From: Paraglaciecola polaris LMG 21857
GTDB taxonomy: Bacteria > Pseudomonadota > Gammaproteobacteria > Enterobacterales > Alteromonadaceae
DNA: 49,292 bases
Assembly (NCBI RefSeq): GCF_000315055.1
Contig: NZ_BAER01000013.1
Location: 1 to 49,292, forward strand
Direction of reading: 5' to 3'
This document shows positions 1 through 49,292 of the stretch, piece after piece. The notes under the pieces were generated by a model. The model saw only the letters and a list, made by a program, of their open reading frames with translations. It ran no database searches and was not told where the DNA came from. The position numbers were made by a program, and so were the translations under genes. Position 1 is the stretch's first letter. Every line of letters starts with the position of its first letter.

Positions 1-229
1 ATTTATTACTGAACATCTTTTAGAGTCCTTTTTGGAAGAATTGTTATTTTGTATTGGTAGAGACAAGGTAAGCAGCAATAATCTTGCAAAGACTAGGTAA
101 AAAGCTCTATACACAAAAGGTAAAAAGGTGGGGAAATACGAAAGCTTATGGGCTTTGTTATAGGTCAATATCTAAAATAAGGTTTATAGTAAAAGACCGT
201 TATTCTGCCTACATTGTACTTAATTGAAT
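1..229. other. Intergenic leader, nothing recognised
   Basis: AT-rich sequence upstream of the first gene. I see no convincing open frame, terminator hairpin or RNA gene here. It presumably holds the promoter of the YjbR-family gene, but I cannot assign -35/-10 boxes with confidence. Confidence 0.4.
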
Positions 230-685
230 ATGAACATTCACCCTAATCATCAAGATCTTAGTCAAGTGCACGCTGACGCTCGCCAGTGGCTTTTAGACTT
301 TCCAGAAACCGCGGAGGACTTTCCGTTCGGGCCCGATGTAGCCGTGTTTAAAGTTAAAGGAAAAATGTATGCGACGCTCGCTTTAGGGAAAAAGGATAAA
401 AGCAATAAGCAGGAAAAAGACGTTAACACACCAGCAAGAGATAGTAATGCCGCGCATGAATACTGGATAAATCTCAAATGTGACCCACAAGAAGCAATTA
501 TGCTGCGTGACGTATTCAGTGCCGTCATACCTGGCTATCACATGAACAAGCAACATTGGAACACGGTGAAACTGGATGGCAGCTTACCGCAAGGTGAGAT
601 TAAGCGCATGATCTACAACTCATACATGTTAGTGGTCAATAAGTTGCCAAAGAAAGACCAAGTGTCGATTTTGATCCACCTATAG
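230..685 (+). CDS. MmcQ/YjbR family protein
   Basis: Short cytosolic protein of about 151 residues with the YjbR/MmcQ (CyaY-like fold) pattern: an N-terminal helix ending in the phrase FPETAEDFPFGPDVAVFKV, a K-G-K-M-Y-A strand, then W-x-N-L-K-C and a C-terminal H-W-N-T-V segment typical of the family. These proteins are often annotated as DNA-binding, but their biological role is poorly defined. A charged insert (around residues 50-70, many K/D/N) is longer than in compact members. The longest frame begins at a TTG at 224; the ATG at 230 is preferred because it is a normal start and loses only two residues. No clear ribosome-binding site is visible. It stands alone, followed by a 240-bp gap before csbD. 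Confidence 0.75.
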   Translation: MNIHPNHQDLSQVHADARQWLLDFPETAEDFPFGPDVAVFKVKGKMYATLALGKKDKSNKQEKDVNTPARDSNAAHEYWINLKCDPQEAIMLRDVFSAVIPGYHMNKQHWNTVKLDGSLPQGEIKRMIYNSYMLVVNKLPKKDQVSILIHL

Positions 686-925
686 TCATTGCTCCAAAGA
701 CCACCACATAACTCACTTCTCAACCTGATGCCACGACATTACGACTGTGTTGGCAAACACAAATAATGGCAGTGAACGGCAGATGGACATACTGACCTAC
801 CGTTTTGCTCGGTAAAGCGTGTTTACCTATTTTGACTCCAGTGGCACGTTGCTTGCTTTTTAACCTTTGAAGTACGTCTGCACACAGCGGGTGTTCAGAC
901 AATTTTCGCCATGAAGGAGATGCTC

Positions 926-1123
926 ATGAATCAAGATCAAGTTGAAGGAAATTGGAAACAGTTAAAAGGTAAAGCTCAGCAGAAATGGGGTGATTTAACT
1001 GACGATGATGTGGATAAAATGAAAGGTAGCCGCACTGAACTGGTTGGAAAAATTCAAGAGAAGTACGGCAAGTCCAAGGAAGAGGCGGAGCGAGAGGTAG
1101 ACGACTTCTACAATAGTAACTAA
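926..1123 (+). CDS. CsbD-like general stress protein
   Basis: Hydrophilic 65-residue protein of the CsbD/YjbJ family. Seen features: the opening MNQDQVEGNWKQLKGKAQQK, the central W-G-D-L-T-D-D-D, and a charged C-terminus ending in V-D-D-F-Y. CsbD proteins accumulate under general stress or stationary phase in many bacteria, but their molecular function is unknown. The start at 926 is chosen because AAGGAG (914-919) lies 6 nt upstream; the ATG at 911 overlaps that site and would add five residues. A strong hairpin terminator follows immediately (1148-1206), so it is monocistronic on the 3' side. The DUF1328 gene downstream is another small protein type often found with it, suggesting a shared stress context (inference). 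Confidence 0.88.
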   Translation: MNQDQVEGNWKQLKGKAQQKWGDLTDDDVDKMKGSRTELVGKIQEKYGKSKEEAEREVDDFYNSN

Positions 1124-1147
1124 TATTTAGTTTAAATAGCCTTTATG

Positions 1148-1206
1148 AAGCGCCTGACGGAGATGATCCCAAAATACGGGGAAGTCTCTTTTCAGGCGCT
1201 TTTTTG
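1148..1206 (+). terminator. Rho-independent terminator of csbD
   Basis: Stem AAGCGCCTGA (1148-1157) pairs with TCAGGCGCTT (1192-1201) and is followed by a run of T. Inside the loop a second stem (GAGA...TCTC and TCCC...GGGA) extends the structure, giving an unusually long interrupted hairpin of about 54 nt. Confidence 0.85.
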
Positions 1207-1473
1207 ATCTATCTTTAGCGATATTACTCTCCAGAAAATGCAATCAACCCTTCACTTACACTTCTAAAAATCTAGACAATTTGATTACTCGATATCGTGA
1301 AAATATTACAACTGGGTAATAAATTTATTCATAATGCTGGCACCACCAGACATTCAATTAAGGTGAAGACATGAGCGGTTAAGCCGCGTCGGGTATCGTG
1401 TTTCTTTAAACATAGGCCATTTGGCACAGTTGAAGCATTACTTAAAGTCCATAAATCATGATAAGGAATGTGT
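1207..1473. other. Intergenic region before DUF1328 gene
   Basis: About 270 bp without a supported gene. It presumably carries the promoter of the 53-codon gene at 1474. A minus-strand frame here reads through the DUF1328 gene and has no family resemblance. No clear promoter hexamers were assigned. Confidence 0.4.
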
Positions 1474-1635
1474 ATGTTACGTTGGGCTGTTATTTTTCTC
1501 GTTATCGCACTGGTTGCAGCAGTGCTAGGTTTCGGCGGCATTGCAGGCTCTGCAGCCGGTATTGCTAAGATTATTTTCTTTGTATTTCTCGTTTTACTGG
1601 TGATTTCACTGGTGATGGGCAGAAGAAAAGTTTAG
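1474..1635 (+). CDS. DUF1328 small membrane protein
   Basis: A 53-residue protein that short-ORF cut-offs miss. It opens with [20 protein letters not shown], continues [12 protein letters not shown] and ends in a second hydrophobic stretch and the basic tail G-R-R-K-V. This is the two-helix hairpin of the DUF1328 (YtjA-type) family, a predicted inner-membrane protein of unknown function. AAGGA at about 1463-1467 lies a suitable distance upstream of the ATG. A compact terminator follows at 1653. Family membership is clear from length, the L-R-W start and the glycine-rich centre. Its role here is unknown; proximity to csbD hints at envelope or general stress, which is inference only. Confidence 0.9.
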
Positions 1636-1652
1636 CGAATTTATTGTTGAAC

Positions 1653-1676
1653 AGGCTGCCGATGGCAGCCTTTTTT
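1653..1676 (+). terminator. Rho-independent terminator of DUF1328 gene
   Basis: Perfect 8-bp stem AGGCTGCC/GGCAGCCT with a 3-nt loop, followed by six T. It lies 17 nt after the stop codon at 1635. Confidence 0.92.
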
Positions 1677-1797
1677 GTTCGTTTATTCAACCCAAATAGC
1701 CGCGACGCCTTTTACCATCCCATCTTGATATTTCCCTTAACCCATTGAATACCGTATTCACACTTATTCCCTCATGATTAAAACAATAAATTTGCCA

Positions 1798-2712
1798 CTA
1801 GAACGGGGCATAGTCGTCAGGTGCTGTTGTGGGTAAGGTCCAGCGTTCATTCGCGTCGACAGGAATAGGCTGGGCTCCTTGAGACGGCAATCTACCTTGC
1901 TCGCCAAACAACCAGAGTACAAAGTTGGTGCGCTCGCCACTGGTTATTGGCTGGGCCGCGTGTACCACCTTGCCCCGGTGCAATATAGCGCTGCCAGGCG
2001 TGAATGTTATCCCTTTCATTTTGCCTGTTTCTGAGTCATAAAAGTCCACAGTTGAGCCGGTAAATAGCGCATCTGGCGGGTTCAAATTAATGTTAAGCGT
2101 GACTGCCGAGGCATCTGTGTGCGGACGAATCGAATTGTCTGTGTTTGGTCGATAATGGATAGAAAAGCCAAACGCTTGATCGTCGTAGCCTATTATTTCT
2201 GGAAACAGCATACGGGCTATGGGACGCATATACATATCAATCATTTGACGATAAAACGTTTGAAAGCTAGGGGCCGCCAGATATCCTTCTGAGCGGCTGT
2301 CGAGCATGGCTCCGCGGCGGTTTAGCACTATTCCATAGGGCGGACGCAGGGGGATCTGTGCATCCCATACGCTTTCAAGGTAATCACGCAAGTCAGCAAG
2401 ACGCTTAGGATCGAAAAATTGAAACCGGAAAACGTCAGATGCGACTTCTTGCAACAAATCTTGCACTGCTAGTTCTTTTGTTGGGTCTTGCCATGCCTGT
2501 GTTACGGCGTTGCGTAAATCTTTATCCAGTAACGAGCTGTCGAGGGGAAGTAGGTCGTCTTTCTGGTCCACTTCCCATTCTTGCCACGCATGACTGAGTA
2601 AGTCTTGATTTGTGTTCCAAAACTGCTCTACGGACGGCTCGCGGTAAAGCATTGCTTCTCGCGAAGGTAATGTTAAGGCGCGTGCGCTTTGTAAGGGATT
2701 AAGTGACATCAT
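1798..2712 (-). CDS. 2OG-Fe(II) oxygenase family protein
   Basis: Soluble protein of about 304 residues with the Fe(II)/2-oxoglutarate dioxygenase facial triad. H198-T-D200 sits in R-P-H-T-D-A-S-A-V-T, the distal histidine H251 in V-V-H-A-A-Q-P, and the 2OG-binding arginine R261 in G-E-R-T-N-F. The N-terminal 100 residues are helical-looking and not assigned. The arrangement resembles prolyl/lysyl-hydroxylase-like oxygenases acting on proteins or small molecules; the substrate cannot be told from sequence. Two tandem ATG codons (2712 and 2709) can serve as start, with GGAG about 9 nt upstream. It is on the strand opposite to the small stress genes and separated by over 300 bp from the next gene on its strand, so it is probably monocistronic. 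Confidence 0.78.
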   Translation of the reverse strand: MMSLNPLQSARALTLPSREAMLYREPSVEQFWNTNQDLLSHAWQEWEVDQKDDLLPLDSSLLDKDLRNAVTQAWQDPTKELAVQDLLQEVASDVFRFQFFDPKRLADLRDYLESVWDAQIPLRPPYGIVLNRRGAMLDSRSEGYLAAPSFQTFYRQMIDMYMRPIARMLFPEIIGYDDQAFGFSIHYRPNTDNSIRPHTDASAVTLNINLNPPDALFTGSTVDFYDSETGKMKGITFTPGSAILHRGKVVHAAQPITSGERTNFVLWLFGEQGRLPSQGAQPIPVDANERWTLPTTAPDDYAPF

Positions 2713-2863
2713 TTAAATTAACTCCAAATAGGTTGCTAGGTAATCGCTTTTACCTTGGCTAGGACGCTAATTTATTACACCTTGCAGTCTAAATAAATGG
2801 GGGTATTAGGTAAACAGAATTTAGTTTTTGTATATAATCGGTTGGGATTAAGGAGGTGTGCTT
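2713..2863. promoter_or_regulatory. Intergenic region with candidate plus-strand promoter
   Basis: Lies between the oxygenase start (minus strand) and the possible small gene at 2864. A TATAAT-like -10 lies at about 2832-2838, 13 nt before an AGGAGG motif (2851-2856). No good -35 was identified. The minus-strand promoter of the oxygenase must also lie here. Confidence 0.35.
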
Positions 2864-2974
2864 TTGTCGAAATCGCTGGGTATGCTGGGGCAGAGCTTGC
2901 TTGCTATTATTGAAACGGCGTGCGACGGGCGACGTCGGCTTACAGTGCATGTGCATAGCGCTTCGAGTAAATAG
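2864..2974 (+). CDS. Possible 36-residue small protein
   Basis: Frame starting at TTG 2864, seven nt after a perfect AGGAGG (2851-2856), and ending at TAG 2972-2974. The product reads (M)SKSLGMLGQSLLAIIET followed by a basic R-R-R cluster and a histidine-rich tail. The first half would form an amphipathic helix. Support comes from the TATAAT-like box upstream, the strong ribosome-binding site and the downstream hairpin (2998-3023). Against it are the non-ATG start, no recognised family and no visible homologue in the window. A small RNA is an alternative. A longer overlapping frame from GTG 2856 is less likely because its start lies inside the ribosome-binding site. Confidence 0.3.
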   Translation: MSKSLGMLGQSLLAIIETACDGRRRLTVHVHSASSK

Positions 2975-2997
2975 CCGTGACAGGATTTATTTGGCAT

Positions 2998-3023
2998 CAA
3001 GCATAGTTAAAAGGCTATGCTTG
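2998..3023. terminator. Hairpin between small ORF and YHYH gene
   Basis: Perfect 9-bp stem CAAGCATAG/CTATGCTTG with an 8-nt loop. It lies just after the stop of the minus-strand YHYH gene and after the possible plus-strand small gene. No T-run follows on either strand, so it would be a weak or factor-assisted terminator. Confidence 0.4.
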
Positions 3024-3035
3024 ATTCCATGGCCG

Positions 3036-4334
3036 TTATTGTTCTGGGCGCCGGGGTAGGGCAGACTTTAATGCAGCTTCACTGACCTTTAGTTTATCGG
3101 CAACGACCGCCAGATCCGCTTCTGGGCCGCCAGCATCTCGCATGACTTGCATCAATTTCTGTTGTGAAACCCCCAGTTTTTCCGCGGCTTGTTCAAAGCC
3201 TGGAGGAACCATATTGCTTGGGCGCTCACCGCGGCCTCCGGGTGGTTCGTTGCGAGTGATTTTAGTCCCCGCTGGTGGGTGGGCACCCACACCTGCTTGG
3301 GCAGTGGTCGAAAAGTTATTTTTAGCCACCACGCCTTTAAGGCACTTGGGTAAGTTAGGGAACTCATTGCTTGAATGATAGTGATATGCACTGATACCGC
3401 TTTCGCTAATTGTGCCTGTGTGACCATTACATTCATCTAAGTCAGTGGGCATCAAGTTATTTGCATCGACGCTGCCGTATATCGGCACGCCATCAAAGGC
3501 ATAGCCAAATAGTGCCGCTGGATCTTGGGGCAAGTTAGTACAGCTGGTATCCACGTGTGCATGTGCATACACAGTATCAATATCACTTGAGGTGCCGTGA
3601 TAATGGTACCAGCCGCCTGGGTCAACGTGACCTGCGCAGGTATCAAGGGCGGGTAAGTGACCGGTTTGTTTTACACTGGGGGCATCAGAAAATATTGGTA
3701 CACCCGCGAGGGCAATGCCCACTTTTGATACCACGCCTAAACGCGTTGTTTTTTGTGCCATGACCGGCGTGGTGGGTATGAGTAGGGTGATCTTAACGTC
3801 TCGATCTTCTGATACTTGAATGCAGGCATGATCGACTGTGGGCTTTGAGGTGGCGTTATCAACGATGTGCACTGTGCCGTCGTCATCGTAAAAGGTATAG
3901 CCTTGTTCATTTAACATGCTTAAAAATACTTTATCTAATCGGTATAGACCTGCCTTGGTGCCATCCCAGTCCCATATGCCGCCTTTATCGTCTAAGGTTT
4001 TGGGGCAAAACGGGCCTATTTGCATGTCATCAGGCAGATACTTCAACACCAGTTTTGCACACTGGGCGTCATCGCCATTTTCTAGTGTGCAGTCAACAAT
4101 TTCTGGTTGCTTGGCCAAGGCGTTCAAGCTAAATAAGTTTATATCCACTTGTGACGCGTTGGCGACTTGCGCTGAATATGGTGCTTCTGTGGTGGTTGTT
4201 TCACTGCCGCAAGCGGATAACAATAATGGCGCGCTCAGTGCGACGAATGCCATTTTACCTGCTCTAGCACATATGTTTTTGCCAGAGCGTGTGAAGGGTA
4301 TATTCCTAGAATTTAATAAGTGACGGCTTGTCAT
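3036..4334 (-). CDS. YHYH-domain lipoprotein
   Basis: Predicted exported lipoprotein of 432 residues. A hydrophobic segment after a basic region ends in lipobox L39-S-A-C42, so the mature protein would begin at Cys42 (followed by G-S). The body matches the YHYH domain: the Y-H-Y-H signature occurs twice, at about 243-246 (G-G-W-Y-H-Y-H-G) and 317-320 (S-A-Y-H-Y-H-S), with H-A-H-V and F-G-Y-A-F-D-G-V-P-I-Y-G between them. Histidine-rich motifs suggest metal binding, but no reaction is established for this family. The C-terminal 70 residues (P-P-G-F-E-Q-A-A-E-K-L-G and a short helical repeat) look like a separate small helical domain. AAGG lies upstream of the ATG at 4334. An internal ATG (M28) would also give a lipoprotein signal. 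Confidence 0.8.
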   Translation of the reverse strand: MTSRHLLNSRNIPFTRSGKNICARAGKMAFVALSAPLLLSACGSETTTTEAPYSAQVANASQVDINLFSLNALAKQPEIVDCTLENGDDAQCAKLVLKYLPDDMQIGPFCPKTLDDKGGIWDWDGTKAGLYRLDKVFLSMLNEQGYTFYDDDGTVHIVDNATSKPTVDHACIQVSEDRDVKITLLIPTTPVMAQKTTRLGVVSKVGIALAGVPIFSDAPSVKQTGHLPALDTCAGHVDPGGWYHYHGTSSDIDTVYAHAHVDTSCTNLPQDPAALFGYAFDGVPIYGSVDANNLMPTDLDECNGHTGTISESGISAYHYHSSNEFPNLPKCLKGVVAKNNFSTTAQAGVGAHPPAGTKITRNEPPGGRGERPSNMVPPGFEQAAEKLGVSQQKLMQVMRDAGGPEADLAVVADKLKVSEAALKSALPRRPEQ

Positions 4335-4495
4335 ACATTACCTTGTGATAAAACGAGTTGGTTTGGTCTCGAAGAGGTGAAATAGTGAACCCAAGGGCAC
4401 GCTAGCGTAAACATAAGTTCGGTTGTTGGTCTTATTTTACGACAGGGAATGATAACGTAATTTCCATTCGCTGCTTAGTCATCAAGTGTGCAGAA

Positions 4496-5941
4496 TTAGC
4501 GCAGATATGTATCTGTGTCTATTGGCCCTGCATCATCGATAGTTTCTTGCTCGCAAACCAATTCACACAATAAACCTAACTGGGTATAAATCGATTGATT
4601 GGGAATATTGCCCATGTTTATGCGCAAGCAATCCTGGTACAGCGTTGTGGTTGAAAACATATTTCCTGCTTTGACATAAACATTTTGTTGGGCAAGTGTT
4701 ACGGCCAATTTTTGGGTGTTCACCTTTGGCAGTTTGAGCCATAAAACCAGTCCTCCGCTAGGCGGGAAAACGTGAGCCTGTGGTGGTAAATGCGTTTGCA
4801 AAAAGGAAATGTATTGGGTACTGATAACACGCAGCGCACGGTTCACCTTATGCAGGTGCCTTGTGTAATATCCTTTTGCAATATATTGCGCCAGCGCGAG
4901 TTGAATAGGTTGATTTACTCCTAAGGTTCTAACCATGCGTTGTTGAATAAATTTATCCGTAAAGCGCCCAGGCAAGCACCAACCGATACGTAACCCAGGG
5001 GCGAGGGTTTTCGAAACGCTAGCACACCACATGACCCATCCATCTTGGTCATAATGCTTTATGGGCAGGGGCACAGTACGCTGGTGGCTTAACTCTCTAA
5101 ATACATCGTCTTCAATGATAGGCACGTGGTATTTTGCGCCCATCCCAGCAATAGCCTTTTTTTGCTGATGGGAAAGGCTATGCCCAGTGGGATTTTGATG
5201 ATTAGCGGTAAACAGACACGCTTTAACGCCTGTGTTTTTTAAGGCATTTTCAAGCTGCATGAGATCCATACCATGCTCAGTGCTGGGAATTTCAATCACG
5301 GCGCGGCCAAGGGTGGTTAAAATATCCAGTAAGCCGGAATAACATGGGGAGCTAACCGCAATCACATCGCCTGATTGGCTAACCGTTTCCAGGGCAATTA
5401 ATACGGCATCTAAACAGCCATTCGTAATGACCAGTTCATCTGCGTTGACGGCAAAACCTTGTTGGGTGAAATGACCTGAGAGTTGTTTTCGCAGCGCTAA
5501 GCTGCCGTTTATTTCATCATACAATAGATTAAAATCAGCTTGTTTAGTGGCTGCTTTTAGACATCGAGCCAGTGCGTCTCGGTCAATCAGTTTTGCATCT
5601 AATTGGGCTGTGGCCAATGAGTAGTCACTGTCAGCAACGGGACGTTGTTCTGGGCGTTTGTCTATGTTGCAAACGGCACTTTTAAAAACAGGAAAGGTAT
5701 GCCTTTTTATCCCAGAGCCTTCTTGGGGCAAAGGGCGTTGTACGTAGTAACCTTTTTTATACTCTGGTGTTAGGTAGTCACGTTTTTCCAAATAGCGATA
5801 ACACGCCAGTGCGGTGGTCATACTGATATTGTGGAGTTGGCAGAAGCTTCGTAACGATGGCATTTTTGCACCACTGTCTATTAGCTGTTGTTCGATTTGC
5901 CCTATCAACTGCGTCGCGATTTGAATGTATTTTGCGGTCAT
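4496..5941 (-). CDS. MocR-family (GntR-aminotransferase) transcriptional regulator
   Basis: Protein of 481 residues in two parts. Residues 1-70 form a GntR winged helix (K-M-P-S-L-R-S-F-C then a recognition helix S-M-T-T-A-L-A-C-Y-R-Y-L). Residues 100-470 form a fold-type I aminotransferase-like domain with N-P-T-G (250-253), E-D-D (277-279) and the PLP lysine K311 in S-V-S-K-T-L-A-P-G-L-R. MocR regulators use PLP or an amino-acid/amine aldimine as signal and normally control a divergent target gene. Here the divergent neighbour is a PLP decarboxylase, 104 bp away, and that gap carries an exact 12-bp direct repeat, as expected for MocR operators. It is therefore likely both autoregulator and activator/repressor of the decarboxylase. 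The effector is unknown. Confidence 0.9.
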   Translation of the reverse strand: MTAKYIQIATQLIGQIEQQLIDSGAKMPSLRSFCQLHNISMTTALACYRYLEKRDYLTPEYKKGYYVQRPLPQEGSGIKRHTFPVFKSAVCNIDKRPEQRPVADSDYSLATAQLDAKLIDRDALARCLKAATKQADFNLLYDEINGSLALRKQLSGHFTQQGFAVNADELVITNGCLDAVLIALETVSQSGDVIAVSSPCYSGLLDILTTLGRAVIEIPSTEHGMDLMQLENALKNTGVKACLFTANHQNPTGHSLSHQQKKAIAGMGAKYHVPIIEDDVFRELSHQRTVPLPIKHYDQDGWVMWCASVSKTLAPGLRIGWCLPGRFTDKFIQQRMVRTLGVNQPIQLALAQYIAKGYYTRHLHKVNRALRVISTQYISFLQTHLPPQAHVFPPSGGLVLWLKLPKVNTQKLAVTLAQQNVYVKAGNMFSTTTLYQDCLRINMGNIPNQSIYTQLGLLCELVCEQETIDDAGPIDTDTYLR

Positions 5942-5946
5942 ATTTT

Positions 5947-5998
5947 TCTGTTATCTAAAATTTATAATAAATACGTAAAAACTGTATCTGTTATCTAA
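5947..5998. promoter_or_regulatory. Candidate MocR operator: two direct repeats
   Basis: The 12-mer TCTGTTATCTAA occurs exactly twice, at 5947-5958 and 5987-5998, in direct orientation with starts 40 bp apart (about four helical turns). It fills the only non-coding gap between the MocR regulator and the decarboxylase. MocR proteins such as GabR and PdxR bind spaced direct repeats, which fits well. Confidence 0.7.
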
Positions 5999-6045
5999 TT
6001 ATGTAAAGCATAAACTAATCAAATGACGATAAACAGGAGAACACT

Positions 6046-7410
6046 ATGCAATATTGTAAGCGCAGCAACGACATCATACTTACCGCCTTGGGTGAACAGT
6101 TTAAGGCGTTTCATCAAAATTTAACTGAGCAACCTGTTGCCAGTGTTTTCACTGGCCCAGTGGTAGCAGAGCTACCAGATGTGGGCGTGTCATTCGAGGC
6201 ACTAAATACGCTTATTACTGAGCAGGTGCGACCAAACTTATCGGCCAGTAATGGAGGCCGCTATTGGGGATTCGTCACCGGAGGGGCAAATCCAGTTGCG
6301 ACCTATGCAGATTGGCTCGTCACGACCTTTAATCAAAATGTGTCAAAAGGGGGCGACTCCATTGCTTCTGATATTGAACGTCAAACCCTCGGTTGGTTAT
6401 GCGAGCTGTTTGCCTTGCCCCATACGTTTAACGGTATTTTTACCACCGGCGCCACTGCGGCAAATGTCTTGGTTGCCTTTACTGCAAGGCAGTACGCAGG
6501 ACATGCACAGAATATCGATATTACCCAAGCGGGTATGGCCGATTTAGACGTTGGCATATTCAGCGCGACGCCCCATGCAAGCATGGTGAAAAGTTTGGGT
6601 TTTGCTGGGTTTGGTCAAAATGGCTGGCAAAAAATAGCGTGCAATCCGAATAATGAGTCGATGGATATTAACGCCTTAGAGGTTGCCCTTGCTGAATGCA
6701 AAGCTGCCAGTAAAATTGTTATTGCCAGCGCCGCGACAGTGACTGGCACTGATTTTGATGACATTGAGGCTATCGCCACTTTGTGTCAAAAATATCATGC
6801 TTGGCTGCACGTTGATGCTGCTTTTGGCATATTCGAACGTTTAATAAACGGTAAAGACGGCAAAACCCGTGGTATCGAACGGGCTGATAGTATTACGTTA
6901 GATTGCCATAAATGGCTTAATGTGCCTTATGATTGTGGCGTGTTTTTAACCCAGCATATGGACTTATTAACCCAGTGTTGTGAGGTGAGTGCTGCGTATT
7001 TGGCCAGTCCGGAAAATACTTTGTCGTATATGTCTTTGGGCATTGAAAATTCCCGTCGCTTTCGTGCATTTCCGGTTTGGGCGACCTTATTGGCGTATGG
7101 TAAACAAGGGGTGACCGACAACATTAAGGCAAACATGCTCCATGCACGGCAGCTCGCTAACTGGTTAGACAAATCCGATAAGTATGAATTGCTAAAGCCC
7201 TGCGAGCTAAACGTGGTGTTGTTCAAACCGAATGCTGCCGTACTTAACCTTACCAGTGCACAGTGTATGGCCAAATTGAATGCATCGGGTCAGGTATTTC
7301 TGACCCCAGGCGCATGGCAGGGGGAACCTATCATTCGTGCCGCCTTAAGCAACTGGGCTACCAATGTTGACGATGTACAGCGTGTGATTGCTGCCCTCGA
7401 TGGTATCTAA
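6046..7410 (+). CDS. PLP-dependent (group II) decarboxylase
   Basis: Cytosolic enzyme of 454 residues of the aromatic/acidic amino-acid decarboxylase family (COG0076-type). Seen: T-P-H177-A-S (stacking histidine), H-V-D257-A-A (pyridine-nitrogen aspartate) and the PLP lysine K289 in D-C-H-K-W-L-N-V-P-Y-D-C-G. Early landmarks include G-G-R-Y-W-G-F-V-T-G-G (70-80) and the glycine/threonine-rich phosphate loop T-T-G-A-T-A-A-N (133-140). Such enzymes decarboxylate an L-amino acid to an amine and CO2; the substrate (aromatic, 2,4-diaminobutyrate, glutamate or other) cannot be fixed here. AGGAGA lies 5 nt before the ATG. It faces the MocR regulator divergently and ends at a bidirectional terminator shared with the TonB receptor gene. 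Confidence 0.85.
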   Translation: MQYCKRSNDIILTALGEQFKAFHQNLTEQPVASVFTGPVVAELPDVGVSFEALNTLITEQVRPNLSASNGGRYWGFVTGGANPVATYADWLVTTFNQNVSKGGDSIASDIERQTLGWLCELFALPHTFNGIFTTGATAANVLVAFTARQYAGHAQNIDITQAGMADLDVGIFSATPHASMVKSLGFAGFGQNGWQKIACNPNNESMDINALEVALAECKAASKIVIASAATVTGTDFDDIEAIATLCQKYHAWLHVDAAFGIFERLINGKDGKTRGIERADSITLDCHKWLNVPYDCGVFLTQHMDLLTQCCEVSAAYLASPENTLSYMSLGIENSRRFRAFPVWATLLAYGKQGVTDNIKANMLHARQLANWLDKSDKYELLKPCELNVVLFKPNAAVLNLTSAQCMAKLNASGQVFLTPGAWQGEPIIRAALSNWATNVDDVQRVIAALDGI

Positions 7411-7430
7411 GCGTTAACGTGGAGATACAA

Positions 7431-7465
7431 AAAAGCGCGTGATGCTTTGGGCATAACGCGCTTTT
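7431..7465. terminator. Bidirectional terminator, decarboxylase / TonB receptor
   Basis: Stem AAAAGCGCGT (7431-7440) pairs with ACGCGCTTTT (7456-7465) around a 15-nt loop, with A- and T-rich flanks. It serves both the plus-strand decarboxylase and the minus-strand receptor. Confidence 0.85.
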
Positions 7466-7484
7466 GTCACTCAATCAAACCCCT

Positions 7485-9767
7485 TTAAAATGCATAGCTC
7501 ACACTAAAGGTGGCAGTTCTAGGTAAAATATAACGGCCATTGGGCGCACTTGGACTGCGTGGGTCGCCTTCGGTTAAAGCGTCTTCATCGGTGAGGTTTT
7601 GCACCGCCAACTCGAAGGTTAATCCTGAGTCACCTTGTAATATCAACCCAATGTCGAATTTTTCATACCCATCTAATACCACGGTGTTTTCATTGTTGGC
7701 GAATCTGTCATCTACCATAGAAAAAGTGCCGTATAGGGTGGCAAAGAAGTCTTTGAATTCAAAATCGTAGCTGGGCGTTAAGCGCACTTGCCAACCTGGT
7801 TGACGCTGGGCTTCATTACCTTTATTGGTGGGGCTGGCGGTTATTTCTGTTTCTTGAATGGTCGAATTTAACGAAAGAGAAAAACCGTTGTCAGCAAAGT
7901 AGTTAGCGTCTATTTCAACACCATAGGCTTCGTTGGTCAGCGTTTGCACCGGTGCGCCCGGGACGGTTTGAAAACGATCGCCTTCTACTTCGTTATAAAA
8001 ACCCGTGGCGTATAGGGTGTAATTGGATTTGGCTAATTTGTAACCCAATTCTAATTGCGTTACGTCAATGATCAAATCGTCGCCAGCAGAGAAACTATCG
8101 AAGCTTTCACGCAAGTCATCGAAGTAGGGCATTTTACTGCCTTCGCTGTAGCGTAAAAATACACCTTGCTCAGGCTGTATTTGCCAGTTAATCCCAGCGG
8201 TAAACGCCACATCTGACTCGTCATATTGCACGGCTTTGGTGATAACGCCGTCTAAGCCTTCATCTACAGTATAATCAATGGTGTGGTTCTCATCGCGCAC
8301 GCCCACGTCTGCGGTGACCGTATCAGTTAACTTATATTCGAATGCCGCGTAAATGGCTTTTGTGGTGCCATCGCCAGTGGCGTTTATGTCGTAGTTCCAG
8401 TCACAGCTGTCTTGGCTGTCATTACACGCGATACCTGTTAGGTTTTCTCCGCCAGGGCGAATAACATGATACGACTGGTTACCTATGCTCCACCAATCAT
8501 TGGATGAGAAGTTCGCTACATATAACCCCAAAGACGCTTTGAATTTATCTGTTTGCTTGGTGATTGCCACATCATTGGTGAATGACTCTATGTCTTTACG
8601 CACTACCCAACGGCCAACTTGTTGAACGAGTGTGTCACCGTCATATACGTCACCTGTCACGGCACCGATTGCTGACACACCGTTGTCTGCCACGCTTGAT
8701 AGCAAAGCCGGATTGCCATTTGGCACTAAGCCCAAGGTATCTGCATCACCTGAAAGATGAGCGAAGCGGTCAACGAATGTCCAACCTTCAGCAAATTCTA
8801 AGTTGACGCTACCGCCAGTAACAGTTCCTTTCCAGCCGCGTCCTTCACCAAAATCTACCGACTCAGAAGTACCATCAGGGCCATATTGGATGGTCGCTTG
8901 TCGATTTAAGGTGCCTAATTGTGTGTAGTTATTATCAACCCCATCAACCAAAGGCGTGGGTAAGTACCATGCACCGTGATCATCTGTGCTGCGGGTAAAG
9001 AAGTTAATTTTACCATTGTCTAAAATTTTAGTGATGTTTAGGGTGAACTGATTGCCTTTTTCAGAGTTAAAACCCGCATCACGGATCCCTGGGCTTTGCT
9101 GTACATAGCCACCAAACATAAAGTAAAGATCTTCGGCTAGTTTGCCTGAGACCACTGCATCTATACGTTGTAAGTCGTAATCTGAGGTTGAATATTTGAT
9201 TGAGCCTTCGGTTTCATCAGACCCTTCTTTGAGTAAGAAGTTAGTGGTTAGTCCAGGTTGTCCGCTGGATACCACCGACGCCGGGCCACCACGTAAGGCA
9301 TCAACAATTTCGATGGTTTCGTCAATACGAAACAAGGATGAGTTTTCTAAAAATGACAAAGTAGAAGGCGGGAAAATCGGCACACCTTGAACTTGTAAGG
9401 TCAAAAATGGCGCATCGCCGCCACCCGGAAATCCACGTACAAATACGTTAGCTCCCGCCACACCACCAGAGCTTTCTGCCCACACACCAGGTATGGCTTT
9501 GAATAAATCAGCGGTGCTCTTGGGAGCGAGCTTTTTAATGTCGGCTGCGCTGATAAGTGTTGTGGCGTAACTGGCTTCGACTTTACGCACCGCAGTACCA
9601 CTGGCGCTACCTGTTACTACGATTTGCTCGATAAAATTATTTTCGTCTTGTTTTTGCTGCTCGGCTTTTTGTTGTGCAAACACTGCACTAGGCACCATCA
9701 ATGCCAGTGCAACGCCTAACGCAAGAGAGTGTTGTTTATGTGTTGTTAAATTCATGTGCATAGCCAT
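7485..9767 (-). CDS. TonB-dependent receptor, probable trehalose/disaccharide uptake
   Basis: Outer-membrane receptor of about 760 residues. The signal peptide (L-A-L-G-V-A-L-A-L-M-V-P-S-A-V-F-A) is followed by an I-E-Q-I-V-V-T-G-S box. The plug includes D-L-F-K-A-I-P-G-V and G-A-N-V-F-V-R-G-F-P-G, and the barrel ends in the aromatic terminus F-S-V-S-Y-A-F. The frame stays open up to 9857, but two operator-like sites (9803-9840) lie inside that extension and the signal peptide fits a start at ATG 9767, 9761 or 9755; I chose 9767. It is divergent from the lacI-type gene and shares identical operators with the permease/trehalase operon, so it probably brings trehalose or a related glucoside across the outer membrane (inference). 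Energy would come from TonB-ExbBD, which is not in this window. Confidence 0.88.
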   Translation of the reverse strand: MAMHMNLTTHKQHSLALGVALALMVPSAVFAQQKAEQQKQDENNFIEQIVVTGSASGTAVRKVEASYATTLISAADIKKLAPKSTADLFKAIPGVWAESSGGVAGANVFVRGFPGGGDAPFLTLQVQGVPIFPPSTLSFLENSSLFRIDETIEIVDALRGGPASVVSSGQPGLTTNFLLKEGSDETEGSIKYSTSDYDLQRIDAVVSGKLAEDLYFMFGGYVQQSPGIRDAGFNSEKGNQFTLNITKILDNGKINFFTRSTDDHGAWYLPTPLVDGVDNNYTQLGTLNRQATIQYGPDGTSESVDFGEGRGWKGTVTGGSVNLEFAEGWTFVDRFAHLSGDADTLGLVPNGNPALLSSVADNGVSAIGAVTGDVYDGDTLVQQVGRWVVRKDIESFTNDVAITKQTDKFKASLGLYVANFSSNDWWSIGNQSYHVIRPGGENLTGIACNDSQDSCDWNYDINATGDGTTKAIYAAFEYKLTDTVTADVGVRDENHTIDYTVDEGLDGVITKAVQYDESDVAFTAGINWQIQPEQGVFLRYSEGSKMPYFDDLRESFDSFSAGDDLIIDVTQLELGYKLAKSNYTLYATGFYNEVEGDRFQTVPGAPVQTLTNEAYGVEIDANYFADNGFSLSLNSTIQETEITASPTNKGNEAQRQPGWQVRLTPSYDFEFKDFFATLYGTFSMVDDRFANNENTVVLDGYEKFDIGLILQGDSGLTFELAVQNLTDEDALTEGDPRSPSAPNGRYILPRTATFSVSYAF

Positions 9768-9802
9768 CTGTTTCTTAATGTGTTGTAAACGATATGTAAA
9801 AA

Positions 9803-9840
9803 TGCAATCGTTTGCAATTGGTATTTTGCAATCGTTTGCA
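9803..9840. promoter_or_regulatory. Two LacI-type operators upstream of TonB receptor
   Basis: Two copies of TGCAATCGTTTGCA, at 9803-9816 and 9827-9840, spaced 24 bp start to start. Each is a near-palindrome with a central CG, typical of LacI-family operators. They lie upstream of the receptor's likely start and beside the divergent lacI-type gene. Confidence 0.85.
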
Positions 9841-10021
9841 TTTTCGTATGGAATCAATTGATTTAATTAGAAATTTGTTTTTATTTGGCTCAGGGGGAAG
9901 GTGTAGTCTTATAGAAAAACGATTACACTAGGGCTAACAGATGTTATTGATAGTGCGTAGTTTTGCCTTTTGGTAAAAGAAGGCTTGCGCGTGTAGCGCA
10001 CAATTTAGCTTAGGTAATCGA

Positions 10022-11047
10022 TTGAAAAGCAATAAAAAATTAACCTTGAACGATTTAGCGAAACTGGCCGGAGTGTCTACGTCTACTGTGTCACGCGCCC
10101 TGAGTGATAATCCGCTGATCAAGAAAGAAACTCGGGTGCGCATACAAGTATTAGCCGAGCAACATAACTTCAGCATTAATACTGCGGCCAGTCGTTTGCG
10201 TACACAAAAGACCAAGGTTGTGGCGGTGATCCTTAATTTAATCGATCACACAGAACAAAGCATCGGTGATCCGTTTTTGTTAAAAATTGTCGCCGACTTG
10301 AATCAAGCCCTAAACAGTAAAGGCTATGATTTATTGTTGTCTAATTCGTTTATGGCCACGGATAATTGGGCTAACTATTTTATCAATAGTCAGCGAGCCG
10401 ACGGATTGATCGTCGTAGGGCAGGGCAAGAGCGACGAAAAAGTGCAAGAAGTGGCAGCAACGGCTGTGCCTATGGTGGTGTGGGGCGATCCGCTACGTGA
10501 GTCAAGTTACCCTATTGTGGGCAGTAATAACCGACTTGGCGGAGAGCTTGCAACCGAGCACTTGCTGCAAGGCGGATGCAAAAATATCTTATTTTTGGGT
10601 GATCCTGAACACATGGAAATGACCGGACGCTATCTCGGTTATCAAGACGCGTTAGAAAAAAATGCCGTGATATTTGACCCTACCTTTACGGTCGCCATCG
10701 ACATTACGAGCCGCGCCGCCTATGAAAAAGTCAGTGAGTTGATTTTAAGCCGAGGGTTATTTTTTGACGGTATAGTGGCCTGTAGCGACATGGTGGCATT
10801 AGGGGCTATGCGGGCATTGAAAGAACGTTATGTCGGTATTCCAAGTGATGTGGGCGTGGTCGGTTTTGATGACATTTTGATGGCTGAGTTGTCTTACCCT
10901 TCATTAACAACGATTAAACAAAATACCCAAAGTGCCTCCCAGATCATGGTAGACAAGCTCATTGCGCAATTCGACGGCCAAGAAGTTAACTCATCTGTGG
11001 TGGATATAGAACTTGTGACGCGACAATCGACGAAACACAAGGTATAA
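10022..11047 (+). CDS. LacI-family repressor of the trehalose module
   Basis: Protein of 341 residues with a LacI helix-turn-helix at the N-terminus (T-L-N-D-L-A-K-L-A-G-V-S-T-S-T-V-S-R-A-L-S, about residues 8-28), a hinge helix ending A-A-S-R-L-R-T-Q, and a periplasmic-binding-protein-like sensor domain with the usual V-G-F-D-D-I and Y-P-S-L-T-T-I-K-Q near the C-terminus. The start is TTG at 10022; there is no ATG before the DNA-binding helices. Three identical 14-bp near-palindromes, two before the receptor and one before the permease, are its probable operators. It would repress both transcription units and release on binding the transported sugar or a derivative. The functional name is inferred from its neighbours. 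Confidence 0.9.
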   Translation: MKSNKKLTLNDLAKLAGVSTSTVSRALSDNPLIKKETRVRIQVLAEQHNFSINTAASRLRTQKTKVVAVILNLIDHTEQSIGDPFLLKIVADLNQALNSKGYDLLLSNSFMATDNWANYFINSQRADGLIVVGQGKSDEKVQEVAATAVPMVVWGDPLRESSYPIVGSNNRLGGELATEHLLQGGCKNILFLGDPEHMEMTGRYLGYQDALEKNAVIFDPTFTVAIDITSRAAYEKVSELILSRGLFFDGIVACSDMVALGAMRALKERYVGIPSDVGVVGFDDILMAELSYPSLTTIKQNTQSASQIMVDKLIAQFDGQEVNSSVVDIELVTRQSTKHKV

Positions 11048-11080
11048 ATTGCGCTACATAGGTACTGCTTTTATCAGTAA

Positions 11081-11094
11081 TGCAATCGTTTGCA
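11081..11094. promoter_or_regulatory. LacI-type operator upstream of permease-trehalase operon
   Basis: Exact third copy of TGCAATCGTTTGCA, located 57 bp before the permease ATG and just after the repressor stop codon. Identity with the two sites at 9803-9840 ties both operons to one repressor. Confidence 0.85.
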
Positions 11095-11150
11095 TTTTTT
11101 TAACTTACGCTTTACACTTTAGGATAATCACTCCAGCGTAGACCTAAACT

Positions 11151-12398
11151 ATGAATCGAATGCTCACCATTGTTGCTATCTCACTGTGTTATTTTGTGTT
11201 TGCTGTTTTGCTTAACAGTGTGGGCACGGTGATATTGCAATCGATCACCAGTTTTGATGTATCAAAAACCGATGCGAGTACCTTAGAAGGCTTTAAGGAT
11301 CTTTCCATCGCTTTTGTATCATTTTTTGTGGCCTCGTTTATTCCCCGTATTGGTTATCAAGTGGCGTTATGTCTCGGGCTAGCGATGGTTGCTGTGGTGT
11401 GCCTTTTGACCCCTCTTTTTGCCGAATTCTTCTTTATAAAGATCCTTTTTGCCACCATAGGCACGGCGTTCGCTTTGGTTAAAATATCTGTCTATTCCCT
11501 TATCGGTCAGTTAAGCGTTGATACTAAAAGTCATTCATCGCTGATGAACACGGTAGAGGGGATTTTTATGGTTGGCGTGCTCTCAGGCTATTGGGTGTTC
11601 AGCGGCTTCATTAATGCGGATAATCCAGCCTCGATTGAGTGGTTGAATGTGTATTATTTATTGGGTGGTTTAATCGTATTGGCGGCAGTGTTTGTCTACT
11701 TTGCACCGATTGAGCGGGAACCGTTTGTGCCACATGAAGCCGGGGCGTTGAGCGAATTTACCGATATGCTCAAGTTAACCTACCAGCCCTTAGTATTGAT
11801 TTTTGTTATATCGATTTTTCTCTATGTACTGGTTGAACAAGGCATAGGCTCATGGCTACCGACCTTTAATCGTGAAGTGCTAGGTCTACCGGTGGATATT
11901 AGTATTCAAATCACCAGTATTTTTGCCGCAATGATTGCCATTGGCCGTTTGTTAGCAGGCGTCATTTTAAGATTTGTGCCTTGGTATATATTTGTTAATG
12001 GCTGTTTAGTCATGATGTTTCTAACCATTATTTTGACTTTACCTATGACTGAAAACCTCCCGCACGGGGTGGTCAGCGGTATATTCGACGCACCACTTGC
12101 CGCGTATCTGTTACCTGCTATCGGGTTATTTATGGCGCCCATTTACCCTTTGATTAATTCAGTCATGCTCAGTGCATTACCAAATCAGCAGCATGCGAAA
12201 ATGACCGGTCTTATCGTTATTTTCTCGGCTTTGGGTGGTACATTTGGCTCCATTTTAACCGGTACTATCTTCGAGACATTCGGTGGCCAGCACGCGTTTT
12301 ATATGTCGCTTATCCCCATAGTGATGATCATTATCAGTTTGTATTTGTTTAAAAAGTTATCGGCAGGGCCGAATAAAAATTGTCTTCAAGGAGCCTAA
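11151..12398 (+). CDS. MFS sugar permease, probable trehalose transporter
   Basis: Inner-membrane protein of 415 residues with about twelve hydrophobic segments. It resembles the FucP-like branch of the major facilitator superfamily: an N-terminal half with a long membrane pair, a central loop near residues 185-210 (E-R-E-P-F-V-P-H-E), a conserved E-Q-G-I-G-S-W-L-P-T-F in the second half, and the F-M-A-P-I-Y-P-L-I-N-S region in helix 10. It lies four nt before the trehalase gene and behind a LacI-type operator, so it probably carries trehalose (or another trehalase-sensitive disaccharide) by cation symport. The ribosome-binding site before the ATG is weak. The substrate is an inference from context, not from sequence. 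Confidence 0.82.
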   Translation: MNRMLTIVAISLCYFVFAVLLNSVGTVILQSITSFDVSKTDASTLEGFKDLSIAFVSFFVASFIPRIGYQVALCLGLAMVAVVCLLTPLFAEFFFIKILFATIGTAFALVKISVYSLIGQLSVDTKSHSSLMNTVEGIFMVGVLSGYWVFSGFINADNPASIEWLNVYYLLGGLIVLAAVFVYFAPIEREPFVPHEAGALSEFTDMLKLTYQPLVLIFVISIFLYVLVEQGIGSWLPTFNREVLGLPVDISIQITSIFAAMIAIGRLLAGVILRFVPWYIFVNGCLVMMFLTIILTLPMTENLPHGVVSGIFDAPLAAYLLPAIGLFMAPIYPLINSVMLSALPNQQHAKMTGLIVIFSALGGTFGSILTGTIFETFGGQHAFYMSLIPIVMIIISLYLFKKLSAGPNKNCLQGA

Positions 12399-12402
12399 TC
12401 GA

Positions 12403-13944
12403 ATGCGTCACTCCAGTTCATTTCACCACGAGAGCATTGCCTTTTTCGAAACGGAATTATTTAAACGAATTCAACTTGAAGGGTTATTTAACGACAGTAA
12501 AACCATATGCGATGCCAAGCCTAACAGCAGTTGGTTAGAGCTGGTAACCCTGTACGAAAAAGACAAAAATCAAGTTGCTTTTTCACTTAGCGAGTTTGTT
12601 GGCGCCCATTTTACCTTGCCACAAGAAATCGTGTTAAATGCCAGTGGTAGTCCGGCCTCATTGGCTGAGTATATTCAAAGCCTGTGGCCGAAATTGACCC
12701 GCGCACCGGATAACAATCAAAGCAACAGTACATTGATGGCGTTACATCACCCGTATATTATTCCCGGCGGTCGTTTTCGCGAGATATATTACTGGGACAG
12801 CTATTTTACCGCGTTGGGGCTTAAACTATCCTCGCACACCCGTCTGATTGAATCCATGGTACTGAATTTTATCGACTTACAAGACACGCTTGGTTGCATA
12901 CCAAACGGTAATCGCAGCTATTATTATTCCCGCTCTCAACCCCCTGTATTGGCTATGATGGTTGACTTGTGCATGGAAAACAGCGACTCGGTTGACCATG
13001 ATTTCATGCAGCGCTGCCTCACTGGCATGGAGCAAGAATACCGTTTCTGGATGCGCGGGCAAGACCAGCTAAACGGCCCAGGAGAAGCATGTTATCGAAC
13101 AGTAAGCATGCCTTGTGGTGCGGTGTTAAACCGTTATTGGGATGACTTGGCTACGCCGCGCAGTGAGTCTTATTTAGAAGATGTCGAATTAGCGGCCGAA
13201 TTTTCAGCGCCCCAGCGTCCGGAGTTTTATCGTAATATTCGCGCAGCCTGTGAATCCGGTTGGGATTTTAGCTCTCGCTGGTTGGCAGATGAACGCACGT
13301 TGTCATCCATTCAAACGACAAAAATTGTCCCTGTGGATTTAAACTGCTTGCTGTATCGCTTAGAAGTGACCTTGGGTAAGTATCACAAACTGTTAGGTCA
13401 AGATGTTCAAGGGGCACAGTTCGTTGCCCTTGCTAATCGACGCAAAGAGGCGATAAACCGTTATTTTTGGTCTGCTGAGCAAAACTATTATTTTGATTAT
13501 CAATTTGAACAACAACAACCTTTACCTGTGCGCTCCCTAGCGGGGGCGTTGCCCTTGTATGTTAATATCGCAAGCGAACAACAAGCCAAATGTGTGAAGC
13601 ACTCGCTCATGTCTACATTTTTACGGGATGGGGGCTTAGTCACGACGCTTAATACCAGTGGTCAGCAATGGGACTCGCCAAACGGGTGGGCGCCGTTGCA
13701 GTGGTTCGCCGTTGTCGGATTACGCAATTATGATTATATACAGGACGGCGATGACATTATGCAGCGCTGGTTAAAAACCGTGCAGGGGCACTTTGCGGCA
13801 AGCGGTAATATCATGGAGAAATATAACGTTCAATCTCTGGATAGCCTGGCTGACGGTGGCGAATATGAGGTGCAGCACGGATTTGGTTGGACCAATGGCG
13901 TCACGATGGCATTTTATGATTTGTTAGCTAAATCGAATACTTAA
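12403..13944 (+). CDS. treF: Cytoplasmic trehalase, GH37
   Basis: Hydrolyses trehalose to two glucose by inversion. Both GH37 signatures are present: P-G-G-R-F-R-E-I-Y-Y-W-D-S-Y at 121-134 and Q-W-D-S-P-N-G-W-A-P at 422-431. The acid D288 is in E-S-G-W-D-F-S-S-R-W and the base E487 in G-G-E-Y, before G-F-G-W-T-N-G-V. With 513 residues and no signal peptide it corresponds to the cytoplasmic type rather than periplasmic TreA. AAGGAG lies at 12388-12393, inside the end of the permease gene, and the two genes are 4 nt apart, so they form an operon. Together with receptor and permease this makes a full route from outer membrane to glucose. No phosphorylase or PTS gene is seen, so uptake appears to be non-phosphorylating. 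Confidence 0.95.
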   Translation: MRHSSSFHHESIAFFETELFKRIQLEGLFNDSKTICDAKPNSSWLELVTLYEKDKNQVAFSLSEFVGAHFTLPQEIVLNASGSPASLAEYIQSLWPKLTRAPDNNQSNSTLMALHHPYIIPGGRFREIYYWDSYFTALGLKLSSHTRLIESMVLNFIDLQDTLGCIPNGNRSYYYSRSQPPVLAMMVDLCMENSDSVDHDFMQRCLTGMEQEYRFWMRGQDQLNGPGEACYRTVSMPCGAVLNRYWDDLATPRSESYLEDVELAAEFSAPQRPEFYRNIRAACESGWDFSSRWLADERTLSSIQTTKIVPVDLNCLLYRLEVTLGKYHKLLGQDVQGAQFVALANRRKEAINRYFWSAEQNYYFDYQFEQQQPLPVRSLAGALPLYVNIASEQQAKCVKHSLMSTFLRDGGLVTTLNTSGQQWDSPNGWAPLQWFAVVGLRNYDYIQDGDDIMQRWLKTVQGHFAASGNIMEKYNVQSLDSLADGGEYEVQHGFGWTNGVTMAFYDLLAKSNT

Positions 13945-14035
13945 TAGCATTTTATCCCCAGTGTAGGGTAGAAGGCATGAAAACACAGACATGTTTGACT
14001 TAATAAAATAGGGGCATGTCTGAATAAGAATGATA

Positions 14036-14063
14036 AGCCCCAGGTTGAGTGGACGCTGGGGCT
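14036..14063. terminator. Hairpin between convergent trehalase and TonB genes
   Basis: 8-bp stem AGCCCCAG/CTGGGGCT with a 12-nt loop. It lacks a T-run on either side. A second inverted repeat (AGACATG 13988-13994 with CATGTCT 14015-14021) lies just before it. Together they probably stop convergent transcription. Confidence 0.55.
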
Positions 14064-14079
14064 CATCGGGCACAAAGGG

Positions 14080-16965
14080 TTAGAATTTCGCTTTTATTCC
14101 CACTTGAAAGCGACGTCCTGAATACTGCACTAAGGTTACTCGTTCACGCACATCTGCATATTCGACAATTTTTTCATTGGTTAAATTGATTGCCTCAGCG
14201 CTTAGGGTGAACATCTCGTTAATGTCATAAGAAGTACTGAAATCAAACTGACCATAATCTTGCACGTGTTGTGGTAAACCATTGCTGCCAATCACCGGAC
14301 CTGAACGATATTTCAGATAACTGTCACGCCAGTTATACGCCAATCGTGCCTGGAAACCGTCTTTGTCGTAAAAGCCAATAATGTTGTAAGCATTTTCTGA
14401 GAATCCTTCTAAGCCGCTGCCTGCTGAAAGAACATTTTCACGGGCTATTTCGTCCTTGGCGGCTTCATCATCTTTGCTGTCGGTGAAGGTATAGTTTGCT
14501 TGCACACCAAAACCGCTTAACCAACTGGGTAGGTAATCGAAGTAATGCAATGCGGCAACTTCGATGCCGCTGACTTTACCGCCACTGCGATTGGCTTGCT
14601 CTTCTGAATATTCATAGAAGGTGCCCCAATTTTGATTTACCGCGACGTAACCTGTGTCTTTTTGCACGGTTTTTTGCGAAATAAAGGTGCCAATGTCTTT
14701 GTAAAATAAACCCGCGGAATAAGCGTTGCCGTTATCAGCGTAATATTCTAATGATAAATCATACTGGGTCGCTTCATAGGGTTCTAAATACGGGTTACCA
14801 CTTTTGGTATTGTATTGGTCAGCGCGTATTCTAAGTGGATAGGTACTGTTCACTCCGGTATCTTCCAGGGCTGGTCGGGTAATCACCTTTGCTGCTGCTC
14901 CTTTTATAAAGAAGCCATTGGCTAAATCAATGTTAACGTTCGCGCTAGGTAATAAGTGGGAATAGTCCTTGTCTACCGTTAAGGCTTCAGGGTCGGTGTA
15001 CTGAATCTCAACAATTACCCCTTCGTTTTGCTCGTATACATCGTTAATTGAATCGCGGAATTTACGATGGCCGGTCGATGACGTTTTGGTTTTCACGTAG
15101 CGCAGCCCTACGTTGCCGGTAACGCTAATATCGTCAAAGTCGGTTTCTAGATTCAATTGAGAATACAGCGCCATGGTTTCTTCGGTGTTTGCCACGGATT
15201 CTGCCGGAGCTAGGTACTCTTGTGTCCAGTTTGGCTCCTGACGGATGTCTGCGATGGCTTGTTTATACGCGTTAAAATCGTTGAGTAAGACGAAGTTGCG
15301 GGGAAAATCACCGCTTTCATTGGCCAAAAAGTTACCGCTATTAACCCGGAATAAACTGTCGTCTAAATCTATATGTTGACCACAGGTATTATACGGTAGA
15401 AGGGTATTGTCAAAGTCGTATTGCTCTTGTGCTGTGGTAATGTCTGGTTGAACCCATAATTCGGTGTTGTAACAACCGTGATTAATTTTATACACAGCTT
15501 GGGACTTCTCTCGATCCGAATAGGCCGCGCCCATGTCAATTGACGTCAACATACCTGAGTCGAGGGTATAGCTAGCATCGAGTTTGGCTTCGAATATCTC
15601 ATCTTCGAGCTCTTTGTGTTGAATATCATTCCAATGGGTGCGGATGGCGGCTGGATCCTCGTATTCAACGGATGTGTCGATCGACATAATATCGCCATAG
15701 TTATCAATATTTAAGTAGTCTTGGGCGGTTAACCCTTTGATCTGTCCGTCGATATAGTTGGGATCGTAAATGCCTAATGTGTCGTCGTAATTAGGATTGA
15801 TTGCATGGGCAACCAGGGTATTGGCTTTCGGCGTTGCAGTTGATTTAGAATAAGCGAAGTCAGTGGCAAATTTCCAACTACCGCGATAAAACTGACTGTT
15901 TAAGCCTAGGGCTAAGGTGTCTGATTCTTGACCACGTTCTTGCATCAAAATATCGATGGGCTTTTGATTGCGCGCTCCTTCAAGCAAGGTATAGTTTTCC
16001 GATACCACTACATCGTTCCAACCAGAACCTTGTAATGGTACTTGAATACCATTGCTGCCCGCTTGACGGCTCAAGTCAGTGTAGAGCACATCGAAGGTAT
16101 GTATCGTGTCATCATTCGGTTGCCACTGAAATGTTAGGTTGGCACTGGTGCGCTCGCGCTCTTCAGTGTCTAGGGTGAAGGTGCCGCGTCCAGGATACCA
16201 AATGGTGCCTTGCGTAACCGCTTGGCCATTGACGTCAGTGGTTGGTCCGGTGATCCAGGTATCGTTGTCTGCTTGGAACGATCCCCAGTGTGTGGTGCCC
16301 GCTGCATCAATGCGGTTGGTGCTTGTTTGGCGAGAAAACCCAAATAACACACCAAATTCATCATCAGCAAAGGTGTTACTCACAATCGCCGACACTTTAT
16401 TGCCATAATCTTCGGCTAAATCGTTGTAGCTGATATTTGCCGATGTAGCCGCATGAAAGCCGGTGCTATTAAGGGGGCGGGCAGTACTGATATTGACATA
16501 GGCGCCTAAACTGCCCTCTGCAATATTGGCGCGAGAAGCTTTGATAACATCTGCGCCAGAAATTAATTCAGACGGCAAGGATTGAAAATCAAATTCACGA
16601 CCTCGATCTGTGGTGGCAATCGTACGATTATTTACTTTTACTGCATTAAATTGTGGCCCCATACCGCGTACTGAAATTTTTGACCCTTCACCGTTGTTAC
16701 GGGAAATCATCACGCCAGTAATACGCTGCAATGACTCAGCTACGTTTTGGTCGGGAAACTTACCTATATCCTCAGCCACTATGCTGTCTTGAATTGAGGG
16801 GGCCGTTTTCTTTAGAGCCATGGCTTCGCTAAGACTGCTTCTTATTCCACGCACTTGAATCACTTCGGTTTGCTCGTCTTGTTGGGCAAAACTGCTGGTA
16901 CTTAACAGCGCCGCTGCAACGGCAATACTTAACGGCAATAAACGGTAGTGGCTGGCTAAAATCAT
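14080..16965 (-). CDS. TonB-dependent receptor (Caulobacter-type, TIGR01782-like)
   Basis: Outer-membrane receptor of 961 residues. The signal peptide ends at about S-S-F-A-Q-Q. The plug has the hallmark opening of the TIGR01782 class (V-R-G-I-R-S-S-L-S-E-A-M-A-L-K-K), then D-S-I-V-A-E-D-I-G-K-F-P-D-Q-N-V-A-E-S-L-Q-R-I-T-G. The barrel ends in F-Q-V-G-I-K-A-K-F with a terminal aromatic residue. This class often imports carbohydrates or their oligomers in marine and aquatic bacteria. AAGGAT sits 8-9 nt before the ATG. It carries no copy of the TGCAATCGTTTGCA operator upstream, so it does not appear to belong to the adjacent trehalose regulon. It is divergent from an M14 peptidase gene across 480 bp, so peptide uptake is another option. 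The substrate is unassigned. Confidence 0.9.
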   Translation of the reverse strand: MILASHYRLLPLSIAVAAALLSTSSFAQQDEQTEVIQVRGIRSSLSEAMALKKTAPSIQDSIVAEDIGKFPDQNVAESLQRITGVMISRNNGEGSKISVRGMGPQFNAVKVNNRTIATTDRGREFDFQSLPSELISGADVIKASRANIAEGSLGAYVNISTARPLNSTGFHAATSANISYNDLAEDYGNKVSAIVSNTFADDEFGVLFGFSRQTSTNRIDAAGTTHWGSFQADNDTWITGPTTDVNGQAVTQGTIWYPGRGTFTLDTEERERTSANLTFQWQPNDDTIHTFDVLYTDLSRQAGSNGIQVPLQGSGWNDVVVSENYTLLEGARNQKPIDILMQERGQESDTLALGLNSQFYRGSWKFATDFAYSKSTATPKANTLVAHAINPNYDDTLGIYDPNYIDGQIKGLTAQDYLNIDNYGDIMSIDTSVEYEDPAAIRTHWNDIQHKELEDEIFEAKLDASYTLDSGMLTSIDMGAAYSDREKSQAVYKINHGCYNTELWVQPDITTAQEQYDFDNTLLPYNTCGQHIDLDDSLFRVNSGNFLANESGDFPRNFVLLNDFNAYKQAIADIRQEPNWTQEYLAPAESVANTEETMALYSQLNLETDFDDISVTGNVGLRYVKTKTSSTGHRKFRDSINDVYEQNEGVIVEIQYTDPEALTVDKDYSHLLPSANVNIDLANGFFIKGAAAKVITRPALEDTGVNSTYPLRIRADQYNTKSGNPYLEPYEATQYDLSLEYYADNGNAYSAGLFYKDIGTFISQKTVQKDTGYVAVNQNWGTFYEYSEEQANRSGGKVSGIEVAALHYFDYLPSWLSGFGVQANYTFTDSKDDEAAKDEIARENVLSAGSGLEGFSENAYNIIGFYDKDGFQARLAYNWRDSYLKYRSGPVIGSNGLPQHVQDYGQFDFSTSYDINEMFTLSAEAINLTNEKIVEYADVRERVTLVQYSGRRFQVGIKAKF

Positions 16966-17447
16966 TATAGGATCCTTATGTATTCAGACCATTTACGCGT
17001 TGTGCAAATGGTACTCAGTTGTTAATGGCGTGTAATTTAACAGAATCAAACATTTTAACAGGTCAAACATATGATGTTTATTGCTGATTTAATTGGCTTA
17101 CGATAAGGCACGGCTGAATGCGATGAAATTAGGAAGAAAGACTTGGCGTCGCTTAAGAGCAGGCGATTTTTATTTGCTTGGTTTTAAGGGCACCGTTAGA
17201 AATCTATCTGAGCATTTAGGAAAAGCGCTCGATTTTTGACCCTAGAGTTCAAAGCGACTTACTCATATAAATTCCCTTAAAATCAGTTCGTCAGCGACGT
17301 AACTCAGCTTATTTGCAGTAAAAATAGTTTAGTTAGGGATTATTTCGCCGATTGACTTAGGATCATTCGTTAGTTTGGGTATGATACGGCGGAACTATAA
17401 AAGTCATAAAAATGACGCGTAGAAGTAGATAAAAAACAGGGAACAAA
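16966..17447. other. Divergent intergenic region (482 bp)
   Basis: Contains promoters for the TonB receptor and the M14 peptidase. Visible: a small inverted repeat AAACAT-ATG-ATGTTT (17065-17079), a second TCAAACAT nearby, and a short frame (see 17123-17239). TTGACT (17352-17357) and TATGAT (17380-17385) precede the peptidase but are 22 nt apart, too far for a standard promoter. Confidence 0.4.
17123..17239 (+). CDS. Possible 38-residue ORF or gene remnant
   Basis: ATG frame beginning M-K-L-G-R-K-T-W-R-R-L-R-A-G-D-F and ending G-K-A-L-D-F. The composition is protein-like (alternating basic and hydrophobic residues). The frame stays open upstream to a TTG at 17093. There is no clear ribosome-binding site and no family match that I recognise. 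It could be a decayed gene end or a small basic protein, or chance. Confidence 0.2.
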   Translation: MKLGRKTWRRLRAGDFYLLGFKGTVRNLSEHLGKALDF

Positions 17448-20153
17448 ATGAACGTAAAACACTTTATTATACCACTGTTATTCAGCGCGCTGGCGTGTTT
17501 TAGCGCGCTAACGCTTGCGGCAGATAACCGCACGGACAACTCGCCAGCTAAATGGCCTGACGTACAATACGACCACAAGATCCCTGATATACAAACGGTA
17601 TTGGGTTATAAGACTGGGCAACGTATTACCTCTCACAGTGATATGCTGCGTTTTTTTGCAGCGTTGCAACAAGCTGCGCCCAAGCGGATTAAAATATTCG
17701 AGTACGGTGAAACATGGGAAGGGCGAAAGCTGATTTTTGCGGCGATTGGCAGTGAGCAGAATATTGCTAATTTAGCCCAGTTTTCCACTGATATGCAGGC
17801 GTTATCTGATCCCAGAGTGACCAATAAAAACCAAGCTAAAAATCTTATGACTGATTTGCCCGCTTCAGTTTGGTTAGAATACAGCGTGCATGGCAATGAA
17901 ATCAGTAGCACTGATGCCGCCATGATGACGGCATATCATTTACTGGCCGCTACCGATGATGCCATTGTCAAAAATGCGCTGCAAAACAGTATTGTATTTA
18001 TCGACCCCCTGCAAAACCCAGATGGTCGCAGTCGTTTTATCGCCAACTATTATGCTACCGTTGGCATGGTGCACAGCAGTGACCGTTTAACCGCTGAGCA
18101 CAACGAGCCTTGGCCCCGTGGCCGTGCAAACCATTATTTGTTTGATATGAACCGCGACTGGTTAGCCATTACTCAGCCTGAAACCAAAGGCCGTATTGCC
18201 AGTATGAATAAATACCGCCCGTTAGTGGTCATTGATTTACATGAAATGGGTGGCGACGAAAGTTACTACTTTGCTCCAGCAGCTCAACCATTTAACCCTC
18301 ATATGAGCCAAGACCAAATTGACAATATCAATTTGGTCGGACGCAACAATGCCAAGCATTTTGATGCCAATGGCTTCGATTATTTTACCCGAGAAATATT
18401 TGACGCTTTTTACCCTGGTTACGGCGACAGTTGGCCTACATTCTACGGTGCGGCCGCATCTACCTATGAAGTGGCGTCCTCTCGCGGCGAAGTATTTCGT
18501 CGCTTAGACGGTAAGAATTTAAGCTACGAAGATACGGTGTTACGTCACTTTGTTGCCTCTATGTCTACGATTGAAACCACAGCGAATAATCGTAGTAAAC
18601 TATTAAAAGATTATTATCAGTATCAGCTAGATGCCATTGATGCGGGTGAATCTGACAAAAAAGAGCGTCTGTTTATTTTACCTAATAAACGCGACCGAGC
18701 AGGCAACTTTAAGTTAGCCAAACTGATGACTGAGCACGGTGTGGATGTGTATGAAACAACCGACAAGCTCAAATTGTGCGGAGTAAACTACGCCCCAGGC
18801 AGTTATTATATCGATAGCGCTCAACCAAGAGGGCGTTTCGTAAAAACGACGTTCACACAACAAGTGGATATGGACAAATCCTTTATTACCGAACAAGAGC
18901 GTCGCCGGGAACGTAAACTAGGCGATCAGATATACGACGTGACTGGCTGGTCATTGCCTTTAATGTTTAACCTTGACGTAGACACTTGTGGCAAGAGCCC
19001 ATCCGGTAAACATCGTTTAGTCACCATGAGCGATACACTCAAGGGTAAAGTGACTAATCCTGATGCTGATGTCGCTTTTATTGTACCTTGGGGCGACATG
19101 GCAGCAGGGCGTTTTTTAACTGAGGCACTGCAACAAGATGTCGTTTTAAAAACGGCTGATCGTGCTTTCACCTTAGACAGCAAAACACAGTATCCTGCGG
19201 GTAGTCTTATTATCGAAATTGCGGCTAATTCAGGTGACATTGCGGCTAAGGTGCAGGAAATAGCCGCTAACAGCGGAGCGTTAGTGGATGGAGTTAACAC
19301 CAGTTGGGTCACCGATGGTCCGAGTTTTGGTAGCAATGATACCTATGTTATCAGCGCCCCCAAAATAGCCATGGCCTGGGATGAGCCAACGTCATCGTTA
19401 AGCGCAGGTAATACTCGTTTTGTTATCGAGCAGCAATTTGGCTACCCAGTGAACGCTATTCGCACGTCAACACTGGTCAGTGCTGATTTACGCCATTATC
19501 AGGTGCTTATTCTCCCTTCGGGTCGTTACCAAGACGGATTGGGTAAAGTAGGAGCTGACAATATTAAGCAGTGGGTTGAAGCGGGTGGTGTGCTTATTAC
19601 ACTTGGCAGCGCCACACGTTTTGCCGCCGATGCAGACATTGCTTTATTAGATGTGAAACGCGAGCTTGCGGTAAAGGTCGAAGAGGCCAAAGACAAGCCT
19701 GACAGTGAATCTTCCACGGTTGCAGGTAAAGTGTACGCCAATCGCCAAGCCTTGGTTAAAGACAGTGAAAATGTGGAAGAAAGCCCTGATTTTGTTGCCG
19801 GTATTCTCGCCAACGTCGAAGTCGACCAAGAGCATTGGTTGACCGCAGGTGTGGCTCCTGACGTTGTGGCTATGGTGTACGGCAATGATATTTACACTCC
19901 TATCCGTTTAGCATCCGGTAAGAATCTGGCTTGGTTTGCGGATGAGAAGAATGTCTTAGCCAGTGGCTTTTTGTGGCAAGAAAACAAGCAACAGCTGGCG
20001 TATAAACCATTTTTGATACATCAGCCTAGGGGTAATGGAATGGTCATTGGCTTCACCCAAGAGCCAACCACTCGGGCGTATTTAGACGGTTTGAATGTCA
20101 TGTTACTGAACAGTATATTTAGTGCGTCTGCTCATGCGCACGTAGCAAAATAA
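17448..20153 (+). CDS. Secreted M14-family zinc carboxypeptidase
   Basis: Exported protein of 901 residues with a signal peptide (hydrophobic 6-24, A-A-D-N after). The M14 metallopeptidase domain covers roughly residues 55-390. Zinc ligands are H148-x-x-E151 in V-H-G-N-E-I and H265 in V-I-D-L-H-E-M-G. Substrate-binding N-P-D-G (190-193) and M-N-R-D-W (234-238) are present, and the likely catalytic glutamate is E341 in S-T-Y-E-V-A-S. The C-terminal 450 residues include a segment resembling a glutamine-amidotransferase-like fold (Y-Q-V-L-I-L-P-S-G-R-Y and W-V-E-A-G-G-V-L-I), as in other long bacterial M14 proteins. It probably trims peptides in the periplasm or outside. It ends at a strong bidirectional terminator. 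Confidence 0.85.
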   Translation: MNVKHFIIPLLFSALACFSALTLAADNRTDNSPAKWPDVQYDHKIPDIQTVLGYKTGQRITSHSDMLRFFAALQQAAPKRIKIFEYGETWEGRKLIFAAIGSEQNIANLAQFSTDMQALSDPRVTNKNQAKNLMTDLPASVWLEYSVHGNEISSTDAAMMTAYHLLAATDDAIVKNALQNSIVFIDPLQNPDGRSRFIANYYATVGMVHSSDRLTAEHNEPWPRGRANHYLFDMNRDWLAITQPETKGRIASMNKYRPLVVIDLHEMGGDESYYFAPAAQPFNPHMSQDQIDNINLVGRNNAKHFDANGFDYFTREIFDAFYPGYGDSWPTFYGAAASTYEVASSRGEVFRRLDGKNLSYEDTVLRHFVASMSTIETTANNRSKLLKDYYQYQLDAIDAGESDKKERLFILPNKRDRAGNFKLAKLMTEHGVDVYETTDKLKLCGVNYAPGSYYIDSAQPRGRFVKTTFTQQVDMDKSFITEQERRRERKLGDQIYDVTGWSLPLMFNLDVDTCGKSPSGKHRLVTMSDTLKGKVTNPDADVAFIVPWGDMAAGRFLTEALQQDVVLKTADRAFTLDSKTQYPAGSLIIEIAANSGDIAAKVQEIAANSGALVDGVNTSWVTDGPSFGSNDTYVISAPKIAMAWDEPTSSLSAGNTRFVIEQQFGYPVNAIRTSTLVSADLRHYQVLILPSGRYQDGLGKVGADNIKQWVEAGGVLITLGSATRFAADADIALLDVKRELAVKVEEAKDKPDSESSTVAGKVYANRQALVKDSENVEESPDFVAGILANVEVDQEHWLTAGVAPDVVAMVYGNDIYTPIRLASGKNLAWFADEKNVLASGFLWQENKQQLAYKPFLIHQPRGNGMVIGFTQEPTTRAYLDGLNVMLLNSIFSASAHAHVAK

Positions 20154-20194
20154 TAGCTAACAGGTATCTTGTTAATGCGCCGTCATGACGCAAT

Positions 20195-20232
20195 AAAAAA
20201 CGCCAAGTGTCCTAAGCCACTTGGCGTTTTTT
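20195..20232. terminator. Strong bidirectional terminator
   Basis: Perfect 15-bp inverted repeat AAAAAACGCCAAGTG / CACTTGGCGTTTTTT with an 8-nt loop, between the convergent M14 peptidase and S-formylglutathione hydrolase genes. Confidence 0.95.
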
Positions 20233-20259
20233 CTATGTGTAGAATAGTGAACGATTTAG

Positions 20260-21128
20260 TTAAACGTACTCGGCTAGGTGTTTGGCATGAAAACGCAAAT
20301 GGTCTTCAATGAAACTACTGATGAAAAAGTAACTGTGATCATACCCTCCATGATAACGGAATTCAGCCGGGTAGCTTGTTGCTAGGGCGACGTCCTCCAA
20401 AGGTTTGGCCAACTTTTGCGTAGTATAAAAGTCATCTGCTAAACCTTGATCAATAAGCATGGGGATCTGCAAAAATTTCCCCTGCTCACGCATTAATTCG
20501 CAGCTATCGTATTGTTGCCATTCGCTTTTATCGTCGCCTAAATAATGGCTAAAGGCTTTTTGGCCCCATGGGCAATCCATGGGATTAACGATGGGGGAGA
20601 ATGCCGATACCGAACTAAAACGCTTGACGTTAGACAGGGCAATCATTAACGCGCCATGCCCCCCCATTGAGTGTCCAGCAATAGCGGCTTTGTCATGCAC
20701 GTTAAAATGTTGTTGGATCACATTCGGTAGCTCATCAACTATGTAATCGTACATACGATAATGCTTAGCCCAAGGTGCTTGTGTCGCGTTAATGTAAAAG
20801 CCTGCGCCTAAGCCAAGATCGTAGGCTTCGTCATCCGCATCTGGTACATCGTCGCCTCGCGGGCTAGTGTCTGGTATAACCAGCATGATGCCCAGTTCAC
20901 TGGCAATTCGCTGTGCCCCTGCTTTGCTGACAAAGTTTTCGTCAGTGCAGGTTAAACCACTTAGCCAATAAACTACGGGCACGGTTGTTCCGTTTGCGGC
21001 ATCAGGGGGTACATAGACACTAAACGTCATTTCACAGTTTAAGACACTAGAAGTGTGGCTAAAACGTTTCTGCCAGCCGCCAAAACAGCGGTTAGCCGCC
21101 AGCTCGTTCAGGTTAGTGGCAGTATTCA

Positions 21129-21129
<1 letters not shown>
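20260..21129 (-). CDS. fghA: S-formylglutathione hydrolase
   Basis: Alpha/beta-hydrolase of the esterase D family, 289 residues. It hydrolyses S-formylglutathione to formate and glutathione, the second step of glutathione-dependent formaldehyde detoxification. Seen: the nucleophile elbow G-H-S154-M-G-G, an acid in D-Q-G-L-A-D232-D-F, H265 in G-G-Y-D-H-S-Y-F-F, and the family phrase [12 protein letters not shown] (55-66). Its ATG overlaps the stop codon of the upstream dehydrogenase by one nt (TAATG), so the two are translationally coupled. The gene order dehydrogenase-hydrolase is standard in gammaproteobacteria. No FrmR-type repressor is seen next to them. Confidence 0.96.
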
Positions 21130-22268
<1,139 letters not shown>

Positions 22269-22303
22269 CTATTGAGCCGATTGATACAGGCTAGATAAAT
22301 TTA

Positions 22304-22744
22304 CTATTGAGATGCCACTGACTTACACGCACCCATTAACCGGATACGTCTTGACTCCCAAATAATGTCATCGATGCTATAACCATTGGGGCATAAATCC
22401 CGTTTTTCTAGGGTGTTTTTAAGGTTATGCACGGCCTTGTCTTCCAGTGCTAGTTTTGTTTCGTTGTCTGGCTGGGGATTAAAATTGGAGCCAATAGGGC
22501 GAGCAGGGCGATTACTCAAGCCATCGTGTCTACCGTCTCGGCCGCCTCGGTTTGTTGATTCTTCTTCGGGTAAGTTAAACCATGATAAAGCAAAAGCGAA
22601 TTGGGTCTCTCCCTCAGGTCCAATTTGGGTACTAAATTTATCTGTGGTTTCGATGGGCTTAGGTTCATTGCTCGCGCAACCGGATAAGCCGACAACGAGT
22701 AGGATTAAGGACAATGTATACACGTTCTTTGTGTGTGTTTTCAC
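22304..22744 (-). CDS. Small hypothetical lipoprotein
   Basis: Protein of 146 residues with a lipoprotein signal: basic K-T-H-T-K, a hydrophobic run, then lipobox L20-S-G-C23. The mature part is hydrophilic, with a G-G-R-D-G-R-H-D-G stretch, and carries two later cysteines (in L-C-P-N-G-Y and M-G-A-C-K) that could pair in the periplasm. The start is GTG at 22744, since no ATG precedes the signal sequence, and the ribosome-binding site is poor. It lies 56 bp upstream of frmA on the same strand, so it could be co-transcribed, although a functional link is not obvious. No family recognised. Confidence 0.6.
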   Translation of the reverse strand: MKTHTKNVYTLSLILLVVGLSGCASNEPKPIETTDKFSTQIGPEGETQFAFALSWFNLPEEESTNRGGRDGRHDGLSNRPARPIGSNFNPQPDNETKLALEDKAVHNLKNTLEKRDLCPNGYSIDDIIWESRRIRLMGACKSVASQ

Positions 22745-22848
22745 TTAAATTTACTCACTTTTTTAGATATCTAGGGTTAGTCTAAACGCTTTGGTGGGGG
22801 CAGCGCAATTGACGTGTCCTGCTGAGCGATATAGCCAGGTGTGATTGT

Positions 22849-23704
22849 TTAAAATTGATACCAAAATGCACTGTTTTTATGCACTAACAATTCACTGGTG
22901 GAGTCACTTAGGCCTAACTGTGCGGTATAAGTTCGCCATAATTCGGCGTAAGAGCAGCTAAATGTATTAAGCGGAAAGTTACTCGCCAGCATTACCCGGC
23001 TTTGTGCCATAGTTTCCAGGCATGTTACCAGTACCCTTTGAATATCGTTTCGCGAGTAAGTACGGTTTTGCATTTCCCAGTCAGATAGTTTAATCGCCAC
23101 TTGAGGATATTGTGCCAATAACGTGAGGTTTTGCTGCCAGACTTGCCACGCAGCACTCGTATTCGAAGTGGGGGGCCAGCCGCCATGGTTTATAATGATC
23201 CGCAGCTCAGGTGTGTTTTCTAAAACCTTGCACAGAGCCTGAGTGGCGGAGATATCTTGCAATGAAAATTGTGCATCGAAGCTAAGTCCGTGCTTGGCAA
23301 GTAACGCCAGGTGTTGTTGAAACCTTTTCGTGGTTAATAGGCCTTGCGCGTCATCATCGAGTATGTGACGCACTCCCACTAAAGATGAATGGGTTTGTAG
23401 TTTACTCAGTACGGCTGGAAAATTTTTAGCGCATAAATCCCCCCCCCGCAACACTTTTAAACGGCAACGTACAATGTTGCTCTAACCAGTCAAGTTCGCG
23501 CCAAGGTTGTGCGTTATCAAACCCGGCTTCGATGTGCACAAAGCCGGCGAGTGTATGTTCAGGTGAAAGTCTTAAATCGTGTTCAGCAAAATTTTGATTT
23601 ATCTTGTTTTTGTCGGGCCAGCTTGGAAGGTGCTGGGGCTTTAGCCAGTCGTATTGCCCATTATCAAGATTAAAAAGGTGCAGGTGGGGATCAATTATGT
23701 CCAT
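22849..23704 (-). pseudogene. Amidohydrolase (sugar lactonase type), frameshifted at a G9 tract
   Basis: Two overlapping minus-strand frames (23704-23426 and 23454-22849) together encode one COG3618-type amidohydrolase of about 284 residues. The first carries D-P-H-L-H-L-F and Y-D-W-L; the second D-L-C-A-K-N-F, V-G-V-R-H-I-L-D-D-D and I-I-N-H-G-G-W-P-P. They meet at nine consecutive G on the minus strand (C at 23439-23447). With eight G the reading runs through as S-V-A-G-G-D-L-C-A-K; with nine the first frame stops shortly after at 23426. Relatives hydrolyse lactones such as L-fuconolactone or L-rhamnonolactone. The adjacent SDR dehydrogenase, 20 bp upstream, would supply the lactone. Sequencing error, a true mutation or slipped-strand switching all remain possible. 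Confidence 0.8.
23439..23447 (-). repeat. Homopolymer tract of nine G (minus strand)
   Basis: Nine C on the plus strand, placed exactly where the amidohydrolase changes frame. Losing one base restores the full protein. Such tracts are prone to slippage in replication and in sequencing. Confidence 0.9.
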
Positions 23705-23724
23705 TTTTAGGGGCCATTTATTGC

Positions 23725-24492
23725 TTATTGGGCTGTGTAGCCGCCATCTATTACCTGCAAACTTCCGGTAATAAACTGGGCATTTTCACTGGCTAAAAAA
23801 TAACATAGCTGGGCGACTTCATCAGGCTGACCTAAGCGTCCGAGCGGCTGTAAAGCGGCTTCTTCGGCATGAACTTCTTGTGCATCACGTCCAGACTGGG
23901 CGAGATATTTGTCGATAGCCGTGTGGTATAGGGGAGTTTCTATGGTGCCTGGACACACTGCGTTAGCGCGAATATTGTACATGGCGTAATCCAATGCGGT
24001 GGTTTTAGCCATGGATGCTAAGGCCGACTTAGTCAGGTTGTAGGCAAAGGAGTTATGTTTGGCGATAAGTGCCTGATCCGATGCCATTAAGATAATCGAC
24101 CCCCCTTGATGTTTGACCATACTGGGCAGCACACCTTGTATGGCTCCGTATGCACCTTTGACATTGATGGCGAACATACGATCGAGATCTGCTTCGCTGG
24201 TTTGCTCAATATTCGCTGACAGGTGTACTCCGGCATTTGATATCAAGCAATCTACTTTAGGGCTCAGGGCGAGGACATTTTGCATGGCGTTTTGTACTTG
24301 GTTAATCTGTGATACGTCACATTGTAACCATTGGATATTAGAGGATTGCTCGCCCAGAATAGGCGTCGGGGCATGTAAATCTAAGTTGAATACCCGATAA
24401 CCTTTATTGGCAAACAGCTGACAAATCGCTGAGCCAATACCAAAACTACCACCGGTGACGATACACACTTTTTGCTGTAATTGTTCAGTCAT
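23725..24492 (-). CDS. SDR-family sugar (or alcohol) dehydrogenase
   Basis: Classical short-chain dehydrogenase of 255 residues. Cofactor loop T-G-G-S-F-G-I-G (13-20), N-A-G (86-88), catalytic S138, Y151 and K155 (Y-N-L-T-K), and the usual C-terminal I-D-G-G-Y. Asp at the end of beta-2 (N-L-D-L-H) suggests a preference for NAD(H). With the lactonase-type gene just downstream (20 bp) it looks like the first two steps of a non-phosphorylating sugar oxidation, as in L-fucose or L-rhamnose pathways where an SDR makes the lactone. That assignment is from context. The remaining pathway enzymes (dehydratase, aldolase) are not in this window, so the unit may be a relic. Confidence 0.85.
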   Translation of the reverse strand: MTEQLQQKVCIVTGGSFGIGSAICQLFANKGYRVFNLDLHAPTPILGEQSSNIQWLQCDVSQINQVQNAMQNVLALSPKVDCLISNAGVHLSANIEQTSEADLDRMFAINVKGAYGAIQGVLPSMVKHQGGSIILMASDQALIAKHNSFAYNLTKSALASMAKTTALDYAMYNIRANAVCPGTIETPLYHTAIDKYLAQSGRDAQEVHAEEAALQPLGRLGQPDEVAQLCYFLASENAQFITGSLQVIDGGYTAQ

Positions 24493-24519
24493 AACGCCTC
24501 ATGAATTAGCTGATTGACG

Positions 24520-24536
24520 AGGGGCTATGAGCCCCT
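24520..24536 (-). terminator. Hairpin after DUF2721 gene
   Basis: 7-bp stem AGGGGCT/AGCCCCT with a 3-nt loop, just beyond the DUF2721 stop codon. No T-run follows in the minus direction, so termination strength is uncertain. Confidence 0.45.
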
Positions 24537-24541
24537 TGGGT

Positions 24542-24991
24542 TTATTCGTCGTCAAACTCTTTACCCATTTGTAATGTACGGGTAGCAAGTTGTACTTCTT
24601 TTAAGAATGATACGAGGGCAACAATAAGCAGCAATAATGCGATAACAAATAAAATAACCACACTTTGGGTAAGGTTAATCAATAAGAACTCACCGATAAA
24701 CAAGCAGCACACCACGGCGCAAACAAAAAGTGCTGAGGCGGTGCACATGCCGATTGAACGATTAATGATTTTTATACGTCGCCAAAGATATTTCAATTCA
24801 ACCTGGGATATTTTTAATTTTTCAGGATTTTTCAAAATCGCGACACGTCTTTCGATAATGCGTGCTCTGTCGACGATACGGCCTAAACGGCCAGACATAA
24901 CATTTAAAAAGCCCGCTATGCCGGTCAACATAAAGACCGGCGCGACGACGATTTGAATGACTTGGGCTAAATCAGAAATCGACGATTCCAT
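24542..24991 (-). CDS. DUF2721 membrane protein
   Basis: Inner-membrane protein of 149 residues matching DUF2721. An N-terminal hydrophobic helix (V-V-A-P-V-F-M-L-T-G-I-A-G-F-L-N) is followed by a basic R-L-G-R-I-V-D-R-A-R segment, a charged helix, then a long hydrophobic pair (A-S-A-L-F-V-C-A-V and V-V-I-L-F-V-I-A-L-L-L-L-I-V) and a charged tail. The function is unknown. Its start lies 3 nt after the stop of the orphan RimO C-terminal fragment, spacing typical of genes in one operon. This suggests the ancestral order was rimO followed directly by this gene. It now seems to depend on read-through from the reductase operon upstream or on a promoter inside the fragment. Confidence 0.85.
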   Translation of the reverse strand: MESSISDLAQVIQIVVAPVFMLTGIAGFLNVMSGRLGRIVDRARIIERRVAILKNPEKLKISQVELKYLWRRIKIINRSIGMCTASALFVCAVVCCLFIGEFLLINLTQSVVILFVIALLLLIVALVSFLKEVQLATRTLQMGKEFDDE

Positions 24992-24994
24992 TAA

Positions 24995-25312
24995 TTAGGC
25001 ACTCATGTCGTTAACTGCCACGCGAGCGGCCCACAAATCGTATTCATCAGAATGCTCAATTGTCGCAGTAATGAGATCGCCAGGTTTGAGTTCAACATCA
25101 CCGTTTAAATACACCAAACCGTCAATTTCAGGAGCATCGGCAAAGCTGCGACCAATGGCGCCTTCTTCGTCGACTTCATCGATTAATACTTGTATGGTTT
25201 GACCAATACGGCGTTTAAGTTTAGCTGTGCTGATTTGTTGTTGTTTTTGCATGAAACGGTCATAACGTTGTTGTTTTAGGTTTGCGTTTGACTCATGGTC
25301 ACTTCTAAGCAT
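24995..25312 (-). pseudogene. Orphan RimO C-terminal (TRAM) fragment
   Basis: This 105-codon frame matches only the last ~90 residues of RimO, the linker and TRAM domain: [15 protein letters not shown], then A-D-A-P-E-I-D-G and S-D-E-Y-D-L-W-A. Hand alignment with the complete RimO at 34008-35414 gives about 55 identities in 86 positions, so it is related but clearly diverged, not a fresh duplication. The radical-SAM and UPF0004 domains are absent. The first eight or so residues (M-L-R-S-D-H-E-S) have no RimO counterpart and the start lacks a good ribosome-binding site. It is probably the displaced 3' end of the original rimO, still abutting its old neighbour, the DUF2721 gene. A stand-alone TRAM protein is possible but less likely. 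Confidence 0.8.
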
Positions 25313-25417
25313 ATTGGTTGCAGCTCAAGTTAATGTAGTTGGAAGGTTCACTTCGAATTGTATTTTTTTGCAAAACATATACTTTACCCCTTCCACATTA
25401 ACTTGCCTACCAATATG
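25310..25417. repeat. Large imperfect inverted repeat at island edge
   Basis: Left arm 25310-25346 and right arm 25389-25417 pair in three blocks: CATATTGGT with ACCAATATG, CAAGTTAATGT with ACATTAACTTG, and GGAAGG with CCTTCC, separated by small bulges and a loop of about 42 nt. The left arm begins exactly at the ATG of the RimO fragment. No T-run follows on the minus strand, so it is not a standard terminator. Confidence 0.75.
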
Positions 25418-25460
25418 TCCCAACTTCTCGCGACCTAACCAGCAACGACTACCTTAACCA

Positions 25461-27332
25461 TTAATTGGAAAAGTCATCACATAGTATTTCGGAATCCTTT
25501 ACGCCTTGATTTTTCAGCATAACAATAGTGTCTAACATCATTTTTCTAGGGCCACATAAATAAAATTCAAGTTGGTTTAAATTTCCAAGCGTAAGAAATG
25601 AATGCTCTATTATCTGCTGTACATAACCAGTTTCACCGTGCCAATCTGATTCGGGTTTTGATAACACAGGTGTAAAATAAAAGTTTTGATGTTCAGAGGA
25701 AAGTTTTTCAAATAGCTCTCGATGAATTAAATCAATTTTATGACGTGCCCCAAAGTAAAAGTGCATATTTTGTTGGCATTTAAGTTTTTCTAACTGTTCC
25801 AGAATTATCGATTTGAGTGGAGCCATTCCCGAGCCTGCCCCTATCATAACCATTGTTTTTGTAACGTCATGCTGCGAGTCTTTAACATGAAATTTTTCGA
25901 ACGGGCCAATCGCCTCAATGCTTTCGCCAGGCTGCATGTTACAAATGTAATTTGAGCCAAAGCCAGGGGATAAGTCTGCTTTAGGGGCAGGTTGCATTTT
26001 TATTAAGAAAACCAATTCATTTGTTTGAGTATCATAATTAGCCAGTGAATAGCAGCGGCTGATTGCTGGGTGTTTATAATTTAACTTTACAATAGGTTCC
26101 CAGAGTGGCTGAAACTCACTAGGAAGTGTTGGCGGCACGGCACTTCCCTTTGCAGCTGGAATATTAAACTGTATATAGGCACCCGCTTTGAAGTTTAGAG
26201 GTTTTTCGCTATTACGTTTAAAGCGTAACTCCTTTATATAAGGGCTCAAAAATTTTGAATGAGTTAATATTAACTTTTGTTTTTTTGCGTTGTGAGCCAA
26301 TAATTCAACTTCTTTAACTTCGCTGCTGTTATGTTGACAAGCGAGTCGATGACCCGCATCAATTTCGTCCTGAGTCAATAAAGCACGCTCTGCTGAATTA
26401 CAGCTTAAAGTGGGATTTAACTTTACCTTACATTGTCCACATGTACCCCCACCGCCACAAGTGGATGGAATAAGAATGTCATGTGCATTTAGGCTCTCCA
26501 TTAAGTTTTTATGACTAGAAATATTCAATTTAGCTAGTGATTGGTTTAATGGGTTTTTGACTGATACAGGATATTTTTTAGCTAAAAAGCGAATACGGTA
26601 ATTGCCGCCAAATGCTAATTGGATTGTCCAAATAAAGCCTGAGAGGCACAGCCAAAGAGTAATGAATGCAAATAGAATAATATGCCAACTATTGAACCCG
26701 CCAACACCGTTATAATCCATAAAATGCAACATGAAGAAAAAGTCAGCTAAACGTTTGTCGTCATCACTATGGGAGATCAATTCGCCAGTTCGTGCGTCAA
26801 CGTACACACTTGTATTAACATTATCGCCGAAGTTGATTTGCCAAACTTGGTTTTTCTCTCTTACCATGTCGTCTATGGGCGGCGTCAACTTTGTTGCTGA
26901 TAATAGTTCTCCTGGGCCATTATATGAGCGATTGGCGATATATGTAGCTAACTCGGCATCAATCATTTTTGGTTGGCCTGTATAAGCATCGACAAGGGTA
27001 TAATCACTCACGAAATGCCGTCTCAATCCTTTGTGGTGAGTTAACAAGTAGTAAGGCTTTTCTTGTAAAGAAATAAACTTAATTGATTGGGTAGGGAGTG
27101 GAACCGAACCGCTGTTTGCTCGAATATTTTCTAAAATAGCCTGTGGATCTTTAAGTTTAGGCTGGTATGCGGCGAGTGATCTTGCCACTGATGGAATTTT
27201 GTTCTGATACTGGTCTCCGTGAATTTTATTCACATCCATAATATTGAAATAAAAACCACTTAATAACCAAATTAGTAACTGTATTCCCACTAAAACGGAG
27301 GCCCATTTATGTATCAATTTGATAAGCTGCAT
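25461..27332 (-). CDS. PepSY membrane protein fused to NqrF-like ferredoxin reductase
   Basis: Membrane flavo-iron-sulfur protein of 623 residues. Residues 1-240 are a PepSY-type unit with membrane helices near 8-30 and 214-238 enclosing a periplasmic part. Residues about 265-345 are a plant-type ferredoxin with 2Fe-2S cysteines C292, C298, C301 (C-G-G-G-G-T-C-G-Q-C) and C332. Residues 350-623 are a FAD/NAD(P)H reductase with R-C-Y-S-L-A-N-Y (426-433), G-A-G-S-G-M-A-P-L (498-506) and C-G-P (593-595), ending D-D-F-S-N. The last two parts resemble NqrF. Electrons would pass from NAD(P)H through FAD and 2Fe-2S to a periplasmic or membrane acceptor, perhaps Fe(III). ATG 27332 is preferred over GTG 27338 because AAGGAGG lies 7 nt upstream. 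It follows the smaller PepSY gene by 2 nt. Confidence 0.85.
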   Translation of the reverse strand: MQLIKLIHKWASVLVGIQLLIWLLSGFYFNIMDVNKIHGDQYQNKIPSVARSLAAYQPKLKDPQAILENIRANSGSVPLPTQSIKFISLQEKPYYLLTHHKGLRRHFVSDYTLVDAYTGQPKMIDAELATYIANRSYNGPGELLSATKLTPPIDDMVREKNQVWQINFGDNVNTSVYVDARTGELISHSDDDKRLADFFFMLHFMDYNGVGGFNSWHIILFAFITLWLCLSGFIWTIQLAFGGNYRIRFLAKKYPVSVKNPLNQSLAKLNISSHKNLMESLNAHDILIPSTCGGGGTCGQCKVKLNPTLSCNSAERALLTQDEIDAGHRLACQHNSSEVKEVELLAHNAKKQKLILTHSKFLSPYIKELRFKRNSEKPLNFKAGAYIQFNIPAAKGSAVPPTLPSEFQPLWEPIVKLNYKHPAISRCYSLANYDTQTNELVFLIKMQPAPKADLSPGFGSNYICNMQPGESIEAIGPFEKFHVKDSQHDVTKTMVMIGAGSGMAPLKSIILEQLEKLKCQQNMHFYFGARHKIDLIHRELFEKLSSEHQNFYFTPVLSKPESDWHGETGYVQQIIEHSFLTLGNLNQLEFYLCGPRKMMLDTIVMLKNQGVKDSEILCDDFSN

Positions 27333-27334
27333 CT

Positions 27335-28030
27335 TCACGCCTCCTTAGCTTTACGTAGAACCGTAAAGTAACTTAATCCCAAACCCAGTAAACATGCGCC
27401 AATACTGAATAAAGTTAGCCAAAAAAGCAGCCAATTGTCGTGTTCGCGATTATTGTAATCAGCCAAGTGAAAGCGAAACATCCAGTCGAATATTCGCCAA
27501 AAATTGTGACGGTAACGAACTAATTTGCCTGATTCTGCAGAGATGTAGATTGAAGGGCTACTAAAGGCATCATAGTCAATTCGATATGCCGGTAAAAATT
27601 TTTTGTTTAATCCGTAAGGTGGGTTTTGTGTAATTAAGTTAATTTCTTTTACTGCAGATGTACCGCTGTAATAGTAATTTGAGATTTCCGTTGCCCGCTT
27701 TTCGCCAAATGGAGCAAGGCGTTCACCTGTAAGGGCACTGAGTAACAGTTGTTGCTTACCATTGATCACATGATAAACAGTTTGGCCGGCTAGCGTTGCC
27801 AATTCAATATCGGTAGCTCCAGGGTATAAAGCTAAAATATCAGTCAGAGTGAATTTAACATCCTCAGAGTCGATATTTGGTTGATGCTCTTTAATTAAGT
27901 TGTTGCCATGAATATAGTTAAGGTCAATCACTACCATATATGTACCAGTGACTGACCAAATGACAAATTGAGTACCTAAAAACAGCATCATCCACTTATG
28001 ATATTGACGGATCTTATTTACTAACTTCAT
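27335..28030 (-). CDS. PepSY-domain inner-membrane protein
   Basis: Protein of 231 residues with an N-terminal helix (W-M-M-L-F-L-G-T-Q-F-V-I-W-S-V-T-G), a periplasmic region of about 150 residues with two PepSY-like segments (Y-R-I-D-Y-D-A-F and Y-I-S-A-E-S-G-K-L-V) and a C-terminal helix (W-L-L-F-W-L-T-L-F-S-I-G-A-C-L-L-G). It parallels the first 240 residues of the fusion protein encoded next (shared H-K-W, I-H-G, R-x-H-L/F-x-D-Y-N), so the two probably arose by duplication and may form a heteromeric membrane complex. H-K-W and the later H-x-D-Y-N resemble the haem or metal positions of PepSY-associated TM proteins (inference). It is the first gene of the operon. Confidence 0.8.
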   Translation of the reverse strand: MKLVNKIRQYHKWMMLFLGTQFVIWSVTGTYMVVIDLNYIHGNNLIKEHQPNIDSEDVKFTLTDILALYPGATDIELATLAGQTVYHVINGKQQLLLSALTGERLAPFGEKRATEISNYYYSGTSAVKEINLITQNPPYGLNKKFLPAYRIDYDAFSSPSIYISAESGKLVRYRHNFWRIFDWMFRFHLADYNNREHDNWLLFWLTLFSIGACLLGLGLSYFTVLRKAKEA

Positions 28031-28242
28031 CCACTTTAACCTTCAACTTTAATTTCTAAGATAGGGCAGGCCTGTCACTTTTGGCACCGCTTAATATGGG
28101 TCTTTAACAAGCGCGAACGCATTATTGTATTTTTATCTTTGAGTATTCAAACATTGGAACTCTTTTTTGGCTCAATTAAACATCTTTTATATGTCTTTTT
28201 CTTTTTTTACTCTATATTACAATGGTTTAGGAGGAGTCTAGT
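28031..28242. promoter_or_regulatory. Divergent promoter region of the island operons
   Basis: AT-rich 212-bp gap between the PepSY operon (minus) and the small ORF/regulator unit (plus). Long T-runs and a TATATT-like box near 28211 are visible. I cannot define promoter elements precisely. Confidence 0.4.
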
Positions 28243-28392
28243 ATGGAAGGTGTGGTTGCCTATTTGGGATTATTAAATGGTTTGAAGCCTCCAGATTTAT
28301 GTTTTAAATACTTGTTGTGCTACGTAGAAATTTTATTCTTGTTCAAATTGGGATATATTATCCAGCGAAAAATTTTGCAACCTTTTAGCTAA
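28243..28392 (+). CDS. 49-residue hydrophobic small protein ahead of CadC-like gene
   Basis: Frame of 50 codons including stop, opening M-E-G-V-V-A-Y-L-G-L-L-N-G-L-K-P-P and continuing with a hydrophobic stretch (Y-L-L-C-Y-V-E-I-L-F-L-F-K-L-G-Y-I-I) before a basic end (Q-R-K-I-L-Q-P-F-S). AGGAGGAG (28229-28236) lies 6 nt before the ATG, the best ribosome-binding site in this part of the window, which argues that it is translated. It ends 27 bp before the regulator start, so both are probably on one mRNA. It could be a single-helix membrane partner of the membrane-bound regulator or a leader peptide. It is too short for usual gene-calling cut-offs and no family is recognised. Confidence 0.55.
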   Translation: MEGVVAYLGLLNGLKPPDLCFKYLLCYVEILFLFKLGYIIQRKILQPFS

Positions 28393-28419
28393 CCTATTGA
28401 TTTGAAGTGATGTCTACGC

Positions 28420-30540
28420 ATGGCAGTATATGGTCCGTTTAAACTTGAGTCGTGCATAATCAAACCTCACGATTATTCTATAAAATTTCCCGATGGCCAG
28501 GCAAAATTACTGCAACCTAAATTTATCTATGTATTAGCCTACTTAGCCGAACATTTTCCTCGATTAGTTACCCGAGAAGAGTTAATTGAAGAGATATGGG
28601 ACGGGAATTTCCCGGTGGGAGAAAAAGCCCTTACTAATGCTATCTGGAATTTGCGCAATGAATTTAAGCAATTCGAGAATATTAATCTCGAAACTGTACG
28701 TAGAAAGGGTTATCGATTATTAACAAAACCAGAATATATCTATCCGGATAATGAAAGTTGTAGTGAGAGTGTTGCTGCAGATAAAGTCAATAAACAAGCT
28801 GGTGTTTTAGGCAAAAAAATTGCTGTTTCTGCCGTTGCAGTGGTGATCATCACTTTACTTTGGCAACTTATATCGCAATCAATTATAACAAAAAACACTG
28901 ATATCGTAAGCTTGACCTCAGAGCCTGGGCGCGAGGTTTATCCTATGGTATCGCCTGATGAACGTTATTTGATTTTTACTTGGCGTCACATTACTGGCTC
29001 ACCAAATTTATATATTAAAGACCTTAGCGATACGTTGTCAAAATCAAGGCAAATTACCTTTACTGAAAATTATGAGGGGCGAGCAGTTTGGCATCCCAAT
29101 AGTGAGGTGGTTTACTTCCAGCGCAAACATTGGGATTTCAAGCGTTGTGATGTTGTCCGGTTAAACATTGTTACTATGGTGGAGAAAAAAATTGCCACAT
29201 GTGATGCTGAAAAAGATTTTTCGTTGGCAATTTCAGCTGACGGCGTTTTTTTAGCTTATGTGGTTAAAAAACAAAGTAATCAACACCTTAACGTCAAGTT
29301 AATCAATCTTAATAGTAATGCGATGGAAGCTACACTTTTACCATGTCATCAAAAATGCAATTTCCAGGATTTGGATTTAGCTTTTTCACCTGATGGTCAG
29401 CAATTAGCCTTATCTCGTACTGCAAGTGACGGCATGAACGAAGACATATTTCTATATAATTTAAACAAGCGAAAATTACAACATCTTGTCGCTACTGAAG
29501 GGCGTTTACGCGGTTTAACTTGGCATCCAGATGGCGAACGTATTCTTTATGGTGGGGAAGAGTCAGGACAACGGAACGCTTATCTTGTTGCTTTAAGGGA
29601 TAGAAAAACAGTTAACCTTAATGTTCCTGGTTTTAGTTATCCAAGTTTCATTCCTAACAGTCATCAGGTTGTTTATCACAGCCGTGAAGACATCAGTAAA
29701 CTGTCCACATTGGACTTAAGTGAAGCAACTGGTGCGACACTTTTTCCACTGATACATTCCAATTATATCTATAAAGACCCTCATTATAGTGAGGCAAATA
29801 ACAGCATAGCCTTTATTTCTACGGAATCGGGTTATGAAGAGATTTGGAGTGCTGATCCCGACGGAAGTAATCGAAAACAACTGACTAAATTGAAAAGACA
29901 TCTGTCGTCTCCAAGGTGGTCACATAATGGTAGATATATTGCGTTTTTAGCGCCAGATAAAGAAACTAAGCGCAGTGCCTTGTTTGTACTTAATCTTAAA
30001 GAAAGTAACCTGATCCAGATGGATAGTAAATTTGAACAGTACTTTAGGCCTTCTTGGTTACGAGACGATAGCGGGCTTATTGCGGGCGCTAAGTTTAAGG
30101 GCAGTTCAGCGCTTTATGGTTTTCCAATAAATGAAAGTCCACCTTACGTCATCATAAATCAATCGATAACTTACGCAGAGCAAGCGGAAAACGGTGATAT
30201 ATGGTTTTCTAAAGGCCGTAATCTTGGCTTGTGGCGGTATTCTTCACTTAATAAAGCAGATAAGCCAATACAGGTACTCAGCGATAAGGTGTTTCAGGTT
30301 GAACATCACTGGGAGTTAACCAAGGATGGCGTTTTTTTCCAGCATGATTACGCTAATTACCATCAAATACAGTATTTTAATTTTAATACCCAAGAAATTA
30401 TAACGCTGGTAAAACTGCCATTTGGCACCATTTCCCGTAAGTCATCCATTACTTATATTCCTAATCTCAAAAAACTTGTGATTGCCGAGCAAGAATTTGT
30501 TAATACAGATATAAAACAGTTATCTCATTCAAGTTTATAA
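28420..30540 (+). CDS. CadC-like membrane regulator with TolB/WD40-type sensor
   Basis: One-component regulator of 706 residues. Residues 1-102 are an OmpR-type winged helix (L-V-T-R-E-E-L-I-E-E-I-W, then the recognition helix A-L-T-N-A-I-W-N-L-R and the wing V-R-R-K-G-Y-R-L). A single membrane helix lies at about 133-153. The rest is a periplasmic beta-propeller with repeated TolB-type turns: S-P-D-E-R-Y-L-I-F, W-H-P-N-S-E-V-V-Y, S-P-D-G-Q-Q-L-A-L, W-H-P-D-G-E-R-I-L, W-S-H-N-G-R-Y-I-A. Such CadC-like proteins sense an envelope signal and bind DNA while anchored in the membrane. Position between the reductase operon and a TonB receptor suggests it controls one or both. The ligand is unknown. 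Confidence 0.85.
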   Translation: MAVYGPFKLESCIIKPHDYSIKFPDGQAKLLQPKFIYVLAYLAEHFPRLVTREELIEEIWDGNFPVGEKALTNAIWNLRNEFKQFENINLETVRRKGYRLLTKPEYIYPDNESCSESVAADKVNKQAGVLGKKIAVSAVAVVIITLLWQLISQSIITKNTDIVSLTSEPGREVYPMVSPDERYLIFTWRHITGSPNLYIKDLSDTLSKSRQITFTENYEGRAVWHPNSEVVYFQRKHWDFKRCDVVRLNIVTMVEKKIATCDAEKDFSLAISADGVFLAYVVKKQSNQHLNVKLINLNSNAMEATLLPCHQKCNFQDLDLAFSPDGQQLALSRTASDGMNEDIFLYNLNKRKLQHLVATEGRLRGLTWHPDGERILYGGEESGQRNAYLVALRDRKTVNLNVPGFSYPSFIPNSHQVVYHSREDISKLSTLDLSEATGATLFPLIHSNYIYKDPHYSEANNSIAFISTESGYEEIWSADPDGSNRKQLTKLKRHLSSPRWSHNGRYIAFLAPDKETKRSALFVLNLKESNLIQMDSKFEQYFRPSWLRDDSGLIAGAKFKGSSALYGFPINESPPYVIINQSITYAEQAENGDIWFSKGRNLGLWRYSSLNKADKPIQVLSDKVFQVEHHWELTKDGVFFQHDYANYHQIQYFNFNTQEIITLVKLPFGTISRKSSITYIPNLKKLVIAEQEFVNTDIKQLSHSSL

Positions 30541-30983
30541 AAAGTGTAAATACTCAAAAGTAAAGTCTAATGGCAGCTCAATGTATGGGGAGAGTTTAAA
30601 ATTTTTACCTCTATCCCAGTCGTTGATTCATTGTATTAATGACCTTTGAGTGAATGCAGCAAAAACATTCGATCGAAAACTGTCATTCCTCATCTCCACT
30701 TAAAACCTTTTGAAAACCAATACGGGTGTGCGGAGATGTTAGTCACAGTTAACTATTTTGTGATTGTAAATATCCAGAGCCAATCTTGAGAACAACTTTA
30801 ACTCATTGTATTAAAAGAAAAAGATAAATAAAAGACATACAATAGAGCTTAAAAAGAGACTCGATATTTGAGTTTTACTTTCGTTCGAATTACTACTGGT
30901 GTGGGTTAAATTGACGTGCTCAATAAAAGCAACTCTGGGAAAAGGTAAAGCAGTAAAATAAATGTAATTCTTTGGGGATTAAA
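30541..30983. promoter_or_regulatory. Regulatory region of island TonB receptor
   Basis: 443 bp without a gene. The 12-mer TCATTGTATTAA occurs exactly twice in direct orientation, at 30628-30639 and 30803-30814. These may be binding sites of the CadC-like regulator upstream (inference). No terminator hairpin with a T-run was found directly after the regulator. Confidence 0.45.
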
Positions 30984-33791
30984 ATGTACAGAAAAAAAAT
31001 AAATATAATGGACAAAAAACTATCCTTAATCACTATATCACTATTAACCGCACTTGGTACAGCGACAGCTGACGAAAGTGCAGTAGATGATCGGGTTGCG
31101 GTTGAACGAATTCAAATCACTGGTTCTAGTATCAAACGAACAGATATCGAGGGAGCTTTACCCTTAGCAACTATTTCTGCAGAAGACATTGCCAATTCTG
31201 GCGTCACTTCAGTATCAGAGTTAATTCAAAAAATACCTGCGATGCAAGGGTATCAAGTCGGAGCTCAGTCTGTTGGTGGCGGGGATAGCAGTGGTAACAA
31301 TGGTAAACAAACTGTGTCACTGAGAGACCTTGGCGGTTCCTATACGCTAGTGTTACTCAATGGACGTCGTATGGCCTCTGCAGATAGTGGCGGCACAGTC
31401 GATATTAGTTCCATTCCGCTCGCGGCGATTAAACGAGTAGACGTGTTGATGGATGGCGCCTCAGCGTTATATGGCTCTGACGCAATTGCGGGTGTGGTTA
31501 ATTTCATCATGAAAGATGATTTTCAGGGCCTAACGGTCAGTGCGCGAGCTGACAAACCACAAGAAACTGGCGGCGAAAGTTCTGAATTCAGTATTACGGG
31601 GGGATTTGGTAACTTAAATTCGGATGGTTTCAATGTTTTGATGACTTATAGTCATTCAGAAAATGAAAATTTACGCTCGCTTGATCGTGAGTTTGGTAAA
31701 ACCGGTATTGTGCCGTTTAATTACAACGGTGAAGATTTATTTTTATTACGCGCTTCATCGAATGCCATTCCAGCAAATTTATATTTAACCTTTGATCAAG
31801 AAATCGATGGCTCAACCAGTAAAGCATATAATCCATATGCAGAAATCAACGGTGAATGTGCGCAATATAACTACGCTTCAGGCTCTACTTGTATCTATGA
31901 CTATACTGAGAATCTAGAAATCTCGCCTGAAAGTGAAAGCGATAACTTGTATCTACAAGGCAGTGTTTATTTAAATGATAATACCGAATTATATGCCTCA
32001 GGTAGTTATTCAACCTACAGTATAACAACCCGCATTGCGGCTAATACACTCAATAATTACAAGTTTGAATTGGACTCGCCTTTTGTCACTAACTTGGTTC
32101 AACCTTTGTTAACTGATGCACAATATGATGCACTTGCTGATGTTAAAATCCGCTGGCGTACGCGTCCTGCTGGCAGTCGTTCTAACGAATATGACACTGA
32201 TACTTTCAATTTTACAACTGGCTTACGAGGTGACTATGGCGATGTTTCTTATGATTTTGCGTTAACCCAAGCAAATAGTACCCGTGACAGAAACATGGTT
32301 TCCGGTTATTTAATTACAGATCAACTATCTGCTTTGCTAGATAGCGGGGCGATTGATGTATTTGCCAGACCTGAACAATTATCCGAAAGCATGAATGAAG
32401 CATTACGCGCGATTACTTACAGTGGTAACTGGGATACCCTCAAAACTAAAACAAGTGCTATTGAAGGCAGTGCCTCAGCTCCAGCTTTTGAATTGCCAGC
32501 TGGTCTTGTTTATGTCGGAGGGGGATTTGACTACCGGGAAAATGAGTTTATTAGTGTTACCAGTCAGGCTAATAAGGACTCGATATTAACAGGCTCACCA
32601 GACGCCGAGTATGACTTGTCTAGAGAGACTTATGGTGTTTACCTTGAAGCTGTTGCGCCTATTATTGATGGCTTAGAAGTTACCACTGCGGTTCGTTACG
32701 ATAATATCGGTGCGGTTAATGATGGTAAACGTGCCGCGAATGCGCAGCAAGTTAACGATGATGCATCAGACACAACTTATAAAATATCTTTATCATATCG
32801 CCCAAATGATGATTTATTGCTACGAGGCTCGATTGGAACAGGCTTTAAATCTGCGTCAATGATCGATATTGCAGGGCCAAAAGTAGATGCAGGGGTCACA
32901 TCTCAAAACTATGATTGTCCTCTCGCCGCGTCACATCCATTAGCGCAATATTGTTTCCCGCAGTTATCGCAGTATGCGATTGCAACCTCAGGTAATGATG
33001 AACTGCAGCCAGAGACCTCAAAACAACGTTCAGCCGGTTTTGTTTATGCGCCTTCCAATGAGTTTAGCGTTAGTGTTGATTGGTGGCAGATTAATCTCAC
33101 CAATCAGGTTAAGAAAGTGACTCAACAGCAAATATTTGCGGATCCAGTTACCTACAATAGCCTTTATGGCACGCTTTTAAATGAGCTAAGTGGGGAGTTG
33201 GAAATTCAAGTATTGCAAGCGCCAGTAAACATTGGCAAATCGAATAACCAGGGGATAGATTGGGTTGTTTCCCTAGGGCATGATTTCTCTATGGTATACC
33301 TTCGTTCAACTTTGCGAGGTGCTTATATCCTTGAGAGTGAAACCTTACGAGTGGGTACGATAGATATCTATGACACCAGTCTAGGTAAATTTGGTACCGA
33401 TAGTAAAGTAACTTTTCCACACATTATCCAGTGGACTAATAATTTTAGTCATGGGGATTTTGCACACTCAATTAATCTAAACTATCGCAGTGGTTACGAG
33501 GATCAAACTTACTCGGCTAACGCTTCACAAATTCGCTATCAGTCTGATATTGATCAGCGCTTTGAACAGGCAATTGAACGTAATGTAAGTAGTTATCTGA
33601 CAGTTGATTATCTGACTCAATGGGATGTTAACGACAGTGCAAGTGTAGGTTTCGGTATCAAGAACTTACTTGATCGTCAGCCTCCATTATCTCTGCGTAG
33701 TTCAGGTGGTGGTTATCAAGTTGGTTATGACCCAAGATATGTTGACCAACTAGGCCGTACGTATTACTTAAAAGGGACGTATAGCTTTTAA
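30984..33791 (+). CDS. TonB-dependent receptor (island cargo)
   Basis: Outer-membrane receptor of about 935 residues. Signal peptide L-S-L-I-T-I-S-L-L-T-A-L-G-T-A-T-A, TonB-box region V-E-R-I-Q-I-T-G-S-S-I-K-R, and a plug with V-S-L-R-D-L-G, V-L-L-N-G-R-R and L-Y-G-S-D-A-I-A-G-V-V-N-F. The barrel ends Y-Y-L-K-G-T-Y-S-F. The R-D-L-G...N-G-R-R type is widespread in Xanthomonadales and Alteromonadales with varied substrates. Linkage to a PepSY/NqrF-like reductase favours iron-bearing or redox-active ligands, but this is inference. The frame is open from a TTG at 30972; ATG 30984 is chosen because GGGGA precedes it at suitable distance, and ATG 31008 is also possible. It ends at a bidirectional terminator. 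Confidence 0.88.
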   Translation: MYRKKINIMDKKLSLITISLLTALGTATADESAVDDRVAVERIQITGSSIKRTDIEGALPLATISAEDIANSGVTSVSELIQKIPAMQGYQVGAQSVGGGDSSGNNGKQTVSLRDLGGSYTLVLLNGRRMASADSGGTVDISSIPLAAIKRVDVLMDGASALYGSDAIAGVVNFIMKDDFQGLTVSARADKPQETGGESSEFSITGGFGNLNSDGFNVLMTYSHSENENLRSLDREFGKTGIVPFNYNGEDLFLLRASSNAIPANLYLTFDQEIDGSTSKAYNPYAEINGECAQYNYASGSTCIYDYTENLEISPESESDNLYLQGSVYLNDNTELYASGSYSTYSITTRIAANTLNNYKFELDSPFVTNLVQPLLTDAQYDALADVKIRWRTRPAGSRSNEYDTDTFNFTTGLRGDYGDVSYDFALTQANSTRDRNMVSGYLITDQLSALLDSGAIDVFARPEQLSESMNEALRAITYSGNWDTLKTKTSAIEGSASAPAFELPAGLVYVGGGFDYRENEFISVTSQANKDSILTGSPDAEYDLSRETYGVYLEAVAPIIDGLEVTTAVRYDNIGAVNDGKRAANAQQVNDDASDTTYKISLSYRPNDDLLLRGSIGTGFKSASMIDIAGPKVDAGVTSQNYDCPLAASHPLAQYCFPQLSQYAIATSGNDELQPETSKQRSAGFVYAPSNEFSVSVDWWQINLTNQVKKVTQQQIFADPVTYNSLYGTLLNELSGELEIQVLQAPVNIGKSNNQGIDWVVSLGHDFSMVYLRSTLRGAYILESETLRVGTIDIYDTSLGKFGTDSKVTFPHIIQWTNNFSHGDFAHSINLNYRSGYEDQTYSANASQIRYQSDIDQRFEQAIERNVSSYLTVDYLTQWDVNDSASVGFGIKNLLDRQPPLSLRSSGGGYQVGYDPRYVDQLGRTYYLKGTYSF

Positions 33792-33920
33792 TCGTTTGAG
33801 ATAGTTAATAAAGGTTCAGCCGAGCTATAAATATCAGGAATAAAATGAGTAGTCAAAATCACAGGTTATACTGGTGTATTTCTGGCTACTAAGGTTTGCA
33901 AGCCGCAACTCGAATAAAAC

Positions 33921-33953
33921 AAAAAGCCCGCAATATATTATTGCGGGCTTTTT
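33921..33953. terminator. Bidirectional terminator, TonB receptor / rimO
   Basis: Perfect 15-bp inverted repeat AAAAAGCCCGCAATA / TATTGCGGGCTTTTT with a 3-nt loop, between the convergent receptor and rimO genes. Confidence 0.95.
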
Positions 33954-34007
33954 AATAATTCTACAAAAAAACGATTTTAGTTAACGCTCATTTATATTTT
34001 TCCGGCA

Positions 34008-35414
34008 TTACTCTTCTACTTTTACTGCCCAAAGATCATATTCGTTGCTATGAATAATTTGTGCCCAGATGATATCGCCTGGCTCTACATCAAACCCATC
34101 AGTTAAATGCACATTGCCATCAATTTCAGGGGCATCTGCGTAACAACGACCCACAGCACCTTCTGGTGTGACTTCATCAATAATTACTTGGTATTCTAAA
34201 CCAATTTTTTCTTTTAGCTTAGCTGTGCTGATCTGTGATTGTTTTTGCATGAAACGCTCAAAACGCTCCTGCTTAACGTCTTCGCTTATGGGGTCTGGCA
34301 ATTCATTTGCTTTGGCGCCTTCCACATCAGAATATTTAAAACAGCCCACTCGGTCTAATTGCGCTTCATCTAAGAAATCCAGCAACATTTGGAAGTCTTC
34401 TTCTGTTTCACCAGGGAAGCCAACAATAAAGGTTGAACGAATCACTAACTCGGGACATAGCTCACGCCATTTTTTGATGCGCTCCATGGTGCGCTCAGCA
34501 GCAGCAGGGCGCTTCATTAATTTTAGAATACGTGGGCTGGCGTGTTGAAATGGAATATCTAGATAAGGCAACACTTTACCAGACGCCATCAGTGGCATGA
34601 CTTTGTCTACTGACGGGTAGGGGTAAACGTAATGCAGACGTACCCACATGCCCATTTCGCCGAGCTTTTTGCACAATTCAGTCATGTTGGTTTTAACTGG
34701 CATGCCGTCCCAGAAACCCATTTTATTTTTAACATCAACGCCATAGGCACTGGTGTCTTGTGAAATGACTAATAATTCTTTTACACCGGCATTTTTTAAA
34801 CGTTTGGCTTCATCTAATATTTCACCAATAGGACGGCTGACTAAATCGCCGCGCATGGATGGAATAATGCAGAAGGTGCATCTGTGATTACAGCCTTCAG
34901 ATATTTTTAAATACGCATAATGGCGAGGCGTTAGTTTCACGCCTATATCTGGCACTAGGTTTAAATAAGGATTATGGCTCGGTTGTGGCAGGTGCTCGTG
35001 AACCTGATTAACCACCTCTTCGTAGGCGTGAGGTCCGGTTATGGCGAGTACATTTGGGTGTACTTCGCGAATTTCGTCTTCTTTTATACCTAAGCAGCCA
35101 GTGACGATCACTTTACCATTTTCCGCTAATGCTTCACCTATGGTATCCAGTGATTCTTGTACTGCCGTATCGATGAAACCACAGGTATTCACGATGACCA
35201 AATCTGCGTCATTGTAGGTGTTTACCACGTCGTACCCTTCGGTGCGAAGTTGGGTCAAAATACGCTCAGAATCAACCAGGTTTTTTGGGCAGCCCAGGCT
35301 AACAAAACCAATTCGTGAACCTGTCGATAAGGTGTTTGGCTTGTCGGCTTCTAGGATCTTTACCGGTGTTTCTAGGGTGGTAGTTTGCTTGGGATTAAAG
35401 GTTTCAACAGTCAT
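34008..35414 (-). CDS. rimO: Ribosomal protein uS12 methylthiotransferase RimO
   Basis: Radical-SAM enzyme of 468 residues that methylthiolates an aspartate (Asp88 in E. coli numbering) of ribosomal protein uS12. The UPF0004 domain carries cysteines in L-G-C-P-K-N, N-T-C-G-F and T-G-C-L-G (about 42, 78, 107). The radical-SAM cluster is C175-x3-C179-x2-C182 ([11 protein letters not shown]), and the TRAM domain occupies about 390-468. ATG 35414 is preferred over TTG 35417. It is somewhat longer than the E. coli enzyme (about 441), mainly at the N-terminus. Its C-terminal part is likely the replacement supplied by the inserted segment; the original end may be the fragment at 24995. If so, this is a chimera, with a junction near 34270-34290. 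Confidence 0.95.
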
Positions 35415-35527
35415 CAAATGCTCAAAATAAAGTAGTGTATCGCGGCGTTTGCCAATTGCGGGGATTATAGCGGAATTGCGTTGTGAATGTCATGACAAAC
35501 AGATGGTCTGTCATATTGGGCAAGATA

Positions 35528-35562
35528 CACTCACCAGTGACAGGTAAATTCGCTGGTGAGTG
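35528..35562. terminator. Hairpin between rimO and PepSY gene
   Basis: Perfect 10-bp stem CACTCACCAG/CTGGTGAGTG with a 15-nt loop. A smaller inverted repeat (ATGACA/TGTCAT, 35492-35514) lies beside it. It follows the minus-strand PepSY gene; no T-run is present. Confidence 0.5.
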
Positions 35563-35622
35563 AGTCTATGGATATTAAGGTCAGTTAGCTGCGTGTATGC
35601 TGTCCCTAGGAAGGTCGACTGG

Positions 35623-36741
35623 TCATGATTGTTTTTGGCTTTGCCTTTGCTGGCGATTACGCTTGGACTGGGTTTTCATTTTACGGGTTTTATAAAATAA
35701 ATAGCCGCCGGTGAAGCCAAGCAGCAATGGGCTTAAACCCAAAATAGACCATACGACTTTACTCAACAAGCCTGCAAAATCGCCAAAGTGCAGTTTTCTA
35801 AAACTGTCAATGATTACGGCGCTGGTGGTGTTATTGCGAACATCTTGCTGGTGGACCCATTCTCCTGTTTGGCTGTCGAAGGTGACGGTACTGGCGTATT
35901 CGCTGTTAAGGGGATTATTTGTCGGGACATCACCAAAGAAGGTGATCTGCATCCCGTCTTCATACGGCAGTACCAAGTAAGTAGGGGTAAAGTCATTTAT
36001 CCGAGTTTTCGCTTTGTCATGTAAGCGCTGAATGGAAAGTTGCTCATTGTATCTGGGGGCCACTTGGCTAGGAATGTCGTCGTGGGCATGATCGGTGAAC
36101 TCATGTATCAGTTCGGTGATATTCCAGTAACCACCGGTGATGGCTAAAATCAATAAAATGGGGGAGGCAATAATGCCGAGCATTTTGTGCATGTCGCTGA
36201 ACAAAATGCGTTTCGCGCTTTGCCAGCGTAAGGTAAAGAAGCGGTGCCAGAACTTACGATAAATAATCAGGCCACTACCGGCTAAAAACAGCAATATGCA
36301 CGACACCACAAAACCTACGGCTATGCCTGCGTCATGCAATAATAGGGTGAAATGTAAGTCCAATAACCAGTCGGTGAAATCACTGTGCAGGCCTACTGGT
36401 GTTGATAGCGGATCCCCAGTGTACTGGTTAACGTACACTTTAAACCAGTCATTACTTTTATGCTGAATAATATAGGCGGCATCAGAGCGTTGCTTGTCGT
36501 CAAATAATTCCCAAGTGCCGACCTCAAAATTGGGATGCGCGCTTTTCACTGAACGGATAAGCGTGTCCAAGGGTAATCGTTCAGCAGTGTTTGCTGCATT
36601 GACTTGCAATTTTTCTGGCATTAGTAGACTGTCGATTTCAGACTTAAAGACTAAAATACTGCCGGTTAAGGAAATAAGCAGCAGGGGAATAAGCGCAATC
36701 AGGGCGCTATAAGCATGCCATTTATGGAGTGTTTTTCGCAT
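35623..36741 (-). CDS. PepSY-associated TM (PiuB-like) protein
   Basis: Inner-membrane protein of 372 residues with about four membrane helices: near 10-33 (A-L-I-A-L-I-P-L-L-L-I-S-L-T-G-S), 135-160, 185-208 and 340-360. Landmarks are L-H-K-W-H at the start, L-H-F-T-L-L-L-H near 130, D-M-H-K-M-L-G and F-R-K-L-H-F-G-D. This is the PepSY-associated transmembrane family, frequently next to siderophore receptors and thought to reduce or release iron in the periplasm. The C-terminal tail is very basic and glutamine-rich. It lies downstream of a siderophore-type receptor on the same strand, behind an intergenic terminator that would reduce but not abolish co-expression. AAGGAT precedes the ATG. Confidence 0.85.
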   Translation of the reverse strand: MRKTLHKWHAYSALIALIPLLLISLTGSILVFKSEIDSLLMPEKLQVNAANTAERLPLDTLIRSVKSAHPNFEVGTWELFDDKQRSDAAYIIQHKSNDWFKVYVNQYTGDPLSTPVGLHSDFTDWLLDLHFTLLLHDAGIAVGFVVSCILLFLAGSGLIIYRKFWHRFFTLRWQSAKRILFSDMHKMLGIIASPILLILAITGGYWNITELIHEFTDHAHDDIPSQVAPRYNEQLSIQRLHDKAKTRINDFTPTYLVLPYEDGMQITFFGDVPTNNPLNSEYASTVTFDSQTGEWVHQQDVRNNTTSAVIIDSFRKLHFGDFAGLLSKVVWSILGLSPLLLGFTGGYLFYKTRKMKTQSKRNRQQRQSQKQS

Positions 36742-36763
36742 GATGTTAGATCCTTAACTAAGC

Positions 36764-36799
36764 AAAAAAAACGATATGCATTAGGTGCCATATCGTTTT
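36764..36799 (-). terminator. Terminator between siderophore receptor and PepSY gene
   Basis: Stem AAAACGATATG (36768-36778) with CATATCGTTTT (36789-36799), loop 10 nt. On the minus strand it is followed by a run of eight T, so it is a canonical terminator for the receptor mRNA. Confidence 0.85.
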
Positions 36800-36870
36800 C
36801 AATCGAGCCTGCCTCTTGAGTTAAAAAGCGCTCTTTGTGTAATGTAAATATCGGATATCGCGTTAACTAT

Positions 36871-39012
36871 TTATAATTTCCAGCTCAAGGTGGCATTGTA
36901 ATTTACCGGTGCGCCGTAAAAGCCTTGTGCCCAATACAAACTATTAATGTATTTTTCATCTGTGGCATTGTTGACATTCACCGTTAAGGTAATGGCGTCG
37001 TTAAACTGATATCGGGCCATTAAATCCACTACGCTATAGGCATCTTGTGTGGTGGTTATGGTGTCTCCCGCGTTAGTGAACCCTTCCCCGACAACACCTT
37101 GATCGCGTGATGTCTTGTTCTGCCAGCGCATGTTAATGCCCACACTGAATTGATCCCATTGCTGAAACTGATAGGTAGCGCCGAGCTTTAATAGCTGACT
37201 GGGGGTATAGGCTTTTACTGTTTCATCGCCGTCAATATCGAAATCGGTATAGCCGAAACTGACCTGTAAGCCATCGGTCAGTTGCCCAGCAATATCCAGT
37301 TCAAATCCGTTACTGTTTATGCCGTCTGCGCCAATATAGCGTTGTGCCGCGATTGGAAAATCCGCGGTGGCGGGATCAATAATGGCCACATTGACTTGTT
37401 CAATATCGAAGTACGCAAGTGAGGTGATAAGTGAATCATTTAGCCATTGACGTTTAACCCCGATTTCACGGCTTTCACCGGTTATGGGGGCAAGAATGTT
37501 GTCATTAATATCCACTTGAGTTTGCGACACAAAGGTTTCGGTGTAACTGGCGTAGGCTACCGTGTTGGGCATGAATTCATATACCGCACCTAAATAAGGA
37601 ATAAATTCATCGTTATTGACATCTTGCAACACTCCATAAGATGTCCCTTGTGCCTGCCATTCGTTAAAACGACCGCCTGCGATGATATGTAAGCCATCGG
37701 CAACATTAAAACGTCCGGTAAAGTAAGCGGCTTTTTGCTTCGTTTGTACGTCACTGCCAGTTAAGGCATCGGCGAAGGTGGGTTTAGGCGTGTTGCCGTT
37801 CCAAGTATTCAAATTGGTGATGGGAGGAAATCCATTACCTGTGGTGTAGTCATATAATGATGAGTCTGTGTAGCTCATTTTTGCGTAATTAAGCCCAAAT
37901 ACCACTTGGTGATCCCGGTTAAATAAGCTGAAATCGCCACTCACATAGACATCGAATAAGTTATGTTCATCGTCTAAGTCATATTCACTGCCATAACCGG
38001 TTAAGCCAAGCTCGGTTTCTTTATCAGGGGTACCAAACACATAAAATAATTCAGTATCTTCATCTGTGGTCTTATGGGAATACGTACTGCGAAGGGACCA
38101 ATTGTCGTTGAAATAATGGCTCAGCTCTATCACGGTATTGTTTTTGATAACCGTCCAGTTTGACCAGTCCGCAGACGTGTTGGTCGACGTATCATAGTTG
38201 GTTGCGCTGCCGTCTGTGTAAAATAAGGGTAGGGCACCCCAGTTGTTGCCTTTTGCTTTGTTATCAAGATAACTGTGGCTAAACGATAGCTTAGTGCTGT
38301 CGGTTAGATTGGCCTCAACAAAACCGTAAACTAACGTTTTATCTTGCTCGTAGCGATCAAGGTACGAGTCTTGTTCTTGTTTAACCGCCACGACTCTAGC
38401 GGCTATGTTGTCGGTAATGGGGGTGGATACATCTGCATCAATACGGTGGTTATTCCATGAGCCTACCGTGGCGTTTACCTTGGCTTGTGTCTCAGCCGTG
38501 GGCCGTTTGCGAATAAAGTTGATAGTGGCTGATGGATTACCTACACCGGTCATCAGGCCATTCGCCCCGCGTATGACTTCAACCCTTTCATAAATTGCGG
38601 TGTCTTCATCTGCGTGGTTATTGCCGCTGGTTAACGGTAATCCAATGCCGTCGATTTGAAAGTTAGTTATATCGAAACCCCTAGCGGTGTAATAGGTACG
38701 GTCGGTTTCAATACGCTGTACGTTCACCCCGGTCGCACTGTCTAGGGCGTCATTAATATCGTTTAACTGGAAATCTTGCATCTGCGCGCTGGTGATCACT
38801 GAAACCGATTGGGGAATGTCAAATATATCCAAATCTAGGCGTGATGCGCCGCTCGCGGAGTGAGCACCGTAGCCATCAATATATGAACCAGTTACTTCTA
38901 TCTTCTCAATCGCCTTTGAGTCGTTGTTATCTGTTGTTTGCGCAAGTGCTATGTTGGAAAAAAGTGTGAACAGTGTGAACAGTGTGAAATAGCTGAATCT
39001 GTGGTTGGTCAT
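36871..39012 (-). CDS. TonB-dependent siderophore receptor
   Basis: Outer-membrane receptor of 713 residues. Signal peptide (F-T-L-F-T-L-F-T-L-F-S-N-I-A-L-A), then I-E-K-I-E-V-T-G-S-Y. The plug has D-I-P-Q-S-V-S-V-I-T, R-G-F-D-I-T-N-F-Q-I-D-G-I-G and V-E-V-I-R-G-A-N-G-L-M-T-G-V-G-N-P-S-A-T-I-N-F-I-R, the pattern of FhuE/FpvA-type ferric-siderophore receptors. The barrel ends N-A-T-L-S-W-K-L. It would import a ferric hydroxamate or catecholate chelate with TonB energy. A Fur-box-like element lies about 80 bp upstream. The signal peptide contains a short direct repeat (F-T-L three times, DNA near 38970-38990). Confidence 0.92.
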   Translation of the reverse strand: MTNHRFSYFTLFTLFTLFSNIALAQTTDNNDSKAIEKIEVTGSYIDGYGAHSASGASRLDLDIFDIPQSVSVITSAQMQDFQLNDINDALDSATGVNVQRIETDRTYYTARGFDITNFQIDGIGLPLTSGNNHADEDTAIYERVEVIRGANGLMTGVGNPSATINFIRKRPTAETQAKVNATVGSWNNHRIDADVSTPITDNIAARVVAVKQEQDSYLDRYEQDKTLVYGFVEANLTDSTKLSFSHSYLDNKAKGNNWGALPLFYTDGSATNYDTSTNTSADWSNWTVIKNNTVIELSHYFNDNWSLRSTYSHKTTDEDTELFYVFGTPDKETELGLTGYGSEYDLDDEHNLFDVYVSGDFSLFNRDHQVVFGLNYAKMSYTDSSLYDYTTGNGFPPITNLNTWNGNTPKPTFADALTGSDVQTKQKAAYFTGRFNVADGLHIIAGGRFNEWQAQGTSYGVLQDVNNDEFIPYLGAVYEFMPNTVAYASYTETFVSQTQVDINDNILAPITGESREIGVKRQWLNDSLITSLAYFDIEQVNVAIIDPATADFPIAAQRYIGADGINSNGFELDIAGQLTDGLQVSFGYTDFDIDGDETVKAYTPSQLLKLGATYQFQQWDQFSVGINMRWQNKTSRDQGVVGEGFTNAGDTITTTQDAYSVVDLMARYQFNDAITLTVNVNNATDEKYINSLYWAQGFYGAPVNYNATLSWKL

Positions 39013-39090
39013 GATCTTGAGCAGTGCCTTTATATTAAATCAAGTTGAAATATTGCGAGACAAAGATTGTTACATATCAAAAAGGTAATG

Positions 39091-39112
39091 TAAATAATAG
39101 CTATTCGCATTT
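39091..39112 (-). promoter_or_regulatory. Fur-box-like operator
   Basis: On the minus strand the segment reads AATGCGAATAGCTATTATTT, with a 10-bp perfect palindrome AATAGCTATT. It resembles iron-repressor boxes and lies upstream of a siderophore receptor, as expected for Fur control. Confidence 0.6.
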
Positions 39113-39219
39113 GAGTTATGGGTGAAGTTAATTTAACTTAACTATCTGCCTGATTTAACTTGCAGTTATCAATTCGGATGACTTATAAAGGTAGTGATAT
39201 TCGAGACTAATGTGGAGTG

Positions 39220-39972
39220 ATGGGGATTAATCTTTTAATTTGGCTGGAGCGAGCATGTTCCTTTGAAGTAGTATCCGGTTATATTATTTCCGGTTTCAAA
39301 AAGACAAATATTACTCGTTTTTGCATTGTGGCCCTGTTTGCATCAATGCTAACCAGCGCGCAAAAAGTCAATGTGGAGTTTGACCTATTCATTTCGCTGT
39401 TACATGAGCGTTACGATCCCATGCGTGCAGATGTGGGACGTGAACTTCAGAAGATGCTGGAAGGTTTGCATAATGCGTCTGAAATAGACAAGGTGAATAC
39501 CGTCAATACGTTTTTCGATAATCAACTTACCTACCAGACCGATATTGCCCTATGGCATGAAAAAGATTACTGGGCGACGCCGTTAGAGACCTTAGGAAAG
39601 GGCAGAGGCGATTGCGAAGATTACGCCATTATTAAGTACTTTATGTTGCGGTACTTAGGCGTGGCCGAAAGCCAATTGCGTTTAGTCTACGTCAAAGCAA
39701 GAATCGGTGGACCTAGAAGTAAAATTACCCAAGCACATATGGTATTGTCCTACTATTTACCTAAACAAAGTGAGCCCCTTATTTTGGATAGTTTACTGGC
39801 CGATGTGGTGCCTGCTTCCCAACGCCCAGACCTACTGCCTGTGTTTAGTTTTAATACCCAAGGATTGTGGGCTAAAGGCTCAACAAACTCAGTAGCGAGT
39901 CCCACTGCACGTTTGTCTAGATGGCGAAATGCCCTGGATAAAATAAAACTAGAGGGGATCTCGTGGGGGTAA
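39220..39972 (+). CDS. lapG: Periplasmic cysteine protease LapG-like (BTLCP)
   Basis: Transglutaminase-like cysteine protease of about 250 residues that cleaves the N-terminus of a surface adhesin in the periplasm and so frees the cell from the biofilm. The catalytic triad is visible: C132 in G-D-C-E-D-Y-A, H173 in A-H-M-V-L and D190 in L-D-S-L. Acidic residues flanking the cysteine match the calcium site known in LapG. A hydrophobic export segment lies at about 34-47 (F-C-I-V-A-L-F-A-S-M-L-T-S-A) behind an unusually long N-terminal extension, so the true start may be further in. The LapD-like gene follows after 31 bp, and the expected target site (TAAG) is present in the adhesin at 47380. 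Name assigned by family and context. Confidence 0.9.
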   Translation: MGINLLIWLERACSFEVVSGYIISGFKKTNITRFCIVALFASMLTSAQKVNVEFDLFISLLHERYDPMRADVGRELQKMLEGLHNASEIDKVNTVNTFFDNQLTYQTDIALWHEKDYWATPLETLGKGRGDCEDYAIIKYFMLRYLGVAESQLRLVYVKARIGGPRSKITQAHMVLSYYLPKQSEPLILDSLLADVVPASQRPDLLPVFSFNTQGLWAKGSTNSVASPTARLSRWRNALDKIKLEGISWG

Positions 39973-40003
39973 TTTATCTCATCAACACAAAGGTAAATGA
40001 TAC

Positions 40004-41926
40004 ATGTCGTTAGTCAGGCAGTTATGGCTATCAGTCATTTTAATTTTGCTGGCTAGCTCGCTAACCAACTTTTTCATCAGTACTTACTTTGAACGTAAAA
40101 ATCTGCAAGAGCAGTTGTATTTAAAAAATGTCGATGATGTCAATTCCTTGGCCTTGATGCTCTCCCAAGATGATAAGCAACTCACCGATATTGAATTATT
40201 GATTGCTGCAACCTTTGATGCTGGGCATTACCAACGGATTGAGTTAATTGATCCAGCGGGCGATAGCATATTTAAACGCCAGTATAGAGGTGAGCTCACT
40301 ACTGACGTGCCTGCTTTAGCGCAAAAGGTATTTCACTTTGAGGTCGAGCCTGGTATCGCTCAAGTCAGCAGTGGTTGGAATCGAATTGGTACCTTGTATC
40401 TAGAAAGTCATACTCAGTATGTACATGAAGCACTATGGCACCGTACCCAAGCCTTCTTTGTGAGCTTTATCATTATCAGCCTCGTTGCAGGGTTAATAGG
40501 CTCATTAGTGCTGCATTTTATTTTGAAGCCACTGGACATGGTAGTAGAGCAAGCCCACCGCTTCTCGGAAAAGCGTTTTATGACATTGCCCCTGCCACGT
40601 ACCAAAGAATTTGCCAAAGTCGTTTTGGCCATGAACTCATTAGCCAAGCGCTTTAAAAGCATTATTGAAGATGGTAATAAACGCCTGGATGAGCTGCGAT
40701 ATAGAGGTCAGCATGATGAGTTAACGGGATTGGCTAATTGTGAGGCATTTGAGACGTTACTCGACGCCCAGTTAAAATATCGGGATCGAGAAGGGCATAA
40801 CGTTCTGTTTATGTTGAAAATTTTCGGCATGAGTGAAATTTCATTGCGCCTTGAAAAGCAAAGGGTAGATGAAATTATTGTGGAGTTCACCCAAGTCGTA
40901 TTTGACTTCACCAAGCAAATTGAAGGGCGTTTTACGGATGTACGCTTTGGGCGTTTAAATGGTTCTGAATTTTGTATTTTGTTAACTGAAGCAGAAGATA
41001 TTCAACAGCTTAGTGATGTATTAGTTGAGGCCGTTCGTGCCTTTAAAGGCCGTTCTCGCGACATGTATGAACTGTATATTTTGCATGCGGGTGTCTATCT
41101 CTCCCCAGACGAAACACGAACTGTATTAATGCGCCGGGTTCAGGCCTTACTTATTGAGGCATCAAAAGAGCGAGCTATGGCGTTAATCGACAACAAACTA
41201 ACAATCGTGGCGCCGTTTAATGATGATATTCAATGGCGTAAAGCGTTGAATAACGCTTTGTCTGATAACATTCACGCCTTGACGTTCCCGGTGGTGAGAA
41301 AAGATGGCAGTGCTATTCATTATCAAGCCTTGATGGGATTGGAACTGGACAACGATATTCGCAAAGGCGGCTATTTTGTACACTGGGCACGACGGCTGAA
41401 TATGATCCCGCAAATTGATGTACGTATGATTGAACATATACTGGCAAAAATTGAGCGTGAGGAAAACGCTTACGATTACGCCATATTGTTGTCATACGAA
41501 ACCATGATTGACGAGCCAGCATTAACAAGCATATTAAATTTATTAAACCGCGATAAAAGCTTGGCGCAACATGTCTGCCTTGAAGTTAGAGAAAGTGTTG
41601 CATCGGCGCATTTTGATCTGTTCAAACATTTTACCCTGACGCTCAAGGACACAGGCTGCAAAATAGGCTTAAAACGAGTAGGGGATTCATTCTCAACTTT
41701 ACTTGATTTACAAGAGCTCGGGTTGGATTACATTAAAATTGACAGTGCGTTTGTGTATAACGTGTCGATTAATGTGTCGAATCAGAATTTTCTGCGTGGC
41801 TTATGCTCGTTAGCGCATTCACTGGGGATAGTGGTGATAGCGGACGGGGTGACCAGTAAAGAGGATGGCGATACACTCTTTGAGAGTGGGTTTGATGGCA
41901 TGATATCGTTAATGCAGCAGTTTTAA
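40004..41926 (+). CDS. lapD: LapD-like c-di-GMP receptor (degenerate GGDEF-EAL)
   Basis: Inner-membrane receptor of 640 residues. Helix 1 (about 8-27), a periplasmic domain (30-147), helix 2 (148-172), a HAMP linker, then GGDEF-like and EAL-like domains. The GGDEF motif is degenerate (L-N-G-S-E-F, 318-323) and the EAL motif is replaced by Q-A-L-M-G-L (441-446), so it should bind but not make or cleave c-di-GMP. Residue W125 (S-S-G-W-N-R-I-G) matches in position the tryptophan through which LapD contacts LapG in Pseudomonas. When c-di-GMP is high, LapD sequesters LapG and the adhesin stays on the surface. It shares an operon with lapG and converges on the exporter genes. Confidence 0.92.
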   Translation: MSLVRQLWLSVILILLASSLTNFFISTYFERKNLQEQLYLKNVDDVNSLALMLSQDDKQLTDIELLIAATFDAGHYQRIELIDPAGDSIFKRQYRGELTTDVPALAQKVFHFEVEPGIAQVSSGWNRIGTLYLESHTQYVHEALWHRTQAFFVSFIIISLVAGLIGSLVLHFILKPLDMVVEQAHRFSEKRFMTLPLPRTKEFAKVVLAMNSLAKRFKSIIEDGNKRLDELRYRGQHDELTGLANCEAFETLLDAQLKYRDREGHNVLFMLKIFGMSEISLRLEKQRVDEIIVEFTQVVFDFTKQIEGRFTDVRFGRLNGSEFCILLTEAEDIQQLSDVLVEAVRAFKGRSRDMYELYILHAGVYLSPDETRTVLMRRVQALLIEASKERAMALIDNKLTIVAPFNDDIQWRKALNNALSDNIHALTFPVVRKDGSAIHYQALMGLELDNDIRKGGYFVHWARRLNMIPQIDVRMIEHILAKIEREENAYDYAILLSYETMIDEPALTSILNLLNRDKSLAQHVCLEVRESVASAHFDLFKHFTLTLKDTGCKIGLKRVGDSFSTLLDLQELGLDYIKIDSAFVYNVSINVSNQNFLRGLCSLAHSLGIVVIADGVTSKEDGDTLFESGFDGMISLMQQF

Positions 41927-42021
41927 CTGGCACAATTCACGCGTTTTGGTACATGTTATGTTGTGGGCCGCTTATTGCTAATGGTTTGCAATATGTTGCC
42001 CATGTGTCTGCTGTGGCATTA

Positions 42022-43452
42022 TTAACGTTCGGTCATGGCGATAGACGTGGCGCGTAATAATGGTTTTAAAATGTAATCTAGTACGGTTTTTTTACCGGTA
42101 ATGATATCCACTTGGGTTGTCATACCCGGAATGATTTGCATGCCATTTTTAAAACTATTGGAATCGGTTTGCAGGCGCACAACATAATAGGTTTCATCCT
42201 TCTCATCGGTGATCGTATCAGCGCTTATGTGGGTTACTTTGGCCTCTAGGCCGCCGTATATAACAAAATCATAAGCGGTAAATTTGACCATAGCAATTTG
42301 CCCAGGGCGCAAAAATGCAATGTCTTTAGGTTTTACTTTTGCTTCGACGATCAGCTGGTCATCGAGGGGGATAATTTCGATAACATCGCTTCCTGGTGGT
42401 ACCACTCCGCCAATAGTGTTGGTAAACAAACGTTTTATCGTCCCTTTCACCGGTGACTTAAGATCCGCTTGGTAGACGATATCCGCTAAGCCAGATTCAG
42501 TCTCTTTGATGGAGTTAAGCTCAGTTGCCACGTCACTTAACTCATTGCGCCAGCGGTTAGTGGTTGTGAGTTCTTTCTCTCTTATCTTGGAATTGGCTTC
42601 GGTTATTTCGGACTCGTTGCGCCTGATGACTGACGCATTACGTTTTATCTCGCCCTCTATTTCAACCAACTGCCTCTCGAGACGAATGATATCGATATCA
42701 GAAATCGCCCCAGATTTTAACAAAGGACGCGTGACCGCGAGTTCTCTATGTATGAGTGCTTTAGTACGGGTGTACTGCTCTTTTGCCGATTGGGCTTCTT
42801 GCAGTTCATGTTCCCGCTGGCGTGTTTGCTGCTGATACATGGAGATATGTTGGGCCAACTCTTCCACATTCGCTGCGTATTGATTTCGCTCATGTCGCAC
42901 GATTTCAGGTGCTTGTTTCACCAGTTTTTCTGAAAACACCGGGTCAATATTTTCAGTAAGCGCTTTTAAGCGCGCTAATTTTGCACTTAATGATAAAAAC
43001 TGACTGCGATTCTCTCGCAGGGTTGACATGAAACGCGTAGGGTCAAGCCTAAGCAAAATATCACCCGCATTCACCGTTTGTCCTTCCCGGGTTAAAATCT
43101 CTTTGACTATGCCACCATCATAGGATTGCACCACTTGTAATTGGTTGGTCGGCACCACTTTACCGTCGCCGCGAGTAACCTCGTTGAGCGTTGCGTTAGC
43201 GGCCCAAATTAACAGGGCTGCAAAGGCAAACACGATAAAGTACAGCAACATTCTGGCGCGCAATGGGTTTTGTTGCAGTTGCTCCCAGTCGGCGTCAAGT
43301 ACCCAGTCATTATTTTTGGGTGGCGATAACCAGCGGTTAAATATGCGTCCAACGTAACTTGTTTTAGGCTCGTTATTGGAGCCAAAAATTGCGCCGAGCT
43401 TATCAAATGATTGTTGTTCGGTTGTGGATTGATGTGCTTTTTTATCACTCAT
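42022..43452 (-). CDS. lapC: Type I secretion membrane-fusion protein (HlyD/LapC-like)
   Basis: Periplasmic adaptor of 476 residues linking the ABC exporter to the outer-membrane channel. A cytoplasmic N-terminus of about 67 residues is followed by one membrane helix (L-L-Y-F-I-V-F-A-F-A-A-L-L-I-W-A-A-N), a lipoyl-like half motif (V-V-Q-S-Y-D-G-G-I-V-K-E-I, G-Q-T-V-N-A-G-D-I-L-L-R-L-D), a long coiled-coil rich in E, Q and R (about 150-310), the second lipoyl half (D-L-K-S-P-V-K-G-T-I) and a beta-barrel domain ending G-M-T-T-Q-V-D-I-I-T-G. Its start overlaps the end of the ABC gene by 4 nt, so translation is coupled. Length and order match LapC of adhesin secretion systems. Confidence 0.93.
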   Translation of the reverse strand: MSDKKAHQSTTEQQSFDKLGAIFGSNNEPKTSYVGRIFNRWLSPPKNNDWVLDADWEQLQQNPLRARMLLYFIVFAFAALLIWAANATLNEVTRGDGKVVPTNQLQVVQSYDGGIVKEILTREGQTVNAGDILLRLDPTRFMSTLRENRSQFLSLSAKLARLKALTENIDPVFSEKLVKQAPEIVRHERNQYAANVEELAQHISMYQQQTRQREHELQEAQSAKEQYTRTKALIHRELAVTRPLLKSGAISDIDIIRLERQLVEIEGEIKRNASVIRRNESEITEANSKIREKELTTTNRWRNELSDVATELNSIKETESGLADIVYQADLKSPVKGTIKRLFTNTIGGVVPPGSDVIEIIPLDDQLIVEAKVKPKDIAFLRPGQIAMVKFTAYDFVIYGGLEAKVTHISADTITDEKDETYYVVRLQTDSNSFKNGMQIIPGMTTQVDIITGKKTVLDYILKPLLRATSIAMTER

Positions 43453-45587
43453 AGTGTGGCCTTTACTTTGCCGCTTTTTAGGGCTTCGAGCACCTGGTTT
43501 TTTTCGCCCTGGATGACAATTTTACCTGCATCTAAAACGATGATTTTCTTGACCATGGAAAGTAACGACACTCGGTGGGTAACCATTAACATAGTACGGT
43601 TTTCGCTGACACTTTCTAATGCGCGTTTGACTTGATCCTCGGCTAGGTGATCCAAGGATGAAGTAGGCTCATCAAGCAGTAAAAATGGTGGGTTGGCAAC
43701 AATGGCTCGTGCAATAGCAACCGCTTGTTTTTGCCCCCCGGAAAGGTGATGTCCATGTTCGCCCACTTGCAGGTCTAAGCCATCAGGGTGGTTATTTACC
43801 ACCGACATTAGCCCACTTAACTTCAATGCACGGGTCAATGCACGAGGTTCTGCATGTTTAGCTAAATACATGATGTTGTCTCTGAGCGAGCCAAAGAACA
43901 GAGATATTTCCTGGGGCACATAACCCACATTGTTACGAAGTTCGGACAATTCGAGTTGTTGCAGTTCTATGCCATCAATATAGATGTGTCCTGCTGTGGG
44001 GGTATATAAACCCAGCAATAATTTCTGAATGGTACTTTTACCCGAGCCGTTTTTACCTAAAATAGCCACATGGTCCCCAGCATTAATTTTAAAGCTGACA
44101 TCGGATAACACATCTTTGGAATCGTCGTCGTAACGAAACGACACATTTTTAAACTCAATTTCGCCCTTGAACGTGGCGTGGTTAACTTTATGGGTGTTGA
44201 TAGGGCGTTCTGAAGGTTGCTCCATTAAGGCATTAAGCACTTCCATTGACGTCGCTGCACTGTGGTACTGGGCAATCACACCGGCAACTAAATTAATTGG
44301 ATTCATCGCTCGGCTGCTAAGCATATAGGCCGCAATAAGGGCACCTTGGGTGAGGTTGCCCTCAATAATGAGATAGACACCGACAATCAAAATAAGGATG
44401 CCGACCACCTGCTGAATAAATTGCGAGACGTTGCTGATGGATGAGGAGATAAAGCGAATTTGTGATTGGGTACGTGCCAGAAATATCGTGCTTTTTTCCC
44501 AATCTACCTGGACTTTCGATTCCGCGTGAAAACTCTTTATTTCTTCAATATTATCGATGCTTTCTACCAATATGGCATTTCGTAGTGCACCGGATTGCAT
44601 AGCCCCATTTGCTAAAGCGTGGAGTTTCTTTTGGGCTGAAAATGCGTATCCCACAATTAGTAACGAGCCGACCACTATGGGTATCACGAGTACCGGAGAA
44701 ATAATGGCAATGATAATGCTAAATAACAGTACAAAAGGTAGATCAACAAATGAAACCAATGTTAGCGAGCTCAACAACCCGCGAATGGATTCAAAAGATT
44801 GTATGCCACTGGCAAATGCCCCGGAAGACGGAGGCCTATCCGCTAGGCGAATATTGAGAATTTTCTCCATTAAGGACGAGGATACTTTTACATCGATGCG
44901 ACTCGCCGCAAGCTCGACGTAATAATTACGTACCATTTTGAGTATTAGGTCAGCCAATAATACAATAGCCACGCCTGAGGCTAGCATCCATAAGGTTTCG
45001 ATAGCGCCATTAGGAACGACTCTGTCATATATATTCATTACGAATAATGGCATGGCAACTGAGAATAGGTTGATCACCACAGCGGATAAAATGACATCTC
45101 GGTAGAGACCGCGACATTCACGTATGACACTCCAGAACCAATGTCCAGTGGTCTTACGATTTATAGTGGGAGCACGTTTGTCAAACTGATGTTTAGGGCG
45201 TACGAATATCACTTGCTCGGTAAATAGCTGAGCTAATGTCTCGAGAGACTCGTCTACTGAGGCGCCAGGTAAGTCAGGATATATTACTTTAGCTGTTTTT
45301 TGAGCTGCGTCGAATTCTAATAACACGCAGGATTTATTCCCCTTAAGAATTAACACTGCGGGTAGTAACGAGGTATTAATTTGGGTTAATGAACGAGTGG
45401 CAATTTTTGATTTCAGCCCAGCTCGTTTTGCTGCCCGGGAAAATATTGACGGTGTTAAATCACCAGCAATTAACGGTAACCCTGAAAGCAGTACATCCTT
45501 AGAGAATGTTAAGTTGTAGTGTTCACATATTACATATAAGCAATTACTTAACTCTTCTCTTTCTAATTTCCCTGAAGGGTTTTCCAT
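43449..45587 (-). CDS. lapB: Type I secretion ABC transporter (LapB-like)
   Basis: Inner-membrane exporter of 712 residues. Residues 1-140 are a C39-like domain lacking the catalytic cysteine motif, the chaperone-like form found in RTX/adhesin exporters. The membrane domain covers about 160-445. The ATPase has Walker A G-K-N-G-S-G-K-S-T (511-519), signature L-S-G-G-Q (615-619), Walker B F-L-L-L-D-E (635-640) and the switch histidine H671. It drives export of a C-terminally signalled protein without a Sec signal. The obvious cargo is the large adhesin encoded divergently at 47380. It lies downstream of the TolC-like gene after 189 bp and overlaps lapC by 4 nt. Confidence 0.95.
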   Translation of the reverse strand: MENPSGKLEREELSNCLYVICEHYNLTFSKDVLLSGLPLIAGDLTPSIFSRAAKRAGLKSKIATRSLTQINTSLLPAVLILKGNKSCVLLEFDAAQKTAKVIYPDLPGASVDESLETLAQLFTEQVIFVRPKHQFDKRAPTINRKTTGHWFWSVIRECRGLYRDVILSAVVINLFSVAMPLFVMNIYDRVVPNGAIETLWMLASGVAIVLLADLILKMVRNYYVELAASRIDVKVSSSLMEKILNIRLADRPPSSGAFASGIQSFESIRGLLSSLTLVSFVDLPFVLLFSIIIAIISPVLVIPIVVGSLLIVGYAFSAQKKLHALANGAMQSGALRNAILVESIDNIEEIKSFHAESKVQVDWEKSTIFLARTQSQIRFISSSISNVSQFIQQVVGILILIVGVYLIIEGNLTQGALIAAYMLSSRAMNPINLVAGVIAQYHSAATSMEVLNALMEQPSERPINTHKVNHATFKGEIEFKNVSFRYDDDSKDVLSDVSFKINAGDHVAILGKNGSGKSTIQKLLLGLYTPTAGHIYIDGIELQQLELSELRNNVGYVPQEISLFFGSLRDNIMYLAKHAEPRALTRALKLSGLMSVVNNHPDGLDLQVGEHGHHLSGGQKQAVAIARAIVANPPFLLLDEPTSSLDHLAEDQVKRALESVSENRTMLMVTHRVSLLSMVKKIIVLDAGKIVIQGEKNQVLEALKSGKVKATL

Positions 45588-45776
45588 AATTCATTCTCGA
45601 TAAACTTCTGTATGCGTAATTTAAAAAAATTTTAGTTATTAATTTTCATACCTATGTATAAAAATTGAAACATAAGCTGTTGATGGAATCACTTCATATA
45701 TTATTTTATTTAGCCCGAGTTATAATTTTAATTAATGCTGTAAAGTAGTATTCCTTTATTTCATTAATGTTGTTTT
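45588..45776. promoter_or_regulatory. AT-rich spacer between TolC-like and LapB-like genes
   Basis: 189 bp, very AT-rich, no open frame. It may carry a separate promoter for the ABC/adaptor pair on the minus strand. No hairpin terminator was recognised after the TolC-like gene. Confidence 0.4.
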
Positions 45777-47132
45777 TTAATTTTTTGGACATGAGTACTG
45801 AATATCAGATTGAATATGAGCTTTCTCTAAGTCGTTAATGTTTGGGAGGTTATTTAATGTTACATTTAAGCTTTTCACTAATATTCCGATTTCAGCCAAT
45901 ACATTTATTAGTGCTTGCTTTTGGCGATACTGAGCATCGATATAGGCGCGGCTCGATTCAAAATATTCGTTCTCCGCATCCAGTACGTCGAGTAGGGTAC
46001 GTTGACCAATATCGAATTGATCTTTATACGCTGTTTTCACCCGACTTGAAGACAATTTGTGTTGGTTCAAAACTGGAATAAGTCTATTTGACGTTGTGTA
46101 TTCATTGAACGCGATTTGAATATTTTGACGAACATCCCGGCAAGTTTTATCTCGTAGATCCTTGGCCACATTCACTTGCTCTTGTGCTTGTTTGATAGTG
46201 GCTTTATCACGCCCGCCTCGAAACAAATTATACCGAAATTGGAGCCCCACAGACCCTTCGGTTATGGTGTTGTTTAAGCCAAATTGGTCTCTACTCTGAC
46301 TGCCATATCTGGCCACAAAATCTAGCTGTGGTTTATAGTTTGATTTTTGCGTTTTAACGCCTATTTTTTCAGCTTCTATGTTATGCATAGTCGCGAAAAA
46401 AGCGGGACTTGTGCGATAGGTTTGTTCAAGTATTACTGGTAATTCTTTAGCTATTACAATGCCTTGTGTTGATATGGTTTGCAGATTGTCTTTTGGTTGA
46501 CGGCCGACAATACGAAGGAACCGTGCGCTCACATCATACAAGTTATTAGTGTCTGTAATTACGTTAGATTCGGACAAAGCCAAACGGCCGTTTATTTGTT
46601 CTAAATCAGCGGCACGGGATACGCCTGCGCTAACACTTTCTTCAATTTGTGAGAATACTTTTTCGTGGGTATTGAGGTTGTCGTTGGCAAGCTTAACCAG
46701 TGCCTGATATTGCTGCACGTCTAGGTAGGCAAGGGCGGTTTCTCTGGCAGTATTTTCCACACTATTGATGAACTCAAAGTACCTCACCATCTGTACCTGA
46801 CGGAAGCGATTGACCTCATGTTTTACTTTAGAGCCATTGTATAAAGACTGGGTTAATACTACCTCAACATCATTGCTAGAAAACTCTGTGTCGCTGCCGT
46901 AATTACGATCTTTATACTGCGAATTTGCGACCAAATCTACGGTAGGTTTATTGCCCGCCTTGGCTGCCCTAAGGCTATGTTTAGCGGCATAAAATGTATG
47001 CCAGTTTGCTTGTACTTCAGGATTAGTCTCAATAGCGTCATAAATAGCGCTGGAAATGTCATCCGTTTCTTGAGCGTAAGTCATTGAAGATGTTAATAAA
47101 ACAACAGATACGGTAAGAAAAATAAATTTCAT
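45777..47132 (-). CDS. lapE: TolC-family outer-membrane channel (LapE-like)
   Basis: Outer-membrane efflux protein of 451 residues. The signal peptide ends at S-S-M-T-Y-A-Q-E. The body has the two-fold TolC repeat: E-T-N-P-E-V-Q-A-N-W near residue 35, V-V-L-T-Q-S-L-Y-N-G-S in the first half and V-G-L-Q-F-R-Y-N-L-F-R-G-G in the second, with long helical heptads between and Q-R-T-L-L-D-V-L-D-A-E-N-E near the end. It forms the trimeric channel of the type I system with the adaptor and ABC protein encoded downstream. It is divergent from the adhesin gene. Assignment to adhesin export rests on neighbourhood; TolC homologues serve many exporters. Confidence 0.92.
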   Translation of the reverse strand: MKFIFLTVSVVLLTSSMTYAQETDDISSAIYDAIETNPEVQANWHTFYAAKHSLRAAKAGNKPTVDLVANSQYKDRNYGSDTEFSSNDVEVVLTQSLYNGSKVKHEVNRFRQVQMVRYFEFINSVENTARETALAYLDVQQYQALVKLANDNLNTHEKVFSQIEESVSAGVSRAADLEQINGRLALSESNVITDTNNLYDVSARFLRIVGRQPKDNLQTISTQGIVIAKELPVILEQTYRTSPAFFATMHNIEAEKIGVKTQKSNYKPQLDFVARYGSQSRDQFGLNNTITEGSVGLQFRYNLFRGGRDKATIKQAQEQVNVAKDLRDKTCRDVRQNIQIAFNEYTTSNRLIPVLNQHKLSSSRVKTAYKDQFDIGQRTLLDVLDAENEYFESSRAYIDAQYRQKQALINVLAEIGILVKSLNVTLNNLPNINDLEKAHIQSDIQYSCPKN

Positions 47133-47379
47133 AAATAATGCTCATGTGAAAAGGTAAATAAAATAAAGTGCGGAGTAATGGAAAAGAAATAAATTAAAAT
47201 AAGTCCTCCTAAGGGGGCTGTTTTTTATTAGCATTTCCTAACGGTAGCGGTAAAAAAATATTTATCAAGTTTTAAATATTTGATGTTTTAAAGTGAGTTA
47301 ATTCTTGAACTTAGGTCTTATAGACTGTGCTGATATAGACACTACAATCTAATTATTGTTGGTGGTGTTAGAGGTGTTT
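47133..47379. promoter_or_regulatory. Divergent promoter region, exporter and adhesin
   Basis: 247 bp, AT-rich. On the plus strand a G-U-tolerant hairpin AGTCCTC...GGGGGCT (about 47202-47219) is followed by G and six T, a possible attenuator or stray terminator in the adhesin leader. GAGGTG (47371-47376) is the likely ribosome-binding site of the adhesin. No c-di-GMP riboswitch sequence was recognised. Confidence 0.4.
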
Positions 47380-48603
47380 ATGGCTGAGTTAGAATATACC
47401 GTAGAGCGTATTGAAGGTGATGATTCAATAACTGTAATTAGTGAAAACGGTGATATTCGATTTGCATCAGTGGGCGAGGTAATTAATGCCGGTGACACAA
47501 TTCTATCTTTTGAAGGTGGCCAAGTTGTTTTAACGGCCGGTGGTCAAAACATTGTTATCGATAATAGCGTAGATGTTTTTATTACTGCAGATTTAGCTTC
47601 GCAACAAGGTAATCAAGATGACGAAGCGGAAGAAATCAATGTTGATGATGATTTTCTGGCAGCACTTGATGGCGACGGTGATTTACTCGACTCACTAGAG
47701 TCGACTGCTGCTGGTTCAGACTCTAGTGGTCAGGATACCGACGGTTCATCGTTTGTGCGTGTGGAGCGTATTTCAGAAGATGTTGACCCAGTCGCTTTTG
47801 AATATGCGCAAACCGGAAACGACTCAGTTCAGCTTGAGACACAAGAAGTGTCAGCAGCTGACTTTGATATTGAGTTTGACTTAGGATCTGTGATTAATGA
47901 AGTCACTCCCACCTTTGTTGGAACCACATCTGCACCCGCTGGCAGTGCAGTCGATGTGCTTATTACCGATCAAAACGGCACCACGCAGAATGTGACCAGT
48001 GTAGTACAAGACGATGGCACATTTACCGTCAATGTAGGTAACGCCTTGCCTGAGGGGACGTTCACAGTTGAAGCGAGCATTACCGATAATGCGGGTAATA
48101 CCACAACAGTTTCTGTTAGCTCTTCGGTGGATATTACCGCCCCAATTATTGCTGACTTGACTGTTGAAGCGGGTAACAATACGCCAGCTATATCTGGCAG
48201 CACAGATGCCGAGCCTGGCACAGCTGTGGTAGTTACACTGATCGACGGCAATGGCGATAGTCAACTATTGAACTCAGTTGTACAAGGTGATGGCAGTTTC
48301 AGTGCCATACCTGAAAGTCCTTTAGTCGACGGCGATTTTACCCTTGTTGCGCAAGTGACGGATAACGCAGGCAATACCACATCTGCAACGATCACAGGCA
48401 ATGTGGATACCACTGCACCTGTGGTGACGGATACCACAACAACCGACAACAATAGTGATACGCCTACATTTACCGGAACCACAAATGCCGAGCCAGGCAG
48501 TGCGGTGACGATGACGGTGACGGATGCCAATGGCGACAGCCAAGTTATGAATGCGGTTGTGCAAGAAGACGGAGTTATTCAGCTAGCCCAGCGAACGCGT
48601 TAG
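47380..48603 (+). CDS. Giant LapA/BapA-like adhesin, N-terminal part (frame broken at 48573)
   Basis: Start of a repetitive surface adhesin exported by the adjacent type I system. Residues 1-100 form the retention module (M-A-E-L-E-Y-T-V-E-R-I, then G-G-Q-N-I-V-I-D-N-S), which keeps the protein plugged in the TolC-like channel. A LapG-type site T-A-A-G is at 109-112 within E-S-T-A-A-G-S-D, matching 107-110 of Pseudomonas LapA. From about residue 170 it consists of bacterial Ig-like repeats of some 93 residues, each ending near V-D-T-T-A-P and containing T-D-N-A-G-N-T-T. ATG 47380 with GAGGTG upstream is preferred over the earlier TTG 47356. The frame ends at TAG 48601-48603 because a base is missing near 48573. 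Confidence 0.88.
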   Translation: MAELEYTVERIEGDDSITVISENGDIRFASVGEVINAGDTILSFEGGQVVLTAGGQNIVIDNSVDVFITADLASQQGNQDDEAEEINVDDDFLAALDGDGDLLDSLESTAAGSDSSGQDTDGSSFVRVERISEDVDPVAFEYAQTGNDSVQLETQEVSAADFDIEFDLGSVINEVTPTFVGTTSAPAGSAVDVLITDQNGTTQNVTSVVQDDGTFTVNVGNALPEGTFTVEASITDNAGNTTTVSVSSSVDITAPIIADLTVEAGNNTPAISGSTDAEPGTAVVVTLIDGNGDSQLLNSVVQGDGSFSAIPESPLVDGDFTLVAQVTDNAGNTTSATITGNVDTTAPVVTDTTTTDNNSDTPTFTGTTNAEPGSAVTMTVTDANGDSQVMNAVVQEDGVIQLAQRTR

Positions 48604-48937
48604 CCCAAGGGGAATTTACCCTTGTTACCGAAGTCACTGACAGTGCGGGTAACACCAGTTCTGATACGAGCACAGGCAATGTGGATACCAGCGCACCTGT
48701 GGTGACGGATACCACAACAACCGACAACAATAGTGATACGCCTACATTTACCGGAACCACAAATGCCGAGCCAGGCAGTGCGGTGACGATGACGGTGACG
48801 GATGCCAATGGCGACAGCCAAGTTATGAATGCGGTTGTGCAAGAAGACGGAAGTTATTCAGCTAGCCCAGCGAACGCGTTAGCCCAAGGGGAATTTACCC
48901 TTGTTACCGAAGTCACTGACAGTGCGGGTAACACCAG
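48421..48937 (+). repeat. Two nearly identical tandem adhesin repeats
   Basis: Copy 1 starts at 48421 and copy 2 at 48699. Over 48421-48658 versus 48699-48937 they are identical except that copy 1 lacks one A (GACGGA-GTT against GACGGAAGTT). Period is 278 nt here, 279 nt (93 codons) once the missing base is restored. Confidence 0.95.
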
Positions 48938-49292
48938 CTCAGATACGACAACAGGTAATATAGACTCCCTGCCACCAACTTTAACCGTGGACGCCCCGGA
49001 TAATAGCAATGACCCGACCCCGACTATTACCGGCACAACCGACGCGCCTGTCAATTCAGTGGTTAATCTTACGATCACTGGCAATAACGGTGCTGTGCAA
49101 ACACTTAACGCGACAGTGCAAGCAAACGGCACGTACAGCGTAGAGGTACCAGTAGATTTAGCGGAAGGCAATTATAGTGCTGCGGCCACGGTATCGGATA
49201 CCGCGGGTAACGAGGCCATCGCCAACGATACTGGCAGCGTGGATACCATTTTACCGACGCTAACGGTAGACGCCCCAGATGACAGCAATGAC
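48574..49292 (+). pseudogene. Continuation of adhesin in shifted frame, runs off window
   Basis: After the missing base the adhesin frame continues from codon 48576 (Y-S-A-S-P-A-N-A-L-A-Q-G-E-F-T) without a stop to the end of the window. It encodes the rest of the third Ig-like repeat, a nearly identical fourth, a more diverged fifth (P-P-T-L-T-V-D-A-P-D-N-S-N-D-P) and the start of a sixth with the same T-L-T-V-D-A-P opening. It has no start codon of its own at a plausible place, so it is the downstream part of the gene at 47380. If the indel is a sequencing or assembly error the two pieces are one intact gene. The C-terminal secretion signal lies outside the window. Confidence 0.85.

Follow-up and report, generated by a model that had tools for sequence, protein, structure and literature searches.

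The window analysed here (49,292 nt of Paraglaciecola polaris LMG 21857, contig NZ_BAER01000013.1 of assembly GCF_000315055.1, which comprises 5.24 Mb in 146 contigs; genome G000 below) carries a mosaic rimO gene. Its 5′ part is native, its 3′ end is of donor type, and the native 3′ end lies displaced beyond a foreign cassette. The displaced end itself begins with donor-type codons, so both rimO copies are hybrids, and their native/donor switches fall within codons 387–402 (numbered throughout from the ATG start). We consider that the arrangement probably arose by one reciprocal crossover of a cassette-bearing donor circle with the resident rimO, in the conserved stretch at these codons. The features of the locus are as follows.

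34257..35414, minus strand: rimO codons 1–386, the resident (native) part, from amino acid identity to six relatives, the N-tree and native-type codons 383–386
34239..34256, minus strand: 18-nt stretch, codons 387–392, with the native-to-donor switch of the full copy (codon table); identical to 25241–25258
34008..34238, minus strand: rimO codon 393 to stop, the donor-type 3′ end (TRAM domain), from DNA identity and the C-tree
33922..33952, unstranded: strong hairpin (z −7.0) accompanied by A/T runs, in the gap separating rimO from the TonB receptor gene; probably a two-way terminator
30972..33791, plus strand: TonB-dependent receptor (Pfam domains PF00593, PF07715)
28420..30540, plus strand: regulator with a Trans_reg_C DNA-binding domain and WD40-like propeller repeats (domain search)
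27335..28030, minus strand: small PepSY-like protein adjoining the reductase; no Pfam match, weak similarity to the reductase N part
25461..27338, minus strand: membrane ferredoxin-type reductase with PepSY_TM and Fer2, FAD and NAD-binding domains (domain search)
25451..33822, unstranded: cargo cassette also present on plasmid pGLAAG01, with 80.1% identity across 8,383 aligned positions
25309..25418, unstranded: long imperfect hairpin between cassette and fragment (z −4.6 on the plus strand, −2.5 on the minus strand)
25259..25276, minus strand: where rimO homology begins in the fragment: codons 381–386, donor-type (KQQRYD)
25241..25258, minus strand: 18-nt stretch in the orphan (codon table; identical to 34239–34256)
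24995..25240, minus strand: displaced native rimO 3′ end, from DNA identity to the six relatives' ends and the C-tree
24542..24991, minus strand: DUF2721 gene (PF11026), native neighbour 3′ of rimO, from amino acid identity across 21 other genus genomes

The complete rimO occupies 34008–35414 of the minus strand from an ATG (468 aa), or extends to 35417 from a TTG (469 aa), and encodes the UPF0004, Radical_SAM and TRAM_2 domains (Pfam). The fragment at 24995–25312, also on the minus strand, encodes 105 aa with TRAM_2 as its sole domain (E 1e-21). Against residues 380–467 of the 469-aa RimO, 55 of its 88 aligned residues are identical (E 1e-37), and at the DNA level it matches the full gene at 71% over 198 nt (E 3e-22), far above chance. 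A RimO query against the whole assembly matched the full gene, the fragment and, third, a gene of 30% identity read as MiaB. The fragment ends 3 nt from the DUF2721 start (24991). The orphan rimO 3′ end beside DUF2721 is confirmed as genuine. The initial annotation had described it, correctly, as a linker/TRAM end about 55/86 identical to the full RimO, in the same orientation and 3 nt from DUF2721, with about 9 kb of cargo separating the native end and DUF2721 from rimO (insert length, 8,998 bp).

The two parts of the full gene differ in ancestry. Ahead of the fragment homology, RimO is 96–97% identical in amino acid sequence to six close relatives, and a tree of codons 31–385 (N-tree) places G000 in a clade with them (support 100/100). 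In a tree of codons 397–465 (C-tree), the full-copy end groups with other congeners, nearest G018, and the fragment groups with the six relatives' ends (support 100/95). AU tests rejected forcing the C part to join the six relatives (p 4e-37) and the N part to join six donor-type genomes (p 4e-69). The full-copy 3′ end has 87% DNA identity to G018 versus 58–61% to the six relatives, and the orphan end has 77–82% identity to the relatives' ends. G000 and G018 are 78% identical in the N part and 87% in the C part; for six donor-type genomes, each compared with 12 others, N and C identities differ by at most 5 points. The N and C distances of G000 to 20 congeners correlate at −0.71 for rimO and at +0.95 for the control gene miaB, a control that is valid for G000 and not for every genome, some correlating poorly for miaB too (0.28 in G015, 0.37 in G001, 0.38 in G007). 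Thus, the separate trees that had been called for at the outset assign the N part and the fragment to the host lineage and the C part to other congeners, and the opposing outcome, both parts of the full gene with the host and the fragment elsewhere, is rejected.

An ancient independent TRAM gene is ruled out because the fragment clusters with the relatives' rimO ends, and tandem duplication within the genome is ruled out by two ends that are 62% identical and belong to different lineages. A decaying pseudogene is unsupported: the orphan frame is open, with a dN of 0.043 to G016 versus 0.037 between G016 and G009 (dS is saturated or undefined in most pairs). The relatives' native end (type I) is itself unusual within the genus, which corrects the earlier model. 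It is unlike the ends of other congeners and nearest to those of other genera, in a named-locus survey from which 14 of 77 loci were dropped where the script found no full rimO. End types were delimited by an identity threshold that we set, with 5 of 62 family rows ambiguous and uncounted.

The cargo-free arrangement is common in Paraglaciecola. Just 20–67 nt (between matched ends) separate rimO from DUF2721 in 16 of the other 21 genus genomes, the six closest relatives among them; the initial annotation had proposed looking for this arrangement, and DUF2721 is indeed the native neighbour. Its product is 90–97% identical in amino acid sequence to those of the six relatives and 71–78% identical to those of the other 15 genus genomes. 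Window positions 17375–25278 and 34117–35517 are contiguous in G016, and likewise in three other relatives compared. Together with the trees and AU tests, this empty site supports the original model in which a new 3′ end was supplied and the native one displaced.

The four cargo genes (membrane reductase, small PepSY-like protein, regulator and TonB receptor) form an iron-uptake-like set; in each of the six other genomes inspected, the small protein is encoded next to the reductase. The same cassette is borne by the Glaciecola megaplasmid pGLAAG01. Its GC content in the window is 38.8%, with 45.7 and 43.0% in the flanks, and the region 25285–25470 has no match in the 21 other genus genomes. 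No recombinase domain was detected by Pfam scan in the four cargo proteins. The 31.7-kb plasmid stretch examined contains no rimO, searches of genome and plasmid sequences returned neither a genome that could be the donor, with cassette and rimO fragment together, nor a circular form, and the same cargo, which the initial annotation had suggested seeking at other rimO loci, was found at none.

The breakpoints can be read within the gene. The two ends share 18 identical nt (25241–25258 and 34239–34256), and homology runs on beyond them on both sides. Orphan codons 381–386 encode the same residues as in G018, G004 and G003 and differ from the full G000 copy at 6 of 18 nt. At codon 385 the orphan has Y, the residue of all seven donor-type genomes, where all six native ones have F; its D at codon 386 and its Q at codon 383 recur in 5 and 4 of the seven, respectively, against E in all six native genomes at both codons. 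From codon 402 onward the orphan is native-type. An ACA at codon 397 is common to both G000 copies and occurs in none of the 13 donor-type and native genomes compared. The donor-type first codons are the new element here: this hybrid start points to a reciprocal crossover, a correction to the earlier model, and the hybrid pattern counts both against illegitimate joining at one end and against a TRAM gene of ancient origin. There is room for unequal switch points, given that an orphan 97% identical to the window's (P0001) carries the donor residue S in place of the window's Q at codon 393, and that the window's orphan encodes K at codon 401, as in two of seven donor-type genomes and no native one.

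We propose that the donor molecule came from another Paraglaciecola, G018-like at rimO, and bore the cassette beside a rimO 3′ segment starting at about codon 381. A single crossover with the resident gene, just ahead of the TRAM domain, would insert the circle by Campbell-type, RecA-type homologous recombination. The upstream product would join the native 5′ part to the donor 3′ end, yielding a full enzyme gene; the downstream product would join the donor start to the native 3′ end as a truncated gene still adjoining DUF2721, with the cassette between them. Insertion by ordinary DNA recombination is most likely because the cargo has no recognisable jumping-gene enzyme; the circular form, the dependence on RecA and the route (plasmid or transformation) are what we infer. 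Several observations speak against a single crossover. Besides the room for unequal switch points and the searches that returned no circle, donor genome or plasmid copy near a rimO, usable homology there amounts to only about 60 nt, and the C-tree puts the fragment outside all six relatives, whereas in the N-tree G000 sits within their clade, next to G016 and G013.

The same end product would result if a linear donor with a rimO–cassette–rimO fragment had replaced the resident region through two homologous crossovers, one per rimO copy. Core-gene-flanked hotspots are proposed to act so (PMC5635113), and P0001 and codon 401 permit the unequal switch points involved. However, the left crossover would have had some 1.2 kb of homology and yet shares the short stretch of the right one, and we regard this route as rather unlikely. 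Homology-facilitated illegitimate recombination, with a homologous rimO side and non-homologous joining on the other, is described for transformable bacteria (PMC3240628), is invoked for T6SS gene displacement (PMC5361080), and suits the insert in G002, where the remnant is native from about codon 235. It needs homology at one end only, whereas the window orphan begins with donor-type rimO codons, which makes it very improbable here.

The identical 18-nt direct repeats speak for site-specific integration there, with a recombinase that worked in trans or was later lost. Phage JC1 targets the rimO 5′ end, and serine recombinases abut rimO starts in G085 and in viral contig L261. However, the cassette encodes no recombinase domain, homology continues past the 18-nt core on both sides, and the other 3′ cases start at differing codons (about 235 in G002, 409 in G098 and 437 in G268). 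The 5′ cases use codons 40–44, so a reading drawn from them does not transfer to the window; we judge site-specific integration improbable. The last alternative holds that G000 keeps the ancestral genus-type end, that the relatives swapped theirs, and that an old duplication lost its cargo in them. The relatives' type I end lends it some support, but the G000 end has a nested, not a basal, position in the C-tree, together with G018 and G004, C identity exceeds N identity, and G000 lies inside the relatives' N-tree clade, requiring at least two losses. We give this history the least credence of all.

The proposed single reciprocal crossover differs from known insertions at such genes. JC1 integrates at the rimO 5′ end with its own serine recombinase (PMC9144972); also described are an Acidithiobacillus island integrating into rimO (PMC10322971) and a Polaromonas island in rimO, the latter from other work cited in PMC4482086, along with dusA islands that mostly occupy the 5′ end and carry an integrase family (PMC4482086). 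The initial statement that no case was described in rimO therefore fails for the 5′ end and stands only if narrowed to the 3′ end. The elements share with the window the target gene or the replacement-end trick. JC1 and dusA-type elements encode a recombinase, in contrast to the window cargo, and JC1 enters at the 5′ end, whereas the switch here lies at codons 387–402 of 468. C-terminal displacement in rhs and T6SS genes (PMC2935791, PMC5361080) likewise keeps the 5′ part, adds a new 3′ end with downstream genes, and orphans the old end or partner downstream, with no integrase known. Those genes encode polymorphic toxins, and the explanation invoked for them is illegitimate joining at one end; in the window, the gene rebuilt full-length is that of a ribosome-modifying enzyme, and the orphan is a reciprocal hybrid. 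Core-gene-flanked hotspots resemble the window in lacking recognised mobile elements, in variable contents at one site and in flanking-gene recombination, but not in leaving a duplicated gene end with breakpoints readable inside the gene. Such readable breakpoints show how an enzyme gene can act as recombination arm for accessory genes and be kept full-length by another species' domain, and the reciprocal hybrid pattern offers a means of telling the insertion of a circle from illegitimate joining at one end. They also help to account for the differing histories of the RimO TRAM end and catalytic part in Alteromonadaceae; at such loci, single-gene trees and 'truncated duplicate' annotations mislead.

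The rimO site carries differing inserts in G000, G002, G008, G014 and G020, and G002 is an independent rimO mosaic. No recombinase or transposase domain was detected in the insert proteins scanned (4, 11, 5, 2 and 1, respectively; one G002 receptor over its C-terminal part only). The site thus shows both marks of a hotspot: variable content without mobile elements, and recombination in the flanking gene (the G000 and G002 mosaics). Tentatively, rimO might be a general docking gene in Alteromonadaceae, with nutrient-uptake islands that carry their own rimO 3′ end and rely solely on housekeeping recombination to excise, and to insert, in circular form. If so, each insertion would rebuild a full-length hybrid rimO, and TRAM domains and islands would be shuffled integrase-free. 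In the family screen, at most four candidates per genome were scored for rimO and for the paralogue miaB alike, which makes the remnant counts minimum values; the genomes opened were all 31 that gave at least three rimO matches, plus G090, and all 21 such genomes for miaB. Excluded from the counts of partial copies were pieces located on a different contig (G020, G022, G257), genes interrupted by a frame or contig end and, in G308, a weak match of 42 residues lying 565 kb away. The miaB control gave no partial copy beside an intact gene. Among the 395 family genomes, some of which have no rimO-level match, at least 11 clear cases (12 with one weak) carry a partial rimO copy on the rimO contig.

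Sequence and domain analysis confirmed the two rimO features of the initial annotation, a complete gene and an orphan fragment limited to the TRAM end. Both lie on the minus strand:

34008–35414, minus strand: complete rimO
24995–25312, minus strand: orphan rimO TRAM fragment, 3 nt before the DUF2721 gene

The two copies are separated by a cassette of four genes, whose products are a membrane reductase of the PepSY/ferredoxin type, a small protein resembling PepSY, a winged-helix regulator carrying propeller repeats and a TonB-dependent receptor. A long, imperfect hairpin (25309–25418) at the border of the cassette and the orphan has no match in the 21 other genomes of the genus, and a search of the whole window found no tRNA.

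In 16 of these 21 genomes, rimO and DUF2721 are 20–67 nt apart; the spacing is larger in G018 (0.3 kb), G014 (1.7 kb), G020 (1.9 kb), G008 (6.3 kb) and G002 (17 kb). When aligned with Paraglaciecola sp. 20A4 (G016), 17375–25278 and 34117–35517 matched adjoining stretches, with the single rimO end of G016 matched twice. The cargo-free, contiguous arrangement anticipated by the initial annotation was thus present in G016, and likewise in the three other relatives compared (G013, P. mesophila G009 and P. chathamensis G006).

The two parts of the complete gene have different affinities. Upstream of the start of homology to the fragment, RimO is 96–97% identical to the proteins of the six closest relatives (G016, G013, G009, G010, G005 and G006; hereafter native-type), whereas the end of the full copy is only about 61% identical to theirs. 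Compared with the 15 other congeners, this end is 85–91% identical in nine (e.g. G004, 91%; G018, 90%; G012, 89%), 79–83% in G007, G015, G017 and G021, and 55–62% in G002 and G014. The end of the orphan is 83–85% identical to the six relatives. Separate trees, as the initial annotation had proposed, agree with this partition: the N part (codons 31–385 from the ATG start; 39 rows) is nested in the clade of the six relatives (support 100/100), and in the C-part tree (codons 397–465; 40 rows) the end of the full copy is nested with G018 and G004 (96/85), while the orphan groups with the six relatives (100/95). Swapped placements were rejected in AU tests (p = 4e-37 for the C part and 4e-69 for the N part). 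DNA identity to G018, the nearest donor-type genome, is 78% in the N part of rimO and climbs to 87% in the C part; in comparisons of six donor-type genomes with 12 others each, the N and C values were never more than 5 points apart. Across 21 genomes, the correlation of the N- and C-part distances of the window's genome was −0.71 for rimO and +0.95 for its paralogue miaB, a control in which a few other genomes' rows also correlate poorly. We conclude that the rimO end was almost certainly replaced and the old end displaced.

Both copies are hybrids. Codons 383, 385 and 386 are native-type in the full copy, which is donor-type at codon 393; in the orphan, the same three codons are donor-type (states found in 4/7, 7/7 and 5/7 donor-type genomes, respectively, and 0/6 native ones), and the sequence is native from codon 402 onward. 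The copies are identical over codons 387–392 (18 nt) and share ACA at codon 397, which occurs in none of the 13 genomes compared (seven donor-type, six native). Two observations speak against exact reciprocity: orphan codon 401 is K, as in 2/7 donor-type and no native genomes, and the database protein P0001 has the donor residue at codon 393. P0001, with 3 differences from the orphan over 105 residues, stands for a cluster of four sequences that carry the same database mark as the window's own proteins, and so probably comes from another strain. The pattern is more in keeping with a homologous crossover and a short conversion tract than with a precise site-specific exchange. The mechanism we favour, with some reservation, is one in which a rimO-bearing molecule would have inserted by a single crossover.

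The cargo has a GC content of 38.8%, compared with 45.7 and 43.0% in the flanks. Its 5-kb reductase-to-regulator part gives only short matches (≤219 nt each), in five of the 21 other genus genomes, and the closest relative of the reductase among 394 genomes sampled across the order, at 54% identity, belongs to another family. The same four genes (window 25451–33822) are present, at 80.1% identity, on the megaplasmid pGLAAG01 of Glaciecola sp. 4H-3-7+YE-5, so that the cassette is known from both a megaplasmid and a chromosome. Its neighbours there are annotated as copper-resistance and heavy-metal-efflux genes, and no rimO was found beside it in the 31.7-kb plasmid stretch examined.

G002 is a separate case of rimO-flanked cargo. 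Up to about codon 175 its rimO is of the genus type; beyond that it belongs to a type common to G014 and other genera (G127, G318 and G045). A native copy in decay (codons about 235–458) follows 9 kb further on, its final nine codons reverting to the second type. The cargo between the two copies (L135, 4739–13395) is a 2-aminoethylphosphonate breakdown cluster encoding PhnW, phosphonoacetaldehyde hydrolase, an aminophosphonate oxidoreductase and a TonB receptor. In G098, a cluster comprising a transporter gene, two genes for siderophore synthesis of the IucA/IucC type and one for a TonB receptor splits rimO from a remnant (about codons 409–469) closest to G014 (83%), the resident end being closest to G150 (94%). 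Inserts between rimO and DUF2721 differ in content: G008 and the second block of G002 carry PepSY, TonB receptor and enterochelin-esterase-like genes, G020 a receptor of the chemotaxis type and G014 a YHYH protein; no recombinase or transposase domains were found in their scanned proteins. YHYH-domain proteins (PF14240) are encoded by both the G014 insert (L139) and the window gene 3036–4334.

Among 395 family genomes, at least 11 have a clear partial rimO copy on the contig of rimO itself (G000, the genome of the window, and G002, G045, G085, G098, G147, G150, G184, G234, G268 and G352); G246 has a weak one, and its main rimO runs off the contig. In the same genomes, the search found no intact miaB accompanied by a second, partial copy; four broken miaB genes are adjoining frames (G002, G194) or contig-end pieces (G219, G372). 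The family has two TRAM types; mapped onto the N-part tree they change five times, two of these changes being forced by starred branches, in a quick-tree survey with 5 of 62 rows ambiguous. Many genomes (e.g. G027, G030 and G038) gave a MiaB-level match only, and rimO seems dispensable in these. By eye, L214 (G352) and L191/L219 (G045), from two genera, have similar sigma-factor and cytochrome-like gene sets after rimO, with rimO remnants at the edges.

A 5′ site also recurs. Copies start or stop at codons 40–44 (LGCPK motif) in five genomes, in some serially, and full-length rimO is retained every time:

L223 (G085): codon 40–44 breakpoint; serine recombinase abutting the rimO start
L222 (G150): codon 40–44 breakpoint
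L215 (G184): codon 40–44 breakpoint
L214 (G352): codon 40–44 breakpoint
L218 (G147): codon 40–44 breakpoint; tyrosine integrase after the rimO remnant

On the IMG/VR viral contig L261, rimO starts just before the LGCPK motif, divergent from a large serine recombinase. The serine-recombinase cases (G085, L261) resemble the published 5′ integration of phage JC1 in rimO with an 18-bp overlap (PMC9144972), whereas the window event does not. The initial statement that no case was described in rimO therefore fails for the 5′ end and narrows to the 3′ end, for which the searched literature, mostly outside subscription journals, yielded no replacement. Other reports describe rimO as an island integration target in Acidithiobacillus (PMC10322971), dusA-integrating islands (PMC4482086), C-terminal displacement in toxin genes (T6SS effectors, PMC5361080; rhs, PMC2935791), recombination hotspots flanked by core genes (PMC5635113) and homology-facilitated illegitimate recombination in transformable bacteria (PMC3240628). 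The same kind of event is already known at toxin genes and core-gene hotspots; what is new is such a replacement, with reciprocal hybrids, in the gene of a ribosome-modifying enzyme.

Elsewhere in the window, an amidohydrolase-like gene (22849–23704) reads by eye as two overlapping frames, split as by a frameshift. The region 39217–49292 holds genes that, judged from their translations, resemble those of a LapG-type protease and a LapD-like protein with GGDEF/EAL domains, together with a type I secretion set and the beginning of a large, repetitive adhesin.
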